Part shown: positions 1-40,150 of the stretch, piece after piece | Layout: each line of letters begins with the position of its first letter | How positions within the stretch are numbered: position 1 is the first letter of the stretch | IMG/VR virus record: IMGVR_UViG_3300005613_000161 | Location: 1-40,150 of that record | DNA: 40,150 bases | Reading direction: 5' to 3' (one strand) | DNA from: a virus | The notes under the pieces: generated by a model | Told to the model about the DNA's origin: nothing | The model's database searches: none | What the model saw: the letters and a program-made list of their open reading frames with translations, nothing else | Translations under genes and position numbers: made by a program

Positions 1-45
1 CTTCTAAGCCGTAGGTCATAGGTTCGAATCCTATAGGGCGTGCCA
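1..45 (+). tRNA. 3' part of tRNA-Arg(UCU), attachment-site core
   Basis: The segment reads as anticodon loop CTTCTAA (anticodon TCT), 3' anticodon strand GCCGT, five-base variable loop, T arm ATAGG-TTCGAAT-CCTAT, acceptor strand AGGGCGT, discriminator G and CCA. The 5' half of the tRNA lies outside the window. Starting exactly at the anticodon loop is typical for att cores of tyrosine integrases that use tRNA genes, and the int gene is adjacent. In the integrated state the phage-borne part would restore the host tRNA. Confidence 0.9.
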
Positions 46-123
46 TTAAGTATCAATGAGTTACGCCTTTCATCCCGTCTTTCCAATTTCATCATGGGAC
101 AGATTTGGGACTAAACCTCCGAA
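1..123. repeat. Left copy of 123-bp terminal direct repeat (attL/attP)
   Basis: Bases 1-123 are identical to 40028-40150. The repeat holds the tRNA-Arg 3' end, 24 bp of spacer and the last codons of int. Its left edge coincides with the anticodon loop, which suggests a recombination boundary rather than an arbitrary contig cut. Two TGGGAC motifs at 95-101 and 106-112, 11 bp apart, may be integrase arm sites. Confidence 0.9.
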
Positions 124-1191
124 AATCGCATCAATTTGCCTCGCATGCTCAGTTAGGTGGCTAGGCGCAAGGTGGGCATATCGCTGTACCATTTCTATGC
201 TCTCCCAGCCTCCCATTTCCTGAAGTGCAGAAAGCGGCACCCCGGATTGGATCAGCCAGCTCGCCCAGGTATGTCGCAAATCATGAAAACGGAAATCATC
301 AATGCCAGCTCGTCTTAACGCCGCGCGCCACGCAGTGTTAGAATCGACTCGCATTTTCCTCGCCGGGTCTTTGTGAACGAACACCCAGCGATGATGATTT
401 CCAATTTGTCTCCGCAGAACGGCGCAAGCGGTGTCGTTTAGAGCTACGCCAATTGCCCGGCCTGACTTGCTATCCTCCGGATAAATCCAGGCTACCTTCC
501 TCTGCATGTCGATCTGCGACCATGCGAGCTCGATGATGTTCGACCGGCGAAGGCCAGTAGTCAGCGCGAATTCCACGGTGGATTTAAGCGGCTCAGGACA
601 CTCATCAATAAGTCGCTGCGCCTGTGCGGGCTCAAGCCACCTGACTCGCTTATTCCTTTCCTGTGGCACCTTGATAACTGGTGACTTCTCTATCCACTTC
701 CAATCGCGCTCTGCAGCACGCATTAGCGCTTTCATCAGCGCCAGGTGCTTGGCCTTGGTTGAAGTAGATACAGGCTCAGCCTTCCGTGGCTCAATCGCAA
801 TTCCCTTCCTGGCAAGAGCTTCCGCTCTTAATGCCCACCGTTCTTCTGCCTTCCTGTTCGTCATCCTGCTGACTGCTGTATAAATCTTTGCCTCAGTAAT
901 GTCCTTCAGCAAAACCCCTTCAAAATGCATGAGCCAGAATCCGATCCGACCCTTGTCTGCATCGAGTGATTTCTTGTGCGCTTTCTCTTCCAGCCAGCGT
1001 AAGCACGCCTCTTCAAATGTGACCTCAGGGAAGTCTCCCAATCGGTCTATTCTCCAAAGTTCAGCTTTTCTGCGGTCGTGCAACTCCTGCGCTTGGCGTC
1101 TGTCCTTAGTCCCAAGCGACTCCTTAATTCTTTTGCCGCTTGGCGACGTGTAACTGCCGTACCAGGTTTCCCCTCGGCGGAATAATGACAT
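70..1191 (-). CDS. int: Tyrosine-family integrase
   Basis: Site-specific recombinase that integrates and excises the phage at the adjacent tRNA-Arg core. In 373 residues the catalytic set is visible: R215 in TTGLRR, K242 in DSKSGR, H303-L-R306 in HDLRHTW, W329 in GGW where many relatives have His, and the nucleophile Y338 in QRYAHLAP. The N-terminal part (about 1-50) looks like the arm-binding domain, and the middle (about 55-165) like the core-binding SAM-like domain. Its start lies inside xis, an overlap also found in P22. The last codons are part of the terminal direct repeat, so att and the 3' end of int are physically linked. Confidence 0.96.
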
Positions 1192-1418
1192 GCTGCTTTC
1201 TCCTCATGTGCATCATCCGCGCTCACCGGCACAGTGTGGATCGGATTGTTAAGCGCGGCAATACAGGCTTGGCGAGTGATTAGGTAGGGGGATTTGGTTT
1301 TTGATGGGTCTTTTCTTGTTGCCTGCAGTCTTCCTGAGCGTATCCAGCTCGTCAGCGTGGGTGCTGAGATGCCAAGGAAGTTACAGGCCTCACTTCGTGA
1401 AAGGCTGTATTTGTCCAT
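1047..1418 (-). CDS. xis: Excisionase, P22 Xis-like
   Basis: Small DNA-bending protein expected to direct integrase towards excision. Residues after the start carry a helix-turn-helix of the MerR/Xis type ([12 protein letters not shown]... [16 protein letters not shown]), followed by a [15 protein letters not shown] segment that I recognise from P22 Xis. ATG at 1418 has an AGTAGGTG ribosome site; a GTG two codons upstream (1424) is the alternative start. The gene overlaps int by 145 bp in another frame, as in P22, so xis and int are probably translated from one PL transcript. Confidence 0.85.
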
Positions 1419-1424
1419 TGGCAC

Positions 1425-1616
1425 CTACTGGATTGTGATGTTTGCCGGAGTATGTGAAGCGAGAGTTGATTGTTCAGCTATTAGCTTCACGCCTGGTTTA
1501 ACGATCTGCTCAATAATCGCCATCTTGCCTGCATATTCTTCATCATCAGCCGCGCCGAGATAGATGGTTATCATGCGGCCATCAAAGATGAGCAGGGCGC
1601 TTTGTTTTGTTCTCAT
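1425..1616 (-). CDS. Hypothetical 63-residue protein upstream of xis
   Basis: I do not recognise a family. The predicted protein starts with a short hydrophobic strand (SALLIFDGRMITIYLGA) and then an acidic stretch, giving no clear membrane segment or cysteine motif. It is tightly packed in the operon: its ATG overlaps the stop of the preceding gene as ATGA, and its stop touches the GTG candidate start of xis. This coupling supports it being translated, with a role in early lysogeny or excision only by position. Confidence 0.6.
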   Translation of the reverse strand: MRTKQSALLIFDGRMITIYLGAADDEEYAGKMAIIEQIVKPGVKLIAEQSTLASHTPANITIQ

Positions 1617-1822
1617 GCGACACCTCGTTGCCTGTCTGCTTTTATCCTGCGTTCGTAGTCTTCTGCACAGCTATCGCCGAGGCAGAAATTTCCTTTGCTG
1701 ATGGTCTCTCCACACCAATAACAGCGGCCAGTAAATACCATTGACGGCTTTGGCCGGTTGGATAAGGCGGCGAGGATAATCAGTTCTTCTTGCTCTTGTG
1801 CGTTGTCGATGATGTCAGCCAT
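1613..1822 (-). CDS. Small zinc-ribbon protein (C4 type)
   Basis: The protein has 69 residues with four cysteines at C34, C37, C47 and C52 (CYWCGE...FCLGDSC), followed by a basic helix EDYERRIKADRQR. This spacing resembles the zinc finger of short phage DksA/TraR-like or Zn-ribbon proteins, which bind RNA polymerase or nucleic acid. It lacks the long coiled coil of full DksA, so the TraR-like label is an inference. It overlaps the next gene upstream by 8 bp and the next downstream by ATGA. Confidence 0.65.
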   Translation of the reverse strand: MADIIDNAQEQEELIILAALSNRPKPSMVFTGRCYWCGETISKGNFCLGDSCAEDYERRIKADRQRGVA

Positions 1823-2036
1823 GTTTAACTCCTAATCCTAAAATGCTCTCGACATCATCAGCGCCGCAGCCGGATGCCATGATTGCTTGACCTTCATGCA
1901 GGAATACCCGAACAGGAGCAGGCATCACTCCGGTACGCTCCCACAGTGCTTGATGAAGTTTCTGCTGCAATGCATCCGTGCTAACGCGCCCGTCCGTGAA
2001 ATAGGCGCGGGGAATCCTGACGCTGATAGTGTCCAT
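1815..2036 (-). CDS. Possible DinI-like small protein
   Basis: The 73-residue protein begins with a beta strand (MDTISVRIPRAYF), then a helix rich in Leu and Gln, a second strand APVRVFLHEGQ and a terminal helix GADDVESILGL. This order, and the 'DD-x-E-x-I-L' helix, recalls the DinI family that modulates RecA filaments and is common in prophages, but the match is by eye and weak. The gene has a good ribosome site (AAGAGG) and lies just downstream of a minus-strand terminator, so it heads the last segment of the operon before xis and int. Confidence 0.6.
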   Translation of the reverse strand: MDTISVRIPRAYFTDGRVSTDALQQKLHQALWERTGVMPAPVRVFLHEGQAIMASGCGADDVESILGLGVKHG

Positions 2037-2066
2037 AGGTGTGCCTCTTATAGAGGATTCAGGTAA

Positions 2067-2089
2067 TAAAAAACCCCGCGAATGCGAGG
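2067..2089 (-). terminator. Intrinsic terminator ending the SOS cassette
   Basis: On the minus strand the hairpin CCTCGC-ATTC-GCGGGG (one G-U pair) is followed directly by six T. It lies 22 bp downstream of the 79-residue gene ending at 2111 and separates the LexA-controlled genes from the DinI-like, xis and int part. Readthrough would need N-dependent antitermination. Confidence 0.8.
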
Positions 2090-2110
2090 CTTGGGTTGCG
2101 GTTTTTTCTG

Positions 2111-2350
2111 CTATTCAAATATGTATGATGTCGCAGTTTCACTAGCTAAAGAGTATTCACCAGTTCCATCTGGGTGGCATTCAAAACTAACATTCTGTTT
2201 TACTGGCCACATAATGAAAGCATTGATGCTGTCCTCTGTTTTTGGAATGGTTATTTTTGTCAATATCTTAGTGCCTCTTTCATCATTCTGAACAGAGCGT
2301 TGTAACTCTCCATCAAAAATCATACCATTCCAATTAATTTTAATTCTCAT
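2111..2350 (-). CDS. Hypothetical 79-residue protein, third gene of the SOS cassette
   Basis: No family recognised. The start at 2350 is chosen because AAGGA lies 9 bp upstream; the longer reading frame to 2464 would run antiparallel in frame through its neighbour and has no ribosome site. The product is beta-rich, starting MRIKINWNGMIFDGELQ and ending TATSYIFE. It is the last gene before the terminator at 2067-2089 and should be co-transcribed with the LexA-box genes. Confidence 0.65.
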   Translation of the reverse strand: MRIKINWNGMIFDGELQRSVQNDERGTKILTKITIPKTEDSINAFIMWPVKQNVSFECHPDGTGEYSLASETATSYIFE

Positions 2351-2366
2351 AGTGTATGTCCTTATT

Positions 2367-2621
2367 TTATTTCTTGCCGTTTGCATCTGCCATCTGCTGA
2401 TAGCGCGGGTCGTTCGGCCCTGGGAATTTGTGGCTCTGGCCACGATAATGCTGCAGGCGTTCACGGAAGTACTCGCGCAGATGCGTAGGCTGCTCTTCTT
2501 CTACCTGCGCAGGCACAATCGGCATATTCATGCGCTCTTTGTACGCCACGCCTGACGCCGCCAAATCTACGTTAACCTTCTCGCGCTCTTCCGGTGATTT
2601 ATCCGCTATGTTGTATGACAT
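2367..2621 (-). CDS. Conserved lambdoid hypothetical protein (84 residues)
   Basis: Starts [24 protein letters not shown], a beginning I associate with a widespread lambdoid early-operon protein of unknown function. It is hydrophilic, with a central basic helix ([28 protein letters not shown]). It lies 9 bp downstream of the 86-residue LexA-box gene, so both belong to one short transcription unit. No enzymatic motif is visible. Confidence 0.7.
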
Positions 2622-2630
2622 CGCCCAGTC

Positions 2631-2891
2631 CTATATCAGCTCAAAGTCATCATCGAACGTTGCAAAGTTTAGCTCTGCAGCGCGCATCTCGAGAATAAAT
2701 TTGATGCCGTCATGTAGTGAAGTGGGCCGATCATACTCCAGAACGAAGCGATCGTGATAGGTGCGCCCTAGCCAGTACCCGCCGCCGTATTCCTTCAGGC
2801 GCTGGAAGAACACCCAGCCGCCTTCTTTGGGATGCTCTAGCGTTTCGCCTCGGTAAACGACCTGATAGCCGATGTCGTTTTTCGTAGTCAT
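2631..2891 (-). CDS. LexA-controlled 86-residue protein, candidate SOS effector or antirepressor
   Basis: First gene behind a strong promoter carrying a near-consensus LexA box that ends 17 bp upstream of its ATG. The protein is small, soluble and aromatic-rich (YQVVYRGETLEHP...GGWVFFQRL..GGGYWLGRTYHDRF), with an acidic end FDDDFELI. I cannot assign a family. Known small LexA-regulated phage proteins include Tum of phage 186 and the Gifsy antirepressors, which inactivate phage repressors in SOS-induced lysogens. That role is inferred here from the promoter and from the odd CI protein, not from the sequence itself. Confidence 0.7.
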   Translation of the reverse strand: MTTKNDIGYQVVYRGETLEHPKEGGWVFFQRLKEYGGGYWLGRTYHDRFVLEYDRPTSLHDGIKFILEMRAAELNFATFDDDFELI

Positions 2892-2908
2892 AACTCACAC
2901 CATAAAAA

Positions 2909-2952
2909 TACTGTTTATGTATACAGTATAATTATGGTTGTCTGTGAGTCAA
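2909..2952 (-). promoter_or_regulatory. LexA box over a sigma70 promoter
   Basis: The plus strand at 2909-2928 reads TACTGTTTATGTATACAGTA, which fits the LexA consensus CTGT-N8-ACAG with both flanking TA pairs. On the minus strand a promoter TTGACT (2947-2952), 16-bp spacer, TATACT (2925-2930) overlaps it, so bound LexA would cover the -10 and start point. The -35 overlaps the stop codon of the upstream gene. This gives an SOS-inducible internal promoter within the PL operon that can fire in a lysogen. Confidence 0.9.
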
Positions 2953-3452
2953 TTCCCACCATTCGGCGCTCCCGCCAACATTGCGGCGCGGCAGGCGTTC
3001 CACCCTTCAATATATCCACAATCGTGCATAGTGAGTACGCCATCGCCGGTCATTTCCTCCGGCACTGCTGGCGCTGCCTTGCGTAAATCGTCAGCTATTT
3101 TTTTCTGCAACAGCGCCTCAGTCATCCAGCCATCAACCGTGCGACCATTCACCACTGCTGGCGGGGCGGTGTAGAGCCACTCAATCTGGCATTGCTCAGC
3201 TTCAACCGAATCAGGCCAGCGCCAATCGTTGTAAAGCCATGATACTGTGTCCTTATGTCGATATCTGAACCCCACCGGCTGCGACTCCCGGTTAGCCATG
3301 CACCCTCGACTTTCCTGCCACACCTCCCATAGCTGGGCGGTTAGGCCGCCTTGATACTCGCCAGAAGCCGTCTTCTTAATACCCCAATGGCTTCTCGGGT
3401 ATTTTTTGGTAAACCACTCTTCAAACTGCTGGCGTTCGGTCGTTAGTGTCAT
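2949..3452 (-). CDS. Ead/Ea22-like protein
   Basis: The 167-residue protein starts MTLTTERQQFEEWFTKKYPRSHWG and ends with the module GYIEGWNACRAAMLAG, which is common at the end of lambdoid Ead/Ea22-like and related early proteins. Its middle holds VSWLYNDWRWPDS..IEWLYTAPP, another recurrent early-phage module. The start at 3452 overlaps the preceding stop (ATGA); the upstream extension to 3488 lies inside that gene. Function is unknown; relatives are modular and shuffled between phages. Confidence 0.75.
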   Translation of the reverse strand: MTLTTERQQFEEWFTKKYPRSHWGIKKTASGEYQGGLTAQLWEVWQESRGCMANRESQPVGFRYRHKDTVSWLYNDWRWPDSVEAEQCQIEWLYTAPPAVVNGRTVDGWMTEALLQKKIADDLRKAAPAVPEEMTGDGVLTMHDCGYIEGWNACRAAMLAGAPNGGN

Positions 3453-3688
3453 GCTTCCCCCTGCATATGCTTTTGGCAGGCTGGGCAAACCCAGCCGCCA
3501 TTAACTTTTTTCCAGCCAGCTTCTTTTGCTTCAGCAAACAGCTCGCTCATGCACGCATCAGCCGATTTCTTTGTGTCATCAGCCATAGTCCACGGATCGT
3601 TGTTATCGTCTGACCAGCATCGAGTTCCGCCATACGGTGATCGACCATCGCCGCGCTCTTCGCAACGCAATGAAATGAAGATTGCCAT
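3449..3688 (-). CDS. Small phage protein with zinc-ribbon-like cysteines
   Basis: Begins MAIFISLRCEERGDGRSPYGG and ends GWVCPACQK, with four cysteines in total, one near the start and a C-x2-C pair near the end. I recognise it as a lambdoid early protein family of unknown role. ATG at 3688 is preferred since GAGGGGG lies nine bases upstream; an ATG at 3697 sits directly on that motif. It overlaps its downstream neighbour by ATGA. Confidence 0.7.
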   Translation of the reverse strand: MAIFISLRCEERGDGRSPYGGTRCWSDDNNDPWTMADDTKKSADACMSELFAEAKEAGWKKVNGGWVCPACQKHMQGEA

Positions 3689-3689
3689 C

Positions 3690-4139
3690 CTACTCATCCC
3701 CCTCTACGGTGACCGCAAACCCGGCGGCGAGCAATATCGCCTCGACGATTTCCATTGATGGATTGCCTTCGTCTTCTGAGCTTCCAACCTTTTCAGCGAT
3801 AGTTGAGAGGTAGGCAGGATCGATAGTCCAGCCCTGGGATTTGTCATTTGCCGCAGGCAACCGCACCGGCGTAGCCAGCCGCTTTTCCAGCTCGATATTT
3901 CGCTTTAACACGTCTTTCAGCGGGCCTGTCATCTGATTGGCTTTCAGTTCATCGATAGCCATCATGATCGACTCGTTGTCGGGATTGCAGCCCAGCTCGT
4001 TGCTGATTTCTTTGAACACCTGGGATGCGTCCGCTCTGATGGCTTCCAGCTCGGCGATGCGTTTATTAGCGTCTTCTAATTCGGTTACCAGCACAGCATT
4101 ACGCTCCGCCAGTTGGCTCATAGTCAGACCCTCTGTCAT
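3690..4139 (-). CDS. Ead/Ea22-like coiled-coil protein
   Basis: The 149-residue protein starts MTEGLTMSQLAERNAVL and continues with a heptad coiled coil (VTELEDANKRIAELEAIRADAS). Its C-terminal half matches the pattern of Ead/Ea22 C-termini (PAYLSTIAEKVGSS...MEIVEAILLAAGFAVTVEGD). The start at 4139 has GGAGG upstream and overlaps the preceding stop as ATGA. The long upstream extension to 4193 is inside the neighbour and is rejected. No function is known. Confidence 0.75.
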   Translation of the reverse strand: MTEGLTMSQLAERNAVLVTELEDANKRIAELEAIRADASQVFKEISNELGCNPDNESIMMAIDELKANQMTGPLKDVLKRNIELEKRLATPVRLPAANDKSQGWTIDPAYLSTIAEKVGSSEDEGNPSMEIVEAILLAAGFAVTVEGDE

Positions 4140-4570
4140 AAATCCTCCACGTTGCTGAGTTGTTCTGCTGCCTGCGAAAACGCATCTGCCCATTTACGCG
4201 ATTCTTCTAGCGCCAAATCAGGGCGACCCTGAACCAGACATCCGACGATATAACCATGCGCTCCAATGGCCTCACTCATGAGCGCCAATCCTTCCGGTTT
4301 AATTTCTGTGGCTTCCAGCTCGGCGATGTGCTTATCCTTCGCTTCCAGCTCTGCCAGCAGGGCGAGAATGACAGCAGGGTTAGCGGCGGCGATGAATGCT
4401 GCGTTTGCGCGGTCCTGTTCGGCTGATAGTTCGTTATCACCGAAAATATCAGTCAGCATGAAATCCGCAGTCCCATCACGCATAACCCAGACTTCATTCA
4501 GTTCTGCGTCCCACGGACCCGGAGTTGCGGCCATTGCGGCCGCTTTCAGTTCGCTCAGCTTATTGCCCAT
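4136..4570 (-). CDS. Ead/Ea22-like protein with ATPGPW motif
   Basis: 144 residues. The N-terminus ELKAAAMAATPGPWDAE carries the A-TPGPW motif that marks Ead/Ea22-type proteins, followed by ANAAFIAAANPAVILALLAELEAKDKHIAELEA, the typical helical middle. Three neighbouring genes share parts of this architecture, so this is a local cluster of mosaic paralogues. It starts 4 bp after the gene ending at 4575. Confidence 0.8.
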   Translation of the reverse strand: MGNKLSELKAAAMAATPGPWDAELNEVWVMRDGTADFMLTDIFGDNELSAEQDRANAAFIAAANPAVILALLAELEAKDKHIAELEATEIKPEGLALMSEAIGAHGYIVGCLVQGRPDLALEESRKWADAFSQAAEQLSNVEDL

Positions 4571-4574
4571 CTCG

Positions 4575-4874
4575 TTACCTCACTCTGAATCCGTTGCAGT
4601 TGCGAAGGAACTCGACGATGTAGCCCTTCATTCTGGCGTGCCATTCTTTGTCGTTACCGTTGCACCACCCGTCCGGCGGAGTCCATGCCTCAACCAAATC
4701 AGCCATCTTTTTGGCCTTGGCCGGAGTAGCATAAGCCGTGTCACAGAATTTTCGCGTGTCTGTCAGCGCTTCCATGCCCGGGATATCCAGCACGCAAAAC
4801 CATGTGTGATTTGGCATTCCGACGCCAGGAATCCGTTGGTTTGGTCTTCGAATATCAACCATGCATACGCTCAT
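4575..4874 (-). CDS. Hypothetical 99-residue protein
   Basis: No family recognised. The chosen start (MSVCMVDIRRPNQRIPGVG) overlaps the preceding stop as ATGA; the extension up to 4952 would run through that gene. It has several cysteines (WFCVLD, RKFCDTAYA, GWCNGND) and a tryptophan- and proline-containing middle (VEAWTPPDGWC), but no recognisable metal-binding spacing. It is part of the uninterrupted PL-operon gene train. Confidence 0.6.
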   Translation of the reverse strand: MSVCMVDIRRPNQRIPGVGMPNHTWFCVLDIPGMEALTDTRKFCDTAYATPAKAKKMADLVEAWTPPDGWCNGNDKEWHARMKGYIVEFLRNCNGFRVR

Positions 4875-5077
4875 AATGCTTTCTCCTGGGCCTCGGCTCG
4901 CTGTGCAGCGATTGCTTTCCGTGAAAGGTAGAATGGCTCGAACGCCGCCCAACTATTCGTCTGAGTGACGAACCACATTCCGGTATGGCGTTCCTTGGCC
5001 TGAAACTGAGAATTGCTGCGCCAATGCGGCATACCCAACAACCTGCGCGCCGCTCTGTTGCTCTTACGCTTACCCAC
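4871..5077 (-). CDS. Hypothetical 68-residue basic protein, GTG start
   Basis: A GTG at 5077 is the likely start, because GGGAGGT lies six bases upstream and the stop of the preceding gene overlaps (GTGGGTAA). The product begins MGKRKSNRAARRLLG, strongly basic, then continues SQFQAKERHTGMWFVTQ and ends in a charged helix (YLSRKAIAAQRAEAQEKAL). It may bind nucleic acid, but this is only from charge. No family recognised. Confidence 0.6.
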   Translation of the reverse strand: MGKRKSNRAARRLLGMPHWRSNSQFQAKERHTGMWFVTQTNSWAAFEPFYLSRKAIAAQRAEAQEKAL

Positions 5078-5345
5078 GCCCCACCTCCCTGGCGCTGCCA
5101 ATAGGCCATGTAGCGAACTCGCCCGGCGGCAACTCTTCAGTCACATCCCTCTCAGCCCACGCCAGAAACTTCTCGCGGCTTACTGATGGGTAATGTCGGC
5201 CGAATGAAACTGATGGGCTGTCGTATTGCACGGTGGTAGCACCGATATGCAGGATTGTTCTGTCGTTAACCAAACCCATCGCGTTGCGTGGGCGCTTTCC
5301 GCGATAGGTTCTTCCGCTTTGGAGCTTCAGTTCATTTGCTGGCAT
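5070..5345 (-). CDS. Hypothetical 91-residue protein
   Basis: Starts MPANELKLQSGRTYRGKRPRN with an excellent GGAGGT ribosome site five bases upstream of 5345; the frame is open to 5483 but that part overlaps the methyltransferase. The protein is beta-rich in its first half and ends with EELPPGEFATWPIGSAREVGRG. It overlaps the methyltransferase stop by 14 bp, implying coupled translation. Function unknown. Confidence 0.65.
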   Translation of the reverse strand: MPANELKLQSGRTYRGKRPRNAMGLVNDRTILHIGATTVQYDSPSVSFGRHYPSVSREKFLAWAERDVTEELPPGEFATWPIGSAREVGRG

Positions 5346-5868
5346 CACGCACCTCCAATTCACCAATACTGTCTTTGAAGAAAGCGATCCAATGGGTGTT
5401 TGCCCGTTTTCCTGACGGATGCCCGAACGTAGGTTTCTGGTCGGTAAGTGCGAGAATTTCACTGGTTTTAATCTGCGTTTCATTCCACTTGAATATCAGC
5501 GTGCCCATTGGCTTTAGTACCCGAAATGCTTCGCTAAATCCTTTGGCCAGATCGTCGCGCCATGTCTCCCGGTTGAGTGCTCCATACTTAGCACGAAGCC
5601 AGCTGGTTTCGCCGGCGAACTCAAGATGCGGTGGGTCGAACACTACCAGGCTGAATTGTTCGTCATTGAAAGGAAGCGCGCGGAAGTCCAACAGCACATC
5701 GGGCTTGATATGCAGCTCGCGACCATCACAGAGAACATGTGATTCATCACGAATATCGCCAAACACTACGCGCGGGTCAGAGCGGTCGAACCAGAACATA
5801 CGGGAACCGCAGCACATATCCAAAATGCTTTTGCCGTCGATTGCTGGCATCACTGGGCGCTCTTTCAT
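5332..5868 (-). CDS. Phage DNA methyltransferase (class I SAM-dependent)
   Basis: The 178-residue protein has motif I as ILDMCCGSRMFWF (residues 15-27) and motif IV as DPPH (78-81), the catalytic loop of amino-methyltransferases, followed by a helix and LIFKWNETQIK strand. The size and layout match small orphan methyltransferases in lambdoid early regions, which lack a target-recognition domain and a partner nuclease. Its target is unknown; protection against host restriction or regulation of phage DNA are possible roles. ATGA overlap links it to the gene upstream. Confidence 0.85.
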   Translation of the reverse strand: MKERPVMPAIDGKSILDMCCGSRMFWFDRSDPRVVFGDIRDESHVLCDGRELHIKPDVLLDFRALPFNDEQFSLVVFDPPHLEFAGETSWLRAKYGALNRETWRDDLAKGFSEAFRVLKPMGTLIFKWNETQIKTSEILALTDQKPTFGHPSGKRANTHWIAFFKDSIGELEVRDASK

Positions 5869-6566
5869 TTGGCCTCCCGCAGCTCGGTGGCATACTGGAA
5901 AACCGCACGGCCAATCGCCCTGATCAACTCCTGCTTTTGTCCCGCCTTGTACTGCAGTGAAATTACGCCGATACGATTGGCTGCAGCTTCAACGCCAGCG
6001 ATATGTGACTCTGTGCGGATAGCTGCAAGTGCTGCGTCAGTGGCTGGGGTTTCCGGCATCTGCATGATGAATTTCCGCACTGTCTGATATTCATCGTTGC
6101 GATAGCTTCCAAAGGCGTAAATGAACGGCTTGTTGAGGTTGTGACCATTTTTATTGATGTAGTCTTTGCAACCTTGCTCGGTAAAACAGCCAGTTACAAA
6201 CACATCAATCTCTTTCATAGCGTATCTATCCCAGCCCTCCCTAACTTCATATTTGCCCTGATAGATAGCCTCCAAGCGCCGATACTGTGTCTCTGTGGCT
6301 TCGACATAATTGCCACTCTGGTTTTCAACCCAGCAAATACGGTCGCAGTCGTGGTCTTCAGAACTGATGATTTCCCGCTTGGTCATGACTGCAAAAAATG
6401 GCTGGTCAGTTATGCGGTTATCTTGGGTTCGGATTAGCTCGCCGATAGCGCTCAGTTCAGAACGCTCGCGCTTCAGTGCCGCATTCTCCACAGCCAGCGC
6501 ATTAACTCGATCGGCCAGCGCATCGCGCTCAGCCTTTAGGGCTTCATAGGTCAATACTTCGGTCAT
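5865..6566 (-). CDS. Ead/Ea22-like protein with N-terminal coiled coil
   Basis: 233 residues. A leucine/valine heptad region at about 1-40 (YEALKAERDALADRVNALA) leads into a central domain rich in aromatic and acidic residues (PFFAVMTKREIISSEDHDCDRICWVENQ...). The C-terminal ATDAALAAIRTESHIAGVEAAANRI pattern is the standard Ead/Ea22 tail. The central domain resembles modules inserted in other lambdoid proteins, showing mosaic assembly. ATGA overlaps join it to genes on both sides. Function unknown. Confidence 0.75.
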   Translation of the reverse strand: MTEVLTYEALKAERDALADRVNALAVENAALKRERSELSAIGELIRTQDNRITDQPFFAVMTKREIISSEDHDCDRICWVENQSGNYVEATETQYRRLEAIYQGKYEVREGWDRYAMKEIDVFVTGCFTEQGCKDYINKNGHNLNKPFIYAFGSYRNDEYQTVRKFIMQMPETPATDAALAAIRTESHIAGVEAAANRIGVISLQYKAGQKQELIRAIGRAVFQYATELREAK

Positions 6567-6742
6567 AGGTCATCCTTAGCCCGCACCACAGCATCAACTG
6601 GCAGGCATTCGTAAGAAGAGGGGAGTTTTTGTGCGGCGATGTCAGCAGTACAGTTCTGGTAATCCGGGTAGATGTAGCCCGCAGATTGATAGCTGCAGAT
6701 ATCCGCGCCGCTTGTGCAGATGAGAAGAAATAGTCCGAACAT
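6563..6742 (-). CDS. DUF1482-type small secreted protein
   Basis: A 59-residue reading frame starting MFGLFLLICTSGADICSY, with a short hydrophobic leader, paired cysteines (C9, C16, C31, C46) and the end YECLPVDAVVRAKDDL. This is the pattern of DUF1482 proteins from lambdoid phages (hydrophobic start, 'C-x-PVE-x-IIR' near the end). It overlaps the next gene by ATGA. The cysteines and leader suggest export and disulfides, but no function is known for the family. Confidence 0.75.
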   Translation of the reverse strand: MFGLFLLICTSGADICSYQSAGYIYPDYQNCTADIAAQKLPSSYECLPVDAVVRAKDDL

Positions 6743-6750
6743 GATGCTTC

Positions 6751-7083
6751 CTATTCAGTTTCGCTAAAACGCCATTTCTGGCTGCTTTCAAGCGACATGC
6801 CGAGTTCCTTAGCCTTCTGGTCAGCCTTCCAAAAATCAGGGATTCTCTGCCCGTCTGGAAACTCCCAGCAGGTGCCGACGATGCGAACCATTCGAGTTGC
6901 TTTGACGGCCTTCTGCGCCGGAGTTTTACTTAATACCGGTCGAAGTTCAGGCAATAAAAAAGCCGCGTTTTTCGCGGCTGTATTGGTCATCATTTTGTTG
7001 GCGCGTTCGTGAGTTTCTCCGCGCTTTAGGGCGTCAAAAGCCGCAAGGCATCCCGCGACTATTTCCGCGTATTGTTCTTTCAT
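6751..7083 (-). CDS. Hypothetical 110-residue protein
   Basis: No family recognised. An N-terminal helix (MKEQYAEIVAGCLAAFDALKRGE) is followed by a segment (TNTAAKNAAFLLPELRPVL) whose codons also form a terminator-like hairpin, and then by a beta-rich part (VRIVGTCWEFPDGQRIPDFW). It is 28 bp downstream of ssb. The hairpin means that expression of its second half and everything downstream would depend on N antitermination, if the terminator is active. Confidence 0.65.
   Translation of the reverse strand: MKEQYAEIVAGCLAAFDALKRGETHERANKMMTNTAAKNAAFLLPELRPVLSKTPAQKAVKATRMVRIVGTCWEFPDGQRIPDFWKADQKAKELGMSLESSQKWRFSETE
6954..6979 (-). terminator. Terminator-like hairpin inside a coding sequence
   Basis: On the minus strand AGCCGCG-AAAAA-CGCGGCT is followed by six T, a perfect seven-base stem with U-run. 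It lies in frame inside the 110-residue gene. In N-modified transcription it would be bypassed; without N it would cut the PL transcript just after ssb. Confidence 0.7.
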
Positions 7084-7111
7084 GATTGATTACCTGCGGC
7101 TTTGAAGCTGC

Positions 7112-7567
7112 CTAGAATGGGATGTCGTCTTCGAAGTCCATAGGCGGCTCATTCGACGGTTGATGTTTATTTTGCTGCTTAGGTGGGGACTGCTGATTGC
7201 CAGATTGTGATGCTTCTTGCTTGCTTCCAATCATCTGCATCACACCGCCGACATTGACATGAATCTCTATCGTATATCGCTCAGCTCCAGCCTGATCTTC
7301 CCACTTGCGCGTTGTAAGCTTGCCCTCGATATAAACCTGCGAGCCTTTTCGGAGATATTCTCCTGCGACTTCAGCAAGCTTTCCAAACAGCACCACGCGG
7401 TGCCATTCAGTCTTCTCCTTTTGCTCGCCAGATTGTTTGTCACGCCACGATTCAGAGGTGGCAATTGTCAGGTTGGCAATAGCGCCGCCATTTTGCGTGT
7501 AGCGAACCTCTGGGTCTTTACCAAGGTTGCCAAGTAAAATCATTTTGTTAACGCCACGACTTGCCAT
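7112..7567 (-). CDS. ssb: Single-stranded DNA-binding protein
   Basis: 151 residues with the bacterial SSB fold: [24 protein letters not shown], the ESWRDKQSG loop, [13 protein letters not shown] and [16 protein letters not shown] Gln/Pro-rich linker follows from about residue 115, then the acidic tip DFEDDIPF that docks SSB-binding partners. Its start overlaps the Sak4 stop (TAATG). The pairing with Sak4 fits published work that Sak4 recombinases need an SSB partner, so both probably form the phage annealing system. Confidence 0.96.
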
Positions 7568-8439
7568 TATGCTGCCTCACTATTCTGCTCAATTTCCGCC
7601 TTGCGGATGTCATATATTTCTTTGGCTTTTGCCTGATATTCCGTCCCGCGCAGCGTGCGCCATGCCTCTTCAAATAAAGCCTTCAGCTCATCAATATTTC
7701 CGGCTTTCGCTGCGGCTTGCGTGAATACCTTCAGTGACTCTTCCGCCGGGTTCACGCCTGACTCAAGCCAGCTAAGAAGCTGCTTTCCTGTCTGCTCGCT
7801 TAGAACTACTGGGTCTGAATTGCTGAATAGCTTCGTCCTGTCCTTGCTGGCGATCGCATGATGCGTTTCATGCCCTATATCTAGGACGGTTGTGAATTCG
7901 TACTCGACCCCATCTCGCTGTTCTGACTTCATGCCAAGCTTAGCGACCTTTTTCCGGCCGTTCTCTTCTACCTGAGCCGTTTCAGTCTTGCTGCGCATAG
8001 TTGCGATGATGTGCATTGGCGAGCGCAGAATTGCATCAAGGAAGAGGCGATGGCGTGGGTTTATCTCACTCCATGCTGACCAGGAGTTTCCGCGAAACTT
8101 CGCTTTGGCGATTGTGTCTACCAGTTCCAGGCATCCACCTACACCACTCCATTCATGCGTGATACTGTCAAGAACCAGCGTGTCATATCCGGCTTGCTCA
8201 GCTGCGTTAATCGCTTCTATGAAGCGCTCAGGCGCAAAAGGCGGCTCCAGCTCAAGCACGTCAAAATCAGCAACGTCAGAGTAGAGTGAAGCGCTTCCTT
8301 TCTCGGTATCTAGCACGGCAATTTTTCCACCAATCCCTTTGGCAACAAGAAGCGCGCTATATGTCTTCCCTGAACCACTTGGCCCGGTAAGTGCCAGCCG
8401 TAGCTTGGCTTTCTTTCTCATGGCTTTTTCAAATTTCAT
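7567..8439 (-). CDS. Sak4-type RecA-like ATPase / annealing protein
   Basis: 290 residues with Walker A GPSGSGKT (19-26) and Walker B TLVLDS (about 88-93), a compact RecA-like core and a helical C-terminus. Such proteins, adjacent to ssb in lambdoid PL operons (as in HK620), belong to the Sak4 family of single-strand annealing proteins replacing Erf or Red-beta. A ribosome site AAGAGGT precedes the ATG. It should act in recombination and concatemer formation on phage DNA. A general phage nucleotide-binding ATPase is the conservative label. Confidence 0.85.
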
Positions 8440-8448
8440 GGCGACCTC

Positions 8449-8616
8449 TTAGCTAAAGTTTCCTGCGAATTCATCCCAAGTAACGGACGGGCTTTGACGT
8501 TCCGAACCGTTCCAACGAGCATCAGTCTGCACCTGTGATTCGGTGAGTTGTCTCTCCAATTCTGACGTCATGTGAGAGATAAATTTCTCATCGCTATCAA
8601 GCACTACGCTGCTCAT
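8449..8616 (-). CDS. Hypothetical 55-residue protein
   Basis: A short frame starting MSSVVLDSDEKFISHMTSELE and ending WDEFAGNFS. It is acidic and mostly helical, without known motif. Support comes from context: its ATG overlaps the stop of the preceding gene (ATGA) and the next gene starts 9 bp after it with a ribosome site placed in between. It lies between the CIII segment and the recombination genes. Confidence 0.6.
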   Translation of the reverse strand: MSSVVLDSDEKFISHMTSELERQLTESQVQTDARWNGSERQSPSVTWDEFAGNFS

Positions 8617-8813
8617 GCAACCGCCTTATTTTCTGTGACCGTATATCCATTCTCTGCAAGCCACTCGAACACAGGTTTGAGGTCGAGTTGGTTCATGATC
8701 TGCTTCTCATCAACATGACCGAACAAAGCGACACCGTCCGCCTCAATGCGAACCTCACCTTGTCGCTGTCCAGCCTTGGCGTGATATTCGGTGCATACGA
8801 ATGTCATTTTCAT
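8613..8813 (-). CDS. Hypothetical 66-residue protein
   Basis: Starts MKMTFVCTEYHAKAGQRQGEVRIEADG and ends FEWLAENGYTVTENKAVA. No family recognised; two short strands followed by a helix suggest a small folded domain. GGGGG lies five bases upstream of 8813, with a second possible ATG two codons later. It overlaps the 35-residue frame upstream by a few bases, which fits the coupled arrangement of this operon. Confidence 0.65.
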   Translation of the reverse strand: MKMTFVCTEYHAKAGQRQGEVRIEADGVALFGHVDEKQIMNQLDLKPVFEWLAENGYTVTENKAVA

Positions 8814-8917
8814 TTCATCCCCCGATAGAAAAGAGAGTTAGCAAGCTGGAATAGGGTGTTGTCGTTCTTCTCTTTGGCGAGCAGGGCGAGAAGCTGCAGT
8901 GTTCTTGTCATGTCCAT
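8810..8917 (-). CDS. 35-residue protein in the kil position
   Basis: The frame starts MDMTRTLQLLALLAKEKND and ends FYRGMK. Its ATG overlaps the cIII stop as TAATG and GAGGT lies upstream, so it is coupled to cIII. In lambda the gene directly after cIII is kil, which blocks FtsZ assembly; the start MD-x-T and a later LF-x-x-A-x-x-x-x-Y pattern are loosely similar, but the protein is shorter than lambda Kil (47 residues). The Kil label is only positional. Confidence 0.5.
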   Translation of the reverse strand: MDMTRTLQLLALLAKEKNDNTLFQLANSLFYRGMK

Positions 8918-9054
8918 TAGGGCTCACCTCTTTGATTAAGAGTGTCTTTCAACCACCGGCCAATACAGCGCATCCGGCGGGTGATGATTTCGAGCAGGGA
9001 TTCATGTAGCTGGAAGGCACCCATGCGAGCGCCTCCCGCGATTGCGAAAATCAT
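8917..9054 (-). CDS. cIII: CIII lysogeny protein
   Basis: A 45-residue protein beginning MIFAIAGGARMGAFQLHESL and continuing LEIITRRMRCIGRWLKD, matching the lambda/P22 CIII pattern (AIAG..., then an amphipathic helix E-S-L-L-E-x-I-T-R-x-x-R). CIII inhibits the FtsH protease, stabilising CII and favouring lysogeny. The start has AGGAG upstream. It sits in the standard place in the PL operon, downstream of N. Confidence 0.88.
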   Translation of the reverse strand: MIFAIAGGARMGAFQLHESLLEIITRRMRCIGRWLKDTLNQRGEP

Positions 9055-9078
9055 GGGTGACTCCTGAAAGCGTTTTGA

Positions 9079-10047
9079 TTAGTAGGTGATACGGATGGCT
9101 GATACTTCGCCTTTAGCGATGGCGGTGATGCATTTTTTGGCGCAGTCTTCTGGTACGCCAGCAGAGATTAAATCTGCCAAAGCTTTGTTATTTACTTTTT
9201 TGCGATGCTCGATATCTGCGGCTCGTTTCGCAGCTTCATCGGCAATTCGCTTCTCTTCTGCCAGTCGAGCTGATTCTTTCGCTTCAGTTTCTCGCTTCAG
9301 CTTATCAGCGGCTTCCTGTGCTTTGCGCTGCTCCGCCGCAATGGCTTCCTGCTTGTCACGCTCAGCCTTCTGTTGCGCCTCAATTCGCAGGCGCTCAGCT
9401 AGCTCCGCTGCCTCTTTGGCTTCACGCTCTGCACGCTCCCTTGCTGCTTGCGCTTCAGCTTCACGTCGCGCTGCAGCTTCAAGTTCAGCCTTTGCCTTCT
9501 GCTCTGCTTCGATGCGGGCTTGTTCTGCTGCTTGGCGCTTTAACTCTTCCTCACGGGCGATGCGCTGGCGCTCGGCTTCTGCTTTTGCCTCGGCAACTTC
9601 TCGGTCATATTTCTCATTAAGCAGCAGGGCGACTTCATGATCTGATTCAACCTGCTTGGCTAGCTCTTCAGCTGCGCGCTTGACCTCCTCTTCTTGCTTG
9701 ATCCGCTCTTGCTCATTTTCCCACTCAGTCAATGGTCGGCGCGTCTCATCACGAAGTGCGTCGCACGCATCAACGAACCGCTTAATTTCTTGCTCAGCAG
9801 GCTTTACAGCCTCTTTAAGCCTCTTAAGGTACTCGCGCCCTGGTTTTTCTACTGCAGTCTTACTGCGGCTTACCTGTGCAGCCAAGGAGGCAACGCGATC
9901 ACGCCCTTTCTTAGTGCTTAGGTCTGGCGCTTCATTTACGCTTGCCTTGATGTGCTCAAGATAAGCATCGAGGCCATTTGGGATGTACAGCGCCGGAGCT
10001 TGTTCCGGCTTAATTTCGATAAAGGTTAAATCGATTGACTCGCTCAC
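9079..10047 (-). CDS. TolA-like long coiled-coil early protein
   Basis: 322 residues. The N-terminal 90 residues form a folded region (LTFIEIKPEQAPALYIPNGLDAY..), then about 190 residues are almost pure Ala/Glu/Lys/Arg heptad coiled coil, and the last 45 (NNKALADLISAGVPEDCAKK...) form a small terminal domain. Lambdoid phages carry such a gene between tL and cIII, often labelled TolA-like because of composition. No signal peptide is present, so it is cytoplasmic and unrelated in function to TolA. Role unknown. Confidence 0.8.
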   Translation of the reverse strand: MSESIDLTFIEIKPEQAPALYIPNGLDAYLEHIKASVNEAPDLSTKKGRDRVASLAAQVSRSKTAVEKPGREYLKRLKEAVKPAEQEIKRFVDACDALRDETRRPLTEWENEQERIKQEEEVKRAAEELAKQVESDHEVALLLNEKYDREVAEAKAEAERQRIAREEELKRQAAEQARIEAEQKAKAELEAAARREAEAQAARERAEREAKEAAELAERLRIEAQQKAERDKQEAIAAEQRKAQEAADKLKRETEAKESARLAEEKRIADEAAKRAADIEHRKKVNNKALADLISAGVPEDCAKKCITAIAKGEVSAIRITY

Positions 10048-10107
10048 GGCATCACTCCTGTTGATTGATAGGTATTCATTGCTGAACCAACTCGTAAATT
10101 GGCTTAG

Positions 10108-10136
10108 CGATGGGAATAAAAAAGCCGCCAGGCGGC
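10108..10136 (-). terminator. tL-type terminator, possibly bidirectional
   Basis: AGCCGCC-TG-GGCGGCT forms a seven-base stem followed by a T-run on the minus strand and by GTTTTT on the plus strand. It lies downstream of N and the 113-residue gene, where tL1 lies in lambda, and is the first barrier that N-modified polymerase must pass. Confidence 0.8.
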
Positions 10137-10196
10137 TGTTTTTATAATTTATTCAGCTATTTTCTGTGCCTTCGTCATCATGAAAAAACACGACAG

Positions 10197-10538
10197 TTAG
10201 GCTGTCTGTTGGCGAGCTATGCCATTAATGAACTTGATAAAGTCTATTAAACTCCTTCCTTTAACTTTCAAACCAAATCTATTAATAATTATCTCTTTGG
10301 CATCACATAACCGCATATGCCCCGACTGGACTATTAATGAAAGCCCCATTGCTACATCAGCAATTTCATTTGACTCGGTGGCTGTTAAATTCCACGTTCC
10401 TACAAAATCGTCTGGCACCTTCATATCCAACTGACGAACCCAGACGGCGGTGCCACTTGCTGTTTGATGGACGCCAAAAACTACAAATCGTTTTTCACTT
10501 CCTGCGTATTTGTACACGCCACCAACTTTGTATTTCAT
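10197..10538 (-). CDS. Hypothetical 113-residue protein in the P22 gene-17 position
   Basis: The protein starts MKYKVGGVYKYAGSEKRFVVFGVH with several beta strands and ends with helices (SLIDFIKFINGIARQQ). I do not recognise a family. It follows N by 3 bp with a GAGGT ribosome site and precedes the tL terminator. P22 keeps gene 17, involved in overcoming an exclusion system, near this location, but I see no clear sequence identity, so that is only a positional parallel. Confidence 0.65.
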   Translation of the reverse strand: MKYKVGGVYKYAGSEKRFVVFGVHQTASGTAVWVRQLDMKVPDDFVGTWNLTATESNEIADVAMGLSLIVQSGHMRLCDAKEIIINRFGLKVKGRSLIDFIKFINGIARQQTA

Positions 10539-10541
10539 GGG

Positions 10542-10802
10542 TCACCTCGCTGTAATCGTTTCTGTTTGCTTGCGATGCCCAGCTGCGAACATCGCCACCT
10601 CTGGCAAGCACATCGCGCCGCCTTCAGCTGACTCACGAACTGGCCGAGGGCATGCTTTGTATTCAATAAGCGAAAGCGCCTTGGCAACTCGCGAATTCCC
10701 AACCAGTGCCGAGGCCACATTGCGAGCCAGGCTGATGTCTTTGTTACGCTCTGCTCGATGTGCGATTGCTCGAGCCAGCTTCTTACGTTCTTTGCTGTTC
10801 AT
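10542..10802 (-). CDS. N: N-type transcription antitermination protein (P22 gp24-like)
   Basis: An 86-residue protein with an arginine-rich N-terminal helix (MNSKERKKLARAIAHRAERNK) for boxB RNA and a C-terminus (EGGAMCLPEVAMFAAGHRK..TITAR) that I recognise from the P22 N protein gp24. It should bind nutL and nutR RNA with NusA and RNA polymerase so that transcription passes terminators in both early operons. It is the first gene of the PL operon. Matching boxB hairpins with loops TGATTCG and TGCTTCG are present at both expected sites. Confidence 0.88.
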   Translation of the reverse strand: MNSKERKKLARAIAHRAERNKDISLARNVASALVGNSRVAKALSLIEYKACPRPVRESAEGGAMCLPEVAMFAAGHRKQTETITAR

Positions 10803-10957
10803 GTGGATTTCTCCGTTAGTTAGCTTTGGTGATGTGGTGGCCGGTGCTGATCTCCGACCTGAAACAGTTACAGCATCATCGCTGCCTGCAACACCTGTGC
10901 ACTTCAGCGCGCATCAGCCTGAGCATTCACCACACCCCAAAGCCAACTTCACTTTGG

Positions 10958-10998
10958 TGAGACCGAATCAGTCTCAATCTGGATTGTTAAAGAAGCAG
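10958..10998 (-). promoter_or_regulatory. nutL (boxA and boxB)
   Basis: On the minus strand boxA-like TGCTTCTTTAACA (10985-10997), close to the rRNA boxA, is followed after eight bases by the hairpin TGAGAC-TGATTCG-GTCTCA (10958-10976). Placement between PL and N, and the match of its loop with nutR, support the call. The rest of the 10803-11065 leader holds one more hairpin (CCAAAG/CTTTGG, 10936-10956) and no gene that I can support. Confidence 0.8.
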
Positions 10999-11065
10999 CC
11001 TGACTTCATGTCTGGCGCGGCTGGTTGTTCCGTTTGCCGCATCGATGTTTCGTTTCGATGACTTC

Positions 11066-11125
11066 ATTTAAAACCATGGTTGTATTTATGTCAACAACCG
11101 AAGTTGTAAATATAGGCGTGGTTGT
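11066..11125 (-). promoter_or_regulatory. PL promoter with OL operators
   Basis: On the minus strand TTGACA (11089-11094), 17-bp spacer, TTAAAT (11066-11071) forms PL. Two 14-bp operator-like sites match ACAAC-N4-GTTGT: 11070-11083 (AAAACCATGGTTGT, between -35 and -10) and 11094-11107 (ACAACCGAAGTTGT, at the -35). Further GTTGT half-sites follow at 11120-11147. The same motif occurs at OR, so these are the CI and Cro binding sites. Confidence 0.85.
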
Positions 11126-11220
11126 TTTAAGTGGTTGTTTTTGGTTGTATTAAAAGAATGAAATTTTTTGTGAAGGAGAGGATTTAAGGTTAAAAAGTGT
11201 GATCTTGGAGGAAGAAAGCA

Positions 11221-11246
11221 GAAAAGCTCGGGTGATTACCGAGCTT
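11221..11246 (-). terminator. Terminator downstream of cI
   Basis: AAGCTCGG-(7 nt)-CCGAGCTT forms an eight-base stem on the minus strand, continued by TT. It lies 12 bp beyond the cI stop. The U-run is short, so it is a moderate terminator that would separate cI transcription from the PL region. Confidence 0.65.
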
Positions 11247-11257
11247 GAGGGTGTTGC

Positions 11258-11992
11258 TCAAGGAAGAACTGCGTACCAGAAAACACGACCAATAATTTCA
11301 ACTTCGTTAATATCCTTCTCCTCCGGCTCGTACTCGGCCGAATTGTAGCTTCTTAGGCTTATCCTATCCGGCCCAACACGATAAAGAACCCGGATGCGCT
11401 TCCATCCGTTCTGGTTGATGGCATAAAGCTTTCCATCAACTAGCTTCTTGTCGTTCGTGTTGACCGCTATCTCAGTACCGTCTGGTATGTTTGGCTCCAT
11501 ACTGTTGCCGCGAGCTGGGAAGCACAAAACTCCTTTGCCATCGGTACTAGCGCCAACCTGGCGCAGCGTGGCTTTGGAGAATCTCAATTTTTCCCCATCA
11601 TATTGTTCTTCGTTATAACTTCCGTCCCCAGCGGCGAGCTCAATGTCTCGCAAAAAAGGCACCTCTACTTCATCCCTGAGCAAAGGGGTATTTCTATCCC
11701 ATGAAGCACCAGCTTCCCACTCTTCAAACGGCGGTGTAGCTGAATCAGGGTGATGCTTTGAATAAGAGCTATCACTTTCATCCCTCATCGGCCCAGATTC
11801 TTCACTGAGCCATTCAGGACGAACATTCAATGCCCTGGCGATCTCCACGATTTTAGTCGACGTTTTTGCTTTTCCAGAAGCTAGCTTCTGTATTGCAGCC
11901 TGTGACACACCAACCAAATCGGCTAGTGCGGACTGCGTCAGGTTTGCGGCCAACATGGCGGCCTTCAATCTTTGAGCGAGAGTCATTTTCAT
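11258..11992 (-). CDS. cI: CI/C2-type phage repressor with S24 peptidase-like domain
   Basis: The maintenance repressor of lysogeny. From ATG 11992 (244 residues; ATG 11986 is also possible) it has an N-terminal helix-turn-helix (about 19-40, TQSALADLVGVSQAAIQKLASG), a linker, and a LexA/S24-type C-terminal domain with Ser164 in GNSMEP and a candidate Ala121-Gly122 cleavage bond in IELAAGDG. Ungapped comparison with related repressors ('LRIKRL' pattern) puts Arg201 where the catalytic lysine should be, with K198 as a shifted alternative, so self-cleavage may be impaired. It is transcribed towards PL, away from cro. Confidence 0.93.
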   Translation of the reverse strand: MKMTLAQRLKAAMLAANLTQSALADLVGVSQAAIQKLASGKAKTSTKIVEIARALNVRPEWLSEESGPMRDESDSSYSKHHPDSATPPFEEWEAGASWDRNTPLLRDEVEVPFLRDIELAAGDGSYNEEQYDGEKLRFSKATLRQVGASTDGKGVLCFPARGNSMEPNIPDGTEIAVNTNDKKLVDGKLYAINQNGWKRIRVLYRVGPDRISLRSYNSAEYEPEEKDINEVEIIGRVFWYAVLP

Positions 11993-12004
11993 ATCCGAGA
12001 AAAT

Positions 12005-12069
12005 ACAACCTCGGTTATACGTGGTCAAACAACTATATTCTTGCCAAAATAAAACTATAGTTGTATATT
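12005..12069 (+). promoter_or_regulatory. PR promoter with three OR operators
   Basis: PR is TTGCCA (12041-12046), 17-bp spacer, TATATT (12064-12069). Operator-like 14-mers lie at 12005-12018 (ACAACCTCGGTTAT), 12029-12042 (ACAAC half-site) and 12051-12064 (AAAACTATAGTTGT), spaced 24 and 22 bp. This is the usual three-operator array between cI and cro; the one nearest cro covers the PR spacer. PRM must run leftwards from here, but I cannot fix its hexamers. Confidence 0.82.
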
Positions 12070-12097
12070 ATGACTTGAATACAACGGAGGTGGTTTT

Positions 12098-12337
12098 ATG
12101 GAACCAGTTATCAACCAAGTAATTAAAACCGCCATCGCGATCGTCGGAACGCAGAAAAAGCTGGCGATCGCATGTGGCGTAAGTCAGTCGGCAGTGCAGA
12201 AGTGGTTGCACTGCAAGGCGAAAGTGGCTCCAGAGAACGTTGAATCCATCGTTCAGGCCACTGGAGGCAAGGTGCAGAACTATCAGATCCGCCCAGACCT
12301 CCCAAATCTGTTTAAACACCCAGAACAAGCAGCATAA
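12098..12337 (+). CDS. cro: Cro-like repressor
   Basis: A 79-residue protein with a helix-turn-helix (about 18-36, TQKKLAIACGVSQSAVQKWL), first gene behind PR and divergent from cI. It should bind the same ACAAC-N4-GTTGT operators and switch off cI and early transcription. It resembles the YdaS/Cro-superfamily proteins common in lambdoid phages. An ACGGAGGTGG ribosome site precedes the ATG. The recognition helix (SQSAVQKW) is close to that of CI (SQAAIQKL), fitting shared operators. Confidence 0.9.
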   Translation: MEPVINQVIKTAIAIVGTQKKLAIACGVSQSAVQKWLHCKAKVAPENVESIVQATGGKVQNYQIRPDLPNLFKHPEQAA

Positions 12338-12344
12338 GCACCAC

Positions 12345-12382
12345 CGCTCTTTACACAACTTAACCGCGACTGCTTCGGTCGC
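12345..12382 (+). promoter_or_regulatory. nutR (boxA and boxB)
   Basis: boxA CGCTCTTTA at 12345-12353 is followed by hairpin GCGAC-TGCTTCG-GTCGC at 12366-12382. It lies between cro and cII as in lambda. The loop TGCTTCG differs from that of nutL by one base, consistent with one N protein reading both. Confidence 0.88.
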
Positions 12383-12440
12383 ATAAACCAAAGTGGCAAT
12401 CCCCACGGATGCCGCACGTATTTATTTAAACCACAAAGGA

Positions 12441-12473
12441 AGTATTACGCATGGAAACTGCAAGCACACGCAA
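12441..12473 (-). promoter_or_regulatory. PRE promoter with CII-binding site
   Basis: The minus strand reads TTGC-GTGTGC-TTGC (12460-12473), the CII recognition pattern TTGC-N6-TTGC straddling the -35, then 17 bp to AATACT (12441-12446). It overlaps the start of cII, as in lambda. CII would activate leftward transcription through cro antisense into cI for the establishment of lysogeny. Confidence 0.85.
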
Positions 12474-12729
12474 GACGGCGATGAAGATTCATTCGTCGCT
12501 TCTGAACAAAATCGCAGTAATGGGTCAGCGCAAGTTTGCTGATGCTATGGGTGTTCATGAGTCCCAGGTTAGCCGGTGGAAATCAGGCTTGCTGGAGACT
12601 ATGAGCATGGCTCTGGCTGTCCTGAACTATGGGATAGCAGACGAAGAAATGGCGGAGTTGGCTAAGCGTCTGGCTGGATATCTGTCACCAAAAGAAAACG
12701 CCCCGGAAGTTGCAGCTTTCGAGGCGTGA
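12451..12729 (+). CDS. cII: CII transcriptional activator
   Basis: 92 residues matching lambda CII and P22 C1: SSLLNKIAVMGQRKFADAMG then a helix-turn-helix VHESQVSRWKSG, followed by MALAVLNYGIADEEMAELAKRLAG for tetramerisation. CII activates PRE and usually PI and PaQ, promoting lysogeny, and is degraded by FtsH unless CIII protects it. Its own N-terminal codons contain the PRE site. AAGGA precedes the ATG. Confidence 0.95.
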   Translation: METASTRKTAMKIHSSLLNKIAVMGQRKFADAMGVHESQVSRWKSGLLETMSMALAVLNYGIADEEMAELAKRLAGYLSPKENAPEVAAFEA

Positions 12730-12763
12730 TAGCGAATGACTGGATCAATTCACAGGAGTAATT

Positions 12764-13612
12764 ATGGCAAATACTGCTGAGGTAATCAAATTTCCGAAGC
12801 TTGAACCTGGCGAGCAGGAGAGAAGAGTGGCTGATATCGATGACGGATATACCCGTGTCGCTAACGAGCTGCTGGAAGCTATCGCAGGCGCAGATTTAAC
12901 AGCGCGGCAATTGAAGCTGATGATGGCCTACATCCGTAAAACATACGGCTTCAACAAGAGGGCAGATCGCATTGCTGATGAGCAGATAGCTTCGATAACC
13001 GGGCTATCAAGGCAGAACGTCAACAAGGCAAAAAAAGAACTGCTTTCAATGAATTGCCTTTTTATGGAAGGGAGTCAAATTGGTGTTAACAAGGAGGTTT
13101 CTGCATGGCGTTTCAGCAAGTGTCTCCAAGTTGGTAATTTTGTCTCTAAGTTAGAGACAAAGACTGTCTCCAAGTTAGAGACAGTTGGAGTCTCCAAGTT
13201 AGAGACACACAAAAGACATTCTTTAAAGACAACTAAAGACAATATTAATAAACCCCCTATATCCCCCAAAAAATCGTCTCAGAAGTTCGACCCGATGACA
13301 GCAGAGTTACCGGAATGGCTTCCTGCTGAAACCTGGTCTTCATGGGTTACCTACCGCAAGGAGATCGGAAAGTCGATTAAATCCATGCAGAGCGTAACCA
13401 TGGCGATTAACGTCCTGCTGAAAAGCCGTGAGAAGGGATACTCCCCTGAAGAGATAATCAACCAAAGTATCGCCAGCGGATGGCAGGGGATATTTGAACC
13501 CAAGGTTGCCAAGAATCATCAGCCAGCTCGACCGAATCAGCGGGCGATTCCTGAGAACTTCGCCACCAAAGATTATGGACAAACTGACATCCCTTCATGG
13601 GCGATGGAGTGA
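12764..13612 (+). CDS. O: Replication initiation protein O-like
   Basis: A 282-residue protein. Residues about 20-100 form a winged-helix domain of the phage replication O type (GYTRVANELLEAIAGADLTARQLKLMMAYIRKTYG...DEQIASITGLSRQNVNKAKKEL). The middle holds three SKLET repeats encoded by the origin iterons, and the C-terminus is a helical domain expected to contact the loader or helicase. It should bind the iterons within its own gene and recruit DnaB through the DnaC-like protein that follows. Confidence 0.92.
   Translation: MANTAEVIKFPKLEPGEQERRVADIDDGYTRVANELLEAIAGADLTARQLKLMMAYIRKTYGFNKRADRIADEQIASITGLSRQNVNKAKKELLSMNCLFMEGSQIGVNKEVSAWRFSKCLQVGNFVSKLETKTVSKLETVGVSKLETHKRHSLKTTKDNINKPPISPKKSSQKFDPMTAELPEWLPAETWSSWVTYRKEIGKSIKSMQSVTMAINVLLKSREKGYSPEEIINQSIASGWQGIFEPKVAKNHQPARPNQRAIPENFATKDYGQTDIPSWAME
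13121..13207 (+). other. Replication origin: iterons within the O gene
   Basis: Three 19-bp near-identical palindromic repeats at 13141-13159, 13165-13183 and 13189-13207 are spaced exactly 24 bp, with a partial copy at 13121-13134. The unit TGTCTCYAAGTTAGAGACA is nearly self-complementary. An A+T-rich stretch (13208-13265) follows, as the unwinding region in lambda-type origins. In frame, the repeats encode SKLET blocks. Confidence 0.88.
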
Positions 13613-13614
13613 TC

Positions 13615-14463
13615 ATGAACATCGACGAAAGAATATCTCACCTTGAGAAAAAACTATCCGAGCTGAGCAAGCCTCCAGTTGAGATTGCTCACAGCCATGT
13701 TGAGCTGGTATCAGCAAATTGCCCGACTCATGGCGTGTATGAGCAAAGAACCCGGCTTTCAACTGGGCCAGTAAAGATTCCATCAGCGCCAAGCCCATGC
13801 CCGCATTGCTTGTGCGATGAGTTGGCATCTCTGAAAAACCAAAAGGCACGAGCTGGCGAGGATGCAAGGATTCGAACGGTTGAGAGGCTCAAGGCCGATT
13901 TGCAGATCCCTGAACGATTCGCTGAGTGCACCTTCGAAAACTACGTGCCCGACTGCGAAGAAGCCAAGCGTGCCTTGAAGGTGTGCCAGGCCTATGCATC
14001 GAAATGGCCTGAACGTCTGCAGCGTGGCGGTGGGTTGGTCATGTGCGGCAAGCCTGGGACTGGCAAGAATCATCTGGCGCTGGCTATAGCGAAGAGCGTC
14101 ATTGAGTCTCACCAGAGTCCGGCAGCGTTCACCACGGCACTGAAGATTGCCAGGGAATACAAATCGACATGGTCTAAGACATCCACTCGGACTGAAGACG
14201 AAGTTATCCGCCAGTTCACCCGGCCAGACCTGCTGATAATCGATGAGATTGGCGTTCAGTTCGGAAGCGAGGCTGAGAAGCTGATTATGTTCGAAATCAT
14301 CAACACACGATACGAGCGCATGCGGCCGACGATCCTGATAAGCAACCAGAGCAAGGAAGAACTATCAGCATTCATCGGAGAGCGTGTTATTGACCGCATG
14401 AATGATGGCGGCGGCTGCACACTAGCGTTCACCTGGGATAGTTACAGATCACGGGCAGCCTGA
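13615..14463 (+). CDS. DnaC-like helicase loader
   Basis: An AAA+ protein of 282 residues. Walker A GKPGTGKNH is at about 145-153 and Walker B LLIIDE at 206-211, with a sensor-like TILISNQ strand. The N-terminal part has four cysteines (C36, C62, C65, C67) that may form a zinc site, as in some phage DnaC relatives. It should load host DnaB at the O-bound origin, replacing lambda P. ATG at 13615 lies 3 bp after the O stop with GGAG upstream; the earlier start at 13597 is inside O. Confidence 0.9.
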   Translation: MNIDERISHLEKKLSELSKPPVEIAHSHVELVSANCPTHGVYEQRTRLSTGPVKIPSAPSPCPHCLCDELASLKNQKARAGEDARIRTVERLKADLQIPERFAECTFENYVPDCEEAKRALKVCQAYASKWPERLQRGGGLVMCGKPGTGKNHLALAIAKSVIESHQSPAAFTTALKIAREYKSTWSKTSTRTEDEVIRQFTRPDLLIIDEIGVQFGSEAEKLIMFEIINTRYERMRPTILISNQSKEELSAFIGERVIDRMNDGGGCTLAFTWDSYRSRAA

Positions 14464-14478
14464 CTTTACAGGGAAATG

Positions 14479-14502
14479 AAAAAAGGCCAGCGTTAGCCAG
14501 CC
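14479..14502 (-). terminator. Terminator of the antisense DUF4145 gene
   Basis: On the minus strand GGCTGGC-TAAC-GCTGGCC (two G-U pairs) is followed by six T. It lies 7 bp beyond the stop of the DUF4145 gene. It would also stop nothing on the plus strand, where no T-run follows, so the rightward early operon is not blocked. Confidence 0.75.
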
Positions 14503-14508
14503 CGTCGA

Positions 14509-15156
14509 TTATGACTCTCGTTTAATCTGCTTGGCTTTAACCATCTCGGGAAGAGTAAATGAGTAGATCAAGAACACTTCAGTGAAGCCGATCATCTCTT
14601 CAGCCTCTTCTTGGGAAAACTCTTCGTCAGAATGGACTGCCCCGTTGGAGTCGATGCGGACGATGTGAGCCCAGTCTTTCATCTGCTCAGTAATTTTTCC
14701 TTTGCCATGAAGCATGGAAATACGCTGAGATAACTGTTCTTTTTTAGAGTCCTCGCCAAGTATTTCGCGAGTAGCTATATCAATAACCTTGCGACAGAGC
14801 ATTACCGATGTTTCAAAATTACCACGAGCCAAGTTTTCTTTGGATTCAATGAAAAACTTTGCTGCACGCCCTGGGCAACTATCAGGAGCTACATGGGATA
14901 CTGCTTTTGGAAAGTAGTCCATGAGCACAAATCTTCGGCTATTAGGAAGCGAGTCATCACTATTGATCCGCGTATAATCCATAGGGCTCTCTTGATATGG
15001 AGAATCAACATTAGCGGAAACAGGGTTGCCACAACTACGACAGAGAAAACTTACACAATACTCTTTATTCGATTTAGCTGTTTGCCCATAAGCGGTTAAA
15101 ACAGCTTTGTCCCTTAGGCAATGGGGGCATGTTATATCTAACGTGAGGATACCCAT
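14509..15156 (-). CDS. DUF4145 protein, inverted accessory gene (moron)
   Basis: A 215-residue protein. Two cysteine pairs near the N-terminus (CPHC, CRSC) suggest a zinc ribbon, and the C-terminal part from about 110 is the DUF4145 helical pattern: GNFETSVMLCRKVIDIATREILG...KDWAHIVRIDSNGAVH...EEAEEMIGFTEVFLIYSF. The gene runs against the PR operon and has its own terminator. ATG 15156 has AAGGA seven bases upstream and overlaps the start codon of the divergent gene (CATG). DUF4145 occurs in several defence-associated proteins, so an exclusion role is possible but unproven. Confidence 0.82.
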   Translation of the reverse strand: MGILTLDITCPHCLRDKAVLTAYGQTAKSNKEYCVSFLCRSCGNPVSANVDSPYQESPMDYTRINSDDSLPNSRRFVLMDYFPKAVSHVAPDSCPGRAAKFFIESKENLARGNFETSVMLCRKVIDIATREILGEDSKKEQLSQRISMLHGKGKITEQMKDWAHIVRIDSNGAVHSDEEFSQEEAEEMIGFTEVFLIYSFTLPEMVKAKQIKRES

Positions 15157-15346
15157 GAATACATCCTTTTTATCCAATGAAATACAAAAGACCTTACGGT
15201 CAGCAGATAGGCCTGAGTTTACACTCATGCAGCGGTACGAAACATCCGGCGCCGATCAAAAAATAGCATTTGTCTTAGCCATGATTGGAAAATTAATCGA
15301 GCAGGACAGGATGCTGAGGACCAGAACAGGAGGGCGAAATGGCTAA
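15155..15346 (+). CDS. Small conserved nin-region protein (63 residues)
   Basis: Starts MNTSFLSNEIQKTLRSADRP and continues EFTLMQRYETSGADQKIAFVLAMIG, a protein that I associate with the region before ninB in lambdoid phages. GAGGAT lies four bases before ATG 15155. The start codon overlaps that of the divergent DUF4145 gene. Its stop lies within the ninB start region (8-bp overlap), so it is translated with the nin genes. Function unknown. Confidence 0.7.
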   Translation: MNTSFLSNEIQKTLRSADRPEFTLMQRYETSGADQKIAFVLAMIGKLIEQDRMLRTRTGGRNG

Positions 15347-15791
15347 ACAGTTCTTCTACCTAAGAAGCCCACAGATACGCCAGAACCTAATAGAGCACCT
15401 CAAAAATCTACCGCTAGACCAGTCCAAACCAATCGAAGTTGAAGTATCCCCACCCAAACGAACCCTATCGCAAAATCGGAAAATGTGGCCGCTGCTGCAT
15501 GACCTTGCGCTGCAAGTCGTTTGGTATGGCGAGCGATACGACGAAGACGATTGGAAGGACATGATCACCGCGCTTGTCGCTAAGACCAAAAAGCAGGAAC
15601 AACGAACCGCGCCAGGAATCGGTGGTGGCGTTGTAATGTTCGGTCAGCGGACAAGCAAGATGCGGGTAGCGGAAATGGTGGAAGTCATCGAGGCAATCTA
15701 CTGGTTCGGCACTGAACAGGGCGTCAAGTTCAGCGATGAATCCCGGCTCGCTATCGAGTGGGCTAATCGATATGGAGACAAAGCCGCATGA
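15339..15791 (+). CDS. ninB: NinB (Orf-type recombination mediator)
   Basis: 150 residues with the typical NinB sequence: strands in the first 40 residues (PIEVEVSP), SQNRKMWPLLHDLALQVVWYG, a central DDWKDMITALV, then VVMFGQRTSKMRVAEMVEVIEAIYWFGTEQGVKFSDESRLAIEWANRYGDKAA. In lambda this protein (Orf) helps RecA-type and Red recombination at ssDNA, replacing RecFOR. It overlaps ninE by ATGA. Confidence 0.95.
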   Translation: MAKQFFYLRSPQIRQNLIEHLKNLPLDQSKPIEVEVSPPKRTLSQNRKMWPLLHDLALQVVWYGERYDEDDWKDMITALVAKTKKQEQRTAPGIGGGVVMFGQRTSKMRVAEMVEVIEAIYWFGTEQGVKFSDESRLAIEWANRYGDKAA

Positions 15792-15958
15792 CCCAGCGAA
15801 GTCCAACGCAAATCATAATGGATAACCTGATATTCAAGACTGACCACCGCAAGACCAGAAAACCCCGCACCAAACCCGAGTTAACCCCAACATTCAATTA
15901 CACCGCGACATTAGCCGACAGTATGTGGCTGCGTCGTCGTGCACGGAGAAAGCCATGA
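15788..15958 (+). CDS. ninE: NinE
   Basis: A 56-residue basic protein that starts MTQRSPTQIIMDNLIF and ends TFNYTATLADSMWLRRRARRKP, which matches the end of lambda NinE (FNYTA...RWLRRRAR). Function is unknown. It overlaps ninB (ATGA) and the following membrane-protein gene (ATGATA). Its size is close to that of lambda NinE. Confidence 0.88.
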   Translation: MTQRSPTQIIMDNLIFKTDHRKTRKPRTKPELTPTFNYTATLADSMWLRRRARRKP

Positions 15959-16137
15959 TAGCGATATTAATTTTTATCGGAGTAATAGCCGCCTGCGCTT
16001 ACTGCTTCATCGCTGGCCGCAGCTTCGAGTTCTTCTGCAAATACGAGCCAACCCTATCAACCACAAAGATGCTGCTACTCAGCCTCGCATGGCCGGGCAA
16101 TGCCGTTTTGTTCCTGCTGATGAGATGCGTGCGATGA
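15955..16137 (+). CDS. Small membrane protein in the nin region
   Basis: Starts MIAILIFIGVIAACAYCFIAG, a clear hydrophobic segment from residue 2, then a soluble loop and a second hydrophobic stretch (MLLLSLAWPGNAVLFLLM). Two membrane spans in 60 residues suggest an inner-membrane protein. The start at 15955 overlaps the ninE stop; the frame opens further upstream but only antiparallel in sense to NinE codons. I cannot assign a family or role. Confidence 0.65.
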   Translation: MIAILIFIGVIAACAYCFIAGRSFEFFCKYEPTLSTTKMLLLSLAWPGNAVLFLLMRCVR

Positions 16138-16319
16138 ACGCCATAACCATCCCAGAAATTATGAAGGTGCCGAATAAGTACGGAACAGATATCTGCTGCA
16201 GCTGCTTATCGGCGCTGGCAGAGGGCGAGTGCTACATCTGCCAACAGTGCAACGACGAGATAGACCGTCAGGCTGATAAGGTAATCGGAAACGCGGAGGA
16301 TGATGATGAGCATCGCTGA
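16134..16319 (+). CDS. NinF-like zinc-ribbon protein
   Basis: A 61-residue protein with a C-x2-C pair and a second cysteine cluster (ICCSCLSALAEGECYICQQCNDEI), then an acidic end. Lambda NinF has the same layout (CANCGQ...VCEHCCAEL) and lies at the same place before ninG. Overlap with the previous gene is ATGA. Metal binding is likely; role unknown. Confidence 0.7.
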   Translation: MNAITIPEIMKVPNKYGTDICCSCLSALAEGECYICQQCNDEIDRQADKVIGNAEDDDEHR

Positions 16320-16512
16320 CTATCTTTATTCAGTACTGATTCCGGCGGCAAACTCATTCAGAAGTCAACTCCCACAAAGAAACAAGCCTTTTTCTGCCAT
16401 AAAAAATGCCAAATCATGCAGGGTTAAATTTTTGGATAAAAAGACAGAAAAAAAGTGGGTGGATTTTTGCAGAGAAAATCAATTAAAGAACGATTCAAAG
16501 TTGGAGTATTGA
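16306..16512 (+). CDS. Hypothetical 68-residue basic protein
   Basis: GGAGG at 16295-16299 favours the third of three in-frame ATG codons, 16306, at six bases' distance. The product begins MSIADYLYSVLIPAANSF and its C-terminal half is lysine-rich (VKFLDKKTEKKWVDFCREN). It is more A+T-rich than its neighbours, which may mark a separate acquisition. It ends directly against ninG. No family recognised. Confidence 0.55.
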   Translation: MSIADYLYSVLIPAANSFRSQLPQRNKPFSAIKNAKSCRVKFLDKKTEKKWVDFCRENQLKNDSKLEY

Positions 16513-17094
16513 ATGGCTAAAGGTATCAAGCTGCCGAAGCCAAAAACCTGCCGACAATGCAAAGCCAAGTTTAACCCTCGCAACACCCTTCAAATCGTCT
16601 GTAGTCCATCCTGTGCAATCCAACACGCAAAGCAGCAATCAGAGCGCAAGCAAAAGCAATCTGAGGCATCTGCACGTCGCGAGTGGAACAAGCGCAGGGC
16701 TGACGCGAAGCCATTGAGTCATTGGATAGCCATGACCCAGCGAGCCTTCAACGATTACATACGAGCCAGGGATGAGGGAATTGGCTGCATTAGCTGCGGC
16801 AGTAAAACGGCAACGGAATATCACGCTGGTCACTTCAGGACGACAGCGGCGGCCGGTCAGCTCCGGTTCAACGAAGATAACTGCCATCTGCAGTGCGCAT
16901 CCTGCAACGTCCATCACTCCGGCGCAATCACTCAATACCGAATCAATCTCATCACGAAAATCGGTACTGAGCGAGTCATGGCGCTTGAAAACAACAACAA
17001 CCCACACCGATACACCCGCGAAGAGTTAGACGCGATTAGAGCGCGTTACAGAGCGAAATTGCGGGAACTGAAAAAACTCCAGGAGGCAGCCTGA
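16513..17094 (+). CDS. ninG: NinG (Rap-type recombination nuclease)
   Basis: 193 residues. An N-terminal zinc site CRQCKAKFNPRN...CSPSC is followed by a basic coiled segment, and by an HNH-like core with CISCGS...EYHAGHFRTTAAAGQLRFNEDNCHLQCASCNVHHSG, then YRINLITKIG and LENNNNPHRY. This is NinG, whose lambda homologue Rap cleaves Holliday junctions and three-strand branches. It is part of the nin recombination set with ninB. Confidence 0.95.
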   Translation: MAKGIKLPKPKTCRQCKAKFNPRNTLQIVCSPSCAIQHAKQQSERKQKQSEASARREWNKRRADAKPLSHWIAMTQRAFNDYIRARDEGIGCISCGSKTATEYHAGHFRTTAAAGQLRFNEDNCHLQCASCNVHHSGAITQYRINLITKIGTERVMALENNNNPHRYTREELDAIRARYRAKLRELKKLQEAA

Positions 17095-17285
17095 TGTTTA
17101 CAAGCATACCTGCAGCAATCGAAGAGGCGAGATTCCTCCGCGCTCTAACCGGCAGATGTCATGGAGTGGTCCAGCGTCCCGGCGGAAACATGGTCGTTAG
17201 GGTAATCGACAGGCGCGGCATGCATACGTTGTTCACCACAAAACAAGACCGTCACGGAACGGTTAAGACGGAGGGCATATCGTGA
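17094..17285 (+). CDS. Hypothetical 63-residue protein between ninG and Q
   Basis: The product is basic with several short strands (CHGVVQRPGGNMVVRVIDRRGMHTLFTTKQDRHG). It overlaps ninG by one base and the GTG start of Q by 4 bp, which supports translation. I do not recognise a family; it does not look like lambda NinH, which has a helix-turn-helix. Confidence 0.6.
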   Translation: MFTSIPAAIEEARFLRALTGRCHGVVQRPGGNMVVRVIDRRGMHTLFTTKQDRHGTVKTEGIS

Positions 17286-17773
17286 ACATCAGTAAATTTG
17301 AGTTGGACGATGAGCAGCACCAGTGGGTAAATGGCTGGCTTGAGCTGTGGGGCGCATGGGTTTATACGGGGCGACTCGAGCGACGCATGAGCAACATGAT
17401 CGCCAAATTCATGGAAAGCGTAGAGCCAAGCAAGAATCCAAGTAGGCCAATGTGCAATGACGATGATGGAATGTTGATTTCTCAGGTCGTAGATTCCGTC
17501 ATGTTTATCGACAAGAAGGCCTTTGGCATCCTGCTCAGCTACTACGCTCATGGTACATCCAAGCGAGCCATTGCATCTTACTATCACGCGACTGCAAAAC
17601 CCCGCAAGATTAACCGGGGTAGATTAGGAGAAGGGTGGCGAAAGCCGTCAGAGGAAACATGCCGCAAAGAAGTGGCTGAAATCCTCAAAGCGAGCTTGTA
17701 TATGCTCTATGCTCCGATGGTAAATGCGTTCAACAGTCGCAAACGTGTAGAGAAAATTAAGCATGTTGCATAG
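17282..17773 (+). CDS. Q: Q-type late antitermination protein
   Basis: A 163-residue protein beginning at GTG 17282 (MNISKFELDDEQHQWVNGWLELWGAWVYTGRLE). The pattern, with later ILLSYYAHGTSKRAIASYYHA and a C-terminal helix CRKEVAEILKASLYML, fits the lambdoid Q proteins of the DUF1133/phage-82-like type. It should bind at PR' and let polymerase pass tR' into the late operon. The gene is the last of the PR operon and lies 7 bp from the promoter it acts on. Confidence 0.85.
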   Translation: MNISKFELDDEQHQWVNGWLELWGAWVYTGRLERRMSNMIAKFMESVEPSKNPSRPMCNDDDGMLISQVVDSVMFIDKKAFGILLSYYAHGTSKRAIASYYHATAKPRKINRGRLGEGWRKPSEETCRKEVAEILKASLYMLYAPMVNAFNSRKRVEKIKHVA

Positions 17774-17780
17774 ATAATGC

Positions 17781-17810
17781 TTGACTTTGTTTTACCTATT
17801 TACCCATAAT
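17781..17810 (+). promoter_or_regulatory. Late promoter PR'
   Basis: TTGACT (17781-17786), 18-bp spacer and CATAAT (17805-17810), starting a few bases after the Q stop. A terminator follows within 50 bp, the standard PR'-tR' layout in lambdoid phages. The qut element that Q recognises should overlap this segment. Confidence 0.82.
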
Positions 17811-17820
17811 AGTGACATAA

Positions 17821-17861
17821 GCTGCCGTTAGTGACTCTTAAGTTGCTGCGGCGGCTTTTTT
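17821..17861 (+). terminator. tR' terminator
   Basis: GCTGCCG (17821-17827) pairs with CGGCGGC (17849-17855), one G-U pair, with a 21-nt loop, followed by six T. Without Q, PR' transcripts would end here after about 45 nt. Confidence 0.82.
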
Positions 17862-17870
17862 GATCGCAAC

Positions 17871-18060
17871 AGGTAAGAGCATTCAGCGCCAAATAGTCCC
17901 AGAATATTTGGAGTGATGGTCACGCATCCGAGTGCTCTTTCCGTTGTGGTGAATGCGCAGGCTGTTGCGCTAAAATTCGGGATAGCTATACGGGGACGTC
18001 ACCCTCCCGGCCAATCCAGGTAGCAAGCCGGAGATCAGCACCGGCCACCACACAACATTT
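17871..18060 (+). ncRNA. Structured untranslated leader of the late operon
   Basis: This stretch holds no supportable gene. AAGAGCA (17875-17881) can pair with TGCTCTT (17933-17939), enclosing CCAAATA/TATTTGG (17889-17895 with 17905-17911). Further hairpins follow, such as GCGCA...TGCGC and the GGGGACGTCACCC element near 18000. It lies between tR' and the lysis genes and would be in every Q-dependent late transcript. Whether it is a distinct RNA cannot be decided from sequence alone. Confidence 0.5.
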
Positions 18061-18061
18061 T

Positions 18062-18087
18062 AGCCTCGCCTTAGTGCGGGGCTTTTT
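18062..18087 (+). terminator. Second leader terminator
   Basis: GCCTCGC (18063-18069) pairs with GCGGGGC (18076-18082), with loop CTTAGT and five T following. It may end a short Q-independent transcript over the structured leader; Q-modified polymerase would pass. Confidence 0.75.
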
Positions 18088-18200
18088 GCATTTCAGCCCC
18101 AGCCAACAGCGACACACTCCATGGCATCCTCTTAGTAGCTGATCGTCTACGGCTGCGGGCTGAACCTTTGACTACAGCATAGCAATGTAAGGAACCCACC

Positions 18201-18527
18201 ATGCTCAAATTACCTGAGCTCGTCCGGGCTGGTTTCGTGAGTTCGTCTCCTTGGTTGCTGGGCTTAATTCTCCTTTCTTATCTCGCTGCAGAGGTTAATT
18301 CGAGGATTAACTCGGCGGCCTACGCGTACCCGCGATCTGTCGTTTCATATGGCCTCGCAAGCGCAAAGACCGATGATGAAGTTATCTCCACTGTTGAACT
18401 GTGGAAGAAGGATGCTTGGGGCGCTCAAATCGGCGCTCTCCGTGTTCTCTGTGATAACGACCGTGCATTCGTTGACTCGCTCGGCGGGGAGAGTGTAGGG
18501 GCTAGAGTATGCAGGATCGTCAAATGA
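18201..18527 (+). CDS. Small membrane protein at the start of the lysis module
   Basis: 108 residues with one hydrophobic segment (SPWLLGLILLSYLAAEV, about 16-32) and a soluble C-terminal part (SYGLASAKTDDEVISTVELWKKDAWG...). It overlaps the holin start by ATGA and opens the late operon with AAGGAA upstream. The position suggests a role in lysis timing, such as an antiholin or accessory holin, but I recognise no family. Confidence 0.65.
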   Translation: MLKLPELVRAGFVSSSPWLLGLILLSYLAAEVNSRINSAAYAYPRSVVSYGLASAKTDDEVISTVELWKKDAWGAQIGALRVLCDNDRAFVDSLGGESVGARVCRIVK

Positions 18528-18856
18528 ATGAACGTGACCCTGGATTCTGGGCCGACGTTCTGAACGGCCTTAAAAACGCATGGCCGCAAATTCTTGGTTC
18601 AATGATGGCCGGGTTAATTTGCTATGGCCGATTAATTTACGATGGTGTAGAGCGAAAGAATCGCTGGATTGAGGGCGTCCTATGTGGCGCCCTTTCTCTT
18701 TGCATCTCCAGTGCTCTGGATGTGTTCGGGTTGCCGGTAAGCATGTCTCCTTTCATTGGTGGCATGGTTGGATTCATCGGTGTCGAAAAGCTCCGCAATA
18801 TCGCCATCAGCGCTATCAGCAAGCGAGTAGGTGCTAGCGATGAAAATCAGCAATAA
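18524..18856 (+). CDS. Holin
   Basis: 110 residues starting MNERDPGFWADVLNGLKNAWPQILGSMMAGLICYG. Hydrophobic segments at about 22-37, 55-73 and 76-92 (IEGVLCGALSLCISSALDVFG, PFIGGMVGFIGV) give two to three membrane spans in the pattern of the phage holin 3/lambda-like family. It overlaps the endolysin start by 17 bp. It should form membrane lesions that release the cytoplasmic lysozyme. Confidence 0.85.
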   Translation: MNERDPGFWADVLNGLKNAWPQILGSMMAGLICYGRLIYDGVERKNRWIEGVLCGALSLCISSALDVFGLPVSMSPFIGGMVGFIGVEKLRNIAISAISKRVGASDENQQ

Positions 18857-19274
18857 CGGTATCGACTTCCTGAAGCGCCAAGAGGGTGAAAAACTCTCTG
18901 CCTACAAAGATACACGCGGTATCCCCACGATCGGCGTCGGTCATACTGGCCTGGTTGATGGCAAGCCTGTTGCAATGGGTATGACTATCTCGAAAGAGAA
19001 ATCATCCGATCTGCTGCGCTTTGACCTGCAGTGGACTGAGCGAGCTATCAATTCGGCGAATATCACGCTGAACCAGAACCAATACGATGCTCTTTGCAGT
19101 CTGGTGTTCAACATCGGTGCATCAGCATTCAATGGCTCGACACTGCTCAGAAAACTCAAGGCTGGCGATTATACTGGTGCTGCAGATCAGTTCCTGGCAT
19201 GGAAACGAGCAGGCAACGATCCGGATATTCTTCTTCCTCGCAGGCAGCGTGAACGCTCGCTGTTTCTGTCATGA
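18840..19274 (+). CDS. Endolysin, T4-type lysozyme
   Basis: A 144-residue muramidase of glycoside hydrolase family 24. The catalytic triad has exact family spacing: E15 (RQEGE), D24 (AYKD) and T30 (IPTIGVGHT), i.e. E-8-D-5-T. There is no signal or SAR segment at the N-terminus ([12 protein letters not shown]), so it depends on the holin. The C-terminal [14 protein letters not shown] is typical of RrrD/P22 gp19 relatives. Start 18840 is preferred over 18831 because the family begins at this Met. Confidence 0.95.
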
Positions 19275-19738
19275 ACAGGCTAACAGCAATCGCCATTGGC
19301 CTTATCGCTTGCCTGATAGTTTCGTTGGGATGGGCGGTCAACCATTACCGAGATAACGCTACCGAATACAAGCGTCAGCGCGATGAGAAAACCAATGCGC
19401 TGAATCAGGCCCGCACTACCATCACTGATATGGAAACCAGGAAGCGCGATGTTGCCGCGCTGGATGCCAAATACACCCAGGAGTTAGCGGATGCAAAAGC
19501 TAAAAATGATGCTCTGCAGCGCAAGCTTGATAATGGTGGTCGGGTGCTCGTCAAAGGCAAGTGTTCTATGCCCGCCACAACCGAAACCGCCAGCTCCTCC
19601 GGCATGGGCGATGATGGCACCATCGAACTCTCTTCAACTGCTGGACGAAACTTTCTCGGTATCAGATCCGGGATCGTCAGTGACCAAACAGCACTGAAAG
19701 CGCTGCAGGAATACATCAACACGCAGTGCCTGAAATAA
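19271..19738 (+). CDS. Rz: Inner-membrane spanin subunit Rz
   Basis: 155 residues with an N-terminal membrane anchor ([20 protein letters not shown]) and a periplasmic coiled coil ([40 protein letters not shown]). It overlaps the endolysin stop by 4 bp. With the nested Rz1 it spans the periplasm to fuse the membranes in the last step of lysis. Confidence 0.9.
19491..19697 (+). CDS. Rz1: Outer-membrane spanin lipoprotein Rz1, nested in Rz
   Basis: A 68-residue frame wholly inside Rz in a different frame. It has a signal sequence ending in a lipobox VVGC (C19) and then a proline-rich mature part ([15 protein letters not shown]). This embedded organisation is that of lambda and P22 Rz1. Starts at residues 6 or 7 ([10 protein letters not shown]) are also possible. 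Confidence 0.85.
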
Positions 19739-19749
19739 CAGGGGGAATA

Positions 19750-19998
19750 ATGAGTGAAGCTAAGCCGCAAGATGGCAGCACTGTAACGGGATATCGTGAG
19801 CTGTCATTTGGCGAAATCGGGAAGATGAACCAATTCAAAGATATCAGCCGCCAATTCATCAAACTTCTGCGGGAGCATTTTGGCGATGTCCGGAGCGATT
19901 GGGAAGCAGTGGAGTGGGCTCGCCAGGCTGAGATGGATATGAAGCGAGCTTGTATGGCCGCTTGCCGGTCCGTGGCGAAGCCGGATGCTGATTGCTAA
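19750..19998 (+). CDS. Acb2/Tad1-like small protein, candidate cyclic-nucleotide sponge
   Basis: 82 residues from ATG 19750 (GGGGG four bases upstream). The pattern TGYRELSFGEIGKMNQFK, then an acidic linker, W51-E-A-V-E-W-A-R, and a last helix with CRSVAKP resembles the Acb2/Tad1 hairpin-domain family. Acb2 proteins bind the cyclic di- and trinucleotides of CBASS immunity. From memory, key Acb2 residues are a Tyr and a Lys 15 positions apart and an Arg before the C-terminal V-A-x-P; here Y15, K30 and R73 are placed alike. It lies between spanins and packaging genes. Confidence 0.65.
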   Translation: MSEAKPQDGSTVTGYRELSFGEIGKMNQFKDISRQFIKLLREHFGDVRSDWEAVEWARQAEMDMKRACMAACRSVAKPDADC

Positions 19999-20071
19999 TC
20001 ACTTCGCTATTACAGAAGCCATTCTCTGAGTGGCTTCGATAATGGCTTTTACCAAACAACTGGAGCCAATC

Positions 20072-20308
20072 ATGGCAATTACAGAAATGACCGAAGAGCA
20101 GGCAATGAACCTCGAAGTGTTCAAACTGGTTCAGAGCGATACCGCTGCAGGTGAGAAGGCAATCACTTTCATCGGTGGCAACAAGCTCAAGCACGAGCTG
20201 TTCAAAGATGCCTATACGCGCGTGCAAACAGAACCCGGTGTCGTCGGTCGTGTAGATAAGGCCATTAAGATGGCTGAAGAAGCGCTCGGCCTTTTTACTG
20301 GAGTATGA
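20072..20308 (+). CDS. DUF2560 protein
   Basis: A 78-residue protein starting MAITEMTEEQAMNLEVFKLV and containing TEPGVVGRVDKAIKMAEEAL, which matches my memory of the DUF2560 family from P22-like phages. It is fully helical and soluble. ATG 20072 has TGGAG seven bases upstream; the frame opens earlier at 20030 without a ribosome site. A hairpin GAAGCCA/TGGCTTC (20015-20037) lies in the short gap before it. Function unknown. Confidence 0.75.
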   Translation: MAITEMTEEQAMNLEVFKLVQSDTAAGEKAITFIGGNKLKHELFKDAYTRVQTEPGVVGRVDKAIKMAEEALGLFTGV

Positions 20309-20309
20309 C

Positions 20310-20834
20310 ATGACCACAGTTGCATGGGACGGCAAGACTTTGGCATCCGACTCCCAGGCATCAACTGGCGATGTCGTTTGCTCAAAGACAGAGCAGAAGA
20401 TATATGAAGCACCATCATCAGAATGGCACGTATATGGCGAAAAGGTGCTTGCCATTGGTTGCTCTGGGGATTGCGGTGCAGAGATGGAGTTGCAAGACCT
20501 ATTGTCTAATGGTCTGAATTACTCAACTGAGTTCCTTCCCACTTTCGGCTTCTCATCGATCGCAATCATCGGCGTCGGCCGAGCCTACATCATCAGCAAA
20601 GATAAAGGCGAGACTAGAGCCAATATTTCCCTGCAGATTGAGCCATACGCGATTGGGTCTGGAGGTCTAATTGCTAGAACTGCTATGCGATGCGGTAAAG
20701 ACGCTCGCTCTGCGGTTCAGGTAGCAATAGAGATGGATTGCTATTCAGGAGGTAATGTCGATTCATTCTCTATCAATCAGCCAATATTCATCGTTGTGGA
20801 GAGAGTAAATGCCACTGAAGAAAGGCAAGTCTAA
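20310..20834 (+). CDS. HslV/proteasome-like Ntn hydrolase
   Basis: 174 residues starting [18 protein letters not shown]. After removal of Met the Thr would be the N-terminal nucleophile; D14 and K30 (EQKIYE) are 16 residues apart, as D17 and K33 are in proteasome subunits. The IGSGG motif (115-119) followed by [23 protein letters not shown] and YSGGNVDSF is the HslV core. No unfoldase is encoded nearby. Such proteins occur in several tailed phages with unclear roles; capsid or host protein turnover is conceivable. It begins 2 bp after the DUF2560 stop. Confidence 0.8.
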
Positions 20835-20958
20835 AAAGGTCATCAGCGAGAACATCGCCACTGAAGTTAAATCTGGCAAGCCACAAGACCAGGCTATCGC
20901 CATTGCTATGAGTAAAGCCGGTAAAGGCAAGAAGAAACCAAAGAAAGGGGCTAAGTAA
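20809..20958 (+). CDS. Small lysine-rich protein (DUF6496-like)
   Basis: A 49-residue frame: [20 protein letters not shown], then [20 protein letters not shown] and a tail of lysines. The pattern 'SKK-x-IS-NI-x-TE-V... GKP-x-x-QA-x-AIA' is that of DUF6496 proteins near phage packaging genes. Highly basic, so DNA binding is possible. It starts within the end of the HslV-like gene (AGAGAG upstream) and its stop overlaps the next ATG (TAATG). Confidence 0.72.
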
Positions 20959-21290
20959 TGGCAATCACATCCATGCAGACAGCTACCGCCGGTTCGGTGG
21001 CAAACCTGATTCCAGTGGTTAAGTCGCATATCGCAGCATCACGCTTCCCTCAAGGCGGTTTGGTTGGCGTTCATGCCACTCCCACCAAGACCGAGTATTT
21101 CCAAGTGGTCGCTGCCGGTGGCGCTACAGCAACTGACTACGACATCGTGGTTAGCTCTGACCGCGCCGACTTCACCATTAAGTGCAACGCGAAGATCGCC
21201 GCTGGCTTCCTGCCATTGGGTGACATGAGTGTTATCCAGTTAACCCCTGGCCGTATGGTTGAGTACGCTCAGGCATTCACTAAGGCGTAA
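20958..21290 (+). CDS. Hypothetical 110-residue protein before terS
   Basis: No family recognised. It starts [21 protein letters not shown] and is rich in Ala, Gly, Thr and Val with regular strands (EYFQVVAAGG, YDIVVSSDRADFTIKCNAKI), like a small beta-sandwich or a structural protein. TAATG couples it to the lysine-rich gene, and terS starts 2 bp after it. Candidate roles are capsid decoration or a packaging accessory, from context only. Confidence 0.65.
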   Translation: MAITSMQTATAGSVANLIPVVKSHIAASRFPQGGLVGVHATPTKTEYFQVVAAGGATATDYDIVVSSDRADFTIKCNAKIAAGFLPLGDMSVIQLTPGRMVEYAQAFTKA

Positions 21291-21292
21291 TT

Positions 21293-21736
21293 ATGGCTCG
21301 CCCAACAAAGTATCAAGAGGCGTATGCCGAGCAGGCTCGCAAATTGTGCTTGCTGGGCTATACCGACGCAGAACTTGCTAGCTTCTTCGAGGTTAGCGAG
21401 GCAACGATCAACAACTGGAAGCTCGAACACCCTGAGTTTTTAGAGTCCATAAAAAAGGGAAAGGCTGTAGCTGATGGGGAAGTGGCAAGCACCCTGTTCA
21501 ATAGGGCAATTGGCTACACGGCAAAAGAAAAGCGAGAAGAGAAAACCGCTGACGGGTTCAAGGATGTAGATGCAGAGAAGCATGTGCCTGGCGATGTAAC
21601 GGCGATGATCTTCTGGCTTAAGAACAGGCAGAAAGATAAGTGGAGAGAGAAGCAGGATGTTAACCATACATCCGACGACGGCTCCATGACGCCAAAAGCA
21701 CCGGTGTATAACGTGGTGAAAAGCGAGACGCAATGA
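21293..21736 (+). CDS. terS: Terminase small subunit
   Basis: 147 residues. An N-terminal helix-turn-helix (GYTDAELASFFEVSEATINNWKLEHPEF, about 22-50) for the pac site is followed by an oligomerisation part (GEVASTLFNRAIGYT...) and the common VTAMIFWLKNRQKDKWREKQD segment. It directly precedes the large subunit, overlapping by 4 bp. It selects viral DNA for headful packaging. It is of the general small-terminase HTH type rather than a close copy of P22 gp3. Confidence 0.9.
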   Translation: MARPTKYQEAYAEQARKLCLLGYTDAELASFFEVSEATINNWKLEHPEFLESIKKGKAVADGEVASTLFNRAIGYTAKEKREEKTADGFKDVDAEKHVPGDVTAMIFWLKNRQKDKWREKQDVNHTSDDGSMTPKAPVYNVVKSETQ

Positions 21737-23208
21737 CAGATCAATGCAGCATTCCTGAAGCGTTTGAGGAATACCTGCAGCCAGCCAGATTTAAAGTTGC
21801 TCATGGCGGCCGAGGTTCTGCCAAGACGCGAACGTTCATAACAATCCTCCTCAATAACGTCATCTATCACGGATGGAAGCTTATCTGTTTTCGCGAGTAC
21901 ATGAAGTCCATTAAGGAATCATGCTATGCGGAAATCGTTGAAGAGATTAATCGCCGCAACTTGCACTCACTGGTGACGGTTAATAAGACTGAAATATTCG
22001 CCAATAGCGGTGGACGCATCAGCTTCGATTTCTTGCGGCTTAACGTGGAAAACATCAAGGGTTACGCAAACTTCGACGCCGCGCTTGTAGAGGAAGCCGA
22101 GAACGTATCCAAGGATTCATGGGAAACACTTATCCCAACGGTACGTAAAGAGTATTACAGCGATGAGTATGGGCGGATAGTTGAGTCAGAGATATGGGTG
22201 GCATACAACCCGAAAAACAGGCTCAGTGATACTCATCAGCGATTTGTTACCAATCGCATCTACCCAGACTATGACGAAAACGGTAATCGCTACTGCATCG
22301 TTAAGCAGATCAACTACACCGCCAATCCATGGTTCCCGGAAACTCTCCGCAGGGATATGGAGATTATGAAGAAGGCTAATCATGAGCTTTACCGGCATGT
22401 GTACCTTGGTGAGCCCGTGGGAGCGTCAGAGATGGCAATTATCAAGTTTGAATGGTTAGAGGCTGCAACTGACGCGCATATCAAACTCGGATGGAAAGCA
22501 AAAGGCGCGGTGATTGTTGCGCATGACCCATCAGATACAGGTCCAGACGCTAAGGGCTATGCGATGCGGCATGGTTCGGTAGTTAAGCGCATTCAGGAAG
22601 GTATCCATATGGATATCAACGAAGGTGCAGACTGGGCTGCTGATTTGGCTATTAGTGACAACGCAGATCACTTCCTCTGGGATGGTGATGGCCTCGGCGC
22701 TGGATTGCGTCGTCAGGTTACTGACTCATTCGCCGGTAAGAAGATCACCGCGACCATGTTCAAGGGGAGCGAATCTCCGTTCGATGAGGATGCGCCGTAT
22801 CAGTCCGGGGCTTGGGCTGATGAAGTGGTGCAGGGCGACAATATCCGCACTATCGGCGACGTGTTCCGCAACAAGCGCGCTCAGTTCTACTACACCCTGG
22901 CTGACAGGCTCTATCTGACGTACCGCGCCGTTGTTCACGGTGATTACGCAGACCCTGACAGCATGCTGAGCTTCGACAAGGAAGCTATCGGCGAGAAGAT
23001 GCTTGAGAAGGCATTCGCTGAACTCACGCAGATACAGCGCAAATTCAATGGCAACGGAAAGCTTGAGCTTATGACGAAGGTAGACATGAAGCAAAAGCTC
23101 GGCATCCCGTCACCTAACCTGGCCGACGCCCTGATGATGTGCATGCATTGTCCGGCGATGGCGCCAGAAGAAACGGAAATCTACGTTCCCTCATCCTCCG
23201 GTTGGTAA
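21733..23208 (+). CDS. terL: Terminase large subunit
   Basis: 491 residues, the packaging ATPase and nuclease. The Walker A region is GGRGSAKT (25-32), Walker B ALVEEAE (117-123). The RNase H-like nuclease has D266 (AHDPSDTG), D318/D320 (WDGDGLGAG) and D465 (NLADALMM). It belongs to the Terminase_3 (PBSX/Sf6-like) group. Together with TerS and portal it pumps DNA and cuts when the head is full. Confidence 0.96.
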   Translation: MTDQCSIPEAFEEYLQPARFKVAHGGRGSAKTRTFITILLNNVIYHGWKLICFREYMKSIKESCYAEIVEEINRRNLHSLVTVNKTEIFANSGGRISFDFLRLNVENIKGYANFDAALVEEAENVSKDSWETLIPTVRKEYYSDEYGRIVESEIWVAYNPKNRLSDTHQRFVTNRIYPDYDENGNRYCIVKQINYTANPWFPETLRRDMEIMKKANHELYRHVYLGEPVGASEMAIIKFEWLEAATDAHIKLGWKAKGAVIVAHDPSDTGPDAKGYAMRHGSVVKRIQEGIHMDINEGADWAADLAISDNADHFLWDGDGLGAGLRRQVTDSFAGKKITATMFKGSESPFDEDAPYQSGAWADEVVQGDNIRTIGDVFRNKRAQFYYTLADRLYLTYRAVVHGDYADPDSMLSFDKEAIGEKMLEKAFAELTQIQRKFNGNGKLELMTKVDMKQKLGIPSPNLADALMMCMHCPAMAPEETEIYVPSSSGW

Positions 23209-23210
23209 AC

Positions 23211-25337
23211 ATGGCAGAGACATTAGAGAAAAAACATGAGCGCGTCATGCTCAGGTTTGACCGCGCCTATACGCCCCAGCAAGACGTGCGCGAGAAGTGC
23301 ATCGAAGCTACGCGATTCGCTCGTGTCCCTGGCGGTCAATGGGAAGGAGCAACAGCAGCGGGAACCAAGCTTGACGACCAGTTTGAGAAATACCCGAAGT
23401 TTGAAATCAACAAGGTGGCCACTGAGCTTAACCGCATCATTGCTGAGTACCGGAACAACCGCATCACTGTGAAGTTTCGCCCTGGCGACCGTGAGGCAAG
23501 CGAAGAGCTGGCCAACAAGCTGAATGGTCTGTTTCGTGCAGACTATGAAGAGACCGATGGCGGCGAGGCTTGCGATAACGCATTTGATGATGCAGCTACC
23601 GGCGGCTTTGGCTGCTTCCGCCTGACATCGATGCTGGTCAATGAATACGACCCGATGGACGAACGGCAGCGCATCGCTATCGAGCCGATATACGACCCAT
23701 CTCGCTCAGTTTGGTTTGACCCTGACGCGAAGAAATACGACAAGTCAGATGCGCTGTGGGCGTTCTGCATGTACTCGCTTTCTCCTGAGAAGTACGAGGC
23801 GGAATATGGCAAAACTCCGCCTGCATCTCTCGATATTTCTACGTCTTCGCTATGGAATTATGACTGGTTTCAGCCAGAAGTCGTTTATATCGCCAAGTAT
23901 TACGAAGTGCGCAAGGAATCTGTTGATGTTATCAGCTATCAGCAGCCGCTGACTGGGGAAATCGCTACTTACGACAGCGATCAAATCGAAGACATCGAGG
24001 ATGAGCTGGCTGAGGCTGGATTCGTAGAGGTTGCTCGCCGCTCAGTGAAGCGCCGCCGCGTCTATGTGTCAGTGGTTGACGGCCAGAACTTCCTCGAGAA
24101 GCCTCGCCGCATCCCTGGTGAGCATATCCCGCTTATTCCGGTATATGGCAAGCGTTGGTTTATCGACGACATTGAGCGCGTTGAAGGCCACATTGCCAAG
24201 GCCATGGACCCGCAACGACTCTACAACCTACAGGTTTCGATGCTTGCTGATACGGCAGCTCAAGACCCTGGACAGATTCCTATCGTCGGCATGGAGCAAA
24301 TCAGAGGGCTAGAAAAACACTGGGAAGCGCGCAATAAGAAGCGTCCAGCGTTCCTTCCTCTGCGTGAGGTAAAGGATAAGGCAGGTAATATCATCGCCGG
24401 TGCTACGCCAGCAGGCTATACGCAGCCAGCAGTGATGAACCAGGCATTGGCAGCGCTGCTGCAGCAGACCAGCGCTGACATTCAGGAAGTAACCGGCGGC
24501 AGCCAGGCAATGCAGCAGATGCCGAGCAACGTAGCCCAGGAAACGGTAAACAACCTGATGAACCGCGCCGACATGGCATCGTTCATCTACCTTGACAACA
24601 TGGCTAAGAGCCTGAAGCGTGCCGGTGAAGTCTGGCTGTCTATGGCTCGAGAAGTTTACGGTTCAGAGCGTGAAGTTCGCGTGGTTAACGAAGACGGCAC
24701 CGATGACATCGCGCTAATGAATGCGCAGGTTGTTGATCGCCAAACTGGCAGAGTGGTAGCGCTGAACGACCTATCTACTGGGCGCTATGACGTCACTGTT
24801 GATGTTGGCCCAAGCTATACGGCAAGACGCGATGCTACTGTGTCTGTGCTGACCAACGTCCTCAACTCTATGTTGCCAACCGATCCGCTGAGGCCTGCTA
24901 TCCAAGGAATCATCATGGATAACCTGGACGGTGAAGGGCTGGAAGACTTCAAAGAGTTCAACCGCAAGCAGCTTCTGACCTCTGGTATCGCTAAGCCGCG
25001 AAATCAGGAAGAGCAGCAGATCGTCCAGCAGGCGCAGATGGCAGCGCAGAGCCAGCCTAACCCTGAAATGGTTCTGGCACAGGCTCAGATGGTTGCGGCC
25101 GAGGCAGAGAACAAGAAGGCTGATAACGCGACGCGTGAAACCGTCATTAAAGCGTTCACAGCCCAGCAGGATGCTCAGGAAAGTCAGGCTAACGTTGTCT
25201 ACAAACTTTCCCAGGCACAGAACATCAACAAGAAAGGGGTTATGGATGCAATTCAGCTCCTGAACGACCTTCTTAAATCCCAGCAAGAACAAATCCCCAC
25301 ATCACCACAGTCACCGGCAGACTCAATGCCGAGTTAA
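23211..25337 (+). CDS. Portal protein (P22 gp1-like)
   Basis: 708 residues from ATG 23211, close to P22 gp1 (725). It starts MAETLEKKHERVMLRFDRAYTPQQD and has the P22-type body (NRITVKFRPGDREAS.., IPLIPVYGKRWFIDD). The C-terminal 120 residues are a Gln/Ala-rich helix that forms the barrel inside the head in P22. The dodecamer sits at one vertex, binding terminase, then gp4. The frame opens from 23139 inside terL, but the family start is at 23211, 2 bp after the terL stop. Confidence 0.95.
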   Translation: MAETLEKKHERVMLRFDRAYTPQQDVREKCIEATRFARVPGGQWEGATAAGTKLDDQFEKYPKFEINKVATELNRIIAEYRNNRITVKFRPGDREASEELANKLNGLFRADYEETDGGEACDNAFDDAATGGFGCFRLTSMLVNEYDPMDERQRIAIEPIYDPSRSVWFDPDAKKYDKSDALWAFCMYSLSPEKYEAEYGKTPPASLDISTSSLWNYDWFQPEVVYIAKYYEVRKESVDVISYQQPLTGEIATYDSDQIEDIEDELAEAGFVEVARRSVKRRRVYVSVVDGQNFLEKPRRIPGEHIPLIPVYGKRWFIDDIERVEGHIAKAMDPQRLYNLQVSMLADTAAQDPGQIPIVGMEQIRGLEKHWEARNKKRPAFLPLREVKDKAGNIIAGATPAGYTQPAVMNQALAALLQQTSADIQEVTGGSQAMQQMPSNVAQETVNNLMNRADMASFIYLDNMAKSLKRAGEVWLSMAREVYGSEREVRVVNEDGTDDIALMNAQVVDRQTGRVVALNDLSTGRYDVTVDVGPSYTARRDATVSVLTNVLNSMLPTDPLRPAIQGIIMDNLDGEGLEDFKEFNRKQLLTSGIAKPRNQEEQQIVQQAQMAAQSQPNPEMVLAQAQMVAAEAENKKADNATRETVIKAFTAQQDAQESQANVVYKLSQAQNINKKGVMDAIQLLNDLLKSQQEQIPTSPQSPADSMPS

Positions 25338-25350
25338 CCAGGAGTAATCA

Positions 25351-26238
25351 ATGGAAAGCGAACTGATCATCGACGGTCAGGTTATTGACCTGTCTGAAAA
25401 ACAGGAAAAAGCCGAAGAAGTAATCACTGAAGCAAAGGAAAATCCTGAGAATAAATCACAGGAAGAGCCAGAGCAGAAAGAGAAAAAGGCCGAAAGTGAA
25501 CAGCCAGAAGAGCAGCCAGAGGATTACTCACTGCAAATCGGTGATGAAGAAATTAGCCTCAACCCTGAAGAAGACGATCACATTGATGGGCAGCCAGCTC
25601 CTCAATGGGTGAAAGAGCTTCGCAAGGGCTTCAAAGAAACACAGAAAGAAAACCGGGAGCTACGCCGCCAGCTTGAGCAGATTCAATCCAAGCCAGCAGA
25701 AGCGCAGCAACCACAATCAGACGTTATTCCTCCAAAGCCGACCCTTGAGTCGTGCGAGTACGACGAAGCAGCGTTTGAGCAGGCGATGACTGATTGGCAT
25801 GAGAAGAAAGGCCGTGCTGAGCAGGTTAAACAACAGCAGCAACGTCAGCAGCAGGAATTGCAGCAACGACTAACACAGCGCCTTACGAAGCATCAGGAGC
25901 GAGCAGCAAAGCTTCCGGTGAAAGACTATCGCGAGATGGAAGACATCGTTCGCCAGGAGATTCCGGTTATCCAACAGGAAATCTTGATTCATGCCGCCGA
26001 CGAAGGTTCTGAGCTCGTTGCTTATGCGCTGGGCAAGAACCAACAACTACGCCAGCGTGTAGCCGCTGAGACAGACCCAATTCGCGCAGCATTCCTCTTA
26101 GGCCAGATTAGCCAGCAAGTTAAGTTGGCACCGAAGCCTAAGAAAGCCATCAAGCCAGAGCCGGAGGTTCGTGGTGGCGGCGCTGATGCGAAACAAGATG
26201 ATTTCAACAAACTCTGCCCCGGCGCTAAAATCGAATAA
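25351..26238 (+). CDS. Scaffolding protein (P22 gp8-like)
   Basis: 295 residues, very acidic and helical, with a glutamate/lysine-rich first third (EEVITEAKENPENKSQEEP...), a Gln-rich coiled-coil middle (QVKQQQQRQQQELQQRL) and a basic C-terminus ending VKLAPKPKKAIKPEP...KLCPGAKIE. In P22 the basic C-terminal helix-turn-helix binds coat. Length and position between portal and coat match gp8 (303 residues). It guides procapsid assembly and leaves before packaging, with no protease needed. Confidence 0.92.
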   Translation: MESELIIDGQVIDLSEKQEKAEEVITEAKENPENKSQEEPEQKEKKAESEQPEEQPEDYSLQIGDEEISLNPEEDDHIDGQPAPQWVKELRKGFKETQKENRELRRQLEQIQSKPAEAQQPQSDVIPPKPTLESCEYDEAAFEQAMTDWHEKKGRAEQVKQQQQRQQQELQQRLTQRLTKHQERAAKLPVKDYREMEDIVRQEIPVIQQEILIHAADEGSELVAYALGKNQQLRQRVAAETDPIRAAFLLGQISQQVKLAPKPKKAIKPEPEVRGGGADAKQDDFNKLCPGAKIE

Positions 26239-26249
26239 GGAACAGCTAA

Positions 26250-27524
26250 ATGGCTACCAATGATTTAAACAGTAACGTCAGTCAAATCGTCCTGAAAAAA
26301 TTCCTGCCTGGTTTCATGTCCGACCTGGTATTGGCAAAGACCGTCGATCGTCAATTGCTGGCTGGGGAAATCAACTCCAATACCGGCGATAGCGTAAGCT
26401 TCAAACGTCCGCATCAGTTCTCATCTCTGCGCACTCCTACCGGCGACATCTCCGGGCAGGCGAAGAACAACCTGATTTCCGGTAAGGCAACTGGCCGCGT
26501 CGGCAACTACATCACCGTTGCCGTCGAGTATCAGCAACTTGAAGAGGCAATCAAGCTGAACCAGCTGGAAGAAATCCTGGCTCCGGTTCGCCAGCGCATC
26601 GTAACTGACCTGGAGACTGAGCTGGCCAAGTTCATGATGAACAACGGCGCACTGGCTCTGGGTAGCCCCAATACCCCGATCAATAAATGGTCTGATGTGG
26701 CTCAAACCGCATCCTTCCTGAAGGATTTGGGCGTCGTTGAGGGTGAGAACTATGCGGTAATGGATCCGTGGTCAGCTCAGCGCCTGGCAGACGCGCAATC
26801 TGGTCTGCACGCTGCCGACCAACTGGTTCGCACCGCCTGGGAAAATGCGCAGATCTCCACTAACTTCGGCGGTATCCGCGCGCTGATGTCTAATGGCCTG
26901 GCATCCCGTACGCAAGGTGCATTCGGTGGCACGCTGACGGTGCAAACAGCTCCGACCGTGACCTATAACGCGGTGAAAGACACCTATCAGTTCCAGGTAA
27001 CACTGACCGGCGCAACTGCATCTGTAACTGGCTTCCTGAAAGCTGGCGACCAGATTAAGTTCACTAACACCTACTGGCTGCAGCAGCAGAGCAAGCAAGT
27101 GCTTTATAACGGTTCTGCGCCAATCAGCTTCACCGCAACCGTTCTGGCCGATGCGAACTCCACCGCCGGTGGCGCAGTGACAGTTACTCTGTCAGGCGTG
27201 CCGATTTACGACACCACCAACTCACAGTACAACGCAGTAAGCCGTCAGGTTGCAGCTGGTGATGCGGTAACTGTAATCGGCACTGCAAGCCAGACCATGA
27301 AGCCGAACCTGTTCTACAACAAGTTCTTCTGCGGCCTGGGTACCATTCCTCTGCCAAAACTGAACAGCATCGACTCTGCAGTCGCAACTTACGAAGGCTT
27401 CTCTATCCGCGTACACAAATACTCGGATGGCGATGCTAACGTGCAGAAAATGCGTTTCGACCTGCTGCCAGCCTACGTGTGCTTCAACCCACACATGGGC
27501 GGCCAGTTCTTCGGCAATCCGTAA
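26250..27524 (+). CDS. Major coat protein (P22 gp5-like)
   Basis: 424 residues (P22 gp5 430). The start MATNDLNSNVSQIVLKKFLPGF matches the P22 coat family with its HK97 fold, and an inserted Ig-like domain is expected in the region of about 225-345 (GGTLTVQTAPTVTYNAVKD...). A strong AAGGA ribosome site and a regular, G+C-balanced codon choice fit high expression. A terminator-like hairpin follows the gene. Confidence 0.95.
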   Translation: MATNDLNSNVSQIVLKKFLPGFMSDLVLAKTVDRQLLAGEINSNTGDSVSFKRPHQFSSLRTPTGDISGQAKNNLISGKATGRVGNYITVAVEYQQLEEAIKLNQLEEILAPVRQRIVTDLETELAKFMMNNGALALGSPNTPINKWSDVAQTASFLKDLGVVEGENYAVMDPWSAQRLADAQSGLHAADQLVRTAWENAQISTNFGGIRALMSNGLASRTQGAFGGTLTVQTAPTVTYNAVKDTYQFQVTLTGATASVTGFLKAGDQIKFTNTYWLQQQSKQVLYNGSAPISFTATVLADANSTAGGAVTVTLSGVPIYDTTNSQYNAVSRQVAAGDAVTVIGTASQTMKPNLFYNKFFCGLGTIPLPKLNSIDSAVATYEGFSIRVHKYSDGDANVQKMRFDLLPAYVCFNPHMGGQFFGNP

Positions 27525-27529
27525 TCAAG

Positions 27530-27553
27530 AGGGGCTTCGGCCCCTTTATTTTT
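27530..27553 (+). terminator. Hairpin terminator or attenuator after coat
   Basis: GGGGC-TTCG-GCCCC (27531-27544), a UUCG-capped stem, is followed by TTTATTTTT. It lies 7 bp after the coat stop, with the next gene starting 20 bp further on. As Q-modified polymerase passes terminators, it probably acts as partial attenuator or protects the 3' end of the coat message. Confidence 0.8.
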
Positions 27554-27563
27554 AGGAGGCGAA

Positions 27564-27749
27564 ATGGATCGCATGAGCATCTTTATGGCTGCCGATAACG
27601 AAGCCGGCCATGTTCAGGCTGTAATCGCAGAGAAAGACTTCCCAATTTACGAAAAGCTCGGCTTTGTGGCTTCCGTTGACGACATTAAGCCGGTTGTTAA
27701 ACGTGGGCGCAAGGCGGCTGACAATGGCAACGACTCTGACAAAGGGTGA
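27564..27749 (+). CDS. Hypothetical 61-residue protein between coat and gp4
   Basis: Starts MDRMSIFMAADNEAGHVQAVIAEKDF and ends with a charged tail (VKRGRKAADNGNDSDKG). A good GGAGG ribosome site is present. It overlaps gp4 by 26 bp. Resembles small 'head-completion neighbour' proteins found after coat genes in phages, but I recognise no family. Confidence 0.7.
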   Translation: MDRMSIFMAADNEAGHVQAVIAEKDFPIYEKLGFVASVDDIKPVVKRGRKAADNGNDSDKG

Positions 27750-28206
27750 GATCGTCTTATTCGCTCTCAGAAAACCCGCAGTAGCTTCAAACGCAACTCT
27801 AACCGATGTAGCGCCTCAATCTGTCGAGGATGCCATTCATGACCTCGAAGACATGATCGCCGAGTGGATGATCAATCCCGGGAACGTAGGTTATTTGTTC
27901 GCGGCGGATGGCGAGGAGCCGTTACCAGACGATGACTCTGGACTGCCGCGCAAATACAAGCATGCAGTTGGCTATCAGCTAATCCTCCGCATGCTGTCTG
28001 ATTATGGCGTAGAGCCATCGCCTCAAGTTCTGACTAATGCTCAGCGCTCATATGACGCGCTTCTGACTGATACGCTCGTTGTTCCTTCGATGTGCCGCCG
28101 AGGAGATTTCCCGCTTGGGCAGGGCAACAAATACGACGTGTTTACCATCGACCGATATTACCCAGGCGATCTTCCGCCGATTGACGGCGATATTCCAAAT
28201 CAGTAG
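27724..28206 (+). CDS. Tail accessory factor gp4-like
   Basis: 160 residues from ATG 27724 (P22 gp4 166). It starts MATTLTKGEIVLFALRKPAVASNATL and holds SVEDAIHDLEDMIAEWM, matching the gp4 family. In P22, twelve copies bind below the portal and form the platform for the tailspikes and gp10; gp4 also has reported peptidoglycan-cleaving activity. The longer frame from 27664 is not the family start. Confidence 0.9.
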   Translation: MATTLTKGEIVLFALRKPAVASNATLTDVAPQSVEDAIHDLEDMIAEWMINPGNVGYLFAADGEEPLPDDDSGLPRKYKHAVGYQLILRMLSDYGVEPSPQVLTNAQRSYDALLTDTLVVPSMCRRGDFPLGQGNKYDVFTIDRYYPGDLPPIDGDIPNQ

Positions 28207-28213
28207 GTGACAC

Positions 28214-29641
28214 ATGCCAATCCAAAAGCTGCCATTAGCCAAAGGCCTTGGCAAAGACTACCGCAATGCTGATTACGTCGATTTGCTTCCTGTGAACATG
28301 CTGGCGACTCCGAAAGAGGTTCTGAATGCATCAGGGTATCTTCGCTCTTTCCCAGGCGTAGCGAAGCGTTCAGACGTTTCTGGAGTATCCCGCGGGGTGG
28401 AGTACAACACAGTTCAAAATATTCCGTATCGTGTTGCTGGAGGGAAGATCTATCGAGGTGGCAATGAGCGAGGTGATGTAGCGGGAGATAAGCGTGTAAG
28501 CATGGCCCATAGCGCTACCAGTCAGGCGGTAGCAGCCAATGGAGCGATGACGCTTTATCGATACGATGGCACGATTAAAACCCTGGATAACTGGCCGCCA
28601 AATGTAGGCGGAACTGACTTTGCTCAATACGACATTGGCAGTGTCAGAGATATCTGCCGGGCCCGTGGCCGTTATGTATGGGTTAAAGACGGCACTCAGA
28701 CCTTCGGCGTAACAGACCTTGAGGATGAATCACACCCTGACAGATTCCGTCCGTTCTATACGGCAGAGAGTCAGCCCGATGGCATTATTGGTTGTGGCGT
28801 GTGGCGTGACTTCGTCGTGATGTTTGGTAGTAGCACTATCGAGTATTTCTCTCTATCTGGGTCAGCTGACGCAACAGCACCGATTTATGTGGCGCAGCCA
28901 TCATTAATGGTGCAGAGGGGAATCGCTGGAACTTACTGCAAAGCTGAGTTCATGGATTCTTTCGCGTTCATCAGCCATCAGTCTACCGGAGCACCCTCCA
29001 TCTACATGATCAACAACGGGCAAGCCTCGCAGATTGCCACTGCAACGGTGGAAAAGGTATTGCGCAGCTACACGGCTGACGAGCTTGCTACTGGCGTGCT
29101 GGAGTCAATTCGGTTTGATAGCCATGAACTGCTGATCGCCCATCTTCCTCGCCACGTCCTGTGTTACGACGCCACAGCCAGCCAAAGCGGCCCGCAGTGG
29201 TGCATTTTGAAAACCGGCCTATTTGATGACGTTCATCGCGCCATTGATTATGTTTTCGAAGGCAATCAGGTAACGGTTGGGGACAAGCTAGAGGCTGTCA
29301 CCGGCGCGCTTAAATTCGACTCATCCGCGCAATACGACAAGCAAGCTGAGCATCTGCTATTCACGCCGATGTTTAAGGCCGATAACGCCAGGGTGTTCGA
29401 CTTTGAGCTCGAGTCTGCAACTGGAGTGTCTCAGTGGGCGGAGCGCCTTTTCATCTCCGCGACTGTTGATGGCTCAAACTACGGCCGAGAGCAAATGGTC
29501 GATTACAACGCTCCATTCATCTACGACAAGCGCGCTATATGGCGTCGTGTAGGTCGCGTAAGGAAAAATATCGGCTTCAAGGTTCGCGTGATTACCCGCT
29601 CGCCGGTAACTCTATCGGACTGCTCATTGAGGATTGAATGA
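28214..29641 (+). CDS. Packaged-DNA stabilisation protein gp10-like
   Basis: 475 residues (P22 gp10 472) starting MPIQKLPLAKGLGKDYRNADYVDLLPVNML, typical for the hub protein that assembles after gp4 and closes the tail channel. Mostly beta structure with repeated DGTIKTL and FGVTD strands. An AGGTG ribosome site precedes it. The stop overlaps the gp26 start. Confidence 0.93.
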   Translation: MPIQKLPLAKGLGKDYRNADYVDLLPVNMLATPKEVLNASGYLRSFPGVAKRSDVSGVSRGVEYNTVQNIPYRVAGGKIYRGGNERGDVAGDKRVSMAHSATSQAVAANGAMTLYRYDGTIKTLDNWPPNVGGTDFAQYDIGSVRDICRARGRYVWVKDGTQTFGVTDLEDESHPDRFRPFYTAESQPDGIIGCGVWRDFVVMFGSSTIEYFSLSGSADATAPIYVAQPSLMVQRGIAGTYCKAEFMDSFAFISHQSTGAPSIYMINNGQASQIATATVEKVLRSYTADELATGVLESIRFDSHELLIAHLPRHVLCYDATASQSGPQWCILKTGLFDDVHRAIDYVFEGNQVTVGDKLEAVTGALKFDSSAQYDKQAEHLLFTPMFKADNARVFDFELESATGVSQWAERLFISATVDGSNYGREQMVDYNAPFIYDKRAIWRRVGRVRKNIGFKVRVITRSPVTLSDCSLRIE

Positions 29642-30549
29642 TGGCTGATGATGGATTGAAAGAACCGGTAATCATCCAAGCTACGCGCATAGATGCCACG
29701 CTCTTACCTCGCAATATCTTCTCTCAGCCTTACCTGCTTTATGTCATCCAGCAGGGAACAGATCTGGGTAATGTAGCCGGAAAGGCAAACGAGGCCGGGC
29801 AGGGAGCGTGGGATGCGCAGAAGAAGAACGATGAGCAAGATTTAGTTCTGGCAGACCATGAAACCAGGATTGAGGCAGCAGAGCAAACGCTCATCAATCA
29901 CGAACAACGCATCACTGCTGCTGAAGCGACACTGGCTAATCATGAAACACGAATCACAGCCGCAGAGGCTGAGCTTGTAGACCACGAAACTCGCATTACG
30001 GCCAACGAAGCAGAACTGGCCAACCACGAAACGCGCATCACCCAGAACACAACGGACATTGCTAGTCTAACGATCCGCATGGTGACGGCTGAGAGCAACA
30101 TTACATCGCTGCAAACTAATGTCGCCTCACTGACAACGCGAGTTACCACTGCAGAAGGAAATATCACCACTCTGCAGGGAAAGGTTTCAACAATCGAAAC
30201 CAACTATGTATCCAAGGCCGTCTCAACGAGCCAATCGGTGCAGGCCTCCGGCGGCTCGTTCCTCGTAGGCAACGTAGCTACACCAACCACTGACAAGCTG
30301 CAAGTTGGCGGCAGCGTTAATGCTGTTTCGTACAAAGTGGCAGGAATTCAGGTTGTCGGCGCACAACGAACGGGCTGGACTGCAGCAACCGGCACTGCGT
30401 ATCGCGGGACATTTGACGCTAACCAGGCGTGGACGATTGGCATTCTGGACATCGTTCAGATACAGCAGATCGCCAACTCCCTCACTCAGGCTCGCCAGCG
30501 CATTAAGGCGCTTGAGGATGACCTGAGGGCTCACGGGGAGATTAACTGA
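29638..30549 (+). CDS. Tail needle gp26-like, extended
   Basis: About 303 residues (P22 gp26 has 233). The N-terminal plug (ADDGLKEPVIIQATRIDATLLPRN) that closes the portal channel is P22-like. A trimeric coiled coil follows, in which residues 71-140 are five 14-residue repeats (L-x-[ND]-H-E-x-R-I-T-A-A-E-A-x). The C-terminus contains RTGWTAATGTAYRGTF and ends IKALEDDLRAHGEIN, as in P22. It stabilises packaged DNA and probably pierces the outer membrane. Start 29641 is an equal alternative. Confidence 0.93.
   Translation: MMADDGLKEPVIIQATRIDATLLPRNIFSQPYLLYVIQQGTDLGNVAGKANEAGQGAWDAQKKNDEQDLVLADHETRIEAAEQTLINHEQRITAAEATLANHETRITAAEAELVDHETRITANEAELANHETRITQNTTDIASLTIRMVTAESNITSLQTNVASLTTRVTTAEGNITTLQGKVSTIETNYVSKAVSTSQSVQASGGSFLVGNVATPTTDKLQVGGSVNAVSYKVAGIQVVGAQRTGWTAATGTAYRGTFDANQAWTIGILDIVQIQQIANSLTQARQRIKALEDDLRAHGEIN
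29848..30057 (+). repeat. Five tandem 42-bp coding repeats in the tail needle
   Basis: Five consecutive units of 42 bp encode LADHETRIEAAEQT, LINHEQRITAAEAT, LANHETRITAAEAE, LVDHETRITANEAE and LANHETRITQNTTD. Each unit is two heptads, so the coiled coil stays in register. Nucleotide divergence between units shows they are not a very recent expansion. Confidence 0.88.
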
Positions 30550-31007
30550 TGATTGAATTCAAACCAACGCGGAACATCGACCTGATAGAGGCAGTCGGGA
30601 ACCATCCCGATATCATCGCTGGTAGCAATAACGGTGACGCATTCGATTATCAGCCCGGACATCGTTATTTCGAGGTGCATGTGCATGGCCAGTTTGGTGG
30701 CATCATCTACTTTCACGAAATCCAGCCGCTGACCTTCGACTGTCACGCGATGTACCTGAAAGAGGCGCGCGGATTCAGCCAGAAAATCGGCTTGAACTTC
30801 TGGCGATTCATCCTGGCGAATTTCAACGTGCAATGCGTTACCTCGTTTGCCGCGCGCAAATTCCGTCATGGGCAGATTTACTGCACGATGCTTGGCCTCA
30901 AGCGTGTCGGCACCATTAAGAAATACTTCAAAGGCGTTGATGACGTCACTTTCTATTCCGCTACTCGCGAAGAGCTGACGGAGTTCCTGGAACAGCACTC
31001 CAAATAG
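30549..31007 (+). CDS. gp14-like head/ejection accessory protein (DUF2824)
   Basis: 152 residues starting MIEFKPTRNIDLIEAVGNHPDIIAG, with IYFHEIQPLTFDCHAMYLKEARGFSQ and a C-terminal RVGTIKKYFKGVDDVTFYSATREEL. I recognise the DUF2824 family, to which P22 gp14 belongs; the fold resembles GNAT acetyltransferases. In P22 it helps assembly of ejection proteins. It overlaps gp26 by one base (TGATG). Confidence 0.85.
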   Translation: MIEFKPTRNIDLIEAVGNHPDIIAGSNNGDAFDYQPGHRYFEVHVHGQFGGIIYFHEIQPLTFDCHAMYLKEARGFSQKIGLNFWRFILANFNVQCVTSFAARKFRHGQIYCTMLGLKRVGTIKKYFKGVDDVTFYSATREELTEFLEQHSK

Positions 31008-31017
31008 GAATCACGCT

Positions 31018-31716
31018 ATGCATTTTGCAATGACATTTAACCGCAAATACATGTTGCGGGAAGAGCCCGTGCGCGCTGAAAAAGGCGGTAAAGGTGGAGG
31101 CGGGGATGGCGGCGCCGGCGCGGCTGCAGATGCCACAAAGTACGCTGCTGACCTGCAAAACCAGCAGTTCGAGCGCATCATGGGAAACCTTGCGCCGTTC
31201 ACTCCGCTGGCTCAGCAATACATTGGGCAACTGCAAAACCTCTCCACGCTCGGCGGCCAGCAATCAGCGTTGAACGATTATTACAACTCCGGCCAATACA
31301 AAGACCTCGCCAATCAGGCGCGATACCAGCAATTAGCATCAGCAGAGGCTACTGGTGGCCTTGGCAGCACTGCTACAAGCAACGGCTTGGCGACAATCGC
31401 TCCTACGCTGGGGCAAAACTGGCTTTCTGGGCAAATGAATAACTACAACAATCTCGCCAATATTGGCCTTGGAGCCTTGCAAGGGCAAGCAAACGCCGGT
31501 CAGAACTTCGCTAACAATGCGGGCCAGCTTTCGATGCAAGGGGCTGGTTTGGCTGCAGCAGCTGGTAACAGGCCGTCCTCTCTCCAGCAAGGGATTAGTG
31601 GCGGAGCATCTGGTGCTCTTCTGGGTGGCGGCATTGCTAAGTTGATTGGCTCATCTACTCCATGGGGTGCGGCTATTGGCGGCGGTTTAGGGTTGCTAGG
31701 GGGGCTTGGATTCTAA
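31018..31716 (+). CDS. Ejection protein gp7-like
   Basis: 232 residues (P22 gp7 229). A short N-terminal part with [12 protein letters not shown] is likely removed or flexible; then [32 protein letters not shown] and a C-terminal glycine-rich hydrophobic segment ([21 protein letters not shown]) follow, matching P22 gp7. It is injected with the DNA and helps build the conduit through the cell envelope. The stop overlaps the gp20 start (TAATG). Confidence 0.92.
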
Positions 31717-33179
31717 TGGCAACATGGCAAGAAAGTAATGGCGGCGGGTTGCTGGCTGGCATTGGCCGCCAAAATATCAACGCGCCACAAGCAAGCGATA
31801 TCAACACCACGCTAGGCTTGATCCGCGACAATAACGAGCTTGCACGCTCCGGAGCAAACAACGTTGCTCTTACCGGTCTGCGCGGGCTGGCAGGCGTCGC
31901 TGACATCTACAACCAGCAGCAACAACAGCAACGCCAGCAGGAGTTTCAGCAGCAATATGCGAATGCTTTCAAATCTGGCGATCGTAATGCAATGCGCGAC
32001 CTGGCAGCGCAATTCCCTGATCAGTTTGAGGCTGTGCGTAATGGCATGGGATTTATCGACGATGACCAGCGTAACACCATCGGAAATCTGGCCACTCGCG
32101 CACAATTGGCATCATCACAAGGCCAAGCAGCGTTCGGTAAATATCTCGTAGATAATGCGGATGATATGAAGCGAGTTGGCTTAAACCCGGTAGATGTGGC
32201 CGCTATGCAGCAGCAAGATCCGAAAGGCTTCTCTGACTTCGCCGGAAATCTGGCTCTATTCTCCCTTGGACATGATAAGTATTTCGACGTGCTAGATAAG
32301 CAGCAGGGGCGCAGACTGGAACAGGGGCGTCTGGATGAAAGCATTCGCAGTAACCAGGCGAGCGAAGCCAATACGATTCGTGGGCAGAACATCACGATGC
32401 GTGGTCAGGATATTAGCGCGCAGAACTCAATGCGCAGCGCCGGCGGCGCAGTTCCAGCCAGCGTTAGAGAATATCAGTACTTCAACAGCCTTTCCCCTGA
32501 ACAGCAGCAAACATATCTGCGAGTCAGGGGGCGGCCAGGTGGTGACGCCGACAACACAGTCCAATTATCAGACGGGAGAACAGTAACCGTATCAGGGAAG
32601 CTGCATGGACAAGGTGCCAATGCATTCTATGAAGGCAAGGATGATAACGGGAATATGGTTCGAGTACCTGCCAGCGCAATCTCAGCCCCGCCAACATCTG
32701 CAGCAAACGCGCAAAACTACGCGATGCGTAAAGATATTGACGCGATCGCCAATGCCGATGCTAGCCAGCTTGGCTTCATGACTGGTGTTACTGGTGGGTC
32801 AGGGACTCCATCTGTTGACGCGGAAATAAGGAGCAGGCTTCCAGGAAATAAAGATCAGCGACAACTTTATAATGCATCAAGACGCATTCAAGGTCGCATG
32901 CAGAACCAAGGCGTAGCTGCGGCAAGGGACATGGGGGCGAGCGGGATTAATACCGTTGCAGAGGCGAAAATGTACTTCCAGGGCATGCCACAGGTTGACT
33001 ACTCAAGCCCTGCTTCTATGCAACAGTCTTTGCGAGATATCCAAGAATATACCGACAACTACAATCAGCAATACCAAGTGAATGTTGGCGGTAAACGACA
33101 GTCATCAGGTCAATCGGCAGCAACAACTCCTGCAGGAACTCACACCACTAAATCAGGCATTCAGTTTAAGGTGGAATGA
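31716..33179 (+). CDS. Ejection protein gp20-like
   Basis: 487 residues from ATG 31716 (P22 gp20 471). It starts [21 protein letters not shown] and is rich in Gln, Ala and Ser ([21 protein letters not shown]), largely helical and without membrane segments, as in P22 gp20. Injected with DNA together with gp7 and gp16. The frame opens at 31662 but that part overlaps gp7. The end overlaps gp16 by 4 bp. Confidence 0.9.
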
Positions 33180-34978
33180 TGAAAGTTACGGCAAATGGGA
33201 AGACGTTTACGTTCCCTGACGGAACCAGCACCGATGACATCGGATCAGCCATTGATGAATACTTTGCTGGGCAAACAACCCCTGCGCAACAGGGCTCGAC
33301 ACTAGAAACACCTGCCGCTCAGCCAACTAATCCTGGAAGTAGTGCTCCTTCGATGTTGGATAATGCAGAACAAGCGGCGCGCGGATTAGTCAATATCCCA
33401 TTCGACGTTCTGCAGGGTGGTGCAAGCCTAATTAACGCCATCAGCCAAGGGCTAGGAGGGCCAAAGGTTCTGGATGATGTTTACCGGCCTGTAGATCGTC
33501 CTACAGACCCATATGCGCAAGCTGGTGAGACTATTGGCGGCTATTTAACCCCAGGGCTTGGCATGGCAGGAAACATGGCGCTTGGATCGCTATCAGAAGC
33601 AGGCAACCAAGATGGCGATTTTGCTCAAAATGCCGCTACTAATGCGGCAGTTAACCTTGGCGCGCAAGGTTTATTGTCTGCTGCAGCAAGGGGAATTGGT
33701 CGAGGAATTACCGCGGTTAGAGGTGAGATTGCTCCGGAGGCAAGGCAGGCGATAGACTTTGCAGAGAAGAACAACGCTCCATTGCTGACGACGGATGTCG
33801 CCCAGCCTGGAACTTTCGCCGGTCGTTCTGCTCAGGCTCTCGGGGAAAAGATTCCGGTTACTGGCACAGGTGCGGTTCGTAGGGGGCAGCAGGAGGCCAG
33901 AAGTCAGTTAGTGCAAAACTATACGCAGCAGTTTGATTCTGCCGCTCCAGAGGAGATTGTTAGCAGCCTTCAGCGACAGACTAGCAAGGTGAAGAAAGCA
34001 GCAGGCCAGCGCCTCACCCAAGTTAATGACGCCATGCAGTCCATTGGAGCTATCAACCCTGTGCAATCAGTCGCAGCTATTGATAAAGAGATTGCCAACT
34101 TATCAAGGCTTGGTTCGGCGGCCGACTCTCAAACAATTGCCAAGCTTCAAACATACAGGGATGAGCTGAGTAAAGGTGCAGATTTTGGTCTGCTAAGGGA
34201 TCTTAGGACGCAATTCAGGCAGGATGTTAAAGGGGATAGAGTGGCATGGCCAAACCAGTCACAGGCAGCTGTAAATCGGGTTTATTCATCTATAACTGAC
34301 GACATCAATCGCGCGGTAACTGACAACCTTGGGGCTAAAGCTGCATATCGCTACAAGCAAGCAAATGCCGTATATGCTAATGAAGCGCAGCTGGTAAATA
34401 ACACACGGTTAAAAAATGTTCTTCAGAAAGGGGAGTTAACACCAGAAGTTGTTAACAACCTGCTGTTTAGCAGTAAGCCAAGTGAGGTTAAGCAACTTTA
34501 TGGATCGCTTGATGCTAGGGGGAGAAATGCCGCAAGAGCGTCAGTTATCGGTAAGGCCTATGAGAAATCCGGTGGAAGTCCAGACAAGTTCCTGAATGAG
34601 GTAAACAGACTATCATCTCAGACTGGAATATTGTTCAAAGGCGCTGATAGGCAATATCTTAATGGGCTGACAAAATACCTAGACCAAACACGAAGAGCCT
34701 CTCGCGCCGGAGCAGCAACGCCTACAGGGCAGGAGTTATTTCAGATAGCTGTTCCTGCCGGAGTGGCAACTGACGTGATAGGTACGGGAGGAGTTGCCAC
34801 CGGCGCAGCTCTCAGTTATGGGGCATTGGCAAGGGCATATGAGAGCAGATCATTCAGGAATGCAATGCTCAAACTAGCTAACACCAAGGCCGGAACCCCT
34901 GTATATGAGCGAGTTCTTGGTCAGGCGGCCGATGCTGCATCTATCATTTCTCGCGGTTACTCTTCTGACGGCCAGTAA
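33176..34978 (+). CDS. Ejection protein gp16-like
   Basis: About 600 residues (P22 gp16 609), starting [30 protein letters not shown], a small N-terminal domain typical of gp16. Glycine/alanine-rich segments ([42 protein letters not shown]) may insert in membranes. In P22 it is the ejection protein needed first for DNA entry. Last gene of the late structural cluster; its 3' end overlaps a small antisense gene. Confidence 0.92.
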
Positions 34979-35072
34979 ATTTCTTTCGGTATCCACGAAG
35001 TCTTGCATCTTCAATGATAGAAATGACAACCCAAGCTACCAGAGCTATTCCTATCCAATTCAATATCCACAT
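34944..35072 (-). CDS. 42-residue single-span membrane protein, antisense to the gp16 end
   Basis: The frame starts MWILNWIGIALVAWVVISII, one membrane helix, followed by a basic tail ([19 protein letters not shown]). GGAGG lies 7 bp before the ATG. It overlaps gp16 by 35 bp on the other strand. P22 keeps the superinfection-exclusion gene sieA between gene 16 and mnt, so a prophage-expressed exclusion role is possible, though the protein is far smaller than SieA. Confidence 0.6.
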   Translation of the reverse strand: MWILNWIGIALVAWVVISIIEDARLRGYRKKFTGRQKSNREK

Positions 35073-35108
35073 ACAAACCTCCGAAATGGAAGATCATGGC
35101 TTTAATAT

Positions 35109-35126
35109 AGCCCACCTAGGTGGGCT
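35109..35126. terminator. Perfect 18-bp palindrome, likely bidirectional terminator
   Basis: AGCCCACCTAGGTGGGCT is fully self-complementary and lies between the gp16 end (plus) and the stop of the Mnt-like gene (minus). The flanks TTTAATATA and TTCTATG have only short T-runs. Its place between converging transcripts suggests termination for both. Confidence 0.55.
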
Positions 35127-35132
35127 TCTATG

Positions 35133-35417
35133 TCATTCCTTTGGTATAAACGTGTACTTCTGTACAAGCTGAGTAACCACTGCTTCCTTTACCTTGTCCA
35201 CAAGGACTTTCATTTCGTCTTTTGTCATCGGCATGTTTACTTTGGTGACATTTTCACCATTTTCTCTTTCGTGATATGAAACCCATGCCTCGATAGCCAT
35301 TACCATCTCTGCATTGGCAGATCTTCCATTAGCCTCTGCTATTTTTGCGATCTTACCTTTGAGCTCTTCAGGCATCCTAAGGTTTACCTGGGGGTGTCGA
35401 TATTTTCTTTCTGCCAT
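35133..35417 (-). CDS. Mnt/Arc-like ribbon-helix-helix repressor (first)
   Basis: 94 residues: an N-terminal strand HPQVNLRMPEEL and two helices (KGKIAKIAEANGRSANAEMVMAIEAWV) form the RHH fold; the NGRSANAEM motif is the family mark. A C-terminal helix (MKVLVDKVKEAVVTQL) could mediate tetramers as in Mnt. It is divergent from the Arc-like gene with face-to-face promoters, the mnt/arc arrangement of P22 immI. It should repress the antirepressor genes in the lysogen. A GAGGT ribosome site is present. Confidence 0.85.
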   Translation of the reverse strand: MAERKYRHPQVNLRMPEELKGKIAKIAEANGRSANAEMVMAIEAWVSYHERENGENVTKVNMPMTKDEMKVLVDKVKEAVVTQLVQKYTFIPKE

Positions 35418-35438
35418 ATATACCTCACATTTTACGTG

Positions 35439-35485
35439 ATAGTACGTAGATACCTATTGACGAGCAATGCGTACCTACATACTAT
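35439..35485. promoter_or_regulatory. Divergent Pmnt and Pant promoters with shared operator region
   Basis: Plus strand: TTGACG (35457-35462), 17 bp, TACTAT (35480-35485). Minus strand: TTGCTC (35462-35467), 17 bp, TACTAT (35439-35444). The two -35 elements overlap by one base. Symmetrical GTAGATAC, GTACGTA and CTATG...CATAG sequences between and next to them are probable RHH operators. This matches the logic of P22 immI. Confidence 0.8.
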
Positions 35486-35514
35486 GTATGCATAGCACAT
35501 ACAAAGGAGGCGAT

Positions 35515-35661
35515 ATGAAAGTGAAAACATTGAGGATGCCAGAGTGGCTGGAGAAGGCCATAGAAGAACTAGCTGAAAAATCTGACCGTTCTTTTAGCAA
35601 AGAGGTTGTAAGAGCGGTTAGGGAGTATGCGGAAAGGAATGGTGTTAAATGCCCAGAATGA
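35515..35661 (+). CDS. Arc-like ribbon-helix-helix repressor
   Basis: 48 residues from ATG 35515 with an AAAGGAGG ribosome site. The strand KVKTLRMPEWL and two helices (EKAIEELAEKSDRSFSKEVVRAVREYAER) give the RHH fold at about the size of P22 Arc (53). First gene behind Pant, so it probably limits its own and the antirepressor's synthesis during lytic growth. The frame opens from 35467, ahead of the best ribosome site. Confidence 0.8.
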   Translation: MKVKTLRMPEWLEKAIEELAEKSDRSFSKEVVRAVREYAERNGVKCPE

Positions 35662-35666
35662 ACGAA

Positions 35667-35695
35667 ACCCGGCAGTGCGCTAACACCAACCGGGT
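35667..35695 (+). promoter_or_regulatory. Hairpin leader before the BRO-N antirepressor
   Basis: ACCCGG (35667-35672) pairs with CCGGGT (35690-35695), with inner GTG/CAC pairing, 32 bp before the ATG at 35727. No T-run follows. A similar hairpin precedes the next antirepressor gene. Antirepressor translation in P22 and P1 is controlled by small RNAs, so a regulatory RNA element is possible here. Confidence 0.55.
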
Positions 35696-35726
35696 CTCTA
35701 TGTCAGTAATCTCGGAGAAAACCAAC

Positions 35727-36275
35727 ATGAATACTGTAGCAAAATCCGATTTCAATTTCCACGGCGTAAGTCTGCAGCCGGTTGAGAAAATGAATGGCGT
35801 TTGGCTGACATCTGCTGATGTGGCAAGAGCTCTTGGATACAAAAGCACTAAGTCAATCTCAAACCTCTTCACTCAGTATGAAGAAGAATTTTCCTTAGGA
35901 ATGACAATGGTCATCGAATCAGTGACCAATGGCATCAATGGTTCATCTCGGCGCATGAAGGTACGTGTTTTCTCTCTGCGCGGGGCTCATCTGATAGCTA
36001 TGTTTGCCCGCACTCCGGTAGCAAAAGAATTCAGAAAATGGGTGCTCGACATCCTGGATCGCGAAGCTGAACTGAAGCCTGAGGAATCCCCGCTGCATAG
36101 GTACTACGTGAAGGTAATCATCAGAGACACCCTGTTTGGTTCTGATGTTGAGTTTCTAGGTAAGGCAAACACGTTTGAGGCTATTGCAAGCGGCATAGCC
36201 ACAGACCTGGGGTTTGAGCCAACAGGATTTATAGGTCGCAGACCTGCGACAGAGAAAATGATGCGAAAGCATTAG
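35727..36275 (+). CDS. BRO-N domain antirepressor-type protein
   Basis: 182 residues from ATG 35727. The BRO-N pattern is clear: FHGVSLQPVEKMNGVWLTSADVARALGYKSTKSISNLF, then RVFSLRGAHLIAMFARTPVAKEFRKWVLDILDRE. Many phage antirepressors combine this domain with a variable C-terminus; here FEAIASGIATDLGFEPTGFIGRRP ends the protein. It probably inactivates CI-type repressors or regulates DNA. Earlier Met codons in the frame (from 35649) lie in the Arc-like gene end and hairpin. Confidence 0.8.
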   Translation: MNTVAKSDFNFHGVSLQPVEKMNGVWLTSADVARALGYKSTKSISNLFTQYEEEFSLGMTMVIESVTNGINGSSRRMKVRVFSLRGAHLIAMFARTPVAKEFRKWVLDILDREAELKPEESPLHRYYVKVIIRDTLFGSDVEFLGKANTFEAIASGIATDLGFEPTGFIGRRPATEKMMRKH

Positions 36276-36306
36276 GGATTTTGCCCCGGACATTGGGCAA
36301 ATAAAA

Positions 36307-36328
36307 ACCGCCAGGTGCAACTGGCGGT
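36307..36328 (+). promoter_or_regulatory. Hairpin leader before the Rha-type gene
   Basis: ACCGCCAG (36307-36314) pairs perfectly with CTGGCGGT (36321-36328) around GTGCAA, and is followed by CGATGTCA, like the ...CTCTATGTCA after the first hairpin. It lies 28 bp before the ATG. The repeated design suggests a common control of both antirepressor genes. Confidence 0.55.
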
Positions 36329-36356
36329 CGATGTCAATCAAACTACTGAGGTCTTT

Positions 36357-37055
36357 ATGACTGCATTAACTGTAGCAAAAGCACGATCTGTTGTCACTAT
36401 GTCAAGCCGTGAGATTGCGGCACTGACCGGGAAGCAACATAAAAATGTCAAGCGCGATATCGAGGTAATGCTTGAAGAGCTGCAAGAAGATGCGCTCAAA
36501 TTTGAGCACATCTATTTGGACAGTATGAATCGCAAGCAATCTGAGTATTTGCTCGACCGTGAGCACGTAGAATGCTTACTGACCGGATACAATGCAAAGC
36601 TACGAATGAAGGTGATACGCCGCCTGAGAGATCTGGAGGCAAATGGTGTAAATGCGAAGAGCTCATCGGGGTTGCCTGAGTACCGCCGTGCAAGAACGTT
36701 GAAATTGTCAGTGGCCGCAGTTCATGAGCTATTCGACATGATGCCTCACTTAAGTCCGGAGGCTAAACAGTGCGCGGCTGCCAATATCATAAACCCGGTG
36801 GCAGGTTTCGATGCAATCCCCTTGCCGGTTATCGAAGAGCATTATTACACGGCAGGTGAGGTTGGTGAAATGCTGGAAGTCTCTGCCAACAAAATTGGTC
36901 GTGTGGCAAATGCCAATAACCTGAAGACAGAGCAGTTTGGCAAATTCTTCCTGGACAAGTCAGCTCACTCTTCGAAGCAAGTTGAGGCGTTCCGATACAA
37001 CGCCAACGGTGTCGAGGCTTTACGCCACCTTCTCCACGGTGCTGACGTCGCATAA
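36357..37055 (+). CDS. Rha-family antirepressor-type protein
   Basis: 232 residues from ATG 36357. The Rha domain occupies about 15-100 (MSSREIAALTGKQHKNVKRDIEVMLEEL...NRKQSEYLLDREHVECLLTGY...RMKVIRRLRDLE). The C-terminal domain has a second HTH-like unit (YYTAGEVGEMLEVSANKIGRVANANNL) like the KilAC/ANT domain of antirepressors. It lies last in the immI operon and ends before a strong terminator. Likely role: antagonism of the prophage repressor during lytic growth. Confidence 0.82.
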   Translation: MTALTVAKARSVVTMSSREIAALTGKQHKNVKRDIEVMLEELQEDALKFEHIYLDSMNRKQSEYLLDREHVECLLTGYNAKLRMKVIRRLRDLEANGVNAKSSSGLPEYRRARTLKLSVAAVHELFDMMPHLSPEAKQCAAANIINPVAGFDAIPLPVIEEHYYTAGEVGEMLEVSANKIGRVANANNLKTEQFGKFFLDKSAHSSKQVEAFRYNANGVEALRHLLHGADVA

Positions 37056-37078
37056 AGACACCATAAAACAGATAACAT

Positions 37079-37102
37079 AACCCGCTTAACTGCGGGTTTT
37101 TT
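37079..37102. terminator. Bidirectional terminator between Rha and Mnt-like genes
   Basis: AACCCGC-TTAACT-GCGGGTT with a run of T on the plus strand; the A-run before AACCCGC is short, so it works best rightward. It overlaps the 3' end of the second Mnt-like gene on the other strand. Confidence 0.78.
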
Positions 37103-37346
37103 CTTTTCTGTAATGAGCTACCACCTTTTCAAATACGACCTTTTTTACTTCCTGAGAAAGTGATTCAGCTTCTTTTTCTACTTCGTCACGGAATCCAATA
37201 ACCTTTACTGGTTGTGATAATGATTCTTCAATAATAAAGGTTATTTCAGCATTCAGAGAGCGACCATTCATCTTTGCTCGCTGCTTAACCTTGCTATGAA
37301 CATCTTTTGGCAGCCTTAGGTGGAACTGCGTTTCCATATCATCCAT
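37086..37346 (-). CDS. Mnt-like ribbon-helix-helix repressor (second)
   Basis: 86 residues closely following the layout of P22 Mnt (82): strand ETQFHLRLPKDV, helix HSKVKQRAKMNGRSLNAEI, then SLSQPVKVIGFRDEVEKEAE and the tetramer helix VKKVVFEKVVAHYRKEK. Compared with the first copy its C-terminus is much more Mnt-like. It has its own promoter and palindromic operator upstream. GAGGT precedes ATG 37346. It faces away from the tailspike. Confidence 0.87.
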   Translation of the reverse strand: MDDMETQFHLRLPKDVHSKVKQRAKMNGRSLNAEITFIIEESLSQPVKVIGFRDEVEKEAESLSQEVKKVVFEKVVAHYRKEKTRS

Positions 37347-37375
37347 AGTCCGACCTCACAGTTGTTTGGATCGGA

Positions 37376-37420
37376 ATCATAGGTTCAGCTGTGCGCATGT
37401 ACAATAGTACCAAAATGGTA
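37376..37420 (-). promoter_or_regulatory. Promoter and operator of the second Mnt-like gene
   Basis: Minus strand: TTGTAC (37399-37404), 17 bp, TATGAT (37376-37381). Directly upstream is the inverted repeat TACCA-AAA-TGGTA (37408-37420), a candidate RHH operator. The site could give autoregulation or control of a weak rightward promoter in this gap. Confidence 0.72.
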
Positions 37421-37465
37421 TCTTTTATATCTATCAACACCTTACATCAATCGATCGTCAACGCC

Positions 37466-37487
37466 GATCAATATCAAGTTATTGATC
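37466..37487. repeat. Inverted repeat in the gap before the tailspike
   Basis: GATCAATA-TCAAGT-TATTGATC, eight-base arms with six-base centre and no T-run. It is the only strong structure in 37421-37556. It may bind a dimeric regulator (host or phage). Confidence 0.6.
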
Positions 37488-37556
37488 TGTAGTTCCAATT
37501 TGATGATTTACCCACCGATTAGTAGTGTCGTGCATAGCAGTACAAAAGGTGGAAAA

Positions 37557-37649
37557 ATGAGATGGAATCGCCGTAACGCCTGGCTTGCAGTCGTAGCATT
37601 TTGCTTAGCATTCTGGGTAATTATCATTCTAATAATTCACTACATGTAA
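37557..37649 (+). CDS. 30-residue membrane peptide upstream of the tailspike
   Basis: MRWNRRNAWLAVVAFCLAFW followed by VIIILIIHYM: a basic start and one membrane helix to the end. AGGTGG lies 5 bp upstream. A terminator follows 17 bp after the stop, so it may be a monocistronic prophage gene. Its size and nature resemble small phage membrane peptides with toxic or exclusion activity, but no family is recognised. Confidence 0.5.
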   Translation: MRWNRRNAWLAVVAFCLAFWVIIILIIHYM

Positions 37650-37666
37650 CAGCATCCAACACCAGG

Positions 37667-37693
37667 GCCCGGCTATCCAGTCGGGCTTTTTTT
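37667..37693 (+). terminator. Terminator before the tailspike
   Basis: GCCCGGC-TATCCA-GTCGGGC (one G-U pair) followed by seven T. It would isolate the tailspike from immI transcription unless Q-modified polymerase passes from the late operon. Confidence 0.85.
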
Positions 37694-37710
37694 ATACCTA
37701 AAAACCACCG

Positions 37711-37742
37711 CAGGCGTGACCTGTGGGGATTCCACACGCCTG
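37711..37742 (+). promoter_or_regulatory. Hairpin abutting the tailspike ribosome site
   Basis: CAGGCGTG (37711-37718) pairs with CACGCCTG (37735-37742); its last G is the first base of the GGAG ribosome site at 37742-37745. The stem has eight perfect pairs. It could tune tailspike translation or stabilise the message. Confidence 0.6.
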
Positions 37743-37752
37743 GAGAAACTAA

Positions 37753-39885
37753 ATGGTCGATATCGTCCCTAACGTTGTCGTCTCAATGCCTTCGCAATTG
37801 TTCACGCTAGCTCGCTCGTTCAAAGCTGCAGCTAACGGCAGGATTTACATCGGCAAGATTGATACTGATCCAACCATCCCAGAAAACCAAATTCAGGTTT
37901 ATCTGGAAAATGAGGATGGGTCGCTCGTTCCAATGGCTCAGCCGATCATGATTAACGCAGGTGGCTATCCAGTATACAGCGGACAGATCGCCAAATTCGT
38001 GACTGTGCAGGGGCATAGCATGGCCGTTTACGATGGCTATGGCGCTCAGCAGTTCTATTTCCCTAACGTACTGAAGTATGATCCTGACCAACTTCGTCAG
38101 CAGCTATCTGGGCCAGATGGTTTCAAATTAATTGGACGGTGCCCAGACGTAAACACTTTAAGAACGATTGTCCCATCACGCAATGCACAGCTAATTAGCC
38201 TTGAGGGTTACTACCCTGGCGAGGCTGGATTTGGCGGTGGTTTTTTGGAATCCGTTGCTGACACTATAACTGCCGATGATGGCGGAATGGTATTTAGAAG
38301 CAGCCCGCAGTATATATGGAAACGTAAAGTATCAACCATAACACCAGAGCTTTACGGTATAAAGCTACAAAATAGGCTATTGACGAATTTTGTTGACTAC
38401 TCAGATAAATTGCAATCCCTCGTTAACTATTGCGTAGCCAGCAACTCAACGCTGACGCTGAATGTAACGCAAACCGGCAATGCAATGTACTCTGATAGTG
38501 GAATCTATATCACTAAGCCACTAGACCTCTCTAATCTTCGACACATTGTCGGAAATCTGACTATTTACGTGAATGGAACTCTATTTACCGATCCTACTGG
38601 AGTTGGTGTAGCCGTTAGGGCTGATAATGCGAGATTTGACTCTCAAGGGAGATATATTCCAGGCTCGACGTATGGAAATATTGATTGGAATGGATCTATT
38701 GAGGTTGTCAATCTGGTCTCTCGATCCGGATCGGTACAAGGTATGCGCCTGACATTTACTCGCAGCAGAGTAGGCAGATTAAAGGCTTATGGTTTTATTG
38801 GTCGAGGCGTTCATCTTGCGTGTTGCTATGACAGCAAAATAGACATTATTGAAGCTGAAAGATGTGGAGACATAACAAGATTTGGAGTTGAGGTTTCAGT
38901 ATTCGACAATATGGCTGGCGCTGATGAGAGCAATGCCCTGACAATTGGCGGCATTATGGCGCATGATTGCTCGGAAAAAGCTTGGATGGTAGTTGGTAGT
39001 AAATTGCGTCTACTGCGCGTTCACGAAGAGCTAACTATTGTAACTACAAGCCCGACAAACCCTAAGGCATTTGAAACAAGGACTGGATTTGGGCGTGTTA
39101 ATTCATACTTCTCATCTGTGGGTGGTGGTATAGGAAATGTTAGCGTTGATATAGTTCCAACAAACCCTTTAGAGCATATTCATGCATTTGGTGCAGTTGA
39201 TACCTCATCAGACACCCTAGGCTCACCGAGAGGAACCATTGTTTTAATGTCAGGTGACCCAGGGCCTTTAGGTGGAAGTAATGGCGTTGTTTACGCAAAA
39301 AACCTAAAGGTAGTGGCAAATGCAAGATGCACCGTTAATAGAGTTGAGGTATCAGGTGATTTCACAGGAGAAGACCCAACCTCATCAATTAACGGAGGGA
39401 ATTTTACAAATGTGATAAATAACGTATGCAAAATATACAATTGTCTTTTTAGAAATACGTTCAGCATACAGCCATTACAGACGACCACATATACCAATTG
39501 TACATTTAATGGAGAGCCTCACTTTGTAGGCGAGAGAGCATATATAAACGGAGGATATATACAATCTGGCATAACTGTAGATAACAACTATAGGGCGGAT
39601 TTTAGTCAAACCAGGATTCAATCCATAAATATAACCGGGACAAATGTTGATGTTTCATTTTTAGACATACTTGTTCCTGGAAATTACACTTTATCAGGCT
39701 CTGCTGCAGGGGTGTGGTTACTGAATAATGTCCGAATTAATGGCACTAAATCTGCCTGGAGGCTGCCAACATCTGCACCTTGGATTGGGGCGAGAACACA
39801 GAATCCCGACCCTCGAGCAAACGAAGGAGTTGATTTTACATTTACTGCCGGTGGCTGGTCACAGCTAACCACGCGAGGGACATAA
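37753..39885 (+). CDS. Tailspike with P22-type head-binding domain
   Basis: 710 residues (P22 gp9 667). Residues 1 to about 115 are the conserved head-binding domain ([33 protein letters not shown]...[23 protein letters not shown]) that attaches to gp4/gp10. The rest, from [15 protein letters not shown] on, appears to be a right-handed beta-helix, with many short strands and Asn/Gly turns, and should bind and probably cleave a surface polysaccharide. I cannot assign the sugar specificity. Base composition turns clearly A+T-richer after about 38100, marking an exchanged receptor-binding part. Confidence 0.92.
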
Positions 39886-39902
39886 TTGTTAGCAATGCTT
39901 AA

Positions 39903-39974
39903 TGGGACAAAACTGGGACAGGGATGTTTTCACATCTGTTGATATGGTTTTCTATCTTTTTGCATCTTGGGACG
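39903..39974. other. attP arm region with TGGGAC sites
   Basis: TGGGACA at 39903-39909 and 39914-39920 are 11 bp apart, and TGGGACG lies at 39968-39974. On the other side of the core, two TGGGAC copies occur at 95-101 and 106-112, again 11 bp apart. They are good candidates for arm-type integrase sites. The rest of 39886-40027 has no supportable gene. Confidence 0.55.
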
Positions 39975-40027
39975 TGTGAGCGCGGTTTGATGCGGTAAGT
40001 TACTGTGTTAAATGGTGATTCTAGGAA

Positions 40028-40150
40028 CTTCTAAGCCGTAGGTCATAGGTTCGAATCCTATAGGGCGTGCCATTAAGTATCAATGAGTTACGCCTTTCAT
40101 CCCGTCTTTCCAATTTCATCATGGGACAGATTTGGGACTAAACCTCCGAA
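40028..40150. repeat. Right copy of the 123-bp terminal direct repeat (attR/attP)
   Basis: Identical to 1-123. Bases 40028-40072 are the tRNA-Arg 3' end and 40097-40150 repeat the last 18 codon positions of int on the minus strand. To its left is phage sequence, unlike the left copy, which has host or circular-joint sequence outside the window. Confidence 0.9.

What the first reader, a model, noticed from the sequence alone, without database searches (positions are those of the whole stretch)
2111..2952. LexA-controlled three-gene cassette inside the PL operon
A LexA box matching the consensus (TACTGTTTATGTATACAGTA) lies over the -10 of a strong minus-strand promoter and controls genes of 86, 84 and 79 residues that end at an intrinsic terminator. 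Small LexA-regulated phage genes are known antirepressors (Tum of 186, Gifsy antirepressors). This P22-like phage would then have an SOS route that does not need CI cleavage, in addition to immI. The first gene is the best effector candidate.
Basis: partly seen in the sequence, partly recalled or inferred. Interest (0 to 1): 0.78.

Follow-up and report, generated by a model that had tools for sequence, protein, structure and literature searches.

The report
SOS-controlled small gene of mobile elements
A virus of bacteria carries a small gene of unknown function behind a switch that should open when DNA is damaged, and relatives of that gene behind the same switch recur in unrelated phages and plasmids, so it probably acts on the bacterial cell rather than on this phage's own repressor.

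Summary
A near-consensus LexA box (2909-2928) overlaps the -10 of a minus-strand promoter and heads genes of 86, 84 and 79 residues that end at a terminator. LexA control of gene 1 is strongly supported by comparison: of 120 non-identical full-length relatives with at least 600 nt upstream, 90 have a LexA box 5-30 nt before the start and 22 follow dinI in a LexA-headed operon. Gene 1 is PHROG 2100, a conserved family without known function or fold. 66 theta loci outside the cassette have no box upstream, so the switch belongs to gene 1. Gene 3 was found in two further viral contigs, both times in this cassette.

The antirepressor reading is not supported. Gene 1 has no detectable similarity to Tum or the Gifsy-2 antirepressor ORF, phages with at least 94% identical gene 1 carry unlike repressors, and relatives sit on conjugative plasmids, including R6K. 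Best reading: a host-directed, SOS-timed effector of mobile elements, target unknown; no biochemistry was possible. For one member (Serratia phage BZS1) the box had been noted, and LexA control predicted, in print.

The parts
2947..2952 (-). -35 hexamer TTGACT
   Evidence: a TTGAC-like hexamer recurs at this place in the boxed upstream regions of relatives
2925..2930 (-). -10 hexamer TATACT, spacer 16, overlapping the LexA box by 4 nt
2909..2928 (.). LexA box TACTGTTTATGTATACAGTA (18 of 20 to the palindromic consensus, 8 of 8 in CTGT/ACAG)
   Evidence: kept before relatives of gene 1
2631..2891 (-). gene 1, 86 aa, PHROG 2100 (function unknown)
   Evidence: pN/pS 0.062 among 15 close coding sequences
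2367..2621 (-). gene 2, 84 aa, DNA polymerase III theta subunit (HolE/Hot) homologue
   Evidence: Pfam PF06440 E 5.7e-33; P1 Hot structure 1se7 E 1.8e-26
2111..2350 (-). gene 3, 79 aa, no family found; also in two other viral contigs, in the same cassette
2071..2092 (-). intrinsic terminator after gene 3
11258..12028 (-). context: CI-type repressor, HTH plus Peptidase_S24

Best explanation
The promoter at 2925-2952 is held off by LexA in the lysogen and opens when RecA causes LexA cleavage. It then makes gene 1 and, in this phage, a theta subunit homologue and a third small protein, ending at the terminator so that int-side genes are not expressed. Gene 1 belongs to a family carried by many kinds of enterobacterial mobile elements and, in the loci held here, nearly always placed under LexA, either with its own box or as a downstream gene of a dinI operon. 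I infer that its product acts on a conserved host component during the SOS response (RecA/LexA, replisome or cell-division machinery), as DinI, PsiB or GIL01 gp7 do, and not on one phage's repressor. Theta added in cis would reinforce Pol III proofreading or stability in the same window. Shown by sequence: box, promoter-like site, gene order, family-wide LexA linkage, spread across element types, purifying selection, theta identity. Inferred: LexA binding, SOS induction, host target and effect.
For: Of the 80 best gene-1 loci in viral contigs (80 of 111 found), 71 have a box with 8/8 core within 250 nt upstream; the other 9 have a box (7 or 8 of 8 core) 440-581 nt upstream with dinI between. 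Over all sets, 112 of 120 full-length non-identical entries with at least 600 nt upstream are under a box, and 47 of the 53 clusters (90% identity) that the 122 full-length entries form; background is 7 boxes in 1.41 Mb of other sequence in the same loci. Theta outside the cassette: 0 of 66 with a box. A later scan of 394 genomes gave 5 places in 4 genomes; one is a known locus, and all 5 have a box within about 520 nt. Hosts are diverse: P22-like, P2-like after dinI, SSU5, MOBP/MPF_T plasmids and R6K. pN/pS is 0.062.
Against: No LexA binding or SOS induction was measured. No fold or sequence match names a target. In R6K the box is degenerate (second arm ACAT, 16/20), so LexA control is not universal. 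8 of 120 entries, in 6 of 53 clusters wholly so, lack a box in either standard place. In P2-like phages gene 1 follows dinI, the place that the antirepressor takes in Gifsy phages (PMC3121763), which keeps an antirepressor role open there.
Confidence: 0.6

Rival explanations
1. Gene 1 is a LexA-controlled antirepressor (Tum/GftA/AntC type) that inactivates CI after DNA damage.
For: Small size and LexA control as for GftA; in Gifsy phages the operon is dinI-antirepressor-irsA (PMC3121763, passages and section 9), and in P2-like phages gene 1 follows dinI. Some phages with nearly the same gene 1 have repressors whose S24 part looks degenerate and which would need such help (G002, G003, G006, G007, G008, read by eye).
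Against: No similarity to the Gifsy-2 ORF in the GftA place or to the Gifsy and 186 ORFs scanned; repressors of phages with at least 94% identical gene 1 are unlike one another, and this phage's own CI keeps the S24 domain and an Ala-Gly site; relatives on conjugative plasmids including R6K.
Confidence: 0.12
2. Gene 1 tunes the SOS response itself by binding LexA or RecA, like GIL01 gp7, DinI or PsiB (a narrower form of the best explanation).
For: 25 of 133 entries stand behind dinI in a LexA-headed operon; LexA-controlled expression would give feedback; GIL01 gp7 is a precedent for a small phage protein that binds LexA (PMC4551915, abstract).
Against: No sequence relation to DinI, and DinI is not among the 50 rows shown of either structure list. 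R6Kdrd, a derivative of R6K that I did not examine, still induces SOS on transfer (PMC2958807, passages), which speaks against a strong block like PsiB's if it keeps the gene.
Confidence: 0.25
3. Gene 1 is an SOS-timed inhibitor of host division or replication, or an exclusion function against other elements.
For: Phage genes of that kind exist: 186 fil and dhr inhibit division and replication, and orf97 behind the SOS promoter p95 blocks 186 infection (annotation).
Against: No similarity to these (186 region scanned); persists on plasmids, where a lethal gene would need tight control, while the R6K box is degenerate.
Confidence: 0.2
4. The theta homologue is the effector and gene 1 is its accessory.
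For: Theta follows gene 1 in this cluster and, at 43-72% identity, in L024, L025, L026 and L248.
Against: 66 of 66 theta loci outside the cassette have no box within the 700 nt (310 nt for L156) looked at; only 16 of 133 gene-1 entries have theta within 2.5 kb; in L332 box, gene 1 and gene 3 stay while theta is reduced to two pieces; P1 hot is annotated with its own late promoter and not the nearby LexA site.
Confidence: 0.04

Closest known systems
phiBZS1_p37 of Serratia phage vB_SspM_BZS1
   Same: Same family (65% identity), LexA box before the gene; its authors predicted LexA control and listed homologues (PMC7556043, passages)
   Different: Reported there for one phage and without function; that phage's theta gene (p70) lies elsewhere, among late genes (PMC7556043, passages)
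LexA-controlled antirepressors Tum (186), GftA/GfoA (Gifsy), AntC (N15, named in PMC3121763)
   Same: Small LexA-controlled phage genes, dinI in the same operon or fused to it
   Different: No sequence relation detected for the 186 and Gifsy-2 proteins (AntC was not compared); not tied to one repressor
P1 Hot / E. coli HolE (theta)
   Same: Gene 2 matches both over 60-74 residues
   Different: In P1 hot has an annotated late promoter; the LexA site is annotated for lxr and humD nearby. Here theta lies second behind a LexA promoter
GIL01 gp7
   Same: Small phage protein tied to LexA (PMC4551915 abstract)
   Different: Bacillus phage; the proteins were not compared here
DinI
   Same: SOS gene of mobile elements, co-operonic with gene-1 relatives
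   Different: No sequence relation

Membership tests
LexA regulon gene | near-consensus LexA box overlapping the promoter | tested here: met
LexA regulon gene | box kept in relatives | tested here: met
   112 of 120 entries, 47 of 53 clusters; late additions; degenerate in R6K
LexA regulon gene | LexA binds and SOS induces | not testable with these tools
   needs gel shift and fusion in lexA+ / lexA(Ind-)
LexA-controlled antirepressor (Tum/GftA) | sequence similarity to Tum or GftA | tested here: not met
   GftA taken as the 73-aa GTG ORF between dinI and irsA of Gifsy-2
LexA-controlled antirepressor (Tum/GftA) | goes together with its cognate repressor | tested here: not met
   unlike repressors with at least 94% identical gene 1 (11 of 16 such loci examined); plasmid copies
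LexA-controlled antirepressor (Tum/GftA) | binds repressor and induces prophage | not testable with these tools
   bench test
PHROG 2100 (gene 1) | profile match over full length | tested here: met
   E 6.2e-34, residues 4-85 of 86; 49 of 49 aligned members match
Pol III theta / Hot (gene 2) | PF06440 above gathering score | tested here: met
   112.9 bits against 34.6; NCBIfam 105.5 against 97
Pol III theta / Hot (gene 2) | binds epsilon and replaces theta | not testable with these tools
   bench test
DinI (gene 1) | sequence profile similarity | tested here: not met
   hhalign probability 0.05% against one P2-like phage DinI
any known fold (gene 1) | confident structural match | tested here: inconclusive
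   model pLDDT 85.5, pTM 0.74; no Foldseek match at E 0.001 or better, best VIA Z 3.8

The most novel reading that the evidence does not exclude
PHROG 2100 is an unrecognised, dedicated SOS effector shared by temperate phages, phage-plasmids and conjugative plasmids of Enterobacterales, R6K included. It targets one conserved host component of the SOS or replication machinery. Its invariant core (Y13, QR at 30-31, GGG at 36-38, W40, G42) would make the contact, and its acidic F-D-D-D-F-x-L tail may imitate the acidic tip of SSB. The phages here couple it to a theta subunit so that the replisome is re-equipped while the host is in SOS.
Probability: 0.3. Interest if true: 0.8.

Novelty: new variant of a known kind. 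Interest (0 to 1): 0.56.

Why it matters
Here a whole uncharacterised family is linked to LexA and crosses from phages to conjugative plasmids. A single host target reached by phages and plasmids during SOS would tell what these elements need from a damaged host. The copy on R6K, a plasmid long used in the laboratory (recalled), makes it directly testable. A theta subunit under LexA would be one more way in which a phage touches the replicase core.

Tried and rejected
Antirepressor by homology: the gene-1 profile was run against six-frame ORFs of at least 30 aa of Gifsy-2, of 26000-48491 of Gifsy-1, of the 186 region and of the P1 region; nothing but the two P2-like controls passed the inclusion threshold. 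Gifsy-1 1-20000 was searched at 40 aa and up. hhalign against the Gifsy-2 ORF between dinI and irsA found nothing.

DinI-like: rejected. Defence-system reading: weak PADLOC matches (PtuB in 5 of 49 members, best E 0.0023, and two smaller ones), not followed, as the Pfam and NCBIfam scans of the same 49 members gave nothing.

Structure: Foldseek against PDB and BFVD gave nothing at E 0.001 or better; the best VIA row is Z 3.8 (a Holliday junction resolvase), in the range that the tool calls uninformative.

SSB-tip mimicry: the tails of 43 of 53 cluster representatives fit a loose acidic-F/Y-x-L pattern of my own, but the last residue varies (F, T, I, V, E, Q), whereas the SSB tip ends in Pro-Phe (as in the window's own SSB). 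It is kept only as a speculation.

LexA-controlled theta as the core: rejected as the box does not follow theta. Three of the 66 theta loci do hold a box, but 2.9-3.0 kb upstream (L133, L159) or downstream (L165).

Gene 3 as a private gene: I first thought it confined to one sibling (fetched loci only). A scan of viral contigs found it in two contigs, the sibling (100%) and L332 (66%), there too behind box, gene 1 (66%) and a theta reduced to two pieces; phage records gave none.

Rows dropped before counting: one search took entries of 80-110 aa with at least 600 nt upstream, 120 of 133. The other 13 are nine short fragments, L052 and L054 (given an over-long start by the script; both stand in dinI operons) and L244 and L270 (short upstream). 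The lists behind it were capped: 80 of 111, 80 of 521 and, for theta, 80 of 528. The background count left out L001, L283, L284 and the 720 nt before each family member; loci overlap one another, so it is a rough rate. The box alignment (86 contexts) was chosen by having a box, so its invariant core is partly by construction.

Papers: 10 of 10 searches used. None holds the PHROG name. BZS1 p37 is the one earlier mention that I saw; most papers were seen as listings only.

Full report
What is there. The minus strand of 2071-2952 holds a promoter-like site (TTGACT, 16 nt, TATACT) whose -10 overlaps a LexA box by 4 nt. The box, TACTGTTTATGTATACAGTA at 2909-2928, is the only one in the window within 3 mismatches of the palindrome; 100 shuffles gave none. 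Three ORFs of 86, 84 and 79 codons follow, and a terminator stands at 2092-2071. The bare pattern CTG-N10-CAG occurs 20 times in the window (13.3 expected), so the longer consensus is what carries the weight.

What the genes are. Gene 1 matches PHROG 2100 over nearly its whole length (E 6.2e-34) and nothing significant in Pfam, NCBIfam or the PDB. [quoted passage not shown] Gene 3 has no family. It was found in no phage record and in two viral contigs: a sibling, IMGVR 2906490466_000002 (identical), and IMGVR 2784746735_000001 (L332, 66%), where it also stands behind a box (15 of 20, 8 of 8 core), a gene 1 (66%) and a theta reduced to two pieces.

Is LexA control real? Relatives of gene 1 were collected from viral contigs (80 of 111, 80 of 521), genomes (26 loci) and, for examples, phages and plasmids. 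In the first 80 viral loci, 71 have a box with all eight CTGT/ACAG bases within 250 nt upstream. The remaining nine have one 440-581 nt upstream, with dinI between box and gene 1. Pooling all loci held then and removing identical protein-plus-upstream copies leaves 133 entries from 212 matches: 94 with a box 5-30 nt before the start, 25 in dinI operons, 14 others. Of the 120 that are full length with 600 nt or more upstream, 90 and 22 fall in the two classes. The 122 full-length entries form 53 clusters at 90% identity; 33 and a further 14 are in the two classes. Of the 6 clusters outside, three (L047, L192, L200) have a box 200-321 nt upstream, L270 has dinI but its contig ends too early, and L179 and L194 have none. 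The rest of the same loci holds 7 such boxes in 1.41 Mb. A later scan of 394 genomes of one order gave 4 genomes and 5 places, one of them already known. All five have a box within about 520 nt: three directly before the gene, one in a dinI operon (that copy has a stop inside), one about 300 nt away. Theta is different: 66 theta loci outside the cassette (of the best 80 of 528) have no box within 700 nt upstream, 310 nt for L156. So the switch travels with gene 1.

Selection. Among 15 distinct coding sequences close to the window's gene 1, pN is 0.0115 and pS 0.187, ratio 0.062. In 49 diverse members, M1, Y13, Q30, R31, G36-38, W40, G42, F49, P56 and L85 are invariant. The model is four strands and a C-terminal helix with a low-confidence acidic tail (pLDDT 85.5, pTM 0.74). 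No library searched holds a convincing match.

Where it lives. Phage BZS1 and the P22-like phage SI8, both towards xis and int; P2-like phages behind dinI; the phage-plasmid SSU5 and a 110-kb circular Klebsiella phage; MOBP/MPF_T conjugative plasmids; and R6K (IncX2, locus tags R6K_RS, 39,872 bp). In R6K an ORF absent from the distributed gene table, which is incomplete by design, matches the profile at E 1.4e-34. PLSDB types 46 of the 443 matching plasmid records as conjugative and 383 as non-mobilizable, and at least one of the conjugative ones, pKN-LS6, carries the gene beside a terminase gene. The R6K box is degenerate in its second arm, and one IncFIB plasmid has a frame-broken copy. In 394 genomes of the order only 4 had it, which fits a mobile accessory gene. 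The carriers named belong to enterobacterial genera (recalled), except a Capnocytophaga contig that I take for contamination.

The antirepressor idea. The precedent is sound: in Gifsy phages the LexA operon is dinI, a small antirepressor, irsA, and in 186 the LexA promoter p95 expresses tum (PMC3121763, passages and section 9; annotation). Three results speak against it here. There is no similarity. Phages with gene 1 at least 94% identical have unlike repressors: of 11 such records examined (of 16 such loci), two have the window's CI (98-99%), four share another whose N-terminal 99 residues or so are about 45% identical to it and whose S24 match is partial, one has a relative of that (38%), two have a third type without a blastp match to the window's CI at E 0.001, one a fourth at 26%, and in one neither search found a repressor. 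And conjugative plasmids carry the gene. This phage's CI has an S24 domain and, as I read it, an Ala-Gly site and an active-site serine, so it should be cleavable. Not excluded: that gene 1 is an antirepressor in the P2-like phages, where it stands in the Gifsy place, or that one protein disables several unlike repressors.

Mechanism. The likeliest reading is an SOS-timed effector on a conserved host component, with RecA/LexA modulation the most natural special case because of the dinI neighbourhood and the GIL01 gp7 precedent (PMC4551915 abstract). R6Kdrd still induces SOS on transfer but did not raise integrase expression, for which the authors mention, and think less likely than low sensitivity, an uncharacterised R6K function (PMC2958807, passages); whether R6Kdrd keeps the gene was not examined. 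The theta homologue behind gene 1 recurs in separate versions (43-72% identity to this one) in L024, L025, L026 and L248, so the pairing may be useful, but it is optional: 16 of 133 entries have it.

Known or new. A LexA motif before one member, BZS1 p37, its predicted LexA control, and homologues in Salmonella phages SE16, 29485, SF3 and Klebsiella phage phi12.1 were noted in 2020 (PMC7556043, passages). In the listings and passages of ten paper searches I saw no function, no family-wide treatment and no mention of the plasmid members. I therefore call it a new variant of a known kind: SOS-controlled accessory genes of mobile elements.

Noticed in passing
L330 1624-1926 (R6K, NZ_LT827129): A PHROG 2100 gene lies between a hypothetical protein and ddp1, absent from the distributed gene table; its LexA box is degenerate in the second arm.
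   Followed up: partly
L332 545-1237: Box, gene 1 (66%), a theta reduced to two pieces, and gene 3 (66%) in the same order as here: theta decays while its neighbours stay.
   Followed up: partly
L024 and L041 (same contig IMGVR_UViG_2927693043_000001): Two different copies of the gene-1 family near the two ends of one 45-kb contig, each with its own LexA box.
   Followed up: no
L259: Two LexA boxes: one heads the dinI operon, a second stands 22 nt before the gene-1 relative.
   Followed up: no
L187 (Capnocytophaga gingivalis contig): An enterobacterial-type gene-1 relative with LexA box in a Bacteroidota assembly, probably contamination.
   Followed up: no
window 35133-37346: immI-like region with two Arc-family repressors, a Bro-N protein and a pRha protein.
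   Followed up: no
window 7112-8439: Phage SSB ending in DDIPF next to an AAA_24 ATPase.
   Followed up: no
window 1613-1822: DksA-like zinc-finger protein (PHROG 54), second ORF after the terminator.
   Followed up: no
L001 (phage P1) 2457-3454: P1 hot lies next to lxr and humD, which share an annotated LexA site, but hot has an annotated late promoter.
   Followed up: partly
L329 (IncFIB plasmid), L202, L254 and L324: Broken copies of the gene-1 family behind LexA-like boxes.
   Followed up: no

Follow-up and report, generated by a model that had tools for sequence, protein, structure and literature searches.

An acb2-type gene with an altered second helix in a variable late-operon slot of a P22-like phage

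Introduction

Between the lysis genes and the terminase genes of a P22-like phage lies a gene for a protein of 82 residues, which raises the question of what such a protein does for the phage and why it is encoded at this place. A preliminary description, made from the sequence, had placed the gene between lysis and packaging and proposed a candidate sponge against CBASS; the position holds, a spanin gene lying on one side and, past DUF2560, terminase genes on the other. The window, that is the whole stretch of DNA analysed (40,150 nucleotides), is the complete IMG/VR virus record IMGVR_UViG_3300005613_000161. It encodes a P22-type portal, Terminase_3, NinG, antiterminator Q and a lambdoid lysis cassette, and among named phages it stands closest to Lederbergvirus and the HK620/Sf6-like group. 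A search of 5,426 E. coli genomes found none with a near copy over 80% of its length.

The gene and its neighbours

The ATG of the acb2-type gene lies 11 bases past the Rz stop (at 19738). The features of the region are the following.

17282 to 17773, plus strand: antiterminator Q, upstream regulator of the late operon (PF06530, E 1.1e-25)
17781 to 17857, plus strand: candidate late promoter PR' (TTGACT-18-CATAAT) and short terminator tR', directly 3' of Q (consensus scan only)
18509 to 18856, plus strand: holin (PF05106)
18840 to 19274, plus strand: endolysin, a phage lysozyme (PF00959)
19271 to 19738, plus strand: Rz spanin with embedded Rz1 (PF03245, E 2.9e-30; phrog_13), left edge of the exchange slot
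19740 to 19745, plus strand: strong ribosome-binding site AGGGGG, read from the sequence, 4 bases ahead of the acb2-type ATG
19750 to 19998, plus strand: acb2-type gene, 82 amino acids, ATG at 19750 and TAA at 19998, encoding MSEAKPQDGSTVTGYRELSFGEIGKMNQFKDISRQFIKLLREHFGDVRSDWEAVEWARQAEMDMKRACMAACRSVAKPDADC
residues 14 to 77 of this protein: Acb2/Tad1 hairpin domain (Pfam PF24729)
20072 to 20308, plus strand: DUF2560 gene (PF10834, E 3.1e-25), right edge of the exchange slot

An HslV-like peptidase family gene (phrog_1040) is present at 20310-20834, between DUF2560 and the terminase genes. Late expression of the acb2-type gene is plausible, since a promoter-like and a terminator-like site come immediately after Q, although in the consensus scan promoter-like sites in this stretch are no more numerous than expected by chance.

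Family and predicted fold

The family proposed in the preliminary description is borne out by a profile search, in which the protein matches PF24729 (Acb2/Tad1 hairpin) with 37.7 bits against a curated Pfam cut-off of 27 (E 2.3e-9), and the motifs quoted there (TGYREL, IxxMNxxK and CRSVAKP) are all present. The protein also matches PHROG 717 (E 2.8e-19), to which Jenson et al. assigned T4 Vs.4, i.e., Acb2 (PMC10097602). Solved Acb2 is found by a single-sequence search (E 4e-6), and a family profile of 32 rows finds Pseudomonas-phage Acb2 8h2j/8ixz with E 2.4e-14 and T4 Acb2 7uq2 with E 2.6e-9; hhalign gives 98.6% to PaMx43 ORF24. Pfam has no match of the window protein to PF13876 (Acb4) or PF11195 (Tad2) at E up to 1. 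In IMG/VR, 329 relatives were found. Membership of the protein in the Acb2 family of cyclic-oligonucleotide sponges is well supported. The assignment itself is not new, as RefSeq already labels E. coli relatives 'Acb2/Tad1 domain-containing protein'; the points of interest beyond it are the altered face of helix 2 and the shared exchange slot.

The predicted monomer model (m95d837e7208a; pLDDT 84.8, 54 of 82 residues at pLDDT >=90) has helices at residues 20-46 and 51-76 and no strands, and the helical protein foreseen earlier is in this model a bare two-helix hairpin. The top seven Foldseek matches are all Acb2 chains (probability 1.00). A second aligner gives T4 Acb2 7uq2 as best match (Z 9.4, 2.2 A over 73 residues), followed by 8h2x/8h2j (Z 8.3), but Z values of about 8-9 are common for helical hairpins and not decisive alone, so that the sequence evidence bears the weight.

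Dinucleotide pocket and interface

In T4 Acb2, Y8 and F82 stack on cGAMP, polar contacts are made by Y8, H11, K23, and R79, and the hexamer is packed through A66, A73, and A77 (PMC10097602). Conservation of the corresponding residues was counted over 273 distinct domains of relatives, aligned.

19792 to 19794, plus strand: codon of Y15, equivalent of T4 Acb2 Tyr8 (cGAMP stacking and hydrogen bond); Y in 264/273 domains
19837 to 19839, plus strand: codon of K30, equivalent of T4 Acb2 Lys23; K in 271/273 domains
19966 to 19968, plus strand: codon of R73, equivalent of T4 Acb2 Arg79; R in 273/273 domains

The Tyr and Lys spaced by 15 residues and the Arg near the end, which had been named as nucleotide-binding residues, are these three, and all map to cGAMP contacts of the T4 protein (Y8, K23, and R79; PMC10097602). 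T4 F82 and H11 align with A76 and L18, which are the usual family residues outside T4-like phages and the same as in Pseudomonas-phage Acb2. The small interface residues are kept (A60, A67, and A71 for T4 A66, A73, and A77). By its residues, the dinucleotide pocket of the window protein looks intact.

Altered face of helix 2

A second stripe of residues on helix 2 departs from that of most relatives.

19912 to 19944, plus strand: altered helix-2 stripe, codons 55 to 65 (E55, R58, M62, K65); most relatives have R, A/S, T, and Q

In the window, positions 55, 58, 62, and 65 carry E-R-M-K, against R-A/S-T-Q in roughly two thirds of the family; the R-(A/S)-T-Q stripe (R67, A70, T74, and Q77 in PaP2) is thus missing from the window protein. 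Its absence marks a subgroup and not the limits of the family, T4 Acb2 being also without the arginine. From helical periodicity, the four positions are expected to lie on the same side of helix 2 as R73, facing away from the alanine interface.

R55 is found in 188/273 domains, and E/D55 in 17/17 rows of the window's clade. R/K58 accompanies E/D55 in 51 of 54 cases, and T62 gives way to M, F, L, or K. In a tree built without columns 55, 58, 62, and 65, the 17 E/D55 rows closest to the window group as a single clade (SH-aLRT 98), nested among R55 rows, and T4-like Acb2 has lost the same arginine separately. An independent-pairs test for co-change of the four positions had too few events for significance. 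Position 55 corresponds to R67 of Pseudomonas-phage Acb2, the presumed cyclic-trinucleotide residue. M62 aligns with T4 T68, the site of T68M in the T4-like phage Bas35, a change described as lowering affinity in the legend of Extended Data Fig. 7 of PMC12657230. On a conservative reading, the protein would be a dinucleotide sponge whose range may be altered.

Selection and terminal tails

Against close relatives, the acb2-type gene has dN/dS of 0.16-0.29, and against the next ring of relatives dN of 0.06-0.14 with saturated synonymous sites. The gene is under strong purifying selection, and the coding is real. The C-terminal half is itself under purifying selection, so the altered stripe is not decay. 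The N-terminal tail MSEAKPQDGSTV (window 19750-19785) is predicted to be disordered. It is almost invariant as protein although its synonymous sites are near saturation, and because of this conservation at the protein level the tail probably has a role. The C-terminal PDxDC is likewise conserved. Gene copies shortened by early stops occur in two phage contigs (L050 and L065), and acb2 of PaMx41 is likewise known in truncated form.

The slot between Rz and DUF2560

The slot that the acb2-type gene occupies is bounded by Rz and, ahead of DUF2560, by a covarying hairpin. In Lederbergvirus 611R6 and 683R2 and in a prophage of E. coli C41, DUF2560 is preceded by a very similar hairpin, but the gene in front of this hairpin belongs to PF13876, the Acb4 family (PMC11722364); a profile of these slot genes finds solved Acb4 9e4w (E 4.5e-5). 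Scanning IMG/VR for the hairpin gave at least 119 contigs, and slot contents were counted on 84 of them in which an Rz was recognised and on the window, 85 in all. Among the matches listed, an Acb4-family gene is found in 43/85 and a Tad2-like gene in 5/85 (in three of the five beside an Acb4-family gene), Acb2 is found in the window only, and the other slots contain KilA-N, Rha or T5orf172 genes or are nearly empty. Slot Tad2-like genes match PF11195 with 77 bits and solved Tad2 with E 2e-26. Within slot loci, 61/61 Acb4-family and 7/7 Tad2-like matches lie at most 1.7 kb from the hairpin, and none elsewhere. In the P22-like prophages of loci L427 (7050-9163), L468, and L483, Rz and a Tad2-like gene of PF11195, whose product is extended N-terminally by about 75 residues, stand before DUF2560, and in L427 an Acb4-family gene is side by side with the Tad2-like one.

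The variability of the slot is solid. Its reading as a slot for sponges is suggestive only, because the alleles of Acb4 stand close to one another, the contigs were selected with a single hairpin sequence, and genes other than sponges occupy the slot as well. A literature search found no account of an Acb2/Acb4/Tad2 slot, which is not proof of absence. The wider proposal that the window's clade is an Acb2 of re-tuned range, still binding dinucleotides, in a late-operon slot of P22-like phages passed through by the three unrelated families Acb2, Acb4, and Tad2 must be called unlikely at present. If true, a single cassette swap would change the set of alarm nucleotides that a phage can mop up. 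Further sponges may be sought among the genes that lie between Rz and DUF2560 in prophages related to this one.

Beyond this slot, relatives of the acb2-type gene follow unrelated lysis cassettes in HK639, 716R3, and loci L003, L009, L024, L037, and L317, and lie outside lysis regions in Sortsne and IME279. For these comparisons synteny was anchored on PHROGs, because a comparison based on similarity to the Rz of the window overlooks spanins of other types. Two further loci are of note. In Kosakonia phage Kc259 (L089, 420-1211), a protein of 263 residues adjoining the terminase genes carries a C-terminal Acb2 hairpin (180-258) behind about 175 residues with no Pfam match, and is a possible Acb2 fusion. 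In E. coli NRZ96052a (L374, 2675-5281), an Acb2/Tad1 gene follows Rz, and a gene annotated as anti-CBASS Acb1 family lies beyond TerL in the same prophage. A SMODS (CD-NTase) domain was found in only 2 of 19 bacterial genomes with relatives, giving no signal of co-occurrence or enrichment.

The hairpin element

The right part of the slot carries a structured element.

20005 to 20048, plus strand: conserved hairpin directly 3' of the acb2-type gene, with outer stem, 2x2 internal loop CA/GA, and covarying inner stem

The hairpin has dG of -23.6 kcal/mol (z -6.7). Among 23 distinct copies, 95.7% of cells are paired, neither the outer ATTA/TAAT nor the internal loop varies, and double changes occur in 10/17 pairs; double-change cells number 76 against 25 expected from shuffling, and a shifted register destroys the signal. 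The hairpin is a real structure. Its model R1 has a sole match in the window (57.8 bits), and Rfam gave no family at cut-off. About 110 distinct copies are present in the examined loci (e.g., L372 3063-3109 and L427 8207-8862), at a median of 4 bases past a stop codon. As a pattern, invariant ATTACA...ATAATG encloses a variable inner stem and follows the stops of late or accessory genes in many Enterobacterales phages. The hairpin stands 3' of acb2 in 69/245 loci of the enterobacterial groups and in 0/112 of Pseudomonas type or T4 type. Host genomes carry it 0-9 times, after diverse small late genes. The idea that it marks counter-defence genes was rejected, since small late genes of other kinds, Rz1-like and DUF2560-like ones among them, also precede it in the bacterial-genome sample. 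The hairpin is a general late-gene end element, perhaps a site of RNase III or 3'-end processing, or else a boundary for exchange.

Proposed function and alternatives

Family membership, fold, pocket residues, selection, and the place in the late operon are the results on which the interpretation rests: the gene probably encodes an Acb2-type sponge, made late with the lysis genes and countering CBASS. Against this weigh the departures of E55 and M62 from most of the family and the scarcity of SMODS domains in bacterial genomes with relatives. For the window protein we infer a hexamer, nucleotide binding, and an anti-CBASS effect. The protein would be made from the Q-dependent operon alongside the lysis genes, and its 82-residue hairpins would assemble into hexamers, in which protomer pairs (Y15, K30, R73) would bind cyclic dinucleotides without cutting them, so that CBASS effectors would be kept off until the phage bursts the cell. 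The gene itself is a mobile accessory gene of the slot between Rz and the hairpin, where relatives carry Acb4-family or Tad2-like sponge genes. The locus thereby places a well-supported candidate anti-CBASS sponge in a temperate P22-like lineage of Enterobacterales.

A refinement of this explanation is an Acb2 with changed ligand range, in which the dinucleotide pocket is retained but the rebuilt stripe of helix 2 would no longer bind cyclic trinucleotides, or the decoy nucleotides of Panoptes, as Pseudomonas-phage Acb2 does. It is tentative, and we regard it as somewhat doubtful. The acidic residue 55 throughout the window's well-supported clade, the basic residue 58 that goes with it, the replacement of T62, the separate loss of the arginine in T4-like Acb2, and the purifying selection on the C-terminal half all speak for it. 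However, the change in the window's clade is a single event, and the refinement presumes a trinucleotide role for R67 of the Pseudomonas-phage protein. T4 Acb2, with D at the R67 site, moreover binds cGAMP with a Kd of about 31 nM (PMC10097602), so the arginine is perhaps dispensable for dinucleotides. In its favour, the Panoptes authors suggest that Acb2 specificity could be tuned by phages (PMC12657218). Relatives with R55 and relatives with E55 form a ready protein set for asking what the second Acb2 stripe recognises, and also whether its tuning lets phages escape Panoptes.

That the same substitutions, M62 and E55, have spoiled the pocket and left an inactive fossil is improbable; M62 matches the affinity-lowering T68M of Bas35 as the legend in PMC12657230 gives it, and truncated copies exist in L050 and L065, but the dN/dS and dN values given above and the intact reading frames of nearly all relatives argue against it. 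Still less probable is a Tad1-like sponge of gcADPR directed against Thoeris. PF24729 does span the hairpin of both Acb2 and Tad1, yet the protein has 82 residues with helices 20-46 and 51-76 only, and its sequence and structure matches are all Acb2. Because the model lacks an N-terminal beta domain, the type is Acb2 rather than Tad1, and of the earlier label 'Acb2/Tad1-like' the first half is retained and the second dropped. The least probable alternative is a helper of lysis or packaging, suggested by the place between spanin and terminase and by the position after a spanin gene in many phages; against it, relatives fill the slot with unrelated genes (PF13876, Tad2-like, KilA-N, Rha, T5orf172) or leave it nearly empty, and in Sortsne and IME279 relatives of the gene lie outside lysis regions.

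Comparison with known systems

The Acb2-type sponge proposed here resembles several known proteins in different respects. Pseudomonas-phage Acb2 (PaMx33/43, PaP2 p26; PDB 8h2j, 8h2x, 8ixz) has 32% identity to the window protein and shares with it the hairpin, the GYR.L....MN..K start, the terminal R and P, the Tyr-Lys spacing, and Ala at the position of T4 F82. It differs in having R67, T74, and Q77 where the window has E55, M62, and K65; the loop between the helices is shorter in the window protein and the N-terminal tail 4 residues longer. Pseudomonas-phage acb2 adjoins a structural gene, whereas the window gene is linked to lysis.

T4 Acb2 (Vs.4; 7uq2) has 28% identity. Its Y8, K23, R79, A66, A73, and A77 are kept in the window protein, and both proteins are acidic at the R67 site and have Lys at position 65, but T4 F82, H11, and T68 are A76, L18, and M62 in the window.

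HK639_72 of HK639 (54% identity) and the 'Acb2/Tad1' genes of E. coli prophages belong to the same family and have the MSEAKPQDG.TV tail, the PDxDC end, and the post-spanin place in common with the window gene, but they retain R55, T62, and Q65 and have a longer loop. Acb4 (PF13876) and Tad2 (PF11195) share with the window gene the slot from Rz to DUF2560 in related prophages; they are of unrelated families and folds, and are not homologous to it.
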